Below are positions 1-64,000 of a stretch of 64,000 nt of DNA, in pieces. This stretch comes from Polytrichum commune (lineage: Eukaryota; Streptophyta; Polytrichopsida; Polytrichales; Polytrichaceae). Location of the stretch: assembly GCA_950295325.1 (NCBI GenBank), contig OX485805.1, positions 46,154,758 through 46,218,757 of the forward strand, in the 5' to 3' direction. A program made the translations under genes and the position numbers. Below the pieces are notes generated by a model, which made no database searches, was not told the origin of the DNA, and saw only the letters and a list, made by a program, of their open reading frames with translations. Every line of letters begins with the position of its first letter. Position 1 is the first letter of the stretch.

Positions 1-3000
1 CTTTTGGTGAACCTATCATTGGACAACGTGGAATTACCATTCAACTCACACAGTGGATGAAATATTCATTTGGACCTCTCGTAGATTACCCACCTCATTA
101 TAATTAATTATGGGTGTAAAGGTAGAATTACAACTAGGACTAATTGAATAATACGTCTAGTATATTTACAAATCTAGAACAAAGAACACCTATACTTTAT
201 GTATATTTTGTAACCCCTAGGCATACTTAACACCCCTTTTGTGCACCCATGTGGGTCCATACAAAGCACATTGAGTGCACTCCCCATGCTCCATTAACAA
301 AAAAAGTTTCATTAGGGAAACTTTGAGACCTCAAGATACCCCTCCCATAGTGTTAGCCTCGCACCCCTTTAAGAGTCGTTTGAGAATGCAAAGAAATCCC
401 TTGGTCCCCAAGCCCCTAACTCCACTTGCTTTGTACATGTACATGAGTTATTGTGCATAGAAAATTGACAACTAAGATTACCCCGATGGGAGGGGGTTGA
501 AGAATATCAATACCCATGAACAATGACCACTTGAGAAGTGCACCAACAAATATCAATATAAAATTAGAAGGTCTCACAGTATCACCTAGTTTTGTACCCA
601 CGTAGGTCACTTGAGTTTGGTACACCCTTGCCCCAATCATGCAGTGAAGTGTGCTTGGGAGGTACTTAGGCCAAGTATTATTGCTTAAAAAATGCTTTAA
701 AGTAAGGTTTATAACATGATTTTTGAGTTAGTAGGGGTTTGTTATAAACATTCAGCCCTATGAGGCCCTTGGTCATTTTTAAAGTGATTGTACAACCCCT
801 AAAGCTGAAGGTATATAGCCCAAATCAAAGATGTATTACAAACTATGATGTAAATACTTAATTTGAAATTGGTATAACAAAAATAGTTTTGTAGAATGCT
901 TTGTAGACTACATCTATATAATTGGAATTACATAGTTCTCACAATATAAATCTGAAGGTAGTTTCTTACAAACATAAAAATGATTTCATGTTGCAAATAA
1001 AATTAATAATTTTTTTCTAATTGAAAAATAATGGTAAATTTGTGATGGAGAAAGGAAGATTTAAGGCAACAGAAAAACTTGTTACTAGATTCTCAATAAT
1101 ATATATTTAGGTGTAGAGTTGAAAATTATTATAATCGTGGTGGAAAATTCTCAATCCAAATATGACAACCACTTTGATCAAATACACTTGAGGTTTTCTT
1201 TAACTATTGTATGGCTCATGTTGAACCAAATCTGTGCCCATGGAATGCATCCCTCGTGATAAAAACCAATGGACACTAAAAAGATATGTGTTGTGGCCAT
1301 ACAAGGTGTGGATGTAACTTGTATGCATACTAAACAATATGTAAGTTGCTAGACATGATATAAGTTCCTAGATATAGGTCAACTTGACGGTTGCATAAAC
1401 CATCCATCCTAGTTGGCCCATTTTGATTACATGGAACACTACAAGGGTGCGAAAGACAATGGTTCTATATAAATCATGGGTTGCATTGCATTAGAGCAAC
1501 TCATGTTTCTAGGGACCAACCTCTTCACGTCTCCTTCACACTATCAAAACCCTACAAACCTACAACCCCTCTAAACATGCATTCCAATCCACATAACCGG
1601 TGATTAAAACACATGTTAAGCACACTAACCTTGTATTGGACCTACTGCAAAGGTCCTTCTCGACTTGATGTTAAACAAACATGTTTTTAGCTAGAAGGAG
1701 AGTTCTAGTTACTTTGTATTCCAATCTACTACTAACATTGCTTGTTGATCCTAGGTGGTTGTTCATGTATCAACATTAATACTTGGTTTTTAGCTCAACC
1801 AAATGCCAATCCTATAGCTACTAATTAAAACACCCCCCCCTTGCATGGGTTCTATGTGGTAGTAACTTAGCCACTACCCTCAACACCCATTGGTTGATGT
1901 TTTAATAAATGAAGGTTTATATAAAGTCAACCTCACCATGCTAACAAACATCGGCCCAATATTACGCTTATGGTAAATGGGAGGTGAACGGGCTTTATCT
2001 TGTTAAATTGGTCTTTTTTGATGACCTATATTTGTGGGTAGGTGTGGATTAATGAACTCACATCAAAAAGACATGTGTTTAGAATAGATTGGACTATATG
2101 TTCAGATTTTATTAACCATTATACTAGGCTCAATAGTCACTTAACTAGGGGGGGGGGGGTTACATGAACAATCTCTACTTACCTCAAAAATATCTCAAGA
2201 TTAATTAGCAACTTACGTTAAGTCTTTGCTTTAAACACAAAATGATGTCAACACACAATAGTTGCTCTATTATCTCAAATAATGGTTGCTAATCATTATC
2301 AATTGGCTCCAACAATCGCACAAGGTCAATGTCCTATTGGACCAAATGTATGAGTATAGAAGTCCACAGTCATTGTGACATATTCACAACCATTTGGCAA
2401 TGCACCATATAACAACCACATGTCCCCATCTATGCTTCCAACTTGCCTTCAAACATGCTTTACACTTAGCTTATGAGGAAAGGCAGTAGATGAAAAACAT
2501 TAAAAAAATCTAACACATGTGCCAGGAGGTTCATGCCATGGCATGAGCTATCATATTGAAATTGTCTCACCTATGAAACACACTTGGAAGGCTACCCTAA
2601 GCCTAGCACATGATGACACATTGTCCCCGTCTGTGATGGCAACAAATAGAAGCAAATTTAAGCCTAACTACTCTCTAAGGTGTGTGGCATACATGAAAGT
2701 GCTTCCTAGATCCTTTTCTATGCATTCCAAATTGCAATTTCCACGTGGGATTAAGATGGTTCTCACATAATATACAATCAATGTGTGAGTAGTGGAAATG
2801 ATATATATATATTTTTTAATATTTTTTAATATTTTAATTTTTTTGCAAAATGAAGCATGAATCACTCTACAATATCCAAAACTCCCAAACCGTTTTAAAT
2901 TCAACAATGTTGGATCCCTGTTCAATAGGTTAGAACACCTATTAACTCCAACATAAACAAAACACTATATTCGTTAAATTGAGACTTTTTGGGCATTTTG

Positions 3001-3084
3001 AGACATTCATAGAAATAAGAACAAGGATAAATGGAACACATATTGGTGAAAGTTGTAAGATGCGAACACTTTGAAGCGGGTGTT
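1..3084. other. AT-rich intergenic DNA, no gene seen
   Basis: I see no convincing coding region, RNA gene or structured element. The open frames are short, overlap on both strands and have no recognisable motif. The stretch has several homopolymer tracts: a C run near 1831 and a G run of about ten near 2149. G runs of nine or more recur at 4120, 22379, 24980 and 25535. Confidence 0.6.
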
Positions 3085-3118
3085 TAGACCAAGAACCCCA
3101 TTAATAACTCATATTTGT

Positions 3119-3535
3119 GATGGTTTAGGGTGGGCAATCGAGACCTTAGACCAAATTGAAGGGGACATCTTAAAACATTCATATTAATGCACACAAAATA
3201 TGAGAGCTTGTATGAATATGGTTTAGGTAGGGCAATCCAAATCATAGATCTTATTGAAGGGAAAATCTTAAAACATTCATATTAATGCACACAAAATATG
3301 AGAGCTTGTATGAATATGGTTTAGGTAGGGCAATCCAAACCATAGATCTTATTGAAGGGAAAATCTTAAAACATTCATATTAATGCACACAAAATATGAG
3401 AGCTTGTATGAATATGGTTTAGGTAGGGCACTCCAAACCATAGATCTTATTGAAGGGGAAATCTTAAAACATTCATATTAATGCACACAATAAGGCACTC
3501 CAAACCTTAGACCATATGGAAGGGGAAATCATGTC
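3119..3535. repeat. 98-bp tandem repeat, about four copies
   Basis: The landmark ATTAATGCACAC recurs at 3183, 3281, 3379 and 3477, exactly 98 bases apart. Three copies are nearly identical; the first (from about 3119) and last are partial or diverged. Each complete unit carries TTTAGGTAGGGCAATCCAAA (3222-3241, 3320-3339, 3418-3437 with one change). That matches the TTTGGGTCG-NN-CGACCCAAA palindrome found further right at 14 of the 18 fixed positions, so the unit probably grew around a decayed palindrome. No coding function is seen. Confidence 0.85.
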
Positions 3536-3671
3536 TAACTTATATTATTGCAAAAAAAAACATACAAAGTGTGGCATGTAAAATGCATATCATGCTAACA
3601 CCACACATCCATTGGATAGTGCGACCCAAAATGTTCTTGCCTATGGCCCAAAACCCTACGCCTACTATGGC

Positions 3672-5477
3672 CTATCTAGCCTCGGATACTACCTCTTTTT
3701 CTTTTGCTTCATTTTCTTTTGTTTTTTTTTTCTTTTGCCTCTTTTTCTTTTGCCTCTTTTTCTTTTGCTGCAGCTTCTTTTGCTCGCATTGCTTCAACAT
3801 TCCTGAAAATCTCCGCCCCGCGACTATAGCCATTCTTGGGGTGACCGCCATCCATAACACATTTTGGAGTCCGTCGGCCGCCCGAAATATACGTCGAAGA
3901 ATTCGAATACGATGAAGTGGATTGTCTCGCATTTCTGGTCATGGCGTACATACGCTCGAACTCGATGGACGCACTAGACCGCATAGGTTTACGGGTGGGA
4001 GCAACCTGCAACGCGTCAATGCAAGACCACATGTGTTAGTTTAGGGAGGAAGACCCAAACGTGTCACACGTTCCTTTTTTAAGTGCAAAATGATTGTAAT
4101 GCGCGGTTAACCAGGTTTGGGGGGGGGGGGGGTTCACCTTGTCACCGGGGGCGTTCCCGTCGGAGTCGGCGAGGAGGGGCAATGCGTCCCGCAAAGGAAT
4201 AGGAAGGGTTCCACTCTTCGTTGGCCGAGCGTCCATCCGCAGCCGCCGTTGAGGTGTACTACTGCCGCCGGGCGGAGAGGGGGATGTCCGGACGCATTTG
4301 CGATTTATGCCCTTGAGCGGCGACGGGGACGGAGAATGCCGGAAGATTTGCTTGGGTGGGGGGCTATCGACGACGCCGGCGTCAAGAGGCTCCTTGGAGT
4401 AGTCAATGGTCGACGCGGCGTCGTAGACGGTCTCGTAGAAGAAACTCCCCAAGTCCGACTCGCTGACGATGTCAATCGAGGGCTCCAAATGCTGGCGCAA
4501 AAAAGGAAACGAAACAAAACCCAAGGGAGGAGGGTTTGATAGAGCGCGTGAAAATCAAGATACATATGAAGCATATACTACACAAAATGAAAGGGCGCGC
4601 GCGCGCGCCCACACACACACACACACATACATACATACACATACATACAAACACACGTAGTGTCTCAAATGAGCTTGTTAAATTTCGCGTGAGATAACAA
4701 CTCTCTGTACAAATGGTCTCGTGGATCCAAGTATCTCTCGCCTATCGGATTGTTCCTAACAAAATTGTTTACGGGCAGTCCGCTTCCGCAGAGTGCCTGG
4801 AGGTATTTACCAAGGTCTAACAAAAATCGGTCCCGGACCTTCTCGACCGTCCAGGTAGGGCAAACTATGAGGTTGGCTGTCGGGTTCAACATGTTCTTTG
4901 CGGCGCTGTCGTCCACCATGAGCGTGTTCTCGCGGGTGGGACAGACGTCGTAGCGGACGCCTATCAAGGACGGCCGCTGGTCCCAAAAAATGGGCTTCAA
5001 GACCTTGAGGTATTGGGGGGAAGCGGGGTTGTTTGGTTTTTTGACGACTTTGCCGTCCGGTGTGTACAATATTCTACAGGCTTCCTGTGCTAGGACCATG
5101 CACGGGGGCTCGATGCCCTTGAAGATGAACTCCACGACGGCATTGGTGTTCTCGGCCGTCATGGAGCTCCAAACGACCACCCACCATCGTTGTTGGGCCA
5201 GCTAGAGGAAGGTCCGAAGCCACGGGCGGAGGTGAACTAGCTTGCTCTTTATGAACGTGGGCGGGCCGTCGTAATTCGCGTCCTCGGGCTTGCAAAAGGG
5301 CACCGTGGGGGTCCTCGGGCAATGAACGCATTAGACGAGGACCCTGTTCAGGTCTAACACCAGGAATCGTTTCTTCGGCCGCGGGGGCGGGGCGGGTAAA
5401 ATCGGGGGCGCCGCCGCGCTGCCCTCTCTGCTCCTTGGAGAAGAGCGTCGGGGAGCCGCTACGCTATGTTCCGAGCC
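3672..5477 (-). pseudogene. FCP1/NIF-like HAD phosphatase gene, broken
   Basis: Reading from about 5477 down, after a plausible CCGCAG acceptor, a proline-rich segment leads into HAD motif I (LVLDLNRVLV, 5334-5363), motif II (WSS, about 5163-5171) and the acidic motif (MVDDS, about 4905-4916). This order is that of the FCP1/NLI-interacting-factor branch of HAD phosphatases, which act on protein phosphoserine, classically the RNA polymerase II tail. Motif I reads DLN, not DLD, so activity is doubtful even before decay. In-frame stops lie at 5331-5333 (TAA) and 5202-5204 (TAG). Two further exons fit: 4138-4491 (Ser/Pro-rich; acceptor CGCCAG, donor AAG/GTGAAC) and about 3672-4005 (acceptor TTGCAG), ending in a Lys/Glu/Ala-rich tail. 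It may be the 3' part of the ParB-like gene upstream or a separate gene. Confidence 0.6.
4596..4655. repeat. GC / CA / CATA microsatellite
   Basis: A compound simple repeat: alternating GC, then CA, then CATA tetranucleotides. It lies in the non-coding gap between the HAD-domain exon (stop at 4665) and the next exon (from 4491 down) of the broken phosphatase-like gene, so it probably expanded within an intron. Confidence 0.85.
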
Positions 5478-5990
5478 CTGCGGATACGATCGAGAGAAAA
5501 CGGTGGGCGACTTATGTCATGCTATGTCCAAACGAAGCATTAAAGAAACGAGTGTTCTCGGTGCAAACACAAAACCATTTGATTCATTTTGGAGGGGGTG
5601 CAACAAGGGACACAAGAGAGGCAAGAGCATACAACATACATTCAAACACAGGATACGAGTATATAGGAGTAAAAAATGGTGATTATATTGTATACAATGC
5701 TCTATGTACATCTTGATTGGGGGGAGCCGCATTGAACGATGCGTCCAAACTAGCCTACTTCTACATCTAGCAAAAATTGAAGAGACGGGCCGCCGTGATG
5801 AAGACTTCGTCGCAAGCCGGGGGGTATGTGGACGAACGAATGGTCGGGGGGAAGTGGCGAAGGGCGCGAGTGCCGGGGGGGCGACGTGTCCGTGAGTTTA
5901 GGGTAGTTAGGGGACACGACCAAGGCAAGAAGACAAAGACCCATGGAGTTTGGGTCGACCGACCCAAACTGAGTGGGGTCAGTGCATTAC
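5478..5990 (-). other. intron or spacer between the ParB/MTase and HAD parts, with one palindrome
   Basis: The last exon of the ParB/methyltransferase-like gene ends at a donor-like GAG/GTAATG (exon end 5991), and the HAD exon begins after a CCGCAG acceptor near 5478. If both are used, this is a 513-bp intron joining the two parts into one transcript. It carries a perfect copy of the 20-bp palindrome (5949-5968, centre AC). A GC-rich open frame at 5767-5967 on the minus strand could be a missed exon, but has no motif I recognise. Confidence 0.45.
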
Positions 5991-6253
5991 CTCGCCTTGG
6001 TCGTGCCTTGACGACGTGGATGCCGTCACCGCGTGCGCTGCCCCACCTCTGTCACCGCCGCCTCCGACGACGACGTCAGCCGCAACCTGCTCCTGCAAAG
6101 GCTGACTGTCAGGCCTTTGTCCCAACCCAACCTCCGCATGCACATCATGCATTGGTTCATCGACTGGGTTAGGAGTAGAGGTATCACCAGGCCTTTGCGG
6201 GGCCTTCAACATCTAGCATGGGCTCGTCCACCGGGGTCTGATCGGGGACGGGG

Positions 6254-6342
6254 TTTGGGTCGGCCGACCCAAACCCTGCTGCTTGGCGAGCGTCGCTCTG
6301 GGACGCTGCAACGTCGGCACTGTTTGGGTCGGACGACCCAAA
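6254..6342. repeat. two palindrome copies inside an exon
   Basis: Perfect copies of TTTGGGTCG-NN-CGACCCAAA lie at 6254-6273 (centre GC) and 6323-6342 (centre GA), within the open frame of exon 3 of the broken ParB/methyltransferase-like gene. On the minus strand they encode GFGSADPNP and MFGSSDPNS, so the repeat adds an FGSxDPN peptide without breaking the frame. Confidence 0.85.
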
Positions 6343-7549
6343 CATGTGGGGGTCGTCCCGCTGGTGGTGTGGGGGCAAGAGGATGGGAGGCCGGAGCGGC
6401 GGGGGTGCCAACGGGTTGGAAGCTCCTGGGACGCGCCAAAGGTTGGGGTCGTCCACCTGCTGGACGGGCGCGTAAGGGCGGGCGTGCGGCTGCAGCAAAT
6501 GCGCGAAGCTGAAGGACTGCTGCGGCGCCGGCCGCGGGCGGATATCCTGTGGAGGGAAGCCTGCGGGCAAGTGAGGGAATGAACTCGGGGGAGCCATCAC
6601 CAATTCCTGCGCCAGCATGCCCTGGATCACTTGCGTGATCAGGTCCGCTTGGGACGGAGGTGGGGCCATCGCCCTTTGCCGCTCCTGCTCCAACAGGAGA
6701 GCCCTCAACTCCGCGACTTCGTTGCGGACCGAGGGCTCCTCGGCGGCGGCCTTTTGCAATCGGACGCGTTGCTCCTCGTCCCGGAGCATCTTCGCGTTGG
6801 CCTCCTCCACGGTGAGGACCTCGGGTTTCACCCTCACCATCCCGGCGAACGCTGTGGGGGAGGCAGGATCCGACCTCAGCCTCTTCGCGAGCTCCATGTC
6901 GTCCTCGTCCTCGGAGCTTATGGCGATCGTCTCCTCCACCGCATAGTCCCCGTACAACTTCTTCCCCTTCAGCATTCGCCGCTCCCTGAAGGTGGCCGTC
7001 GCGTCCCTCGAATACATGTCCTTCGCGTCGGCCACCGTCAGGACGGGTACTAGCTTGCTCTGCGGCGTTGTAGCCCGCATGGCCTTCTTCCGCTGAGGGG
7101 CCTCGGATTCTTGAGTGAATCCTGTTGCCCCTTCCTCCACCTCCCCCTCCACTTTCTCTGCTTCCTCCTCCTCCTCCTCTTCCTCCCCCTCCTCCGCAAC
7201 CTCGCCACCTGCTCCCATAGAGGGATTGCCCGGATGCAACCCGATGAGCGGCTCTGGCAATTGAACGGGGGCTCGCATGGCAAATTCACCCGGGTTGATT
7301 CGCCTCGCCATATCCAAAGGATTCTCGCCCCCCTCGACGATCTCTTCGACGTAGGATCCGGGTATCCAGTCGAGGATGTCCATTCTCTTGGCCAGCGCCT
7401 TCTGGGTCCTGTAGAATTGAACATCGGCATCCTCCACATAGGAGTAGATGTTCAACCCAGACATCTGCACAATCAAAATCAATACTATTAGTATCACCAA
7501 ATGAACAAATAATGGAAAGTGACATCCAAAACAAAATAAGAATAGTTAG

Positions 7550-7640
7550 TTTGGGTCGAGCGACCCAAACTAGGTATGCCCATAGTTTGGGTCGAGCGAC
7601 CCAAACAATGCATGCCCTAGTTTGGGTCGCTCGACCCAAA
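7550..7640. repeat. three palindrome copies in an intron
   Basis: Perfect 20-bp palindromes at 7550-7569, 7586-7605 (centre AG) and 7621-7640 (centre CT), spaced 36 and 35 bases apart. They fill almost half of the 210-bp intron 7465-7674 of the ParB/methyltransferase-like gene (donor ATG/GTAAGC, acceptor TGTGCAG). AG and CT centres are the same site read on opposite strands. Confidence 0.9.
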
Positions 7641-8639
7641 CCGTCCATATAGTTCCTTCAGGTTATTTGCTTACCATGGCTGCGAAAACCGGTTTGGAGC
7701 CCCCGAAGACATTGAAGATGCAGTCCCCTCTCTTCGTGAGGGTCCTCATCATCCGCAGGTAGAACTCCATGCGCAGCTCATCCGCGGGGTAGTTGGCGTA
7801 CTTCGTCTCGTCGTACAAGCTCCTGCTGGTGCCCAACCCTTCTTGGACTTGGAAGAGCTTCTCCATCCTGGCTATGGGATGGTTTGGCACCTTAAGCAGC
7901 TCAGCTTTGTACACAAAGTACAAGCACAACACGTTGACGATCTTCGTCTTCTTGTCTTTCAGCGTGCTGTACGCCCCCTCCGCCGGTGCAGCAACGTAGT
8001 GAGATTTTGAGATGGCGTACTCTGGCTGCAATTTCCGTACGATCTCTTACACCTGCTCTGCCCTCCTGTCCTCGACAATCCACAGCCAGACGTCGACCTC
8101 CCTGAATTTGGGGCTGCCGTAATCCACAAACTTCGTGAAGAACGGCTCGTAGAATGGGGTGCTCATTGTCCCCTCGAATGAGGCTCCAGGGATGTTCCTG
8201 AAGTCTATCATTCCGAAGGGGAAGCGGTCCCCGACTTTTGTCCTGATAGCCTTCCTGGCATCAGAGCCCGGCCATCCTTGGATCTTGAGAGGCTCGAGGG
8301 TGACCAACACTACTAGAAAATCATGACCAAATTAACAAAAAATCAACAGATCTTTGTCGATCCGGGCATTGCAATGACCGATTTCACCGATTTTTGAATT
8401 TTTGTAAAAATCAACAGTTTACTGCCTACATTTTTGTTGATTAGAATAGTACAATGACCAAATCAACAAAATTTTAGTAATGTGGAATCTTTTGGAATCT
8501 TTTGGGAATCTTCTAGGATCTATTGGAATATTGTAAAATCTTTTTAATTTTTTGCAATTTATGGACTTGTAAGTATATGGGTATGGAAATAATTACAAAT
8601 TCAAAGGTGTGTAAATATTATAAATATTATATTAGTTGA

Positions 8640-8649
8640 TAGTTAATAT

Positions 8650-8680
<31 letters not shown>

Positions 8681-8830
8681 GTATATGAATTAATATGTAT
8701 ATGTATAATATGTATATGTATAATATGTATATATATATATAATATATGTAACATATATGTATATAATATATGTAACATGTATGTATATATATGTATATAT
8801 GTATATGTATATATAATATATTAATATGTA
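8640..8830. repeat. TA-rich microsatellite
   Basis: Imperfect TA and TATG repeats inside the CACTA element. A 62-codon frame through it is a product of the simple sequence and is not a gene. Confidence 0.9.
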
Positions 8831-8834
8831 TACA

Positions 8835-9335
8835 TTTACAGTAAATATATACAGTATATATTTACTGTAATTATATAGTTTATATATACTGTATATATAT
8901 ACTGTAATTATATATTTTATATATACTGTAATTATATACTGTATATATACTGTATATATATACTGTAATTATATACTGTATATATACTGTATATATTTAC
9001 TGTAATTATATACTGTATATATTTACTGTAATTATATACTGTATATATTTACTGTAATTATATACTGTATATATTTACTGTAATTATATACTGTATATAT
9101 TTACTGTAATTATATACTGTATATATTTACTGTAATTATATACTGTATATATTTACTGTAATTATATACTGTATATATTTACTGTAATTATATACTGTAT
9201 ATATTTACTGTAATTATATACTGTATATATTTACTGTAATTATATACTGTATATATTTACTGTAATTATATACTATATATATTTACTGTAATTATATACT
9301 GTATATATATTGTATATATTTACAGTAAATATATA
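8835..9335. repeat. 26-bp tandem array inside the CACTA element
   Basis: The unit is about 26 bases, built from ATTATATACTGTA and TATATTTACTGTA. It repeats almost perfectly about eleven times from roughly 9000 to 9300, with shorter variants before. Both ends carry the inverted form TTTACAGTAAATATATAC (near 8835 and 9318), so the array is bounded by small inverted repeats. The composition is nearly pure A/T with regular CTGTA steps. Confidence 0.88.
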
Positions 9336-9404
9336 CATCAAGTAGGTAGTAAAGAGAAAATAGTGGCCTTAATCTAGAAAGGTTTAAAACACTCCATTTA
9401 TATC

Positions 9405-9610
9405 ATGTGTGATGTGATGACCTAGTGGTTAAGGCACTTGTGTGGGTGTCACTAGGTGCAAGGTTCGATCCCCGTGGCGGACAGCTTCGGCCTTGGCATT
9501 GCCACTTAGGTGAGTGGTAGGTAGTTTGTACTTGTAGGTGAGGTATAGGTTGAGGATTACTTGGGAGGGGTTAGGAATTGTAGACTTGCCATCCCTTCTT
9601 TTTTTATTTT
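9405..9610 (+). mobile_element. tRNA-derived SINE
   Basis: A tRNA-like head carries a box A-like GACCTAGTGGTTAAGG and a perfect-looking box B, GGTTCGATCCCC, about 45 bases apart. A non-tRNA body and a T-rich tail (TTCTTTTTTTATTTTTT near 9597) follow. This head, body and short T tail is the layout of many plant SINEs. It is nested inside the CACTA element. No full cloverleaf with an anticodon arm was recognised, so it is not called as a tRNA gene. Confidence 0.7.
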
Positions 9611-10539
9611 TTAATGTTATATATATATATAAATTACAAAAATAAGTTTTAAAAAAAAATCTTTTTGTGACCATATCAACAGAAAAAATCAACAAAATTG
9701 TGTTACATCATGTCCAGGTCAACGCGTCCTAAGTAACAACCGCGACCAATGCCTTTCTGTTGATCCGGACGCAAAATTTTCTACTAGTGCAAGTTGAAGT
9801 AGGCGTCGCCCTCGAAGCTGACGATCTTCTTCTCCTTTATAAAATTGGAGAAGGCACGCGCGGAGTGTTCGGGAAGCGCTCGGTTCCTCCCCCCCTTCAC
9901 AAGCTTGGACTTCAGGAAGTCGTCTCCCGCCTCCATGATGAGTGCCGCCATTGACGCACTGGTGAACTTGTAGTCGGCTTTGAATGCCCTCCAGTGCGCC
10001 TCGTCGACCTCTCCATCCACTATGAGCTTCCTTTCCGGCACCAGCTTGTGCAGCTCTTGGACGATGGTCGTCTTCTTTTTCCTATTCTCTGTCCATTCCT
10101 TCATGGTGTAGCATGAAGGGACGAAGATTTTGGGCTTGATGAAGACGATCTTCGGGTGGACCCAACATCTCTTCGCCGTCGGCTGCACGTGAAGGATGGG
10201 GGACGCCGCCTTTCCCATTTCTGTCTCCGAGAGACCTTGAAGAGCCCTGAAGAACTCCCTCACCAGAGGCTTCATCTGCTTGAAGCGCGCAATCTGATTG
10301 AAGAGCATGCCGGTGTCGGGATCCATGAGGTCCCCCGTCTCGTGTTTCTCGAAAACACTCTTCCATCTCCCCCACACGGAGTCAGACGCTGTGATCAAAT
10401 AAATTTCTCCTCTTAGCTCGTTGTACTTCTTCTGCTTGTGGGAAGCGTTGTCAATCGAGGAGAATTTGTTGATCATCTGGTATTTGAAGTCGTGCACATG
10501 AAGTAAATAACACACGTGAGAAAACTGCGAATGCAAGAG

Positions 10540-10673
10540 TTTGGGTCGATCGACCCAAACTATAAACCTCACGAGAAAAAGTAAGCAATGTTACAGTTTG
10601 GGTCGATCGACCTAAACTATAAACCTGAATAAAAAAGGTAAACAATTCAAGAGTTTGGGTCGATCGACCCAAA
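10540..10673. repeat. three palindrome copies at the exon 1/2 intron
   Basis: Copies at 10540-10559, 10597-10616 (one change) and 10654-10673, all with centre AT and spaced exactly 57 bases apart. They lie in the intron that starts at the GTGAGT donor (10682) of the ParB/methyltransferase-like gene. The even spacing suggests tandem growth of a 57-bp unit. Confidence 0.9.
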
Positions 10674-12036
10674 CATACTCACCTCCCATTTTGGGTTCTT
10701 GTCTTTAGTATTCTCCCTTTCCTTGGAAGGCCTGCCGTAAAACTCCTACACCTCCCTCGAGGCCATGATGTTCCGAATCCAGGATGCCTGGTACGCCCTC
10801 TTCTTGTTTCCCATGTTGAAGAAGCGTGAGATGTCGGTCAGTACGGTCTCGTTGTCAGACCAAACCACCAATGCCTTCCACACCTTTAGCTTCTCCTTTT
10901 GGTTGTTGGGGTCGTCCCACTCGGTCATCAGCTGAATTTTTTTAGACGCCTCCACACTGTGCTGGCCGTCAATCAGCCAGAAGTCGCCTTTGCATATTGT
11001 CGGCCACATTTCAGGCGTCGGCATTCTCTTCAGCCCTTGCGGCATGACAACAATTGTCTGCCTGTCGTCTTTGAATTGCCCTCCCAAGATCTGAGCGACC
11101 ATCCAGTCGACGTAGGCGTCCTCCTTGGCTCGGACACACTTCTCAGGTGGCGCAAGGTGGCACTGTGCAATGTTCACCTCGAACTTGAAGTCCCTGCCCA
11201 TGAAGAAGCAATGCAGGCACTTCGTCTCGAAGTTATCATTGATTTTCTGTATCTCGCCTGCATCCACCTCTTGGCCAGGTTTCGGCATCCGCAGCTCCGG
11301 GGAAACTGGCTCGGTGGTCATGACGGAGGACTCTCTCGCCCTCTTCGACGGGGTCGTCTGCCGGCTTCTGGACGGTGTGGGCGTCTCGCTGTCAGCCGGC
11401 GTTCCTGTAGTGCTAGGCCGTCTGGAGTCTGCAGGGACCGGACACGGTATCCTCACAGTTTGGGGTCTGGACGACCCTGCACCTTCTTCCGCCGTTGCCT
11501 TACGCCTCACAGGCTTCTGCGTTTTGGCTTTACTTTGCAGCGCCTTGTTGAGGACCGTGATGGCCTGTTTCAATTTTGTAAACCTACTTGCAACCTTCGT
11601 GTTGGTTACATTGCCATCTATGAAAATTGTCTCCGGTTTAATTGTTTCAGGCTCCACGCATGACTCCTTGGCGTATATAGTGTCGAATGACTCGGAAAAC
11701 TGGTGCATGAACATGTGGGCGTTCTGCATGGCGGAGTTCTCGAGAATTATGTCCACGTAATCCCCGAGGGCTTGGACGGACGCAACCTCCCATCCTGTCA
11801 ACGTTGTCCAAGTGTGGTTCTCGTGGGTTCCTACTTTTACCACGAATAGGAGCTTGAACTGGGAGCCCTTTACAACCTGAACTGACCACGCAAGGACAAG
11901 CCCATCCTTGGGCACGTATGAGTCGTCCTAGGGGGTTTCATACTCCTACCATATTACGTCTGGCGCGAGCATAAAGAACCTTTCTCCAGGTCTCTTCTTG
12001 GGGGCCATTTGTAAGTCCAGAAATTAAAACTATTAG

Positions 12037-12503
12037 TTTCGGTCGATCGACCCAAAGTAGTCGACAATGCATTTAACATTTGGTGGAAATGGAACAAATG
12101 TATTTTATTGACCAGCCCGAATTCAAGGTTTGGGTCGATCGACCGAAACCTTGAACACTTGGTGGCTCGTGCTCCTTGTGTGCTGAAATAGACCTATGAT
12201 GGTTCCTCGTTAGAGAGTTTGTGTGTATTTAGTATAATATATGTGTATGTACATGATTTCATCAATTTCAATTATGGACATCTGAAGGATTTTTTGATAC
12301 TTTACTTGTTCAGACATCGTGTTTGGGTCGGTCGACCCAAACATGAAGCTTTGTTTTGGGTTTAGGTTCCCAATCATGAGGCCATGTTTGGGTCGAACGA
12401 CCCAAACATGAGGCTTTCTTTTGTGTTTAGGTTCACAGACATGTGGCTTTCTTTAGGGGTCAGGGTCCCAAAATGAGGACATGTTTAGGTCGGACGGCCC
12501 AAA
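12037..12503. repeat. five dispersed palindrome copies upstream of the ParB-like gene
   Basis: Copies lie at 12037-12056, 12129-12148, 12322-12341 (centre GT), 12387-12406 (centre AA) and 12484-12503. The third and fourth have perfect arms; the others differ by one or a few bases. They begin 29 bases upstream of the proposed start codon at 12008, in the 5' region of the broken gene. Confidence 0.88.
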
Positions 12504-12515
12504 CAATAACCTGTG

Positions 12516-12727
12516 TTTGGGTCGACCGACCCAAACAAGAGGCTGTGTTTGGGTCGACCGACCCAAACAAGAGGCTGTGTTTGGGTCAATCGACCCAAAC
12601 AAGAGGATGTGTTTGGGTCGATCGACCCAAACAAGAGGCTGTGTTTGGGTCGATCGACCCAAACAAGAGGATGTGTTTGGGTCGATCGACCCAAACAAGT
12701 GGCTGTGTTTGGGTCGTCTCCCCAAAC
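12516..12727. repeat. seven-copy palindrome array, 32-bp period
   Basis: Palindrome copies start at 12516, 12548, 12580, 12612, 12644, 12676 and 12708, every 32 bases. Five have perfect arms; the third and last differ. The 12-base spacer is a near-constant CAAGAGGCTGTG. Because palindrome and spacer lack stops in most frames, both strands show open frames of repeated WVDRPKQ, FGSxDPN and GRSTQT peptides; these follow from the repeat and are not genes. It is not a CRISPR array: the spacers are identical and too short. Confidence 0.93.
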
Positions 12728-12899
12728 AATATTATTTTATTATATATTTTAAACTTGGCATGAAGCATATACATTGCTTATGCGTTGTGTATGCTACAAA
12801 CCATGAATTAAACATCTCACATTGTGGATATAAGAAAACACAATACCTTTGAAAGATGTGTTGCAGACACTTTGGAGTAGATCTGGTTCTGTGGCTTCC

Positions 12900-13275
12900 A
12901 AACAATTATAAATTCTCTCAAACAACTCTTGAATCTCTCAACAAACTCTTGAATCTCTGAACGAACTCCTGAACCTCTGAACCAACTACTGAATCTCACA
13001 CACAACTACTATACCTCTGAAACGAATTCAAAATCTCTCAAGCACTCCTTAAACAACACAAACTCCCAAAACTTCAAAGATATAACCACTCCTGAATCTC
13101 ACAAAAAACTGCTGAATCTATCAAACAAACCTAAAACAACACAAACTCACAAAACGTGCACCTCACAAACACTCCTGAATCTCACAAGAACTCCTGGACA
13201 CTCTTCCAACTCTCTTCCAACACTCTTCCAACACTTTCCAACACTCTTCCAACAACTCTTCCAACTCTTTCCTTC
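12900..13275. repeat. degenerate short tandem repeat
   Basis: Loose repeats of about 20-24 bases built on CTGAATCTCTCAAACAACTC run from about 12900 to 13190, followed by 11-12-base repeats of CAACACTCTTCC to about 13275. They are imperfect and pyrimidine/adenine-rich. No coding frame is convincing. Confidence 0.7.
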
Positions 13276-13904
13276 ACCCTCACGCCCTAAAACCTTCCTC
13301 CGTGTGTTTCTGGTTTTTTCTAAACTCTTCCTAACTTCCAAGGTTGCACAAGTGCTATTCTGTAGTAGAGCAAGAGAAAGGAGGGATATAGAAGAATGAA
13401 ATACAAGCAAAACGCGGGAGAAAGCAAACTAAAAGCTACACATGCGCCTGAATCGCCACGCCGCTTCGCGAAAGCGGCGCTTCCAAGCGAGGCGCGGAGC
13501 GTATGCTTGGCGCGGAGAGTAAGAGAGAAAGAATGAAATTTTGTGACGGTTGGGGTTTTGTTTGCCTCGGGAATTGGCCCCCAACCGCGCGAATAGGGTG
13601 CCCACAAGATTAGGGCACCCACGGGAATAGGGCTATAGGGAACCCTAAATTCGAAAGCCCGACTCTAAACCCTTGGCGGGCCTACCTCTTTAAAAAGGCA
13701 TAGGCAATTTCCCTCATGGCATAGGTTGCATACTACAATATCAAATTTTTGTAAGTTGAAAACCTTTTGAGCCTTTAAGTTACCCGCCAATTGCCTTCAA
13801 AACTAATTTTTAGTAGGTTAAAATCCTTCATATCTTTTAATGTTGTAGGTTTTAAATTCAATTACCCGCCAATTGCATTCAAAATTTGAGTACTAAGTCG
13901 TATC
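13276..13904. other. no gene recognised; short GC-rich patch
   Basis: A GC-rich patch at about 13440-13660 contains short inverted motifs (CGCTTCGCGAAAGCG; GGGTGCCC..GGGCACCC). It could be the promoter or a 5' exon of the broken minus-strand gene at 5991-12008, but no signal decides this. Confidence 0.35.
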
Positions 13905-13985
13905 CTTGGCAGGAATTGAACCTGGCTAAGCCTTTCACCACGTTTGAAGGCCAAGGATTAACCATCTGTTTTTTAAAGCGTTGAT
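13905..13985 (-). mobile_element. tRNA-like SINE head
   Basis: On the minus strand, a box A-like TGGTTAATCCTTGGCC is followed about 40 bases on by a box B-like GGTTCAATTCCTGCC. This is the spacing of a Pol III tRNA-type promoter and suggests a SINE head or tRNA relic. No clean acceptor-stem pairing was found. Confidence 0.5.
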
Positions 13986-15285
13986 TATAAGTTATGAAAG
14001 GTTGCTTAAATTCAAATGAGTTCAAGGGTGAAAGTCCTCACCATCTTCTGATTCAACCTCTATTCTTCCTAAGATATAGCCTAAAGATATGTACTTAGGC
14101 CAACTAATTTCCTAATTTGAAGAAGGATGAATGGCCAAAATCCTCTCTTTTAAACAAATTGTATGTAAAATTTCCTACATGTTTTTTATCACATAGGTTG
14201 ATATCCTATGTTCTTAAATTGTGCATAGGCTCTTTGTCCTACACTTTCAAAATTTTATAGGCTAAGTCACTTATTTTTTAGGCTACATTTGTATTAATCA
14301 CTTTATTTGTTAATTTGTGATGGTTTAGGTAGGACGACCCAAACATTAGACTATGTTGTTGTGGTCTTACAATAAATATGGTTCTAAGCCCTTGAAATAA
14401 TTGGATGACTTTATGGTTCTATTCTCAAACCTAAGTTTGATCCTCGACTTCATGTATAACTCTACTATGATGTATAAAATGCCCCCCACCCCCACCTCGC
14501 ACCCCACCAAAGCTTTTGTACAAGTTTCTCAAGATTTCAATCCCTTGTGCTTGTGATCATTTCCTAATCCACTAGACTGTTTTCTCTAATTAGTGTGGGT
14601 TACCATTCGGAGCTACACATTTCTGTAACATTTAATAGAAAGTATTTTTTTCATCCAAATAACATAAGTAGGTAGTATGCACACGAAAGATTATGATCTG
14701 ACTTAGTTGGTTAAAAATGATAATGTCGGTAAAAAGTTATAGCAAGACATAATTATGAAGTGCACAAGTGCACCTCTCGTTCATCCAACATAAAGCCCTT
14801 AAATAGTATGTAACTTGATCTCTGGAGTACACTAAGGGTCTACATAAAACGTGTTATTCTACAAAACTAACCATTTATATAGCCAATGCATTCTTACAAC
14901 AAAACTTTATGCTAAACTATTACTTAACCCCTACATACATGACACCATACCCTCCCTTTTCCAAACACATTGAAGGCATTGGTTTCTCTTTTGTTTGACC
15001 ATGTTAGGAAAACCATACAATTGCGTGATATTTGACGATGGAATCATTGACATCTAGACTTTACCAATGATGCCAACAACTCACACGATATTGAATGAAT
15101 AAAAAAAGAGTCCCACACCCCCCAACATGTGGAACAATTTAGAATACGTGAGTGTGGAGCCTATTAAATGAATACCTTCCCCAACTGCATTTTGTAAGGG
15201 TTTTGAAATGCATGATCCTTATTTGAAAATACTAACATGCGCAAGTTTTAAGTACATCCCTGAGATCGTGACTTTGATGACTTCG
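13986..15285. other. intergenic, no gene; one decayed palindrome
   Basis: AT-rich with no supported gene. At 14324-14343 lies TTTAGGTAGGACGACCCAAA, a palindrome copy with two left-arm changes. Those same two changes occur in the 98-bp repeat at 3.2 kb, which makes this copy an intermediate. A short fragment of the inverted-repeat element family seen at 35.6 kb (CTCGTTCATCCAACAT) lies near 14774. Confidence 0.6.
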
Positions 15286-15289
15286 CCAA

Positions 15290-16070
15290 TAAACCATGGT
15301 TCACGATATATTTAATATATAGATTATGATATAAGAGTAAATCGGATAAGCACAACATGAAATGAAACCATTCAAGCAATCATGTTGTTATTCATTGTTC
15401 CCTCCATGTATATTAGATGATGGCGCAAGATAAATTAGATGTTGTTTGTATATGGGGGCATCAGTGGACCACAACTACATTTGGTGTTTAGGGTTTAGGG
15501 TTTAGGGTTTAGGGTTTAGGAGATATGGTTATAACATATTAATCTATCCAATGTCAATGTATAACATTGTCTTACTCGTGAGAAGAGTCTTATAGGAAGG
15601 TTATAGTGAAGACGATATTGATTATGTTAATTTGTTATTTGAGACGTTTAAACGCGATATATTGATTGGTCGTGTGTTTATTCAAATAACATGAAATATT
15701 GTGGATGTTAATAGGGGCTAGGGGTCCAACTTTGGATGTTTCGCTCACTTTAGGGAATCACATATTAGTCGCTAATAAACCATCCTTCATGATGTATTTC
15801 ATATATGGAATGTGATGTAAAAGTAAATCGGAGAAGCACAACATCATGTTGTTATTCATTGTTCTCTCCACGTGTATTAGATAATGGAGGAAGATATAAC
15901 AGATGTTGTTTGCATAATATGAAGAAGAGTCCAATCGGAAGGTCATAGTAAATACAATCTTCATCATGTTAATATGATATATGGGACGTTTAAACATGAT
16001 ATCCTAATTGGTTTTGTATGTAGTCAATGCGTATTTCATGTTGTGGATGTTATAAGGGTTTAGGGTCCAA
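15290..16070. repeat. diverged direct duplication, two copies
   Basis: About 15290-15720 and 15775-16065 share the same order of landmarks: GTAAATCGGA.AAGCACAACAT, CATGTTGTTATTCATTGTTC, a TGTATTAGAT.ATGG segment, AGATGTTGTTTG, then AGTCTTATAGGAAGG or its variant, GACGTTTAAAC and a TGTGGATGTTA..AGGG stretch. The second copy is shorter. The first contains the telomere-like repeat. Confidence 0.7.
15487..15520 (+). repeat. interstitial plant telomere repeat
   Basis: Four complete TTTAGGG units plus a partial fifth. Shorter runs of the same motif occur near 16243-16262 and 21263-21279. TTTAGGG is the Arabidopsis-type plant telomere unit. Copy number here is far too low for a chromosome end. Confidence 0.9.
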
Positions 16071-16962
16071 TCTTCGATGTTTTGCTCTCACACATTAGTA
16101 AACTTGAAGTGAACTTGAGGATGGATTCAAGTAACATTAAAAGATTGAACTAAAAAGGGACATTGGTAGTTAGTATCCCCTTAACAACGTCCACATACGT
16201 TCGTCATTGCCACTCTTGCATGTGAGATAATAGAGCAAGGTTCTAGGGTTTAGGGTTTAGGGGAGACAAATAAATAATTCTATTCATGATGACAATGGCC
16301 TCAAGCCTTGGAAACTCTCTCATAATTGCAGCCTCCAAATGGCCCAAACCCCACCTAAATAGGTTTACACTTGAAAGCATTGAATGGAGTTGTGTTTGGG
16401 TCTACATATTGGTTAAAATATACCTTGATGATACTTGAAAAAATTAATGTGGCCGCCACCCTTCCTCCCAACGGCGTATGTCATATCCACACAAGACAAA
16501 AAAAAAAAGATTAAATATCATAGACTAAGTCATATGACGGCTGGGGTATGAGAGGGGCATTGATAGATGCGCATTTTCTACTATAAACAAAAAACGGGGA
16601 ATTATGTCAGGAGGTTTGAAAAAACCTATGCAAGAGAACAAGGCGGGAAAGGCATCCAATGAGGAAGTTGGAGAAACGGAGGTGGATAGTATAAAGGGAC
16701 GCACCCCCCAAAAGTCTGTCATTTTTTGCTCTTCTCCCACTCTTGAATTCGTAGAGAGAACTCTTAGTCGGAGCTATACTTCAAGGTTCGTGCATGCTGC
16801 CGTTCATTAGCACTTATCCACAGCATGCAAGTTCATGAGCACCTATCCACAGCATGGAAGCCCACCGGGAACTTTGCAATGAGCTCAAAATCATATGGGA
16901 TTTCGGATTATCCGCCGCATTATCCGCCGGATTTTGAGGGTTTCAGTGTGACTCTTATCAGG
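16071..16962. other. intergenic, no gene seen
   Basis: No supported coding region. A 68-codon plus-strand frame at 16604-16810 has no motif or flanking signal that favours it. The end of this stretch leads into the palindrome array and may be the promoter region of the gene at 17571. Confidence 0.5.
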
Positions 16963-17380
16963 TTTGGGTCGGTCGACCCAAACCCCTCCACTAGTGTGGG
17001 AGGGTTTCAGCCTGACCCTTACCAGGTTTGGGTCGGTCGACCAAAACCCCTCCACTAGTGTGGGCGGGTTTCAGCCTGACCCTTACACAGGTTTGGGTCG
17101 GTCGACCGAAACCCCTCCACTAGTGTGGGCGGGTTTCAGCCTGACCCTTACACAGGTTTGGGTCGGTCGACCCAAACCCCTCCACTAGTGTGGGAGGGTT
17201 CAGCCTGACCCTGATCAGATTTGGGTCGGTCGACCCAAACCCCACGACCAGTGTGGGCGGGCTTGACCAAAACCCCTCGACCCCTTGACATACAATGTTT
17301 GGGTCGACCGACCCAAACCCCAACCCCAGCTTGGGCGGCTGGAGGTTGACCATGAGAAGGTTTGGGTCGGTCGACCCAAA
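16963..17380. repeat. seven-copy palindrome array, about 65-bp period
   Basis: Palindrome copies start at 16963, 17027, 17092, 17157, 17220, 17298 and 17361. Five have perfect arms, with centre GT or AC (the same site on opposite strands). The spacer of about 45 bases contains CCTCCACTAGTGTGGGAGGG, itself nearly palindromic, so two kinds of dyad alternate. The array ends 190 bases before the proposed start of the gene at 17571, probably in its promoter or a 5' leader intron (acceptor-like TGTGTAG at about 17560). Confidence 0.92.
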
Positions 17381-17570
17381 CCCCCTCCCAAATTTTTTTT
17401 TGGAACTTGCGCAAAGTATTGGGAGTTCACATTGTAGTTGTGTTGCAAATGTCTTTATCCTCGGTGTCCCCATTTATCATGATGTCTTGTATTTTTCGAT
17501 ATTTGATTCTTTTGAACCCTTACATGGTGTGCATGTTTGTTGAGGTTTCATGTGCATGTGTGTAGGCGAA

Positions 17571-20500
17571 ATGGAGGGAGTTGGTGGAAGAGGGGATGCC
17601 TTCTCTGATGACATGGGCAACTCCCATTTTTCGTCTGGGGATGACCTAGACATTGTTGGGGAGGATAGTTTTGGTGACAGTGCAGATGAAGGTCATTTGG
17701 GGAGTCCTTCGCCATCTGCCCCTTCTTGCCCCACTGTGGAATGTGTTGGGCTTTCACGAACTTCATGGGTGAATTTGGATGTGGTACTTGTTAATGACAG
17801 TGGAGTTGCTGTGGCGGAGGGTATTTGTCGTAATACACATCCACAAGATTGCATTGATGAAAACCCCCTTGGCACCGAGGACGTTGGAGTTGTTATATTG
17901 GAATCACTCGTACATTCCGAAGTGAATCCAACTCATAGGTTCTCGTTGCGAAGGTGGCCGTTGAGGAATGTGACAATTGATGGGGTTAATTTGTATGAGC
18001 ATGAGCGACGACACATCGAAATCCAACAAGAGCTCCAAGCAAACATTCGGCCACGCAAAGGCCTACGGAAGTACGATACATTGGCACGTCTACTCCATCT
18101 GCAAATGAGTGTAAACGTCAAAGGTTGCTCTGTGAGGAGTCTATTAGAGAAGTTGCCACAAAGGATTGTTGTGTACATTGTTGTTGCTAATTGTTCCCAA
18201 GGGATAAATTGAAGGCCATCCGCGAGGAAATGTGGCTTGGAGATTTCCGTCTAAGATCCACCAAAAAGCTTGATGTCCATAGGGCGATACATGTGAACGG
18301 AGCGGGTCGCAAGGTCATCACCCTTGAGAGCATAGACGTGTGTTGTACGGCATGGTACACCATTTATGGTGTGTCGAAAGCGGAATTTTATAGACAAGCC
18401 GCGTATGCCAAGGAAGGACGCCAGTCCCGTCACCATGGGAATACGGGCTTAAAGAAACCAAGGGAAGCAACGAGACAAGCAACAGCCACTCTGGCAACCA
18501 TCATTGTCCCCCTTGCCGATGCAATGCCGCACAAAACACGCACACTCGCAACCGGTGAAAAAGTTGTGGAGAAGGTTCTTCCTATAGGCACGAAATGGAA
18601 AGACATATTGTTGGACGTAAACGCAGTTGGCGAGAAGGCCGGGCTGGACCCTATTTCGTTGTCGAAACTGAGTGCAATAAAAAAATCTCACTTTAACGAA
18701 TACATCACAAAAAGACGAGGTGACAAATTTGCCCGTTGTTCCAAATGCGAGAAGTTGAAACGCCTTCGAGATGCACACACGATGGGGACAGAGTCCTATG
18801 CCGCACATCAAATGAACTATTTCAAGCATGTGAACATGCAAGAAGCACACCGTAATAATTACTACACAAATAGAGCTTTGTCCATCTCTAGGCCTTTGGA
18901 GGTCCTTACAATCATCCATGACAAAATGGACCATGCCAAAACAGCCTCACCATGTTTTGCAAATCGAATAAAAGCCACGGACGGCCTTTTTAAGCTTCCT
19001 GTTTTGGTTACAGGTGATTTTGATAACAATTGCATTGCATTGCATTACCTAAACACAAATTTGTGCGTTTAGGTTTGTACTTGGGGCCAAACATGTACAT
19101 CATGTGAATTTTTTGGTGTTATAGTTGAATATTAAACCATTGGGTTGCCTTTGCAGGAATGATTGCACATGGGCATGGTGATGTCAAGTATGCTCATTAT
19201 GCTCTTGATTTGTATTCGGCGGATTCAAACCACACGATAGGGTCATTTGCAAAGCTTTTACGTGATTTGGAGAAACCGCCGTCCTATTCATCAAGATTGT
19301 TATTTGAAAACTCGGGATCAACACCTCTATATGAAGCAGTCTTGGATGGAAGAGATGTATGCGTGCACTCATTGCCGGAGCCACCAAGTGAAGATGTGAT
19401 TGCGAAGAATTTGCCCCCAACTCTGCGTGTCCAATTGGACAATTGTGCGAAGGACAATAAAAGTATATATGTTTTTGCATATTGGTTGTTGTTGGTTGCG
19501 AAAGGCATTTTCAAGGAGGTTTTTGTGTCCTTTCTATTGGTAGGCCACACGCACGATGATATTGATGCGTCTTTTGGGCGGTGGAGCATGAAGTTGCGCG
19601 AGGAGGATTTTCCAACAATCCCATTGTTGATGAAGTCGTACATGGATTTGGAGAACATTCCCGTCATCCCCCATATGATCGAGGAGGTTCCAGACTTCAA
19701 GGCATTTATAGAACCGTATATTCGAAGCGGAGCTCACCGATTGATCGGACATACGAAGGCACAACAATTTCGGTTCTACGTGTGTGACGATGGTGTCCCC
19801 GCCATGCAATACAAGTTGTTATGCACGTCACAAGACTGGAGCCCGCCGGAGGGTCTCCTTGTATGGCGTGTTGATGGGGAGGGAAGGACGATGTTGCCTG
19901 ACGGAGAGCCTAAGCCTTGCAAACCAATACCCATGAAGAATTTGGAGGACATTTGTAAAGGCATATCAGGCTTCATACAATATTGGGAGAGTTTGAGGGT
20001 AGCGGATGTTGGTGGATCGTGTTGGCTTCATTACGGAAGTTGGATACAATATTGGACACGTGTTCGTGGCGCTTTGGCAAACCTTCATTAAGATACACCC
20101 CTTACTTTAAGGCATGGGTTTTGGCCACAAACACGTGTCAACGTACAAATTTTGGAGGCTAGTCTTTTGGGAAATGGAGAGGTTCGAGAGGAGTTTGATG
20201 TGGACGACCATTACGTGGGACCTGCTAGTAGTCGTCCGCCACCATCTTTCCGCATTGCAGTGGATTGTCATGAAGGTTATATGCTCATTTTGCGTCCTGG
20301 AGATGAGACATATGCAAAGCCAGTGTGGGTGGCAAGAGCTTTGTCCAAACCAAATTTTGTAACTTCCAGCCCTCATTTTCGACAAATACAAGTAGAGTAC
20401 TACCGACCGACAACACGGAATGAAGATGTTGTTCGGCATTATACAAGCTGGGATACAAACCCTAACTTTCGGTGGAAGGTAGATTCTGAGCACGGTCCAT

Positions 20501-20643
20501 CTTGGGTAGATACAGATTCCATATTCATAGCATGGAAACCACGGAAAAATCATAGTGGATCAGTGTCCATCCCTCAAAAGTACATAACTTTTGCAAAAGA
20601 CAACCTTGCTCGGATCGCAGAAGAAGCAACCCACGTTGAATGA
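17571..20643 (+). pseudogene. DUF7869-type gene, broken
   Basis: Start ATG 17571 follows an acceptor-like TGTGTAG. The N-terminal part is acidic and low-complexity. From about 18065 the real frame shifts, giving a Cys cluster (CCVHCCC) and then LFPRDKLKAIREEMW. The frame runs to the donor ACAG/GTGATT; intron 19014-19156 (143 bp) ends TTTGCAG, and exon 19157-20643 follows in phase (TGMIAHGHGD). Diagnostic motifs are QLDNCAKDNKS and LVGHTHDDIDASFGRWS, the conserved core of the DUF7869 family. That family has an RNase H-like, transposase-like set of acidic residues but no proven function that I know of. Breaks: one frameshift (about 18050-18110), TAA at 18188-18190 and TAA at 20089-20091; the same frame continues after each stop. 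It is a dead copy of a protein of about 970 residues. Confidence 0.75.
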
Positions 20644-22674
20644 GAAGTTGGTAGGATTGTGTTAGCATGATTATAGTGTAATATGTAATTCGACGAATAT
20701 ATATTACTCATATGTGTGCTCCTCAAACTTGGGGCAAAGTTTGGGTAGAACTTGCGAATGCTATATTGTTTGGGGTTGGATGAATATCCATTTACTATAT
20801 TTCAATACAGTTGTGAAGTTCATTTTTTTATTAAGTTTGGGACTAAATTTTCCATTGAAGAAAAATGCATTTATTGCATGTACTTTGTATGTTGCAATGT
20901 CTATATTTTATTGACCATGCTAATAATAGAAATCATTTTATATGTTTCTTGGGTGAAACTAGTTTGGAGTGCTCTACCCAAAGTGTTTTTGTTGATGAAG
21001 TTGGTGTTGAGTGCTCTACCATATGTGCTTATGTCCACACCCCATAGATTTGGGATATTAGAACATATAATATATTTGAGATTGTTCGCAATATAGTTTC
21101 GGAACACGGAATGTTGTTTGATCCATATATTAATTTGAGACTAGAGAAAGTCTCAATTTAACGAATATAGTGTTACAAACTAGATGGCGGATCCCATGGT
21201 GCCATTTACATCCCCTTCGCCATGTATGATCTATGTCCCCACCCCTATTTAATTATGAACCCTAAGTTAGGGTTTAGGGTTTGTGCCCACAAAGGGGGCA
21301 TAGAATGGTGTTTTATTGCGAATGTGTCCACAATTGAATACAAGTGCAATCACCCCTACTACCTCCCAAAAATCATTTGTGAATACATCATTATAATGGA
21401 CTCACCTAGGTCTTTGACATGCTTATAAGGGGTTTCAATTGTCAATATGGATTTCATGTGCACATTTGTTACGTCACATCATGTTTTGTGACGTTGGACC
21501 AAAAAATGTTACGTTGGCAGGAGGTATATCCAACAATTTATCGAGGGGTAGTTTGAAGTGTCAACCCCATGGTGAACAATTTTGTCGGCTGCTAGGTTAA
21601 CATGGTAGTTGATATAGCAATCAACTGCAAAAGAAAAAAGAAAAAATCTAAAAGATTTGTAGACCATGAGATCTTATTGGCTACAAGATCTAACAGTTTA
21701 AAATACTGGATTTTGTTTTGGCATTTTTTGGCATTTTTTGAAAGCTTCTAATTTTTGGATTAGTAGTCGACCAAAGCAATTGATTGGTCAACGTTGACCA
21801 CTGTAGTCGATTAAGAGCATTCAATTGTTGCTGGACTGTTACTAGCAATCAACTTCTTTAAAAAAAGACAAGACAAGAAAAAGAAATTGTATTTTTTAAT
21901 GGATGGTTAGATCTTGCATCTACCAAAAACTAACAATGCATATGTTTTGAATTTTAAAATTTTCTTCTAGAAATCGACTACATGTTGTAGTCGACTAGAG
22001 CAATCAACCTTAAAAACCTAAAAAATAAAAATTTAACAAAAATGTTGTACAATAAAAAGAATTACCATGTCAACGGGTATCATGTCCTGACATGATGTGA
22101 CATGATGGCCAAGCACCATGCCACATCCATTTGCACATCCTTGGTTGTCAAGTGTTATTAACCTCATACTACCCACAAACTGAATTTAAACTCCACTTGA
22201 TGGGTGGGGAACTCTTGCTCATGAGTTCAGATTGGCACCAATTTTTTGTAGGGGAATAATGAGAGATTATATATGAGTTTTTAATCAACCAATAATATAT
22301 TATTTTAAAATTTAATTATTTTAATAGCGATTCCCCCTTTCAGCTAATAAAATCTCGTGGTAATTGATTTTTTTTTTGGGGGGGGGGGTTGTCAATAGAA
22401 ATATTACATATGTTGACGAGGAGTATGACATTGGCATTTACCGGACGTGATACTTTGAGACCTCTAGGCATGTAGTTTAGGCCCTTTGCAAATAGGGTAC
22501 ATGACACTTATTACCATAAATGTTGTAGACCAACTGTGTGAATACAAGATCCTACACTCATTGTGGCATATTGTATGTTGATAGCAGGTTAGGTAGAAAA
22601 TACCCAATAATTAATCAATTTGAAAATAAGGCTTAGGCAGTTCATAAAAACATTTATGAAAAATTAGGCAAATA

Positions 22675-22710
<36 letters not shown>

Positions 22711-23063
22711 TGTATGTATGTATAGGCACATAACGTACCCTACATACAAATCCATGTATTGTAATTTATTTTCCATTCATTCACGGCAGATAAGTATGTG
22801 ATGTTACCCTTTGAAGTTTAGGTTAAGCCTTCTTAGTGTGCTAGTTAAAGTTGTGAACAACCTTCTCTATTGCTTTGTGCTCATATTAGGTTCTCATAAA
22901 ATATAGTGGATACCAAATACATGGCAAAATATGAGCATGTATAATGGATACCAAATGGATTGGTACCCATTTGCTTTTTCTATTATTTTCTTTTTCTTTT
23001 TACTTTTCCTAGAGGACCATTTAACATATGTTGTGTGCAACTTTACCCTTAATTTAGGTGACA
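20644..23063. other. intergenic, no gene; ATGT microsatellite
   Basis: No supported gene. A TATG/ATGT tetranucleotide run lies at about 22676-22724 and a G run near 22379. Short frames at 20752-21096 and 21222-21428 carry no recognisable motif. Confidence 0.6.
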
Positions 23064-23491
23064 TCTAAGGTAGAAATACCATAACCCGTGAAAATAAGGT
23101 GATTCGCATTGAAGATCCGGTCTGACAATCATGAGATATTTTTCCAAGATAGACAAGAAGGATTCATGAAGAATGCAAGTTGTTTAATATTTTTCTGCCC
23201 TATACAAAAAATGCTACAATTTTTCAAAGTGGAATTTTGTCCAACCCCCTACTCGTTCACTAGATTCTCCCTACATTGAACACGGTAATCCGCATTTCCA
23301 TACACAACATCACCTAAATCGGTTACCTCATGAGTACATTAACACTTGACTCCCATTGGCTACACTAAGTGTACACGCATTGCAATGTTGCCGAGCCATG
23401 ATCGGTTTTAGAAATGACACTTCACCATTATGACAGCGGTCTAGTGCACGGCTAGAGGGTGGTTAACGGGTTATGGTATTTCTACCTTAGA
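23064..23491. mobile_element. MITE-like element with 26-bp perfect inverted ends
   Basis: Positions 23064-23089 (TCTAAGGTAGAAATACC and on) are the exact reverse complement of 23466-23491. The element is 428 bp and has no coding capacity. I could not identify a clear target-site duplication beyond the repeats, so its superfamily is open; perfect 26-bp ends imply a young insertion. Confidence 0.75.
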
Positions 23492-26400
23492 GTCTACAAT
23501 AGGTTACATACCAAAATAGGTGCACCTACCAAATAGGACAATCCAACTCCAAGAATTCATGAAGGTCCATAACTTGCCTACAAGTGGTTTAGTTGAGCAC
23601 ACACTTACTTGGGTTTGGGATGTGGTTTTTGTGAGAAGTCAAGTGCATTGACTTGAGCATGGGGTGATTCCAATGCTCAATTTACACAAGATGTTTACCT
23701 GATTTAGACATAAAGTTTCCCCTCCCCCCTCCGGGGATGCACTTTTCATTAAAAACCAAAAACCACATGCGTTCGTAATATACTCTTAAAACCCTCTGTA
23801 TACAAGTTTTTATTTGTAAAATTAAGCAATACCTATACAAGTTCAATGATAAAAATACAAGTGACAATATGTATATGTAAGAAAAATAACATTCATATTT
23901 AGTCATTACCATAAGTATACAAACATGCTCCTGAATAATAATAAACCCCTACCATATATATAATGTAAAACCCTAGCATTCATCATTAAAGTTGTTGAAG
24001 ATTTATTCATCCCCTAGATGTAACTCATAAGCATCCAAGTCTACAATGTATGTCATAGAAGCTAATGCAATTATTGTTTCTAAAGATACCATCAAATGAT
24101 CCATAAGATTGTAAGTCTACTTATTGTCGGTTATTTTTTATACCAACATAATCCAGTCTCCATACTTGATGTTAGAACTTGTAGCCCTTAGAAATCACAA
24201 CAATTGTGATTCTTAAATGCTTGATCCAAATTGTTCCATACATTAGAGGTAAACTAATGATATAAAAACAATTGAGAGAAATCCCACTTGCGATGCCACC
24301 CATGACCTATCCAAGGCATCAATCACAAAGAAACACCACAAAGAAGCACTGGCCATTCCTCTTGCAACTATAAGCAAGAAGGTGGCCTCATTCTCAGCTC
24401 AACCACCCCTTCCAAAACCCTAATACCGCCTCTTCCATACATACATGAAAGAGATTAGAAAATGAGACAATTCTTCATCCTAGTTTCATCCAATTAATAA
24501 TACTAATCCCATAATGTACAGTGACCCTACCATACAAGGACTGATGTTAAATATTTTCTAGAGGCCCTCCATACATGTACATAACCGCAAGTTATATTTT
24601 TTGTAACATATGTATATGTAGTACGGAAAAAGTTCAATTTAATACTCTTTCTGTGCACTCATGTATATTCATATGTGTTATGAAAGCTGCAGCCCCTGGG
24701 GCCCACCCTAGTCTTCAAGCATTGGATGAATCACATAGGCAATCTTCCCAAAAAAAAATTGGGCAAGAAATGAAGGTGAGTTTGGAAAAAAAAACATTTA
24801 AATTTGATTTTTAAGAATTCTAGAGTTAGGGTTTGTATATTGATTCATCAACTTCAAAACTCATAAGAGATCTTTTGAAAAACTATGAGTTGGCCTCACC
24901 AAAGTGCAATGAGAGGAGTGTTCTCCACAAAACGATCTCATGGGGGAAGGGGGGCCAAGTGCAATAATAGGGTAATTTCAAGGGGGGGGGGAGTATGAAA
25001 TAATGCACATATTCATGGGATATTCAACATATTTCATGAACTATGGAAATATGTCTATGTATTCTCATAATATGAATCTCCAATATTCTAAAGTTTCTTA
25101 GAACTAGGATTTCAATGTATTTGGGTTTATGCATGAAATTATGGAAAATTCCAACCGCCAATATGACGTACACTAGATCACAAAACTACACAAATATGAT
25201 GATTGGCGTACATGGAATACAAACATTCGAAGTTGTGGTTGTTGCGTTGTTGCTTTTGTTGTTGTTTGTTTGATGTTTTTGCCCCCACAGCTGCACATCC
25301 CTTATTATTTTTGGACAAGTGATTTGTCCAAATATACTTGAATGTCAGTTGTAGTAATTTTATACTTTTTATTTTGAAATTCAAAATGAGATTACTGCAA
25401 CCTTCTTGAATGATCTCTCAAGTCATCATGGCACTTAAGGGTTCAAAATGTGGCCGCGGGGGGCGAGGGGGCTGCTCACCCAATGTTAATTGTTGCATAC
25501 ATGTTGTGCAATATCCAACACATTTTGGTGGGGGGGGGGGGATTATTGTTTTTAGCATACATTTTGAGGAACTTATAATTACATAATATTGGAATTCAAG
25601 ACTTTTGATGGGATCTTAATTATTATTTTTTAGAGCTTTTATATCCTTACTTTGTATATTCATCTTAAGAAATGAAAAACTTTGAAAGTAGGACTAGAAG
25701 TATTTATAGAAGCATTTTTCAAGATTCCAATACACAAAAACATATGAATGGTGGAAGGTCAAAACATAGCATTGCAAATTGCTTTCAGTATGCACTTATT
25801 GATGAGATGTAGTGTAAAAACTACGTCACAAATGGTTCAAGTATGAACCGATAAGGTTTACCATACACATGGACAATTGAACCTTGACCAAAAACAAATT
25901 TTGCTAGACACTCAACATGATTGCTATCCAATGCATACAACTTAGAGGATGGCTGATGTGCCATTGTTATGGTTGATATTATTGAATTGACATCCATCCA
26001 CTTTTAGTTTAAAGCATCATATTTGTGCTTCAAAGAATCTCTAGCTTTAGAAAATTGATACAATAAGACCATAATGTATCAACTAGACCCATATTTCTTC
26101 CTATTGGATGATGATTTGTTACATAATGTCTTATAAAAATCACCTAATAAGTAGTAGGCAAAGTTTCTTAACCTAAGCATTAGATATGAAGGCCACCCTT
26201 TGTTAATTGTAATTTCTCTAAAAAAAACTCTATTGAAAAATAATTGGCACCCTATGTTTTATTCCACCCCCTTTTGGAAAAGTTGGGAAGTGTGACCCCA
26301 TGAGATGTGAGGTTGTATTTAAACCCCTTTTACACATGTTAGGCAATGATTTGAACAAATCCCTCAGAAGTATTATTATCCTATGTTATTTTACATTATT

Positions 26401-26520
26401 TGATTTTTGATATTGAATCCGTATTTAGCACAACCTATCAAAATCACGTAGTGAAAATAAGTCATACATGAAAACCATAGTCAAATATACATGATAAAAT
26501 AACATTTGATATATGAGCTC

Positions 26521-26521
<1 letters not shown>
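23492..26521. other. intergenic, no gene seen
   Basis: AT-rich DNA with G runs near 24980 and 25535 and only short frames without motifs. No RNA gene or ordered repeat recognised. Confidence 0.55.
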
Positions 26522-26568
<47 letters not shown>

Positions 26569-26580
26569 CACACACACGTA
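26522..26580. repeat. CT microsatellite followed by CA/CGTA
   Basis: About 22 uninterrupted CT units followed by a short ACACAC stretch. A simple repeat in intergenic DNA. Confidence 0.95.
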
Positions 26581-28718
26581 TGTATCACTATATTCGTTAA
26601 TCGGAGACTCTGGAAAGTCTCAAAATATATGCAAATGGCTTAATATATGGTCCAATTTCTTATTGTGATATCATATATTTGTGTCAAATTAATTAGTGCC
26701 ACCCACGCAAATCGGTTTATTAAGTCACATTGAATATATTTGAGATTTTATTGTTCTTTACTTGAAAACCGTGTTCTTAAGTAGTCTCAAAATCATGAAA
26801 AAGTATCCAATTACCGAATATAATGTAACCGGTAATTGTATGTTGCAATTGGATTGATGCATAGTTTTGATATATTGGGTAATTTAGATTGGTTTACTCT
26901 TGAAGTGTTTAGCTCAAATTATCACTTGAAGTACTATCCAACCCCTCGCTATGACACCTTCACGCCCATAATGGGCATGTATGACACATCCGGTGGACAA
27001 TGAGAGATTTGGACATATCATGTGGGATTTGGATGTGGGAGGTACTAAACGTCAAGCCCTTAAAGACCGAACATTTGCAAGATATTTGCATACTTTGCAT
27101 GCGACCAATAGTGCACCGGCAAGTGGATGTGAGGACATGAAGGACACTCCGAAAGGATGGCATTTACTTTACCCTTATCTTGAAGATTAGTAAAACATGA
27201 TCCATATACCCAAGAACAAAGCTCCCGTTCACGTCATTGTAGCTAAGAACACCCATGTTATTTTTATTTATCCATCATGTAATTAAGGACATATGCGTCA
27301 TTTGAAGTGGACATCCATGTGCCTCGTCCTTTAGACTTTGACACCTCTCCACTTTTTCCTTACACCAAGCCAAGGCTCAAGCTCTCTCAAGGTAAGCCTC
27401 GTCATCGGGATTGGGCTTGAGCGTGACCGGCATGAGAGCCTTGTGAAGGAGGTTGATACAAAGCTTTACTCTCAAGGTCCACACATGTCCAATTCCTTCA
27501 TCTATTCAAAAGAGAATCACTACATTAAGATGTGGATAATAAGGGTATTAATTTAGGGGAGAGGCGTGCACATCATTTTGCATTTCAATTATGTGTGCAC
27601 TTCATGGACATATGTGTTAACAAAGATTGTTTGGAGAGGGTTTTTAACTAGTTAATATGGACGAAAGGCTTATTTAGAATCAATAATGCATTTGAGAGTA
27701 ATTTTTGCGTAATTAAGACCTTCACATTGTAAAACTAATTCTTTAAAGGAAGAAGTAGAAGCATATGATGAGAATGTTGATTATACATACTTTGATGAGG
27801 AATATGGTCAAATATTTCCTCAAGGTGTGTCTTTTTTTTCTTCCACACATACCATAGTGTGCATGCAAGTAATACGCGCTACAATAAGATATGCACTCCA
27901 CATCTAAGAGTCGTTGTTATTATTTCTATCATGAGGTCCGCCGATCTAAGTGCACATATGAAATCTCATTCTATCCAAAAACTCATGATGAAGCCTAGAT
28001 TTAGTTAAAACATAGTTTTAAGATCAGTCTTAGCAAATTTGAGTTGATTAATTCTTGTTGCAAAACATTCTTTCAATTATAGCACATCATGTTCACATGT
28101 GGTTTATCATGCAAGATGCTATCATGCATTACTCTATTCATGATAAAATAATGCAAATAAAAAATATGAAAACTATAGAACATGATGTAGCTTACGAACT
28201 ATCGCTTCAAATAATGTATGACACTAAATACCAGACACAATGAGCAATAACTTCAAGTAATGTTTATGTTTCATATAAAACTTGTTAATTTAATAATTTG
28301 TATGACATTCATATTGTTAGATATATAGTTGTGTAATATAATATGTAGATAAAGACAAATGCAACCCTATGAGGGATGTGGTTGCAGATCTCAATAGACT
28401 CTAGTTGTGATATAAAGGAGCACCCAACATGTCATGGTCATCTGGTGAGACTAATGAAAATCACCACCTAAGATGTAGAAGTGCTCTCACCACATAAAAA
28501 CCAAGATTTATCTAGAAACTTGGCCTATTGGTAAGAAAGTAAAGAAGCAATACTTATGGTTGACAAGCTAAGGTTGCTTCCAAGATGTTTGGCTTCTTTC
28601 GATTTGCAATTAATCCAACATAAACATTCAGTTTAGTAGCAAAACTTGTACAATTCCAAAGCCATGAGAATGAGATTAAGGTGACTAAACTTCAATTTGT
28701 AGCAAATTTCCAAGGAAC
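26581..28718. other. intergenic, no gene seen
   Basis: Two short plus-strand frames (26981-27190 and 27338-27556) were read and show no recognisable domain or splice partners. Nothing else is supported. Confidence 0.5.
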
Positions 28719-28943
28719 ATATGAACCTTATGGCGGGACACCGGTTAAACCCTAAAGCCCGCGTCGACGTCAAAAATGGTTAGTTGAAGGCAATCGAAGT
28801 GGCGTTGAGATTATCTCGACGTCCTATACATCCTCTGATATTCAAAGTTGGTTTTTATTTTCGATTGCTTACAACCACAAAACCAATCATTAAAGAGGCT
28901 CTGATTTATTTGAGACACTGATGTCCCGCCATAAGGTTCATAT
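28719..28943. mobile_element. MITE-like element with 22-bp perfect inverted ends
   Basis: ATATGAACCTTATGGCGGGA (from 28719) is repeated in reverse complement at 28922-28943; in all 22 bases pair perfectly. The element is 225 bp and its interior is more GC-rich than its flanks. Part of its right half (GATTG..TACAACC.CAAAACCAATC.ATT.AAGAGGC) resembles sequence at about 30050-30100, so a family is likely. No target duplication was resolved. Confidence 0.75.
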
Positions 28944-30129
28944 AAGCGATTTATGTAGGAGGTTATATAGATATGCCTAAAATGGTTGATGTTGAGCATG
29001 TACTGAATGTTGACTTTTTGGCTTTCCCAACCAATGGATTGTTGTATCAATCCTTAAAATGATACTAGAGTTTTTCGATTTAAAAGAATAATATTCAACC
29101 ATTTAGCACCTAAAAATGGGTGTTTGAATAAGGTATATGTTTGAATAAGACATGTCTTCCTTAGCAATGATTAGTAATCTATCAAATGACACCTTCTCCA
29201 AGAGCCCAACCCAAATAACAAATATTCATGCTATGATTTCGTGCATTATGGTTTGTCATTTCCAAGCATCTACAAGTATGAAATGTGCAATTAGGTTGCC
29301 TCAGGTGTCATTATATTTTGAATATGTACTACCATAGTAACAATATATTTTTCTTTTACTTTGGTTACTATACGGATGAATAAACAAGTGTTTGTCAGTT
29401 GGTTTTAAATCCAAGGTACTTTGCATGGGTAAAGAGGCAACCTATTTGTTTAGGCCACCACCTTGTTGCACATATTAGTGCTATGAACGAGGAGATATGA
29501 CCGCTAGTTATAGATGAGCCAGTTGAGTTTGAGAAATAATTGGTTCAAGTTCAAGACTTTAGGTAGATTGTTGAGCAATCTAGAATAATTCAAAGAATAT
29601 ACCTTAAGTATATAAAGAAACCTAGAAATATATCAACATGTAAGCAGTTGGACTTGGAAGCAAGTCTTGGATCTCGACTGATTTTGTCCAAAATCTCCTT
29701 GGACACAATAGTGGCGTATCTTAGCAATGTACACTAATATGTGCAATTGCCCCACGCTAATTTATCGACATTATTTATCTAATATTTATTATCATGATAA
29801 CGAATTACAAGGATTTTTTTTTTCTTCCTGTTGTTGTTGTATGGATGAATCAACCAAGTTGTAAGTTTTTGTGATCTGATTTTGACCCAAGGTAATTTGC
29901 ATGGAATAAAGATGAACCTATTCGTGAAGGCATCCTAATTGCACACACCGGTGTAGCTAGGTCTCTACTCTGACCAAAATGACAGTGATTGACAGGTCGA
30001 AAAGATTCAAGACTTGTGTGCGCAACAAAACAAAAGGAGAAGTCAAAATTGGGTTGTCGGGGTTTCACAAAACTAAACCAATCCATTGAAGAGGCCTAGA
30101 TTGTGTAGGACTCATGATTCATGATTCGT
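28944..30129. other. intergenic, no gene seen
   Basis: No supported gene. The last part holds a diverged piece related to the inverted-repeat element at 28719. Confidence 0.5.
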
Positions 30130-30960
30130 CACAATCAATGTGGAAAGTTGAGACTCTCTTTGGTTGCATGGAGAGGAACTCGTCAACTTCATCTTCAAAA
30201 CTGCAGATGCCAGATATATTGAATGAATTTGGTGCCAATTATCTGCATGTACAATCAATGTGGACAGTTGAGATGCTCTTTGGTCGCATGGAGAGGAACT
30301 TGTCATTTTCATCTTCAAAATTGCAGATTCCAGAGAGATTGAATGAATTTGGTACCAATTATCTGCATGTACGATCAATGTGGACAGTTGAGATTCGCTT
30401 TGGTCGCATGGAGAGGAACTCATAAACTTCATCTTCAAAACTGCAGATGCTAGATATATTGGAAGGATTTGGTATCAATTATCTGCATGTACGATCAATG
30501 TGGACAGTTGAGATTCTCTTTGGTCGCATGGAGAGGAACTCGTCAATTACATCTTCAAAACTGGAGATGCCAGATATGTTGGAAGAATTTGGTACCAATT
30601 ATCTGCACGTGCGATCAATGTGGACAGTTGAGATTCTCTTTGGTTGCATGGAGAGGAACTTGTCAATTTCATCTTCAGAACTGCAGATTCCAGATTTATT
30701 GAATGAATTTGGTACCAATTATCTGCATGTACGATCAATGTGGACAGTTGAGATTCTCTTTGGTCGCATGGAGAGGAACTTGTCAATTTCATCTTCAAAA
30801 CTGCAGATGCCAGATAAGTTGGAAGAATTTGGTACCAACTATCTGCACGTACGATCAATGTGGACAGTTGAATTTCTTTCAACTCGTCCCAGGAACGCAA
30901 CATCAATTTCATCACTTGCAGATCAGAGCCTCAGTGGTTCGATTTGATGCCATCGATCTG
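30130..30960. repeat. 120-bp tandem array, seven copies
   Basis: The landmark ATCAATGTGGA recurs exactly every 120 bases in seven copies between about 30130 and 30865; the seventh diverges after about 30870, with a degenerate remnant beyond. Copies differ by a few substitutions and almost no indels. Since 120 is a multiple of three, open frames persist through the array on both strands as 40-residue repeats (FGRMERNLSISSSKLQMPD on the plus strand). No domain or start context was recognised, so I call a satellite-like array. An exon of a repeat protein is possible but unsupported. Confidence 0.85.
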
Positions 30961-33080
30961 TCAAGATCAATTTTGACAGTTGGAATTCTTTCTGGTGGCA
31001 CGGAGATGACCTCATGAATTGAATTGAACCACATAGTACCTGGTCACTCATTCAAGAGCAAAATGGATTATCAGAACTCTTCATAAACCCTCGTCGGTGT
31101 TACATGCGTGGTATTAGATTTCATAATTTCAAGTAATTGTTCACGAGCTGATCGGTTATGTCCGATATAGATGGATGACTTCGCTTCTACAGCATGTCAT
31201 CTAACACTCTCCTCTTGTTGGTTATCTACTCCATAACTTGACATACATAAAGTATGAGGGTTCCTCTTTTTATTTGGACAGTGATCTATATGTAATTTTT
31301 GTGTGATTAGGTGAGGTTCAACGAACATACACCGTCATGATAAAGATGTTCACATGTTTAATAGAGATTGGACTAGGTGTATAAAAAGTTGGAGAACATG
31401 AAAATTGAACCAAGTAACACACAGATGCCTTAATAATGAGAAGAAAGGGATTACTCTTTATGTGCATGGTCGCCATATCACCAAATTGGCACCATTGCGG
31501 TGATAGGCATGGTTTTAGTCTTGTGCATGTGCATATTTCTATAAGCGTGAATTTGTTAAAGAAATTCACCATATGAAGATTAATTGTTGCAACTTGGAAA
31601 GCTTAGTTGGAAGCAGTTTTAGGGTGGATTCAGGTACCTCAACTTGTTGAAGGTTTAGTTTCATTAGTGTATGCGCACTGTGAGTCAAGTCAACGTGTAT
31701 TTCAATTCTAGAAATGAAGTTGAGATGGTTGATAAATAATTATTCAATAGGGTGGGTAGACAAATGGGATAAAAAGGGCTAGGTTGGGGGCATCACCTAG
31801 CAATTGCCAACCGTTAGATGTAGCCAACTCCATCATTCATGGTCTAAATTTGAAAAAATTAAGGCTTGGAACTTCAAGATCGAGTTAAAATTAAGAAAAA
31901 CAACTTATTGTCCCAACTCAATTAGGTGATAAACTTCAGCGAGAGTAATGAATTTGTTGATCCATGATGGCGCCAAGTGAACGTCGAGCGAGCTAGACTT
32001 GACCTCCATTTTATAAAACAAAATAAAATAAAATGGCAACCGGTTTTGGTTTTGTGAGATTAGGTTTTTTCTAGCCTATCTAATGTGGGTTTGGTCCAAG
32101 CCTTTGCTAGAGGACACTTACATATGCACGCCAAGTCCGCCAAAATCTAGAGAATAGGAAATGTTGAAATTTGTTGCCATGGAGTTTTGTCAAAGTGCAA
32201 CTCCACCATTCTTAGAGTACATCATCAATCTCATGTGTGAGTTGATCATCATCCAAGCTTGTCTATGGGTCATATCATTTCACTCAATAAATCAAACATA
32301 ACTAGGTACTAAGTAATTTTGGATTTATGCATGAATTTTGGACATGGTCAAATTGTATAAATACAATTCTATTGGCAACCCCTATAATAGAGATGGCAAA
32401 AACTAGCTTTAAATGTAGATTATGTCTCTTGTTGCATGCATGCTTAATCACACATGTATTATGTTGTATGTGGGTAAAACATGATGTGTAGAGTCCGGTG
32501 TTTTGATCACATTGCTTCTCAAAAAACTGTATGGTAAGGACTTCCATCATGGTTGCCTAGTGTTTGCCCCCAAATAATTTGTTTAGCAATGTGTATTTAC
32601 GATCGATAGTACTAACCATAGCACTAGCAATATTCTCAATTGCATCATTGTTTAAGGAGAAATCTTTTGTCCATATTTACTTGACTTATAGCTACATAAC
32701 ATTTTAAAAACTCTAAATGAAATAGTGGCTTCAACAAATATGGAGAGGTTCACGTTTCAACTGTGAAAGTGTTGATTATATAATACGCTCTTGTTATCAT
32801 ACATATAGAGTAAGATGTTGATACTTTGATAGAGCTTTGAAAGATATTTATGAAGCTTTATCCAACTTAGACGGTTTATTTTTGACACCGATCTTGTAGG
32901 GGCTAAATTGAGCACTTTCAAAGCCTACCTAAGATGCGAATTTTCATACATGTATGTAGAGTAAGAATATATGATGTAAATAGGTTTGTAGTTGTTTCAT
33001 TTCATTTGTGTCTTACTGGACTAATTCCAAGGTTCAAATAATTTCAATGTCAAATTTTTCAAGAGATTCACCTCCAACCT
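30961..33080. other. intergenic, no gene seen
   Basis: AT-rich DNA. Frames at 31318-31572 and 32302-32550 (minus) are short and without recognisable motifs. Confidence 0.5.
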
Positions 33081-33084
33081 ACAC

Positions 33085-35060
33085 ACTAGCCTCTAGCAAT
33101 TTCATTGGATGAATGACTCAAGGTACATTCATATGCAATAAAGTTTCCTTCTTGCCATGGATAATAGAAGGTGTTCAAGGATGAAAACACCCTAGGTTGT
33201 GGATGGAATGCACCAATTATGGAGGAACGCCACACCACCAAGTATGTAAAGATAGATAGATAGATATAAATGCCAACCCCCAAAACGAGAAGCATACACA
33301 GAGTCTCTTCCCCAAAGGCCACTGCCACATGCTGGTAGTGCCAAACAACTTTATGATTGGGATGTACATGAATGATTTAACTTGTTTGGGTAGAAAGTTT
33401 GATGTACATTAACTAATTACATGCCCATGTCACGTGCAAAAATTTATACTTGGTTCATTCTCCTACGTCACTAATTCAAGGTCTTTGATGTTAATTTCAA
33501 TCAAATTGTCAATAAATAATTTCTATATTTTATTTTATTTAAAAAAACCTACACACTATCTCGGTATTTTGGTTGGATGGACAAGAAATATGTTTACATG
33601 CAACAATTCCCTCTCACCATGGATGATAAAGGATGTTCATGGATGAAAGTGTCCTAGTTTTTGGATGAGGATGCATCAATTCAAAAGGAATGACACCACC
33701 AAGAATGTGAAATTTAGCCTTGCTTGCCACTTGCGTACAAAGGATGTAGGATTAACTTTGTTACAACTTATATGCACGTTACTTGCACATCATAAGTGTG
33801 TAGTTGATGCATTTCACATTTTATCTTCTAGTAGCCTAATTTGGAGCCTTTGAACCTAATTCCAAGATCGAATCGCCCGAAACTTGACTTAACCTTCGAC
33901 TTACACACTATCCCATCCGGTTTCTTTGGTTGGATGAATGAGAGGTACATTCGTATGCAATACTGATTCCCTCTCTCCATGCCAGATAATAGATTGTTCA
34001 TGGATGAAAAGCGCCCTAGGTTGTGGATGAGAACATATTAATTCCGGAGGAACACCGCACTGAGTACTTGAACACGATTGTAGTTGTATCATAATTTTCA
34101 TTTGTGTCTTACAAGACTAATTTGGGGTCTTTGAACTTGGTGGTTTCAATATTGCATTGTCCAAAAGAAATCAGCCTCTAACCTACACCACCATCCGAGG
34201 GCATTTCTTTTGTTGGATGAATGAGAGGTACGTTCATATGCAGTAATACTAATTCCTTTTGTCCATGAATGAAGAACACCATTATTGGTTGTGGATGAGA
34301 GTGCGCCAATTCCAAATGAACACCACAAAGTATGTGAACATTTCAACTTGCTTGGGTAGGAAGTTCATCACCACTTGAATGCACATTGGAGGTTTGTGGC
34401 TTATTCATTTCATATGTGTCATTTTAGATAAATTCAGGGTCTTTGAAACTAATTCCAATATCAAATTCTCCAAAGAAATTGAACCTCCAGCCTACACATT
34501 ATCATGGGCAAATTTTGTTGCACTAGAAGAAAACTTGTCTATTACAACTGTCTGTTACAACTCATGGCGAGAAAATGCATTATTTGGTTGTCAACCGGAA
34601 GTTATGGGTGCGAGTTTTTGGACAAAATTTGGGAACCAAAACCTTCTAGTTGACAACCGAAATGATTCAATCATGCATTTTTGTGCCATGAGTCGCAATA
34701 AATAATTGTAATGAACAAGTTTGTTTCTAGTGTTGGATGAATGAGAAGTACGTTTGTATGAAATAACAATAATTCCCTCTTGCCATGGATAATGTAGGGT
34801 GTTGTCCATGGATTGGATAAGCATCAACAGGAGAGTGGATGACAAACTTCTTATCGGTCACAACTGTTGGTTTGCTCATGGATGTATACTACATGTTAAA
34901 CGGAGGAAATGTCATAATATCTATGGATAGAAAATGCAAGAGAGTTGTTGGAAGCGGCCTCCCACTTGGATGAGCGGATAGATATGAATGGATAAAAAGC
35001 CCCATAACTTGTGGATGAGTAGTACGTACGCCACACCACTAAGTATGTTATGGTTTCTCT
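33085..35060. repeat. diverged repeat cluster (TTGGATGAATGAGAGGTACG family)
   Basis: At least five diverged units. Each contains, in order, ACTAATTCCAAGGTCTTTGA, a CCTCCAACCTACACACTATC stretch, TTGGATGAATGAGAGGTACG, ATATGCAATAATTCCCTCTC, CCATGGATAATAG, GTTCATGGATGAAAACGCCC and TAGGTTGTGGATGAGA. Cores lie near 33105, 33572, 33934, 34214 and 34732. Units are spaced 280-520 bases. The motif also forms the ends of the small inverted-repeat elements at 35613, 37462 and 50455. Confidence 0.75.
34521..34732. mobile_element. CACTA-type MITE, 212 bp
   Basis: The left end reads CACTAGAAGAAAACTTGTC and the right end, on the opposite strand, CACTAGAAACAAACTTGTT. Similarity of the inverted ends extends over about 60 bases. 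Both sides are flanked by TTG (34518-34520, 34733-34735), a perfect 3-bp target duplication. Removing the element and one TTG restores TTTTGTTGGATGAATGAGA, the intact motif seen in neighbouring copies of the host repeat, so the empty site can be checked inside this window. Confidence 0.92.
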
Positions 35061-36232
35061 GAAGATATGTATGATCGGTGTATAATGGGGCCCCTCAATA
35101 GGCAAGGTCTGTAGGCCTATTGAGGACTGCCGTTATACATTGATAGCCAACCTCACAAAATCATAATCAGTGGCATAAATCTATTGAGATAGACGACTGT
35201 TTGTTACATCCTTCCTACCTACATGACACGCCCAGGACACACCATTGAGTAGTGATCATTATCGTCAAATAATCGGCCTCCTCATTGCCACTAAGAGAGC
35301 GCTAGGTGGGTGAGACACAACCCCAAACTGACTCTGTGAACAGTTTACCCTTGCTTGCCACCTTGGAAGGGAGAGAGGGAATTATCATATACGAGTGTGC
35401 TTCTCATTCATCCAACATCAAAACCCTAAAATAATATGCAACATGGAGGTTACCGTTTTTAGTTGATTTGGGCTTGAATTAATGTAGTCAAGTACCTCTT
35501 GGTCATTTGAATTTGCATAGACAAGATGCACCCCCCTCAGCCCAACAACAAGGACATGCACTACAGTGGAACACTAGAAAGAGAGAGGGTCCGAATTATC
35601 ATATACAATCCTACCTCTCATGCATTCATCCAACACAAAACCCATGAAACATACATATGCAGCTCGGAGGTTACTTTGCTTCAGTTGATTTGATAACAGA
35701 ATTAGCTTCAAAGACCCGAACTTCCGAAGTAGTTCACTCGACTTGATGAATTGGAAACCAACCTATAGGGGGTCAAGTTTTAATGCTGGATGAATGAGAG
35801 GCACGAAGCTCATAATGTAGGAGAAACTCTCTCTCTCTCTCTCCCTCCCTTGGGAAGGATTAGGAAGGCTAAGCTAGTAGCTAGGGAGGTACTATTTAAC
35901 TTAATAGTTTACATGCACGTAACATCATCTCCATAAACAGAAGTCGACGTCTCTGCAGTGCAAGCCTGGCACCTAAAACCTAGCAGCCCAGCAACCGGTT
36001 TGTGCCTTCAAATGTCCAAACCGCCTCCTCTCACTCTCACTCTCACTCCTCTCGGCGCCAATTTAGTCCATTGCTATTGCTGCTGTAGAAGATGATTTGA
36101 AGTTGCTTCGGAGTCGATTGTCGTGTTTGGTTGTTTTAAAGCTTCAGAGTCGGGAATCGATTGAAGTTGTAGTGAGCCTAGCTGCAGTTGTAACAGCAGT
36201 TTAATTTACGAGCTGCGCGCAGCTTAGTAGCG
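35061..36232 (+). promoter_or_regulatory. upstream region of the F-box gene
   Basis: The 5' flank of the gene starting at 36233. It holds the inverted-repeat element at 35613, then a CT-rich stretch at 35828-35850 (CTCTCTCTCTCTCTCCCTCC) and TCTCACTCTCACTCTCACTC at about 36030-36050. Both are pyrimidine patches of the kind found near plant core promoters and in 5' leaders. A TATA box could not be assigned with confidence. Confidence 0.35.
35613..35803. mobile_element. small inverted-repeat element (CCTCTCATTCATCCAACA family)
   Basis: The left end ACCTCTCATGCATTCATCCA is mirrored at the right by GCTGGATGAATGAGAGGCAC. The element is about 190 bp. A half copy lies near 35391 and related complete copies at 37462-37651 and 50455-50640. 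There is no coding capacity, and target duplications are not clear. Confidence 0.65.
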
Positions 36233-39200
36233 ATGAAGCACGTCTTACCGCCACAAGCTCGGCTACCGGATGAGATGTATAAGGTAGCGTTCGCGCTGCG
36301 AAATCAGCTGGAAATGCATCTGAAGCTGTGGGTGCCGGCAGCGCCGGGATTGAGAGCCGTTGTGGAGTTTGCTGCACAGCACATCCTTGTGGGCCCTGGA
36401 GTGTTTGATAGAGCTCTCGATATCGGGAACGGCAATGGTGCTCGACTGAGAAAGACACAGCGTCTGGTGGAGCGGCCTGGAGGCATGATTATGAGCTTGG
36501 ATGTAGCGGGAAAAGAGCAAGAGGACGAAGGCGAGGAAGAGGACGAAGACGGCGAGTGGGAGGAAGAGGAAGAAGACGAGGAGTGGGAGGAGTGGTTGGA
36601 TGAGAAAGAGGAAGAGGAGGAGATCATCCCTGCAGGAATGGTTCTGCCGTCGCAGCTGTTGCCGGCTATCTTCGCACGGATGCCGTTGCCCGATATCCAG
36701 ACTCTCCGGTTGCTCTCTAAAGAATGGAAGAGTACCATCGACACTCCAGGCTCTGACTTCCGGCGGGTAAAATTACATCAACACCGTTGTCAAACTCGCA
36801 GTTAGGAGGTTTTCGATTGCCGCGCCTTCAGTGGGGTGGCGTTAGTCACATGTTGTTCGATGTCCTCCTTATACTTGTATGTATAACTGGAAGGATGTTT
36901 GTAGCTTAATAATTATAAGTGACATACTCGGAGTGCTGTCGAACTCCTTCCCACATTCCAGTGAGACGCCTCCATCTTCCAGGGGCTCTTGTGCCACAGC
37001 ATTTACGTCAGTAGAATCTCCTAGTGAGTGACATCTAAATTACATGTGCCGAGCCAACTTTCTCACTTCATTAGCGAGGTGAGAGTCACTCTAGATGTTC
37101 GGAGAATTTCCGGGTCTATTTCTCCTTGCAACTTGAAAGTCCGCGATGGAGTTGAGTCCTTATTTCACCCCTGTATCCCTAGCTACTACTCTATCACCAC
37201 AGAGCAAATGTCCCGGGAGATTCTTGGGCATAACCGGTTGACATCCTAGTGTTTCCAAGTCCAACCGATTACATGTTGGCATCTTTCGGTTTTCTCTCAC
37301 TAATTCGAGGTATGTTCTATAGATTCCTCTAAAATGATGGGTAGTTTTGCTGAAGTCTTGAACTTCAACCAGTTATCGCTCAAACTCAACCGGTTCATCT
37401 GTAACTAGCGGCCGGTTCTCCACATTCATTGCCACGGAGAGGGAATTCTCGCATACCAGCGTTCCTCTCATCCATGCAACATTTGAAACTTGGCACCTAT
37501 AGGTTTGTTGCCGATTTCATCTCAAATGACCTTGTGTACACTCATTCGGGGTCTTTCAAGCCAATTCCGGTGCCAAATCGACTAAGAATAGTGACCTCCG
37601 GGATGCATACTATTCCCTCCAAAGGGCTTTTATGTTTGGATGAATAGACGCCACGAACCGCAACCTATTTTAATACAATGGCAATTCTTTCTGTGTCCTT
37701 CAGACCTTCTTGATTATCGATTGCCTGAATCAACCACCTAAACTTCAATGCACCCAGAACTTCTCACTTTCAATTGTCAATTCTCAAAAACATACACATC
37801 TTCTTCTGTGTGTCAATAGGACTCACTCCACGTGCTTTCATACGACACGGACAGTTTTGTTTGCAGGCAAAATATATCTCATTCCTGGATTTTGCTTCAA
37901 TGTAAACCGCAGCTCCTTGAATTACAACTCCTGGTGGTACAAATAGTCATACCCCTAACTGGACAGTGGGCACCTCCCTTATTTGGTCTATACGAAATAA
38001 CTACACTGAATCGTCCTATTACTGTGGGCCACAGTAATTTTCTAGAACCCACACTAATTCTCGTAATGAGAATTAATATGGGCCTCATTAATTCTTAACT
38101 CATCCTAAATTTCTGGTAGAAAATTTGCGTGGACCACATTAATTGAATTTCTAGAAGTTTCAACAGGTCATTATATGAACTTTGTTTTTTAACATTATGG
38201 TGACAAGACTTAGGAGGGTTCCGTGTGCCTTTGGGGTGGATTTACATGTTGATCAATGTCCTACTGTATGTATGTACTATAGCATGCCTTGTTTTTTAGT
38301 GAGGCTCTAGGAACTAAGAAACATAAAGACACTCCAGGCTCTCAGTTTCGGCAGCTAGTGTATATAGATATATATATATATATATATATAAACACCGTTT
38401 TTCCATCATGGTGACAGTTAGGAGTTGGTTTTGTTGATGCTATTTAAAGTCCTAATGTTTGTACTACATCATGCATTTATTCACACTTAATGATAGATAG
38501 ATAGATAGAAACTCCGGTCCCTTTTAAGGGGCCGGCGTGAATAAAGTGTCCGTTCGTAATGCCAATGACCCGATGCCCACTGGACAAGGGGACATTGGGA
38601 CAATACTACTCTCCCCTTTCGAGGATGGACACTATAGTGACACACTATACTAGTTCCTAGCTAGCCACTAGTGCCTTGAAGATACCGGACATGGTATCCC
38701 CCCAAAGGGCTTTGAGGTACCCATACAACAAGGTCACACTTAATGAGATTATAAGGAACTAAGGAATGGATGAGGAGCATCAACACTCTAGGCTCTAAGT
38801 TCCTGCAGATCCATAAATGAATATACATGTAGTTATAAGAAACATGTTTTTGGTGACAAAAGCATGTTAATTTCTTATAACTACATGTACCCCCAAAACG
38901 TGCTTATCCAGACTTACGCTACTTAGGATCTAGTGGATATAATGTCATATTCTTTTGTCAACTCTACAACATTCTGAGCTTCCGTTGAGAGATTGTCATA
39001 TTTGTAGTACATGTACATATTTATAGTACATGAGTGTTACTTGCTTATCACCTCACAATGGTCTCGTGTTTTTAAAGTGAACATTTTGTTGTGTTGCGAG
39101 CATTTTGCTAGATTTTTTCGCCGCTAACTTAATGTTTCCTTTGGTACGTACACTCTCCTGATGTTGAACTGGGATGGTATTAGGAATGGGAGAAGGTTCG

Positions 39201-40302
39201 CACAACCAGATTTGCGATCATCTATCCCCTGGTTGCGCAGCAAGAGATGTACACTTTCGGCGTGAGTGCATATGATTCACGAACCAAGAAGTGGTACGAG
39301 GCTATATACACTTCTGATCGGCACTACCTTTCCATTTGTGCTTGTGAGGCCGGGTTGGTCTGCTTCGTGTATTACGTTGTGGATCACCAAATGGCGGCGA
39401 CTAGGAAACTGAAGATGGAGGACCAGATGCGTCTGTTTGTTTGGAACCCCTTGACAGGAGGTGAGGATCAACTCCCCGCTTTACCCAGATATGTCAACCA
39501 GAGAGCTTTTCACAGAGTGGTGCAACTCTCCGTGGACCGCGAGCGAAAAGGCTACACTGTGAGGCTTATAAGCAGAATGAGCAGAATGAGCGGCACCCAG
39601 CGCATTCCCGAAAGATATGAGACAGCAGTGTACAACACAGAAAGCAGATTCTGGTTTTCTGACCAATGCCAGTATGAGAATCAGGCATTGGACAGATTCG
39701 CATATGGTCGTTCATACCGTTGCGCGCACAACTACATCATAGAGGATGTCTTAAGAGGCATCTGGTCATACGACTTTGCCAACAGAGTGCTCATCGACGC
39801 CCGGACGGACCTTGACTTCATGCACGAAAGACCTATAGTCTTCCCTACATCGAGGATTGCGTTTACAGATGGCCGTGTGTTTCGGTTGTACAAAGAAGGT
39901 GTGTCACAGCCGTATCTAATTGAGGAGCTGCAGTATCCACAAGGAGAAGTGCCACCACACGGGACATGTACCATTGTCAAACAGCACACATGTGCTCCTC
40001 TTGACAACCTCCGTGAGGTACAGCACAGCTTCATGTGGTTGTTCGCATGCAAGGGGTATTTGATGGTGGTTTCGAAGAAGAACGCAGACAGAAAGAAAAG
40101 AAGAAGACGACAGGAACATGGGTTGTGTGACTTGTTCCCGGAACACCACCTCTGGTTGTATGACTTGTCCACGGATACGTGGACTGACCTCCCGAGCTTT
40201 GGTGACTCTGCAGACTTTCGCAACGGTGAATCATTCCTTCCTTTCAGGGATTTGATGTGTGAGTTGCAGTGGGACATTCTTCCAAAAACCGAACTACGTT
40301 GA
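36233..40302 (+). CDS. F-box protein, two exons
   Basis: Exon 1 is 36233-36766 (donor CGG/GTAAAA) and exon 2 is 39184-40302 (acceptor GTATTAG), joined in phase 0 to give 550 residues; the intron is 2,417 bp. The F-box lies at residues about 137-175 (VLPSQLLPAIFARMPLPDIQ then LRLLSKEWKS). It would bind Skp1 in an SCF ubiquitin ligase. Before it is an unfamiliar N-terminal domain of about 85 residues and a highly acidic Glu/Asp stretch (94-130). The C-terminal part (YTFGVSAYDSRTKKWYEAIY; LFVWNPLTGG) resembles the beta-propeller/kelch-like substrate domains of plant F-box proteins, with a basic patch (KKNADRKKRRRRQ) near residue 450. No breaks are seen. The substrate is unknown. Confidence 0.85.
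37462..37651. mobile_element. inverted-repeat element copy in the F-box intron
   Basis: TTCCTCTCATCCATGCAACA at the left is mirrored by TATGTTTGGATGAATAGACG at the right. The interior (GGTCTTTCAAGCCAATTCCG) matches the diverged repeat cluster at 33-35 kb. It is a decayed member of the family at 35613. Confidence 0.55.
38356..38391. repeat. TA microsatellite in the F-box intron
   Basis: An almost pure TA dinucleotide run within intron 1 of the F-box gene. A short GATA run lies nearby at about 38490. Confidence 0.9.
38825..38888. repeat. 18-bp perfect hairpin in the F-box intron
   Basis: ACATGTAGTTATAAGAAA (38825-38842) is the exact reverse complement of 38871-38888, with a 28-base loop that has a further short ACATG/CATGT pairing. 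It could be a small MITE relic or a stable intronic hairpin. Confidence 0.8.
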
Positions 40303-40454
40303 GGGCCACCTAGGACAGTGCTCTGATGGCCAGGACGATGCTACTAGAACATGGAGTTCTTACGACTGCAGGAAGCGCCACGTTGAGTAAGTAGATCGTT
40401 GGACTTGTATGGCACTTTGAGACGGCCTTGCAAGTAGATCCATTTTGAGATATT

Positions 40455-40830
40455 GATCTACTATATTTTGATATCTATTGTACATTAGTTTGCTCAATAT
40501 GTAGGTTGCGTCAATGCTCATGTCGACTTTGAACAATGCATTGCGATTGTGAATGTGTGTGCACAAGAATGCAGGTTACTGACATTCATGCTTGCTTCCT
40601 TTGTTGGGGGCAGCCAATTTTGTGCAACTACTTAATGTAATGATGAGTTTTTATCTGTTGTGTTCTGATATGTATTGTACATAAGTCTACGTGAAATGTG
40701 GGTTAAGTCAATGTTGATGTCGATGTTGGCCATTGCATTGCAATTGTGAATGTTTGTGCACAAGAATGCAGGTTATTGACATTCATGCTTGCTTCCTTTG
40801 TTGGGGGCAGTATTTGTGCAACTATTTACC
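40455..40830. repeat. tandem duplication downstream of the F-box gene
   Basis: About 40455-40630 and 40670-40830 are two direct copies, clearly similar throughout and nearly identical over GCACAAGAATGCAGGTTA..GACATTCATGCTTGCTTCCTTTGTTGGGGGCAG. They probably lie in or just after the 3' untranslated region. No function is inferred. Confidence 0.8.
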
Positions 40831-42415
40831 TTCATTCTAAACGAATAGATGTAGTCTAAATTACCCCTTCACAACTACCTTCTGTTTGTCAACTCCTAAT
40901 TAGTTCACCAAGCCACACTCTAATAACACATCTTTGATATCATATGGACCCCCTTGTCCTTTAGGAAGTAAGGCAGGCAGGTAGGGAGAGAGGAAGGGAG
41001 AAAGGGTAGGAAGGTAGATTTACTCGGTTTTGTTACAATCCAGTTAGTCATCTTTCAAATGATGTCCACAGCACCCCTCTAAAAACTTCTTTCTCCAAGA
41101 CACTACGCAATTTGAAGGGAACCCACTATTAGAGGTGTATATGACATTATAGACAGTGGAATATGAATATGACAGTTCTCCATATTCTCCCTCTCAACGC
41201 CATGGAACAAACTACATAGCCATGATATAAAATACATTTACTATGATATATAATACATGATAAAATATGATATATAATATGATAAAATACATGATATAAA
41301 CTACGGTTCAATACAGTCTAGCAATTAGAGAAGAATGTAAAGCGATAGAAGACTTTGACATTGGGTACTCAAACAAGACAATCAAAATTCCTTTGTTCGA
41401 AAACTTGCTTGGCTGACAATGTGCATCAAGCTTATGGCCCTCAGATCACTACTAATTATCCACCTTTAGTGTGGCATTGAAGTTGGTGTGTTCATTACAG
41501 TGTTCGTCGTGACTTGTCATGTAGGGCCAAGTGTCAAGTGAGACTTTTTCTAGTTGCCACCCAATTAATGCGAGTTAATGATGATTAGTACAGGCCACAT
41601 TAAATCAGATGTTTAGTGTACTTAGTATGCTTCGTGTCTCCCAGCTGCCCATGAAGAATGTGAAAAGCTACGAGCCAATCACACAAGGATGAGTTTTCTT
41701 GATATCACCGAATTTGGAATTTCAGCTATGGCGATCAACCTTCTTGCTCTGGTCTCATAATAAACATGGCAGTAGAGTAACTTTTGACAGACACAATCGC
41801 ATGAAAATTCAAAGTGGGAGCAGAGAATAGTGAACTTTGGAGGCTTGTCAACGACCTACCAACTCCAAACATAAACCAATTCCAAGGTGTCCTAATGTCT
41901 GGAGTGCTTTTCTGATTTCTGATCTGTATTGTGCCATAGAACCATGACCATGAACTTCATTGGACACATCTGTACTTGGAAGTAGCACAAGGTAGACTTA
42001 ATTTCAGGAACAAATCAGAGTACCAACGGACAGTTCATTGCAGCCTAGCCTAGTTACATTTTTTACCAGCTTCAACATACGTTGATATTGATGGTGCTCA
42101 GCTGAGCCTGCTACCAGTGAGCTTGTTATGAAGCACATGACCTGTACAGAAGGTGCCTTACCTCCGAATATAAAACTGAAAGAATCCAAATCAAATACAG
42201 TCCTCAGACTTTTAAAATGATACAGAAGATAAACATCTAACGCTGACACTTAGAACAATACACTCTTCCCAAGAAATCTGTGTTATAGGTAGTGACTTGA
42301 TGTTGTTTGGCTCTCAATTGCACATTGGGAGTCTTTGTTGCAGAGATCGATCCACTAGGCTGTCGAATCTGCCTGCCTGCTTGTGACTGTCTGTATGCAG
42401 AATCCTTCACAATGT
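40831..42415. other. intergenic and GST 3' flank, no gene
   Basis: No supported coding region. The right end is the likely 3' untranslated region of the minus-strand GST gene. An AT-rich repeat of ATGATATATAATACATGATA type lies at about 41220-41290, and a purine-rich tract (GGAAGGGAGAAAGGG) near 40985-41015. Confidence 0.5.
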
Positions 42416-44713
42416 CTAATACTTCCCTGTGACTTTTGAGAGGAATATTTTCCCCAAGGCAGGTAAGACAAGTCCCGCTGTTGCGACGCCACTGTTAGAA
42501 ACACAGAACACTTTCTTGAAGCTCGGCCGTTTCTTGAGCTCTTCGTAATAGCGTTGGATGTTGGTTTTCGAGGCTATCAACTCGTCTTTCTTCGCCATGC
42601 CCACGCGGAACAAGACGGGCGTGAAGATGGCGTCAGCTGCTGAGTACTCCTCCCCTGCCAGAAACTTTGAGGATGAGAGCCGGGCTTCGGCTTCATCTAG
42701 AAGAGCCTCCAGCTGTTTCCAGTTCGATTGCACTTTCGCGGTGTCGGCAGGCTCATTCATTATGCGGTTCATCTCCCCAATCTTCTTTGTGTACACATCC
42801 GCAAGCTCTGGGTTCCTCTTCATGTTCGCCTCCGCCACTTTGATCTTGAATTTTGTGCTGAACTTGACAACTCCCCCCGCACTGCCGTTCGCCGTCACAA
42901 AGAGATTGCCATCCCAGGCGTCCACTTTCATCAGCCATTCTGATATGAAAGCCCTGTCAACACTGTCACCTCCGAGAGGAGCACCCTGTTGGTCGACCCA
43001 CCTACAGCCAAGAAAAAAACAGAGTAAATTCAAATCGATCCCGAATTGCAATTACCACCTGCTGCAAGGCTGCAAGATCGGCACTGTACATTCTTGAGCC
43101 TTGTAAGGATGCTCCCTTTCTATTCTAGCTTCAAGAATAAATTTCCAAGAATCGAGGTCCTTGATTGCATGCATGAATGCTGAGCATAGTCAAGTGGCAA
43201 GCATTCATTGGTCGACACCTCATAGTTGCCTATCTTCAGATGCCTTCTCCCATTTACCAAGATTCAATTGGAAGAGGGCCACCTAAATAGAATCATTCTA
43301 TGGTTATCCGGATAACCTAACAAGTACTCCATTTGCACCAGGAGATAACACAAGGCTACTCAAGAATGTTACTCAAATTGAGTCATTCTAATGTCATCTG
43401 GATAACCTATAAATCATTCCATTCGCTCCAGGAGGTTACATAGGCTACTCATCGAGTATGCTATGCATGGATAGTATTCGTATATGCAAACATTGCAAAG
43501 AGGGAGGGCAACCACTCACTCGATGATTTCATGCATCAATGCTGAGCAAGTCAAGTGGCAAGCTCTCATTACTCAGCACCTCATTGTTGCCTATCTTTGA
43601 AAATCAAGACTTCTCCCATTTACTGAGATCCAGTTGAAGGGGTGCCACCTAAATGGCATCATTCTAAAATTAACCGGACAACCTAAGAAATATTCCATTT
43701 GCGCCAGCAGATTACATAGGGCTACTCTGAATGCTACCCAAATGGAGTCATTCTAAGGTTATCTGGATAATCTAAGAACTTTTCCATTTGCGACAGGAAA
43801 ATACATAGGCTACTCATCAAGAATGTTACGCATGATAGTCGTATATGCAAAGAGTGAGGGCGACCACTCACTTGATGATTTCCATAGACTCGGTGAGCAC
43901 CAGATCCCCAGCCACAAGAGTAGGGCTTGTCCCACTTGGGTTCAGCTTCAGGTACCAAGGCTCCAGAGTTTGGCCATTGAAGAGGTCGATTTTCCTCTCC
44001 AGATACTGCATTAAAAAACATCTCACTTTCAGAAATTTAGGTCACACCTGCTTTGATCATTCAAAGCAGGAAGGCTTCAAAGACAAAACCTATTCACCAG
44101 CATTTGCTATGAGAATAAGCCATTCATAACAAGCATTCGAAGTTGTGAGATCACCTTCAAGCCCTTCTCCTCCAGAGCCAACCTTGCTTTAGCAGGGTTG
44201 AATGCAAGCGGGTAGTTGTAGAAGACCGGAGTTCCATCTTCCAGGTTTGGAGCGTCCGAACACGAACCTGCGGAACAAATTGAAACAGTTGACGGCCATT
44301 GTTGTAGGCATGCTTATAACCTACTTCGCGAAGGTATTTTGAAGGCTGGAGAATCGTGTGGTAAAAAAGAGTCTAGGGTTAGCATCTGTTCGCTGCTGTC
44401 TAAGCTGCGAGGCTTTGTGACTTGAGAATCAGCTGTGAGCTCGTCATCTTCTTCAAAGGTTGCCACTTCTTCATCATGAGGTTTTGAGGCAAAACTGGTC
44501 TGGAGGCAGAGGATTCTACAAAATTCACCGATAGAGGAGGAAGGAGCAATACTTACTCATTGTGTTGCGATGATTTCCCCAAGGTACTGCAACCAAGACT
44601 GCCGTACACACAACCAACCACGCAGCGACACTTCTCCAAAATAATGATCTCCTCCGTGGAACTTCTTTTCCTGCAACCCCGTGTAGTAGCACTCCTTTCT
44701 CAGCTAAGCTCAT
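42416..44713 (-). CDS. TCHQD-like glutathione S-transferase, membrane or plastid type
   Basis: Four exons on the minus strand: 44557-44713, 44155-44267, 43872-44005 and 42416-43001, all with GT..AG introns and matching phases, give 329 residues. Start ATG 44713 was chosen over an upstream GTG. Residues 1-52 have a basic patch and a hydrophobic stretch (AAWLVVCTAVLVAVPW, about 30-45), suggesting a membrane anchor or plastid transit segment. The thioredoxin-fold GST domain follows (VFYNYPLAFNPAKARLALEE; LNPSGTSPTL; ESMEIIKWVD), then the helical domain (FLAGEEYSAADAIFTPVL). The layout, and a C-terminal hydrophobic tail, match plant tetrachlorohydroquinone-dehalogenase-like GSTs. Where those have a Ser after Pro-Tyr, this protein has Ala74 (YPLAF), so classical glutathione activation is doubtful. 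The gene looks intact. Confidence 0.85.
43165..43850. repeat. direct duplication inside GST intron 3
   Basis: About 43165-43480 and 43530-43850 are two diverged direct copies. Shared landmarks are ATGAATGCTGAGCA, GTCAAGTGGCAAGC, TTGCCTATCTT, CTTCTCCCATTTAC and CCACCTAAAT..ATCATTCTA, then a GGATAACCTA..A.TTCCATTTGC segment. The duplication roughly doubles the intron without touching splice sites. Confidence 0.75.
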
Positions 44714-44749
44714 AGAACAGAAACTCTGTACAACAACAATCTGCTCCAC

Positions 44750-46270
44750 TCGTAAATAAACTCACCCACGCAAGCGGAGCTTATCTGACACACTTTTTTA
44801 GCTTTCAAGTGCTGGTATGTAAGTCTTAGGCCGATGACTGGCGATGTTCACATTTGCTCTAAGAAAGTAATCAAACTTCCAACGTCCATGGATGGCTCCT
44901 AAGTTAAACGACATCCTGCGGCGAAGTTTACATTAAAAAGACCATCAGCGGGAATATCGTGCGTTGTTGCCCGCAAAGGTAACCTACTTATGCGACTTTT
45001 AGAAATATAACTTTACAACAGAGCTTACCTTGACATGGGGGCAACGTGGTTGAGTCCATCCCAAAAGTTCACTTCCCAAGAACTTCAGGGCGTATCACGG
45101 GCCCACAGGGGACGGTTCCCAGCGAGACTCAATCGCGGCGCTAGCTGTTACAAAACTTAACTTAAGTTAGGCTAATGACTCCATAGCTTCCACTTACGCA
45201 TCCTGTTAACGAACACTCGCAGTAAGTAGCAGAAGCTCCACGTAGTAGGCTGAAGAGAAAAACCTAGGAATGAGAGTGGATTCCAAATAAGCCCCACCCC
45301 AAGCAGTAGCGAAATCAGTTACCTTCAAATTGGGAGTCATACCTAAGCCTCTTTCCAGCTGCGATGCTGATCCCAGGGTTTCTATTTTAAGAAAAACAGA
45401 GCATTCAGTGAACTCGATGCACTTATAGGCGTGCAAATTCGCAGCAATTCCACACTCCTCATACTTACTGTAGGTTCACACATAACGAAGTGATCAAGGC
45501 ACCTTTATAAGTTAAACCGCCATCAAGCTTCAGCTCTTCACCGGTGCTGAAGAGTAAATATGCACCTTCTACTTAAGCTCTCTACTTCCGCAAGATTGGG
45601 AAACTTACGGATCAACAACAAGCCCTAAAACCCGCTGTAGAATCTCATAAACACAAGCCTTGTCAGAGACTCAGAACTACAGGAGCACTAAAGATAGAAT
45701 TCACAAACTCCTGCTGCTTACTTAATATACAAACGCGATTCGCTTCCAGAAACATTCGTACACTCTGAACTCAAATTTCACTCCACCGAATGACACCCTA
45801 CTTATAATGTACACTGGCCCTTCTCCCTCAACAAAAAAAGAAGTGCAAACTTCATCAACCTTTACCAAGCCCAACGCTTCAACAATCACCGAAATTGTCC
45901 CCGACGCAGTAAATATCCTGATGAGCAAGAACTCGGTGCGATTACCTTATCACACAAGAGCTTCAGTCAAACCATCAGAAGACAGAAAAGCGAACAGATC
46001 CCGAACAGCTGCACAACTTTTCCTCCAGATGTTTGTCAGATTACCACCTCGATAATCCGAGGTGGAAAATGCAATGATATAGTTGGAGAAATGGCCGCAA
46101 TGGCCAACTCTTTAAGTTACCTGGAAGTAAAACGCTCCCAAACTTCCTCTAGAACATCAGAAGTGCATCCGCTGGCTAGTAACTTAGGCCGGTGCTTCCC
46201 TTGACAACGATTAACTTAAGAATCACAAATGTGCATTCTACATTATAACTGGATCGTTATTTGTTCTGTT
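44750..46270. other. GST 5' flank and moderately GC-rich DNA, no gene recognised
   Basis: Frames on the minus strand (45206-45436, 45722-45928) and plus strand (45807-46055) lack known motifs. The stretch is less AT-rich than the surrounding intergenic DNA, so an unrecognised exon set or old long terminal repeat is possible. I cannot support either. Confidence 0.35.
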
Positions 46271-46274
46271 CGTG

Positions 46275-47320
46275 TGTGAATGTGTGTGTGAATGTTATGT
46301 TGAATGTGTGCTTTTGGACTGCTCTTTGGCTGCCTGTCCAGTGAAATCTGTGCCGTGCAGTGGGGCCTTTCATAGCTGCTTCGGAGACGACCTCGACGAA
46401 GCCAGCCATGGAAGCACGCGAATTAGGGTTAGTTATATGACACACACACAGATGATGACCACGTGGCGAAATCTTGGCCATCCACCTGTGAGATGAATGC
46501 CGTGCAATACTAAATCTCACGGCTGTGAATCTCACTTATGTATATTTCAGTAACACAGGACCCTATTTGGAATGACGAAGTGTCATTCATACTTACTATA
46601 TATTTCATTTTTTAACCACATCAGCACACTAAATACACTCTGAACTCCGTAATATCACACTTGCGGCAACCAAAGTACACGTGACATTAAGGAATTATAT
46701 AGTGTTAACATGGATGCATGATGAGTGAGAATTAGTGTAGTATATGATATTATGGATTAATACAAAGTCAACATTGCAATAATGACAATAATTACAATGT
46801 TGACAACGTGATGCATGCAAGGATGTGGTTTGATTTCTTTGGTGGTTTATTTTAATGTTGGAACCCATGATATATGGGAGGGAGGGAAACGTGATAATAA
46901 GGAGTGAGATTTAAACTGAGAGCATCCATTCCCTCGGGTTTCATGATATAAGAGAAGGAGTGACATTAGGAGGTTGATATAATGGAGCTTAGAATAGTCT
47001 TCTTAGCTGCATCATTGAGGTGTTATGAATGTGCCTTGTATGATCGTAGGCATGGTGCGGCCATTGGATCCAACAAGGCCCATCCAAGGGCCTTAATGAT
47101 CCTCGTTGACATAGGGGCTCAGGAAGTGGATGCCACCAAGGCAAATGGAGCAGACCCTGATAGAATCTAGGTAGTGCGTTGAAATGGGGAATAAGCTATT
47201 TGGGTGCACTACCTAAGTAAGGGTCATAGGTAGTTGCTACACATGGCTAGTTATGTAGGTAAGCCACACTAAATATGATATTTAGTGTCACCAATTCTAA
47301 TTGTCTTGCTCAATAGTGCT
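46275..47320. repeat. 1-kb dispersed segment, copy A
   Basis: Almost identical over about 1,030 bases to 56394-57415, with only scattered substitutions and single-base indels. It includes a G-box-like CCACGTGGC and ends near a short palindrome (ACACTAAATATGATATTTAG then TGT). Its 62-codon frame (46982-47170) is not conserved in sequence at its end in copy B, arguing against a gene. High identity at 10 kb distance implies a recent copy event, probably of a non-coding mobile element. Confidence 0.85.
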
Positions 47321-50300
47321 ATTTGTAGTTAAATTACTCTTGAATAGGGGTCAAAGACTCCACAGTGTTGTAGTCGGTTTTAGATTGGGATGAAATAGCA
47401 ACAAACATATAGGGTGGCCCAGGTTTTTATTATTCCCCCTTAGTAGGTATTGTACACATGGGATATTAAACACCATAAACATTGCACCCTGCATGCCTGC
47501 CAATTTTGGACATAAATAATTCTAGTCATGGATGTTGAGAGAGAGAGAGAGAACCTTAGGTTGGTGTGTATGAGAGACGTTTTGAGGACGTGTCAAGGAT
47601 GTTGTCAATGGTTTCATCACATAGGTGTCAGAGATGAACCACATTGTTATTTTGAAGGGCATTTACACACAAACTATGCAAGTGGTTGTGGATGTGGTGT
47701 GGACCTACCTTCAACCCAAAATTATGATTTTAAAACTATGTACAACTATCAAAAGTCACAAAGACCCTCTAGTACATGTTGTATCATAGTTGAAGAAGTA
47801 AGAATAGTTGTGGTTGGCATCAATGCACCTTAACCCTCATCCTCCCTGAAAACTAAGCCAAAGAAAGTTTACTACAACCATCAACCGTTGTGGCGGTCAA
47901 GGTTGTGTGTAAACACCGCTTGAATCCGTAATCTAGTAAATGTTTGCACTAATGTAGGTGCACCTTTCACACTTATTGATCATGGGAGGTGACTTAGAAA
48001 ATTTTAGCTAGAATGGTGCGACCAAAAGATATGGTGTAGTTTATTATTTGTACCTAAAATTTTGAAAAATAATTAGAGGTAATGTATGATAAAAAAAAAT
48101 GTCATATTGGATGATAACTAATATATGGTCCCATATAAAATATCCAGTTTAGATATGATATATCATTTTTAGATCTAATATACCATGTGGGATAAGTCAT
48201 CTTCATGTTCATAACGGAGCATTTGTGTGTTTTTTGTGCCATTGAGTGTAAACTGGCAACATTTGTGAGACCGAACTTATTGAAATTTAGAATTTATGGT
48301 CATCAATACAAAAGCAAATGCCATTTGGAACTCAATGTTTCCTAGTACCATCCATTGATAACTTAGTCTTAGTTTTGGTCCTCTAACTGTTAGAAAATAT
48401 GCAACATGGGCAATATCGCATTGGTTGGGACCCTGCAATTTTTTCATGTGAAAGTTATGTTGCGATAGTCGAAGTGTTGAACCAACAATTTTTCATATTA
48501 CTGAGTTGAATTTGTAGTCCAAAATCCAACTCTCTATTTGAAAATACAACTTGACACTTCAAGCATAGACCTTTTGGTTGTCAAATTGGCCAAAATAAAC
48601 AATAATATATTATTGTTAGTAGCAAACCAAACAAGGGCTTCAATAAGCAAAGAATACATTATTTGGGAAGTTCTAGTGGGTTCAAAGTTTGGTAGATGTC
48701 AACACGCAACCGATTCATGAGGTTTGATGTTAATGCATCTTATTTGAGAGATTCTCCACTTCTTTAAAATCACTTAATATGTGCAAGCTTCGAGCTTTAT
48801 TTTCTAAACATTCATGAAGAAAAAATGTTGATGTGTATAAAGTCAAAGGTCACATCTACATAGTTGAACCTTGATCTCTACGGGATCATTGTGCGATCCA
48901 TGTAACCATTTTCAAAGTAAATACTTATTAAATGGAGATAAAATTAGCTTGGATGTGTGTTTAGAAAGCATGTTTCCCATATGTAGACTTATGACAAATT
49001 TGACGGTACTTTGGAGAGAAACATCATTTAAGGATGCAAACCGTTCACCCGGTGCGAGTTTGGCTTTGAGCTCAAAAGCGAAGTGCACGAAAGAAGTGAG
49101 CCCACATTCCAAATCTCAAGGAGCTCTATTCATGTTGCCAACATATGAGATTGCTAATGAACAAGCAATGAACAACTATGGAGAACTTGACTCATCTAGT
49201 TTGCTATTGTAACCTCAAAAATTGATGTTTCATGTTTTAGAATCTTATTTGAGGTGCACACATTATAAGGCGTCAAATTGGTGAAGATTCCCCTTCTCTT
49301 TAAACAACCACATAGGCCCCCTTCTAATTGTGTAAACGATAGAATCTAGATTAGAAGTTCCATTTCGAGGACATAGACCAATGTTATTGCAACACTTGTC
49401 TTTGTGGTGTCCGTTATTGACTACAAAGTTTGTCACGGACTCCTCAAATACACATGTTTGAATAAGAAGAGTGGCCGCATATTAAAGCTCACATAGCTTA
49501 TACTAGATTTATTAACAATTGTTACAATGCAACTAGTTTCGAACCTCATCATGAAAAGCTAGGATTTGCATACGTTTATTTGAGAGGTTCTTGATACATA
49601 TGTATCCAAGATATTTGGTTTGAGGACATGATCATAGTCTCATAACCATAGAGGGTGCTCTATTCTGTTTTCACTAATGCTGAAATGAACTTTCAACGTG
49701 GGATACAAGTGGGTCTTAGCCAATATGAGCATGACACATGGCAAATTATAAGGGAAGAAAGAGTTAATCTTGTCGGAATAGAGAGTTATTTAAGGTAATA
49801 GCTTCAAGATGCGGTAGAACTTATATCATACTACGTGGCATAGCCCATTAGTTATGATGCTAGAGTGATATAGAATGTGAGGCTATATATGATAGAATGG
49901 GCCCATGCCTTCCATACCAAAGGCTACATAGAAATGCAACCTCCTTGCTTATAATGTGAGTCACTTTGGGATTAGTGCATATGAGAAAGTCCAGCTTGAG
50001 AATCGATATGAAGATAACCTTGAATCAAGCCATTCGGTTCTCATGCTACCCACAAAGCCCACATTTCAAGGAGAAAGAAGAAATTTAGTAGTTTCACTTA
50101 GGTTGTTTTTAATTTATTTGGGTATTTACTTTGAATGCTTAGAATTAATTATGTCGGATTCTAGGACAAAACTAATGCCAAGTGGTTGTAAAGGTTCTAA
50201 TTTAGGTTAAATTATGATCTAAACAAATCTAAATAACTATAAAGCAATGAGAAAGTTGGTGAGGTCAAAAAGGTAGTTGCACTTTTTGGAAAAGTCTCCC

Positions 50301-51042
50301 GACACCCGCATTGGAAACCTCTTCGATACCTTTTTGAAGCTACTATATCTGATTAATTATCCATTCATTCACCCTTGCTTTGCAAGCTTTTCCCTTCTTG
50401 TTGAGGTAATATTGTGGGTACTCAAAGGGTACCCTCCTAGCATTGCTACTTAATGGTATGTTTGTTCATCCAACATAAAAGTCATGAAATAGTATACACA
50501 TGGAGGTCAATTTTTTAAGTCAATTTGACACTAAAATCAGTTGTAAAGGTCCCAAATTAGTCTAGTCCATTGCATTTGACACAGATTGACCACATATTTG
50601 TAGGGGATCAAGTTTTTATGTTGGATGGATGAGAGGTACGCTCATATGCAATGATTTCCTCTCTCCCATGGGAGCCCGTTGAACATCATCCATATCTTGC
50701 CCTTGGGCTCCATGTCGTTTTGAAGTATCAACATACCATAACCTTAGTTTCAAGTTACCAATTGTGGCATCGCATAGATAACAATCTCTTGAAGGGAAAT
50801 GCCACATGTCACACAATGATTGGTTGGGGCATGTGAAAAAGGTTATAAGGGAGAAAATGAAACTCAACTTCCGAAAAGCAAGGTGCTTTGAATTGATAAG
50901 GTAGTGCGGTATATATGTCTCGGATATGCAACCCTCGTATTCTAAACAAGTGGCAAAAACATTGAAATGACCTAGAGGTCTTGTCTGCACATGATTATAA
51001 AATTAAATAATATCAAAAGATGAAAGAAAATGACCATGGATC
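47321..51042. other. intergenic, no gene; one small inverted-repeat element
   Basis: Several frames of 60-113 codons (47528-47833, 48871-49212, 49956-50210) were read and show no domain, splice signals or start context to support them. 50455-50640 is another member of the inverted-repeat family seen at 35613 (TTCATCCAACATAAAAG..TTTTTATGTTGGATGGATGA). Confidence 0.5.
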
Positions 51043-51378
51043 TTAGGGGCGGTTTACACCATAGACCATGAACTCGTCCCACGGAAGATGCCTTATTCCT
51101 TGGTACGAGTTCATGGTCTACATTTCATGGTCCGAGTTATTAAAAATTTGATTTACAAAGTCGTTGGGCCCCTCACTAGGTGTAAACCGAATGTGGACCA
51201 AGAGGAATGACCATGCGGCAAGGAGTGGATGTGCTGATTTTTTTAATATAAAGCCCAAAAAGGGCAGTTTTAGTAAAAAACAAAGTTTGACCATTTTGTT
51301 GACTTCACTTGTCTACAGATGCCTTCACTTATCTTCTCACTTAGGTTTTTCTTCTTTTCGCCTTAAAATTCAGCAAGT

Positions 51379-52716
51379 ATGGTCGAAATGGAAGAGAGGA
51401 GGAGGAAGCTAGTTGTGCTACTAGGATTGTACATATTTTTGTACATGCTTGTGAAGAATGTTGTAGGCATTCAAACACTGATTTTGCAAGGAGAATGGGA
51501 AATATTTGCAATTTTGAGCGTGGTTTACGAAAGCATTGGACGTAAAGAGAGGAACATATGGAGTCAAGAGAGGATGTTAGGATTTGTGGACCGGTTGCTA
51601 TTGGGTTCGTGGACGGAGAAAGAGTTTAGAAAGCGAACGCGAGTGACATATACGACATTTAGGTTCTTGTGTGAGAGGTTGGGTCCTTATTTGAAGAAAG
51701 AGGATACTCGTTTTAGGGTTTCGGTGCCGGTGCAAGAGAGGATAGCGATGTCATTGCATCGGTTGGGTAGTGGTGATGGATTGCAAACAATAGGTGATTT
51801 GTATGGAGTACATAAAAACACAATATCTATAATAGTGAGAGAATTTTGCAGAGCCGTAAGAAAGCATCTTCAACCAATTTTCGTGCAAACTCCAAGTGAA
51901 TCACAGTTTAGGGTTTTAGCTTCAAAGTTCGAAAAGTTGCACGGAATACCTTACATTATAGGTCCGATAGATGGATCACATATTCCTGTTTTAGCTCCTA
52001 TACTCGGGGGAGAAGATTATTACTGTAGGAAGTCATTTCATTCAGCGATTTTGCAGGGAATTGTTGGACCTGATTGCATGTTTTGGGTTTATGAGTTTGG
52101 GTGGGCAGGGAGTCTTCACGATTGGGCAGTATTTCAAGTGACAAAAATTGGACGAGCTTGTATTGAGGGTAAATTCCAGCCATACAAATTGATAGGAGAT
52201 GCGGCATATCCGGTACGACCTTGGATGTATTGTCCATTCAATGGTGGAAAAACAACGCTGTCCGGGAAAGAGAGAAATTGGAATTTCATATAATCTTCGA
52301 CGAGGATGTGCGTAGAGAGGGCGTTCGGGATTTTGAAGGGCAGATGGAGATTGATAATGAAACGATATGAGGTACCTTTGAGGAATATGCCTGATATTGT
52401 AGCAACTTGTATAGTATTGCACAATATATGCATTGTCAATAACGAAGGTATAGAAAAAGATTGGATTATTGAAGCAAAAAATAAATTATCTAGAAGAATT
52501 AGCGAGGGTGAAGTAGGAGAAGGCAGTGAATTACGAGGAGAAAGAGCTGGAATTGCGGAAGTGCGAAGAAGGATATTAGCTAGGGAAGATATGCCAATTG
52601 CAGATGAAGAGAATGATGAAGAGACAAATTTATTTTTATTGAGAGAAAATGAGAAGGCTAATGACCTTCTGCGGGAAGCTACAACGATGCACGAAACATT
52701 GGCAGAAAGTTTGTGA
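51379..52716 (+). pseudogene. PIF/Harbinger DDE transposase, one nonsense codon
   Basis: Start ATG 51379; the frame runs 446 codons to 52716 with a single TAA at 52291-52293 (codon 305). A helix-turn-helix-like segment (TIGDLYGVHKNTISIIVREF) precedes the catalytic core: DGSH (Asp198), GDAAYP (Asp274) and, after the stop, RMCVERAFGILKGRW (Glu313). All three acidic residues of the DDE triad are present. Length and order match plant Harbinger nucleases. An N-terminal hydrophobic stretch (VVLLGLYIFLYMLV) is unusual for the family. In such elements the nuclease acts with the Myb-like partner to cut at the ends and insert at TWA sites. As it stands the copy would give a product lacking the last catalytic residue. 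Confidence 0.92.
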
Positions 52717-52781
52717 CAATACAAACTACGGTAGAAATCTAGTATTATGGAAACTGATAGTGATAGTGATATGGATTAAAT

Positions 52782-54170
52782 CTAGAATTTAGCTATAAGA
52801 GCTGCAAAATTCTTATCCATATTCTTGAGGATAGCAGTAGATTCTTGGAATGAAGCAAGAAGTGCCCCTGAATTTCCTACAACCTGTTCTAGAAGATTTT
52901 CAATCTTCTCTTGTGTCTTTTTTTTCTTCTCTTGTGTTGGCGGTGCAGAAGTTGTTGTCTGAGACGGTGTAGGGGTAGAAGGAATATTATCTTCTGCCCA
53001 AGATTTTGTAGCACTAGCAGGAATTTCATTGTGAACACTGGCCCTACTACCATGTCATTGATCCATCTCTGTAAACCACTTGCATTCTTGTTTTCTATCA
53101 CTGCCTGAAATTTCATTTGCTCTCTTGTCAGTTCTGTATTCACTTAAGATGGTTTTGTATTTCTTTTTGCACGATAACCAGGAACGGTTTAAACCTTTAA
53201 TTGCAGCGACCATTCGAATCTGCAATTTGAGCCAAGAGTTGGTACCTATAGTAGCAACATGAAAACACATTAAAAACTCCAAACCAGAAGCTAAAAGATG
53301 TTGAAATTGACCCTGAAAAAAAAATTCAGCATAGTTGAAGTGTAGTATAAGGACATAAGCGACGTCATTGGTATCGAAGTAGGGAGTGTAACGTAGTGGT
53401 AAGGATAGAAGTTTAGGGTAGAGGAGACGTGGGTTTCATTCCCGACCTTGGAAATTTTTTACTAAATACAATAACAAAACTCGAAGCCCCCGCGGCAGCG
53501 GCCGCCCGACTATGGGGGGAGGGGGGGCATAGGGGCTTAAGGCCAAGGCCTCTACGGGCCCATCATACGGCCAACATCATACGTTTACCTTTTACCTTTT
53601 ACCACATTTACCTTTTACCAAAAATCAAATTACAAAAAAAATTGAAAAACATATTACCTTGCTTGTTTGCTGTTTTTGTGAATTCTTCCTCCATCTCCCC
53701 GCGAATTGCTATCAGGTGATGCACTTCAAAATCCTTCCATTTGATTCTGCTCATTTCTTCTTCTTCTTCTTCTTCTTCTTCTTCTTCCGATTCGCCAATT
53801 TCGATTGTATTCTTCTTGTCGCCTTTCTTCATCTTCTTTGTTGATTCTTTTGTAACACGCCCCCTCTTTCTTCCTGCTAGTTGGCTCTTTGCTGCTCCCT
53901 CGGTTTCCTTTTTTTTTCAAACATTTCTTCTCTAACATGATGACTATCTAACTGTCCTCCTTGTCTGTAATTTGTCATGTTCAGAAGTGGAGGAGGATGA
54001 AATACACTAAAAGTGTTGGGGAGCACATTTGGACCTTGCAACATTCGTGAAATCGAATTTTGATTCTCTCTGAAATTTTGATTTGACACTCGTTGCATCC
54101 ACTCTGAATTTTGTGACCACTTTCCTTGTAACTCTCTACGTGCTTCCTCATCAACAAAGTATCCTTCCAT
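52782..54170 (-). pseudogene. Harbinger Myb/SANT-like protein gene, damaged
   Basis: Minus strand; ATG at 54170 (MEGYFVDEEARRE). The frame breaks at a T run (53909-53917, plus strand), then resumes in another frame through a basic and Glu-rich segment into the trihelix-like SANT domain (RIKWKDFEVHHLIAIRGEME). Exon 1 ends at 53658 (donor AAG/GTAATA); exon 2 starts at 53245 (acceptor CTATAG) and reads SWLSCKKKYKTILSEY and WFTEMD. A TGA at 53055-53057 interrupts, and the frame then continues to TAG at 52782-52784 with a helical tail (ENLLEQVVGNSGALLASF). This is the DNA-binding and nuclear-import partner of the nuclease. Damage is one frameshift plus one nonsense codon. The T run may also be a sequencing error. 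Confidence 0.85.
53375..53455 (+). mobile_element. tRNA-like SINE head in the Myb gene intron
   Basis: GTGTAACGTAGTGGTAAGGA (box A-like) is followed by GGGTTTCATTCCCGAC (box B-like) at tRNA promoter spacing, inside the intron 53246-53657 of the Harbinger Myb-like gene. It is probably a SINE remnant. Box B departs from GGTTCGANNCC at one to two positions. Confidence 0.5.
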
Positions 54171-54619
54171 TTCTGCGGAAAAAAAATTCTGCGAAAACAA
54201 TCTGCGAAAAAAAATCTATCACTCTATCACTATGTTGCAAGAAAGAGAAATGACAAATCCTTCATATAACGGCCTTTTCATTGTGCCCTGAAATTAAACC
54301 ATTAATCCGTTTTAACAGTAACCTGCAGCGGACAATAAAAAATTTAATAATTTTTTATTTTGGCATTTTTCTGCCATGGGCCCCTGACTGTTTTTCCAGG
54401 ACCACCTCTTTTGCCCCTCCCAACGGAAAACCCGTTGGACCATGGCAGTGGATATAGTAGGCTTAAAATACAAAATTTGTGGACCTCAACCTCCGTGGTC
54501 ACTCTGCCATTTTTTCCTTGGTGTAAACCCAAGTCGTCCCGGGACGACTTCAACGTCCAATCACATCGCTTAGACGGCCGTGGGACGACTTCATGGTCCA
54601 TAGTGTAAACCGCCCCTTA

Positions 54620-56193
54620 GTTCATCAAATACAAAGGTTGGACACTAAATTAAGAACTTGTTTTTTTTGCAAAAGGCATCCCACCCCTTCCTATGTGCAA
54701 CCCCCCCTCCCTCTTGGAGAAACAACTTGCCTATCAACTATTAAAAAACCACCCCAAATATTTATAAAAATATATGATTAAGTAATCTTAAATAAACTTC
54801 TTGGTGGCTAAGGCAAAACCTATGTGATCATTTGCTGAGAATGAGAATCTTATGTTTGGTAATGGAGAAGATACTCATATGAGCTCCAAAAATTGTGAGG
54901 AAAGTGGCTCCAACCTTGATTTGGATTTTTGCTAACCATCTTGTATTAATAGCATGTTTCTTATTCTAGGAGAACTGGGCTAGTTGGTAAATAATAACCA
55001 TTTCAAGACCCATCTACCTTATGTAAAGTGGACTTAATATTGTTCATTTCCATGTTCTATTTATCACTTGTCTAAATTCAAGCCCTAAGAAAATTTGTAA
55101 CATATTATGAGTGTCACCTAATACTAAGTAACAAGCATGAAACGACCTCCTCAAAAGAACATCACATTGGTGTGACAATGAAATTGTTGGGAATAGTCCA
55201 TTGCATGTTATATATATATATATATATATCTGTGTGTGTGTGTGTGCGTGCGCGCGTGCATTTAAAGAAGTGAAAATTGAGTTACTTATATTACCATAAT
55301 TTTTTTTAAATCGCAAGGAATCAAATATTAAGAATAAGAAAATCTGCTATGTTTTGAAAATATTGTAGATTGCTCTAACTTCTTACGATTTGGTCTCAAA
55401 GTAATTAAATTATTGCCAAAAATGCTAATTATTTCAAATTTATATTCTTGACTCCCTAAATGGAAATTTAGAAGAAACTATGATTTTCATTTTTGATGAA
55501 GTCTCATTATAGATAGTTATGTTTCATTTGATCTTAAACTTAGTTGATCTCCAACATGCACCGGCCCTATGAACTATGTTCTAAGTAAATCTACACTTAT
55601 ACACGAAATTTTGACATGGTGATCTTGGGTAGGTCACTCTATAGGGATTGTGTGCATCACATGCAACTGAGGGCTATTCATGTGAGGGATATTTACCTCC
55701 ACGGCATGATTTTAAAGTTCCTATCATTACTCAGTTATCTTAAATGACACATTATATTCCAAATTATTATTAGTTTTTTTTTGCCAATGTTACTACATTT
55801 TTGGGTAGTCTATATTCCTCATAATTAGTTATAATATTTCAAAAATATACACATTGGAAAAGTGATGCAAAAAAAATGCCAACAACAAGAAGACATGATT
55901 CATACTAACCATTGCATAACCAACAAATGCAACAACGTGAGTAAGTGAACCTTGATTCTTTGATGGAATTCGAGAGCATGTTGCAATGTACCTTTTCGAA
56001 ATCTCTGCTTCAATGACTCCGCTCTCCCTCTATGTTTCCCTTGTTTTGTAAACCTTGGAAATAAAAACAATAAAATCATTCTCGACAAAGTGGATCTAAA
56101 ACCCTGGAAGGTGTTGGCAACAAGAGTGCGGGACTGCAATATGTGGAAGATGATCAAGAACTAACTTCCATCCTTTTTTGGCATATGATCTTG
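54620..56193. other. intergenic, no gene; TA/TG/CG microsatellite
   Basis: No supported gene. A compound TA, TG and CG repeat lies at about 55209-55258. The frame at 55900-56157 (minus) has no recognisable motif. Confidence 0.55.
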
Positions 56194-56289
56194 CAACCTA
56201 CCAGACCTTGTACAACCGCTAGCCCACGGACCTTTTAGGCTAGCAGCTAACTCAATAGCTAAGAGTTATGGCTGAAAACAATACCTGAA

Positions 56290-56393
56290 AAAAAATGGGC
56301 TAGCCCAACTATAACTAGATCGAGGCTTGAAAATATGGGCTAGCCTAGCTGTAGCTAGATCGAGGCCTGAAAAATATGGGCTAGCCTAGTTAG
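56290..56393. repeat. hAT sub-terminal GGGCTAGCC repeats, left set
   Basis: Two to three units of about 50 bases: ATGGGCTAGCCCAACTATAA then CTAGATCGAGGCTTGAAAA. The same unit recurs at about 57683-57790 and 58330-58475. GGGCTAGCCC is itself palindromic. Repeated sub-terminal motifs bind the transposase in other hAT elements. Confidence 0.8.
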
Positions 56394-57415
56394 TGAATGT
56401 GTGTGAATGTTATGTTGAATGTGTGCTTTTGGACTGCTCTTTGGCTGCCTGTCCAGTGAAATCTGTGCCGTGCAGTGGGGCCTTTCATAGCTGCTTCGGA
56501 GACGACCTCGACGAAGCCAGCCATGGAAGCACGCGAATTAGGGTTAGTTATATGACACACACACAGATGATGACCACGTGGCGGAATCTTGGCCATCCAC
56601 CTGTGAGATGAATGCCGTGCAATACTAATCTCACGGCTGTGAATCTCACTTATGTATATTTCAGTAACACAGGGCCCTATTTGGAATGACGAAGTGTCAT
56701 TCATACTTACTATATATTTCATTTTTTAACCACATCAGCACACTAAATACACTCTGAACTCCGTAATATCACACTTGCGGCAACCAAAGTACACGTGACA
56801 TTAAGGAATTATATAGTGTTAACATGGATGCATGATGAGTGAGAATTAGTGTAGTATATGATATTATGGATTAATACAGAGTCAACATTGTAATAATGAC
56901 AATAATTACAATGTTGATAACGTGATGCATGCAAGGATGTGGTTTGATTTCTTTGGTGGTTTATTTTAATATTGGAACCCATGATATATGGGAGGGAGGG
57001 AAACGTGATAATAAGGAGTGAGATTTAAACTGAGAGCATCCATTCCCTCGGGTTTCATGATATAAGAGAAGGAGTGACATTAAGGAGGTTGATATAATGG
57101 AGCTTAGAATAGTCTTATTAACCGTGTCACTGAGGTGTTATGAATGTGCCTTGTATGATCAGAGGCATGGTGCAGCTGTTGGATCCACCAAGGCCCATCC
57201 AAGGGCCTCAGTGATCCTCGATGGCATTGGGGCTCAGGAAGTGGAGCCACCGAGGCAAATGGAGCAAACCCTGATAGAATCTCGGTAGTGAGTTGGAATG
57301 TGGAATACGCTATTTGGGTACATTGCCTAAGTTAGGGTCATAGGTAGCTGCTACACATGGCTAATTGTGTAGGTAAGCCACACTAAATATGATATTTAGT
57401 GTCACCAATTCAAAT
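56394..57415. repeat. 1-kb dispersed segment, copy B
   Basis: Near-identical partner of 46275-47320, here inserted within the hAT sub-terminal repeats. TTAGTG occurs at the left junction (about 56390) and again near 57684, after a further 270-bp tail not shared with copy A, so the inserted unit may end there. TATTGAGCAAGACAATTAG at 57660 is the reverse complement of sequence just after copy A (about 47301), which hints at a structured end. Confidence 0.8.
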
Positions 57416-57682
57416 TAGTGAACAAATGTTGTCATGGATGATGGATTAGTTTTCCATTGGCCAAAACCTTACCTATTATTGTCAGCAACTCGTGGTGAAA
57501 TATTGTTATAGATGATTGAAATTTGGATGAAAAATCACTTGGTAAGTGACAGTAATTACAACATTGCAAACCTTTAATCCCCCCCAAAATTACGTGGAAT
57601 GACAAATAATGTTGGGTTAACATTTAGTGTTGGTGACACTTTACCGTGGTTTACAATTAGTATTGAGCAAGACAATTAGTGG

Positions 57683-58475
57683 AAAAAAGGGCTAGCCCAA
57701 CTATAGCTTGATCGAGGCTTGAAAAATATGGGCTAGCCTAGCTGTAGCTAGATCAAGGCCTGAAAAATATGGGCTAGCCCAACTAGTTCTTAACTAGCTA
57801 AAGATGGGTCAAGTAGCTCAATTGGCTTAAGCTAAGGCCAAACCACACCTAATTTTAGGGTGTTATGATTTTAAATGCTAAAACTTAGAATGCCCTACTT
57901 GGCGGAAGCAGCCGCCGCTTTGCTTGCATCCAAGCCTAGATCATGTGGGCTAGAATGTGACTTCGGCAAACCTATATCATCACCCCAAAGAGATCATTGC
58001 TTCGGGGAGGATTTGCAGAGGTGTTGATGATGCTGAAGTTGAACAAGCATCTAATGCCATACGATCTTGAAAAAATTGATCTTGCTGGACAATTCCGATT
58101 GGGAGAATCACATTCTAAAACATCCTATTTTCGATGAGGAGCTGCAAATAAAGGATGACGACGGTTCATTGGTAGAGAATGGCGAGCAACATGAAATAGA
58201 CATTGATGACCATGAGTGATTTCGACTGATATGAAATATGATTGTATTGATGAAACGGCTCATTGAATTCGACATGTGAGCTAGTTGAGTTAGTTTTTTA
58301 GGTCACCTAGCCCAACTATATGGTTGAAAACGGTACCTGCTAGCCCAACTATGGCTAGATCGAGGCTTCAAAAAAATGGGCTAGCCCAGCTATGCCTAGA
58401 TTGAGGCCTGAAAAATATGGGCTAGCCTAGCTATGGCTAGATCGAGGCTTCAAAAATATGGGCTAGCCCAACTAG
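57683..58475. repeat. hAT sub-terminal GGGCTAGCC repeats, inner and right sets
   Basis: Units of the same 50-bp GGGCTAGCC repeat lie at 57683-57790 and 58330-58475, on either side of the transposase remnant. The left of these sets was separated from the first set (56290) by the nested insertion. Confidence 0.75.
57945..58219 (+). pseudogene. hAT transposase C-terminal remnant
   Basis: Broken frames read TPKRSLLRGG, then LMMLKLNKHLMPYDLEKIDL (from 58024), then an acidic tail GSLVENGEQHEIDIDDHE ending in TGA at 58217-58219. The order and wording resemble the dimerisation region and C-terminus of plant hAT transposases (SPKRSxL ... EALMFLKxNxxL). Several frameshifts separate the pieces. The identification rests on pattern memory and on the hAT-type ends around it. 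Confidence 0.55.
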
Positions 58476-58497
58476 CTAATGGGCTATAAAAGGTCTG

Positions 58498-60219
58498 CAA
58501 CCTTCATCCAAATAATGGGAGCATGCATGCAAAACTGAGCCTACTCAACATAAATCCTGAGGTTCTTATCTTGAACCGCTATATTATTATGATTATTATT
58601 TTTTGAATGGCTCACATTAAAAGTCTACCCACCTTAGTTGTAATGGGATTGTAGATTTTGTACAATCCCTACAAAAAGAGTGGTGCCGGATGATTGAAAA
58701 CCGGCTTTTTAGGTTGTCCGACCAGGATGGACTAGCTTGCATAGGCTGAATTAAGATTTAGGGTAGCATGTCCCATGCACGTACCTTATTGTAGATCTAG
58801 AAATTCTATCCCGTTTCGTGAGATGAAAAGAGGTGGTCCCAAAAGTTTCACCCAACTTTCACGGCAGGCTCCATTTCACGATGAGCTAACGAGCTCTTAA
58901 TAGAAAATATTCTCAAAGAAAGATCAAACCTACGGTTTCGTCCCCTTTGAGGGATTTTATGGATAACTCTAATAGGTAACACCATTTGGAGGCTGGGGCT
59001 ATGTGATTGTTAGTGCTTGACTGTAACAAACAAACAAACAAACAAACTTATCTTGAATTTGACATTATGTAACTCTTGAATTTGCATTTGCAATGCTGAA
59101 ACTACAAATGTCAATCTTCCTGCTTTGCAATAATTTGCTAACCACATCAATAACAAGTTTCAATCCGACCATTCCAATGGCCAAAACTGTTTGTGGAGTT
59201 GGAAATGGCCAGAACACATCAGCTAGACATAACTTTCTACCAAATGGTTGCTTTGATCATGTATAAAAGTGACTCAATGAAAGAAGAAAAAAGAAAAAGG
59301 CCTTGCTATTCACTGACAATTTGATATTATGTTGGCAATGAATACCAATTAGATTAAGTATGGAGGCCATAATAGTATTATATTTTGAGCACACAGTCCA
59401 ATGTCTTTTGAACACATATCTTTTTGGTGTCTGTTCTTGGAGCCACACCAAACCCAACATTACTCAAATATAATGTTCTGTTAAGAAAAGTAGATGAGTG
59501 ACGCACCTTCTCTATCTAATATATTGTGGCAACATGTATGGCTCTGACATGGCATGTGGGATGTGGTGCTTCAATTGGGGACATGTCTTAGACATGTAAC
59601 TAATGAGAACATAAGATTGTGTAGTGATCCACCCCCAATTGGACTTTTCTAATTTTTCTTGTAGTGATATTTAGCTAGTTGTAGGCCCAAATGTGATGCA
59701 ATTATGTATAACAGTGAACCAATGACAACGAAATCTTTGTTATTCACTGCCAATTTCATAATATTATGCTGGCAACATGCATACAAATCCATGACGATCT
59801 CATGCCTACAATGTGCTCTTGTGTATGTACGAGGTACAAACCCATCTAAATAATTTAGAAACAATCAATTATTTCAAGTTGAGCACATGCATGTCAATTA
59901 TACTCAAGATAACACAACTTGCTTGAACTAGAGATTGAGGAGCGTGACGTTTAAGATCGAAGTGTCATTTGTATTATTCAAATTGGAAGTAGAGTGGGAT
60001 CCAATGTGATCCAATAATGCTTGAAGTATGTATACATAATGTACAAGGTTGTATGAACTTTTGCTCATACAACTGTTTGCTCAATTTCTAGGCATCTTAA
60101 GATGATGCTTGAGATTTCAAATGACAACTAAGAATTTGCAGTTATCAATTCATGTTGATCTGCTTGGCCTCAAACTGATGCTTGTTTATAATATTTCAAG
60201 CTTAATCCTCATTGGAAAT
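58498..60219. other. intergenic, no gene; CAAA microsatellite
   Basis: No supported gene. A CAAA run lies at about 59027-59047. Two stretches, around 59260-59460 and 59690-59870, share diverged wording (TTCACTGACAATTTGATATTATG..TTGGCAA; TTCACTGCCAATTTCATAATATTATGCTGGCAA), so they are probably old copies of one repeat. Confidence 0.55.
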
Positions 60220-61407
60220 CTATTGGATTCCCCATTCCATTGGATCGGCAGGCAATTGCAACATTGCCATGAAATTTGGGGAATCGATATCTAGTAGGTT
60301 TTCAACTGGATTCTTTTCGTCCAGTATTTGTTCACTTGGTTCATCCGGAACGTCAGGTAATTCCATCATTTCCATGAAGCTTGAGCAATCGATATCTTGT
60401 ACCTCAACTGGATTAGTTTCGTCCAATATTTGCTCACTTGCTTCTTCCGGAACATCAGATAATTGTACCATTCCCATGAGAGTTGAGCAAGCGATATCTG
60501 GCATCTCAGCCAATTTGATTTCCTCCAGTGTTTGATCATTTGCCTCTTCCGGGGCGTCAAGTAATTTCCACATATCCGTGAAGCTCGGGGAATCAACATT
60601 TCGCAGGTGCTCAACTGGATTATTTTCCTTCGATGTTCGTTCACTTGCTTCTTCCGGATCGTCAGGTGATTGCATCATTTGCATGAAACTTAAGCAATCC
60701 ATGCCTGGTAGCTTTGCGAGATTAATTTCGTTCAATGGTTGTTCACTTGCTTGTTTCATATTATCACGTGATTGCATCATTTCTGGGAAACTTGGGGAGC
60801 CTATGTCTTGGAGCTCATCCCAATTAATCTCGTCCAAATTGCTTTCTGCTTCCGTTTGCGGAACGCCACGCGATTCCATCAATTCCACGATACTTGGGGA
60901 ATTGGCATTTGGTAGCAAATTTGAACCAATTTTCTCCAACATCTGTTGGGTTGGGTGTTCCGGGATATCGACAGCTTGTGCCGAACGATTCCTGTTCGGA
61001 CTTCGCCGTCCTCCGTACGTGAAGGATGTTTTACAAGCTTCACATTTGTAACGCGGTTGTCCGACGTTGCCATTATTGAAGTACAGGAACTTGGAAGCTC
61101 CGATGTTTCCGCAACTTGGGTTCGGACATGGAACGTCTGTAGTGTTTGGGAGTAATTCTGCGAATGCAACCGCAATCTTCGCGTAGCCTCCAGGATGTTT
61201 CTTCCTTCGAGAGGCAGGATTGTGAGTAAAATATTTGTTGCACCCCAAACATTTATATCTGGGTTGTTGAATGTTTTTGTTGTTAAGGAATTTATACTCC
61301 GCGTTGGTGGAGCTGCAAAACGGGCATGTCTTTGTGACAGCCACGTACATGGCAGGCTCCACAGCTCTCTTGGGCCTCCCCATTTTGGCAACCAACTCCT
61401 TCGTCAT
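60220..61407 (-). CDS. double Dof-type zinc-finger protein with C-terminal 34-residue repeats
   Basis: A single 395-residue frame from ATG 61407. A basic GRPKR lies near the N-terminus. Finger 1 (Cys28, 31, 53, 56) is C-X2-C-X21-C-X2-C with NIQQPRYKCLGCNKYFT, the hallmark spacing and wording of plant Dof domains (QPRYFCKxCxRYWT). Finger 2 (Cys94, 99, 122, 125) is C-X4-C-X22-C-X2-C with NVGQPRYKCEACKTSFTYGG, a Dof-like variant. Residues about 165-395 are six to seven diverged repeats of 34-35 residues with core SFMEMMQL..PEEASEQ, acidic with bulky hydrophobics, as in activation domains. Known Dof proteins bind AAAG DNA with one finger; two in tandem is unusual. The likely role is a nuclear transcription regulator (inference). 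The gene has no breaks and looks intron-less. Confidence 0.82.
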   Translation of the reverse strand: MTKELVAKMGRPKRAVEPAMYVAVTKTCPFCSSTNAEYKFLNNKNIQQPRYKCLGCNKYFTHNPASRRKKHPGGYAKIAVAFAELLPNTTDVPCPNPSCGNIGASKFLYFNNGNVGQPRYKCEACKTSFTYGGRRSPNRNRSAQAVDIPEHPTQQMLEKIGSNLLPNANSPSIVELMESRGVPQTEAESNLDEINWDELQDIGSPSFPEMMQSRDNMKQASEQPLNEINLAKLPGMDCLSFMQMMQSPDDPEEASERTSKENNPVEHLRNVDSPSFTDMWKLLDAPEEANDQTLEEIKLAEMPDIACSTLMGMVQLSDVPEEASEQILDETNPVEVQDIDCSSFMEMMELPDVPDEPSEQILDEKNPVENLLDIDSPNFMAMLQLPADPMEWGIQ

Positions 61408-61549
61408 GATGGATGTTGGGACGTCTGAGAAATATTGAAAAACGAGAATGAACTTACCAGGAACTTAAGAACTCACAATATGTGAGATGAAATGGCTTGT
61501 CTGTAATGCTCCTCAATGAAATCGAGAGGCTACAAAATTGTTTCTGTTC

Positions 61550-61697
61550 TGTGCGAGAGAGCAAGAGGTGGGAGAGTGCACGAGTGAGAGAGAGAGACTG
61601 CACGCGAGAGAGAGAGAGGTACCGCGCAAATGATTCTGTGTTTCACTGGGAGCGTTTTTAAAATGAGCGCACAAACAACCACAGCACGCCACGTGGC
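61550..61697 (-). promoter_or_regulatory. promoter and GA-rich leader of the double-Dof gene
   Basis: Upstream of the start (higher coordinates, minus strand) lie a perfect G-box palindrome GCCACGTGGC (61688-61697), a TATA-like TTTTAAAAA (61655-61663) about 25 bases nearer the gene, and a CT/GA-rich leader (61555-61620). Order and spacing fit a plant promoter. A G-box suggests bZIP or bHLH control, for example by light or stress. Confidence 0.5.
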
Positions 61698-61828
61698 TTT
61701 TGAGATGGATGAAGACGCATTGTACGATATTCATCCAGGAGTGCTGATCTAGATGGATGAAACCACGTCATTGGGTGCTTCTAGAATGAATTATTGGTTT
61801 AACCCTAGATTATCGCCATACAGGTAAG

Positions 61829-62110
61829 GTGCTTCTCAACGGAGAAGAAGCCATTCTCAAGGCCGGATCACACTCGTACCAAGCCCTAAGCCTCACTCTT
61901 AATCTCTCGTTTCTCGGTGCTGTGGAGTTCTCTCTGTTTGCATGTGTTTCTAAATGGTGGAGAGCAGCTAAGTTCATCACTTGCAAATCACATTGGAGTT
62001 CGTGGGGATCAGCACGTTCTCATTTAGGCGACAAGTGGTGTCCTTCATCGTCAAAGAGGATTTTGCAACAGGTACCTAGATTTGAATTACCTTTCGACTC
62101 ATAACATTAA
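61829..62110 (+). other. possible F-box-like fragment
   Basis: A short frame reads LSFLGAVEFSLFACVSKWWR and continues to a possible donor CAACAG/GTACCT near 62073. FxxCVSKxWR wording is seen in F-box motifs, but the normal leading LP and the rest of a gene are absent, and the start codon is unclear. It could be a relic or a first exon whose partner was displaced by the copia fragment. Confidence 0.25.
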
Positions 62111-62659
62111 TTAGTTCTGATCCCTCGTTGTCGTGGAGCATGCGTGCCAGAATGCATGTAGAATGGACGCCATGCTCCTCCAAGAGACATTCTCGGAAGT
62201 CGCAGAGCTCGTCTCCGCTCAAGATCAGCGGGTGCGAGGAAAACTCTACTCCCGACCACCACCCGGCCACACTGACACAAGATGACGTTGAGGTCATGGT
62301 GCTAAAGGCAGATTTGCAACTCGCTCACTTGCATGCGTCACACGCTGAAGGACTCTACAACTTACTGCAATAGCAGTCGGATCTGAGGGAGATCATCCCC
62401 GCATTGTGAAGCTCATTCAGGTCATCGTGCTTGCAGAGAGCCACGAGATATCGAATACACCTCTCGGCAAATACACGTTGACATACACCCGCATCATAAC
62501 CACAAATATTTTTCATTATTTTGCACTCCGCGGACGACAAATCTGACGGCCAAGTCAGAAAGTACAGCCGCCAACATTAGAGAGATGGAGCCAAAGGTTG
62601 AGTCAAGAAAAGTAAGTAATCTACACCAACCAAATTACAGGTGTAGGGGCTAGAGCCAG

Positions 62660-63645
62660 TTAGGGTTCCCGCTTTTTGTTCTTGGTGTTTTGGTTAATGG
62701 TGGACTTATTTGTTCTACGAGCCAAGAAAGGATGGACTCTATTCTTCAAAATTTAGACAAAACCTTCAAAATCACTCGCGGTGATTCGGGATACTATATC
62801 GGTTTGAAGGTAACTCGTTCTATTGATCGCGGCACCACTCTCCTACATCAAACGCGGTGTACTCACCGCGTTCTCAACAAAGTGGGTATGCAAGATTGCC
62901 ATCCAGTCTCTACACCAATTATTGAGCTAACTATTCATCCTGATTCATGCAAGAGTACTACTCCAATTCATGTTCCTTACAAAGAGGTCGTCAGATCTCT
63001 TATGTGTCTATCTACTCTTACTCGTCCCGACATAAACTACTTTGTCAACACAGTGGCTAAGTATTCCAAAAACCCTCGTGTTCAACATTGGACTGCTGTG
63101 AAGCGAATTCTTCGATACCTCAAAGGTACTGTTCATTTTGGTATTGTTTATTCCAAAAATTTCGTTTCAGACACAGTTCAAGGGTTTTGTGATGCAGATT
63201 TTGGCGGTGGCATAAATACAAGTTTGCCGGTCCCGCACAGGTTATGCGTTTCAACTCGGGGTAGGTTTGATAGCCTGGAACAGCCAAGGCCAGAAGTGAA
63301 GTGTTGCTTCTACTACAGAAGCCGAATATATCGCAGCATGTACTGCCACTAAGGAGGCTATGTGGTTAAGAAGATTACTTTGTCATGTTGATTTACCGCA
63401 GGAGTCGCCTACTCGTATTCTTGAGGATAACCAAGCCGCAATCCGTTCAGTCAAAAATCCTGAGTTCCATAAGCGGACCAAACATATCGACACCCAAAAT
63501 CATTTTATTTGCGAGAAGTACCAACTATAGGAAATTGATATTTGCCTATGTATCTCCACAGAACCAGGTCGCTGATGCGATAACCAAACCCTTGCCTACG
63601 GATAAATTTTCGACACTTCCGCAATCTTATGCACATTCATTCTAG
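62660..63645 (+). mobile_element. Ty1/copia fragment: end of reverse transcriptase and RNase H, broken
   Basis: Begins around the position of the reverse-transcriptase YVDD box, which is no longer recognisable (VNGGLIC). Then come TFKITRGDSGYYIGLKV, a stretch ending in RPDINYFVNTVAKYSKNP, LKGTVHFGIVYSKN and CDADFGGG, the usual copia order. RNase H continues in other frames (STTEAEYIAACTATKEAMWL; ILEDNQAAIRSVKNPEFH; KRTKHIDTQNHF), ending with NQVADAITKPLPTDKFS. At least two frameshifts and a stop break it. Gag, protease, integrase and most of the reverse transcriptase are missing. No long terminal repeat was recognised in the remaining 350 bases. Confidence 0.88.
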
Positions 63646-64000
63646 CCAGCAAGTCGATGCGATTATTGCCAAAGGAAGTACAAAGGGACAAGTTACTTAT
63701 CTCTGTGCTGACAATGCTGACACGCTCATGTCTCTCCGCAATTGATCCATGGCGCTTCGCTCATTTTCCCATCCCTCGACATCTCTCATCGCCAATTCTC
63801 ATTGACACTTCCTCACCATCTCTCCTTGCCAGTTTCCTGCATTCTCAAGCACCTCACGGATATGTTTTTGAACAGTATAGGATGCACACTCACAAAAGAT
63901 ATGCATTCAGTGGGAGTTGGTTTTATTCTTTTATGCAACCCTCTCACAAGCAACCTTTCTTTTCTTTTCTTGTGATCTGGGAGTTCCATCATGAAGTGGG
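63646..64000. other. downstream flank of the copia fragment, no gene
   Basis: Possibly the polypurine tract and start of the 3' long terminal repeat, but the matching left repeat is absent, so this cannot be shown. The frame at 63742-63975 has no recognisable motif. Confidence 0.4.

Follow-up and report, generated by a model that had tools for sequence, protein, structure and literature searches.

It is still an open question how transposons escape silencing while leaving the rest of the genome closed; a well-worked plant example is VANC, the protein of the VANDAL elements (MULEs of Arabidopsis). In the parts of two reports on which we draw, a short motif of 8-9 bp is described as amassed in tandem repeats in the noncoding parts of the elements' own copies (PMC5735166; PMC10398659), and as differing between related families along with the element's protein (PMC5735166). 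The VANC6 motif is also described in an unrelated element, AT9TSD1 (PMC5735166; PMC10398659). CACTA elements (En/Spm, Tgmt*) have an element-encoded binder, TnpA or TNP1, with family-specific, subterminal repeats that are thought to co-diversify, according to the portion of PMC2613891 used here, and a partial view of PMC12730594 presents the fungal TET/JBP genes as an epigenetic accessory gene found in several unrelated DNA transposon superfamilies.

We found that a 22-letter palindrome, GTTTGGGTCG-NN-CGACCCAAAC, is a strictly kept tag of large transposon families in Polytrichum commune. As it is common to two unrelated families while relatives have versions of their own, it is probably the place where a protein recognises these elements. 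By analogy, the system would resemble VANC/VANDAL; it differs in its long palindrome of fixed spacing, 20-22 bp with two-fold symmetry and a strict 2-bp free centre, as opposed to the 8-9 bp of the VANC motifs. The likeness to VANC/VANDAL lies in motif arrays and their position and, less surely, in co-divergence with the element's protein (precedent for all three in PMC5735166), and it extends to a motif carried by an unrelated element, as in our families A and B1. Whereas CACTA motifs are subterminal, the palindromes sit well inside the element, within introns and 5' regions, and family A has a 4-bp rather than a 3-bp duplication and a DUF7869 gene. The TET/JBP case involves another enzyme, and the part of its description used here mentions no shared DNA address motif (PMC12730594). 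Literature titles (mostly open-access coverage) on transposon palindromes, ParB or methylase genes in transposons and anti-silencing palindromes included none that describes such a system. If our reading is true, ~10,000 near-invariant sites, several palindrome/protein pairs and a cross-element address would make reader-address co-evolution testable by binding assays and could bring to light a set of novel DNA-binding proteins that recognise long, specific sites.

Within the window, by which we mean the whole 64-kb stretch analysed, a scan allowing up to 3 mismatches gave 29 matches, compared with 0.01 expected from shuffles. One of these (3 mismatches) lies to the left at 3611 and 28 lie at 5949-17380, 20 of them with perfect arms. 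An earlier note on this DNA had reported 29 copies at 5949-17380, including 20 with perfect arms; the latter count stands, and the former is reached when a broken copy at 12708, with a perfect left arm and an imperfect right one, is added to the 28. The note's statement that the right-hand 46 kb is free of the motif was borne out, with zero matches at 17381-64000 at the same threshold. Half-sites are seldom alone, as 24 of 25 perfect left arms fall within a palindrome of at most 1 mismatch. Three palindromes are single (5949, 6254 and 6323; 5949-6342), with homologous sites aligned across copies, and two of them, 6254 and 6323, fall within an open frame on the minus strand (6184-7545). Where the note had seen two tandem arrays, we found at least four, with periods of 36, 57, 32 and 65 bp. 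Palindromes at 7550, 7586 and 7621 (7550-7640) lie inside an inferred minus-strand intron (7465-7674), and those at 10540, 10597 and 10654 (10540-10673; 57-bp period) also lie inside an inferred intron. Upstream of a minus-strand gene are those at 12037, 12129, 12322, 12387 and 12484-12676 (32-bp period), followed by the broken copy (12037-12727), and seven more with a ~65-bp period (16963-17380) are situated 5' of the DUF7869 gene. A degenerate palindrome with 2 mismatches (14324-14343) edges a stretch, ~14322-14816, that is absent from one other copy. The copies are thus located in introns and an exon as the note had said, but these are the introns and exon of transposon genes; transposon ownership of the sites was overlooked in that reading, as were the other palindromes of related families. 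A 98-bp array at 3222-3437 contains poor matches with 4-5 mismatches, which may be decayed relatives of the palindrome, a reading we keep tentative because isolated chance matches also arise at 4 mismatches.

The owner in the window is a DNA transposon with nested inserts (2961-21174), which we call family A and which is delimited by three other aligned copies, terminal inverted repeats and duplications. The three copies align from window positions 2959-2961 to 21092-21176, the lowest right limit (21092) being set by a stretch border. The left terminal inverted repeat, AACACTATATTCGTTAAATTGAGACTTT (2961-2988, plus strand), recurs at the right end (21147-21174, minus strand), and the flanking target-site duplication reads ACAA on both sides (2957-2960 and 21175-21178). 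Flanks read by eye gave 4-bp duplications in all four family A copies; with this length rather than 3 bp, and with termini beginning AACACTATA, the family is not CACTA by its ends. These ends occur genome-wide at 395 + 407 places (~800; control 0), and 11 copies with an identical score show that the family was recently mobile. A nested non-autonomous CACTA-like insert with the duplication CAA (8309-9789) is absent from the three other copies. A gene with approximate limits 17560-20643 on the plus strand contains DUF7869 (PF25273, E 1.2e-40 on 19129-20091) and is the putative transposase gene; a search of mostly open-access papers found none on DUF7869. In 10 open-frame pieces of the window, Pfam gave DUF7869 as the strong match and no CACTA transposase domain. 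No recombinase family was among the Pfam matches of these pieces, from which small or novel genes could escape, and a recombinase as the binding protein, one of the candidates first proposed, is unsupported there. An open frame on the minus strand (4665-5201) has a NIF-like phosphatase domain (PF03031, E 2.7e-6, above cut-off).

The palindrome occurs in perfect form 9,731 times in the 408-Mb genome, its reversed control not at all, and the same arms with a 3-6 bp spacer occur at 2 exact places. The core is 22 bp long in that an additional G is present in 93 of 97 distinct contexts and an additional C in 94. The 100 places listed come from one contig, within its first 2.16 Mb, and every one falls in a transposon, namely in one of five copies of family A or of a second element type, family B1. 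The possibility raised at the outset that the motif belongs to a single known transposon family therefore holds as regards transposons, and fails as regards a single family, since two unrelated kinds carry it. A bacterial or viral source of the palindrome was rejected, given 0 places in IMG/VR and 1 in a prokaryote genome collection, which is within chance expectation for 257 Gb.

We then compared arms, centre and flanks at the three single sites across 44 aligned segments. A row was kept when its palindrome was ungapped and its flanks reached 70% identity or more, over a minimum of 50 columns, with either of two references; this left 27, 36 and 35 rows and dropped 17, 8 and 9. Most of the dropped rows have unrelated or absent sequence at the site; some match but are too short (L031, L045, L059 and L074 at 5949; L033 at 6323), and L043 has a gap within the palindrome at 6323, a lost site. 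Between two subfamilies, pi was 0.0058 in the arms, 0.366 in the flanks and 0.627 in the centre, and of the 1,026 arm positions in the 57 distinct rows, 3 are changed, each by a C>T or G>A substitution. This comparison supersedes one in which rows were picked by the palindrome itself (arms 3/522, centre 10/58, flanks 190/1624). Beyond single sites, the same five palindrome-holding compartments are occupied in all four family A copies while array spacers have changed, and intron-spacer identity between subfamilies is 0.49-0.64, compared with shuffled means of 0.51-0.54. Altogether, drift affects the centre and flanks but spares the arms and their spacing. Fixed arms around a free centre, as originally described, are thus confirmed, equal divergence of the two (0.63 against 0.006) clearly not being found; this arm pi and the ratio of 9,731 to 2 strongly support a two-fold mode of recognition across a 2-bp spacer. 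As to "recent spread or protection", the family moved recently, and arms are held in diverged copies.

Family B1 carries the same 22-bp palindrome as family A, with 9-bp target-site duplications, in keeping with the ~9 bp of Mutator-like elements (AGTTGGCAT and TGGATGGAG; two of two copies, by eye). Pfam gave no MULE transposase match in B1; SWIM reached E 0.076, below the cut-off, and was absent from the B2 pieces. Two relatives, B2 and C, have a ParB-like exon that is 38-41% identical to that of B1; between B2 and C this exon is 64-65% identical. The B2 palindrome, GGTTTCGG-NN-CCGAAACC, occurs at 267 places (control 1) and the C palindrome, GTGTCTCGG-NN-CCGAGACAC, at 997 (control 0); they have TCGG-NN-CCGA in common. 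The B2 arms are less strict, with 1 of 17 listed sites perfect in L050. Some of the 267 B2-type places (TA centre, ~136-bp spacing) resemble the arrays of another family. In the three palindrome/protein pairs compared, families with diverged accessory proteins have different palindromes.

Bacterial ParB proteins act on palindromic parS sites, several per replicon. The likeness here consists of palindromic sites and a protein with a ParB-like motif, with no partition role implied. For B and C the evidence is a D-G-N-H-R motif and one PHROG ParB match (E 0.09), and the ParB N-terminal domain had no Pfam match in the scanned pieces of the window, B or C. In family A, an accessory-gene exon on the minus strand (10746-11927; open frame, at least 106 genome matches) has the motif DGQHS, and its likeness to B is one motif of 16-17 columns, DGQHS/DGNHR (hhalign E 0.055-0.061); BLAST between A and B accessory proteins gave nothing significant (best E 1.5 and 0.57). 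The methylase among the earlier candidates is weakly indicated by exons of the accessory gene in B1 and C, which match PF01555 at E 6.6e-5 (23.4 bits, below the curated cut-off of 26.7) and a PHROG DNA methyltransferase at E 5e-5; the B1 profile reached DpnA at E 0.35 among solved structures. In the window element, two minus-strand exon pieces (7336-8304, comprising 7675-8304 and a piece from 7464 down, with one in-frame TAA) are methylase-like by eye only, without a profile match, and profile comparison showed no relation between the methylase-like regions of A and B. DNA N4/N6 methyltransferases follow the catalytic rule (D/N/S)PP(Y/F/W). The likely catalytic place, located by eye, reads QFPDG in B1 and ADLPEG in C, and to the eye the motif looks degraded. 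Against solved structures, neither the NIF piece nor the profiles from A nor the ParB-like one from B matched usefully, and AlphaFold models of two window pieces were unusable (pLDDT 34 and 38).

Our preferred reading, which we rate at roughly one chance in two, is that the palindromes are putative element-specific two-fold protein-binding sites of a VANC/VANDAL-like anti-silencing system in which the accessory protein is the reader. The transposons would keep the palindromes mostly in their own noncoding DNA, in 5' regions, introns and one partly coding 3' stretch, and a symmetric DNA-binding protein would read both 10-bp arms while ignoring the two central bases. The reader would most likely be the element-encoded accessory protein, with its ParB-like motif and, for B1 and its relatives, methylase-like exons. 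Binding would maintain expression of the element's own copies or shield them from silencing, in the manner of VANC on VANDAL; we infer both the binder and the effect. As with VANC, the motif is repeated in the elements' own noncoding regions, apart from the two sites in an open frame. The three B1, B2 and C pairs fit co-divergence. Family A does not fit it simply: it shares the B1 palindrome, yet its ParB-like similarity to B is a single short motif and its methylase-like exons match no profile.

That A and B1 have 22 identical bp, although their ends and duplications differ and their accessory proteins have no demonstrable relation, could also be understood if the palindrome is recognised by a host DNA-binding protein, whether a transcription factor or an insulator protein, whose site each of the two unrelated element types has picked up in order to be expressed. 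We consider this unlikely, as the 100 places listed all lie within A or B1 copies and the different palindromes of B2 and C would not be accounted for by one host factor. Even less probable are transposase or TnpA-like cis sites for excision and insertion. In CACTA elements, protein-binding motifs are typically repeated close to the ends, according to the part of PMC2613891 used here, and the poor matches, which have 4-5 mismatches, are found less than 0.5 kb from the family A left end; the perfect copies, however, are internal, with ~3.0 and ~3.8 kb separating the ends from the nearest of them, and the palindrome is common to two kinds of element whose ends and target duplications differ.

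A folded structure, either cruciform DNA or an RNA hairpin with the centre as its loop, might be suspected from the bases at offset 2 beyond the core, which form complementary pairs in 70 of 97 contexts compared with 31.9 expected, but these contexts are not independent (arrays) and from offset 3 outward complementarity is no higher than in shuffles. Pairing alone would not need the fixed sequence that the arms have, the G and C beside NN are fixed although they would be placed in the loop, and the trend at single sites is that the exact arm sequence is kept without compensatory changes; we regard folding as very improbable. Scarcely credible is the absence of any function, with array slippage and gene conversion homogenising the motif: arrays plainly expand and contract between copies, but at single sites the two subfamilies retain their arms despite divergence of the centre and of the flank on either side.

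The preferred reading of element-specific binding sites may tentatively be widened, with less assurance than the reading itself. Several families from at least two superfamilies would each possess a two-fold palindrome with a fixed 2-bp free centre and, to match it, a reader of ParB/methylase-like kind that probably does not methylate. Readers and palindromes would co-diversify, and the A/B1 address would have been passed on or shared between unrelated elements, so that one element can ride on the other's anti-silencing protein.

A further palindrome, CATCGGGAG-NN-CTCCCGATG, is a weak candidate from an old DUF7869 element (L025/L026) and occurs at 8 scattered exact places, with a control of 0.

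The 20-bp palindrome TTTGGGTCG, two nine-base arms around a free dinucleotide centre, matches the window 29 times at up to three mismatches, where 0.01 matches would be expected. Twenty-eight of these lie between 5949 and 17380, 20 with perfect arms; the earlier note's 20 perfect copies thus stand, its total of 29 in that range falls by one at this threshold, and its absence of palindromes to the right is borne out, none being found past 17380 at up to three mismatches. Where two tandem arrays had been described we found four, with different units (36, 57, 32 and 65 bp), besides several single copies. Half-sites are nearly always paired, and arrays and single copies have little sequence in common except the palindrome, whose conserved core is 22 bp (the 20-mer extended by G and C). 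Among the window's palindromes and their copies, the bases at the second position beyond either end of the 20-mer complement each other in 70 of 97 non-independent contexts, against 31.9 expected from shuffling.

We scanned the 408-Mb assembly (seven contigs of 42-78 Mb) and found the exact palindrome at 9,731 places, and the backwards-read control pattern at none. Perfect arms 3-6 bp apart, the spacers scanned, occur at 2 places, and the 2-bp spacing is almost absolute in this genome. One hundred listed places, from the first 2.16 Mb of contig C1, all fall inside five copies of two element types, A and B1. The earlier note named as a refutation a motif found only within one known transposon family: the listed places are indeed all in transposons, but in two types of them.

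Family A is the DNA transposon at 2961-21174. Three palindrome clusters of C1, spaced as in the window and taken as 10-kb stretches, align with gaps from 2959-2961 to about 21176, one alignment stopping at 21092, its stretch border. Both ends of the copies carry AACACTATATTCGTTAAATTGAGAC (in one case with 3 mismatches), and a 4-bp flank duplication, read by eye in the printed flanks, is present in 4 of 4 (ACAA, AAGT, CCTT, ATAA). Genome-wide, the terminal repeat has 395 + 407 matches at up to one mismatch (control 0), ends sufficient for about 400 copies, and several of the ends listed pair at 16-18 kb. With 20, 38, 18 and 24 perfect palindromes counted in the four whole copies, family A could be the source of a large share of the 9,731 places. 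Among the matches listed, 11 copies with identical score and no stops in one exon show that the family moved recently; the window's copy has at least one in-frame stop. Its plus strand carries a DUF7869 gene (PF25273, E 1.2e-40), which we infer to be the transposase. On the minus-strand side are a NIF-like phosphatase domain carried by the transposon (4665-5201; PF03031, E 2.7e-6) and an accessory gene, with a DGQHS exon (10746-11927) and exons methylase-like by eye (8304-7336), for which profile searches gave no match to a DNA methylase. Nested in the window's copy is a CACTA-like non-autonomous insert (8309-9789, duplication CAA) holding a 26-bp tandem array and a stretch near 9420-9490 that by eye resembles a tRNA. 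Inside a family A copy, a degenerate palindrome has a terminal-repeat-like sequence as its immediate neighbour (L014:9129-9173; window 14290-14343), which would fit the insertion of a small non-autonomous element carrying a subterminal palindrome. Two features lie outside the element: at 26586 a sequence related to the terminal repeat, CACTATATTCGTTAATCGGAGAC, with 3 mismatches, and at 30134-30879 a 120-bp unit repeated about six times (89% matches), in part within an open frame.

B1, seen at loci L021-L025 and L029, is bounded by terminal repeats some 60 bp long and 87% identical; a 9-bp duplication flanks 2 of 2 copies (AGTTGGCAT, TGGATGGAG). Its palindromes lie in an inferred intron and between genes. 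Its transposase-like gene has a weak SWIM match (E 0.076); the other gene has a DGNHR motif, and one of its exons hits PHROGs for DNA methyltransferase at E 5e-5.

To compare arms with their surroundings, segments of 44 copies were aligned at three single sites, and a row was retained on the identity of its flanks, provided that the palindrome had no gap, which left 27, 36 and 35 rows (57 distinct). In pairwise comparison between two subfamilies, 29 of 5,040 arm positions differ (0.6%), against 351 of 560 in the centre (63%) and 8,045 of 22,004 in the flanks (37%); within subfamilies the figures are 0.6%, 18% and 7%. Three of 1,026 arm positions depart from the consensus, each by a C>T or G>A change; beyond the kept rows, one copy (L043) has a gap in the palindrome at site 6323. 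Of the three sites, two fall within an open frame, read there as FGSxDPN, and their synonymous arm positions are also kept, save these three changes. Arms and centre have not diverged equally, and the varying centre, constant arms and two-fold recognition with a 2-bp spacer proposed earlier agree with these rates and with the genome-wide spacing. Five compartments are occupied in all four whole family A copies (sites per copy, at up to five mismatches: 3/3/3/3, 3/3/2/3, 3/4/3/3, 11/14/5/5 and 7/17/14/20), although array periods differ; intron spacers compared between subfamilies have an identity of 0.49-0.64, where shuffled sequences average 0.51-0.54. Given constant arms, kept compartments and near-absolute spacing, what is conserved is the arm pair with its two-base gap, not the surrounding repeat.

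Relatives of B1 carry other palindromes. A search with the B1 DGNHR exon reached B2, whose corresponding exon is 39-41% identical; TTTGGGTCG was not found in B2 loci L050 and L051 at up to four mismatches. B2 instead repeats GGTTTCGG-NN-CCGAAACC (267 places genome-wide, some resembling arrays of another family; control 1), with less strict arms, perfect in 1 of 17 listed L050 sites. An insert in L022 repeats the family C type, GTGTCTCGG-NN-CCGAGACAC (997 places, control 0), and its encoded product is related to the B1 methylase-like exons, with E values of 6.5e-6 and 2.3e-9; L054, with the same palindrome, encodes both accessory parts, its methylase-like exon matching PF01555 below the cut-off (E 6.6e-5). 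Among 15 loci tested, each palindrome type stays almost entirely within its own family; L022, with a single B2-type match, is the exception. Identity between the B2 and C exons is 64-65%, and both palindromes contain TCGG-NN-CCGA; the B1 exon is 38-41% identical to these, and its palindrome contains GTCG-NN-CGAC. A co-evolving reader and address would give this pattern, seen here in three pairs only. Methylases as a rule have the catalytic motif (D/N/S)PP(Y/F/W); the sequence at its likely place, by eye, is QFPDG in B1 and ADLPEG in C, so methylating activity is doubtful.

The simplest reading of these sequences is that a symmetric protein would grip both arms. The best candidate binder is the element's own accessory protein, because palindromes differ among related elements whose accessory proteins have diverged. 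As the sites lie in 5' regions and introns of element genes, binding would likely act on how the element itself is expressed or silenced, as with Arabidopsis VANC (PMC5735166 and PMC10398659). That the palindromes are transposase sites is spoken against by their internal position and by two kinds of element ends carrying the same one. Against the accessory protein as binder, the one likeness between that of A, the window's own family, and that of B is a motif of 16-17 columns (E about 0.06), so that a palindrome common to A and B1 may reflect convergence, a host factor, or a binder that one of the two supplies.

VANDAL and CACTA elements are known to carry repeated binding motifs specific to the element (for CACTA, PMC2613891), and in fungi epigenetic accessory genes are common to several transposon superfamilies (PMC12730594). 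A literature search by titles gave no account of unrelated transposons having in common a two-fold palindromic address whose central dinucleotide is free.

Two further palindromes were seen. B1 elements have a second one, ACCCTGTGCGTTAACGCACAGGGT, in a 64-bp array beside the TTTGGGTCG array (L024:7662-9375, L023:3067-3096), with the same decayed left arm common to several copies. In a decayed DUF7869 element (L025:9022-9664, L026:974-4033), palindromes resembling CATYGGGAG-NN-CTCCCRATG are scattered and vary in their centres; exact matches to this form number 8 genome-wide (control 0).
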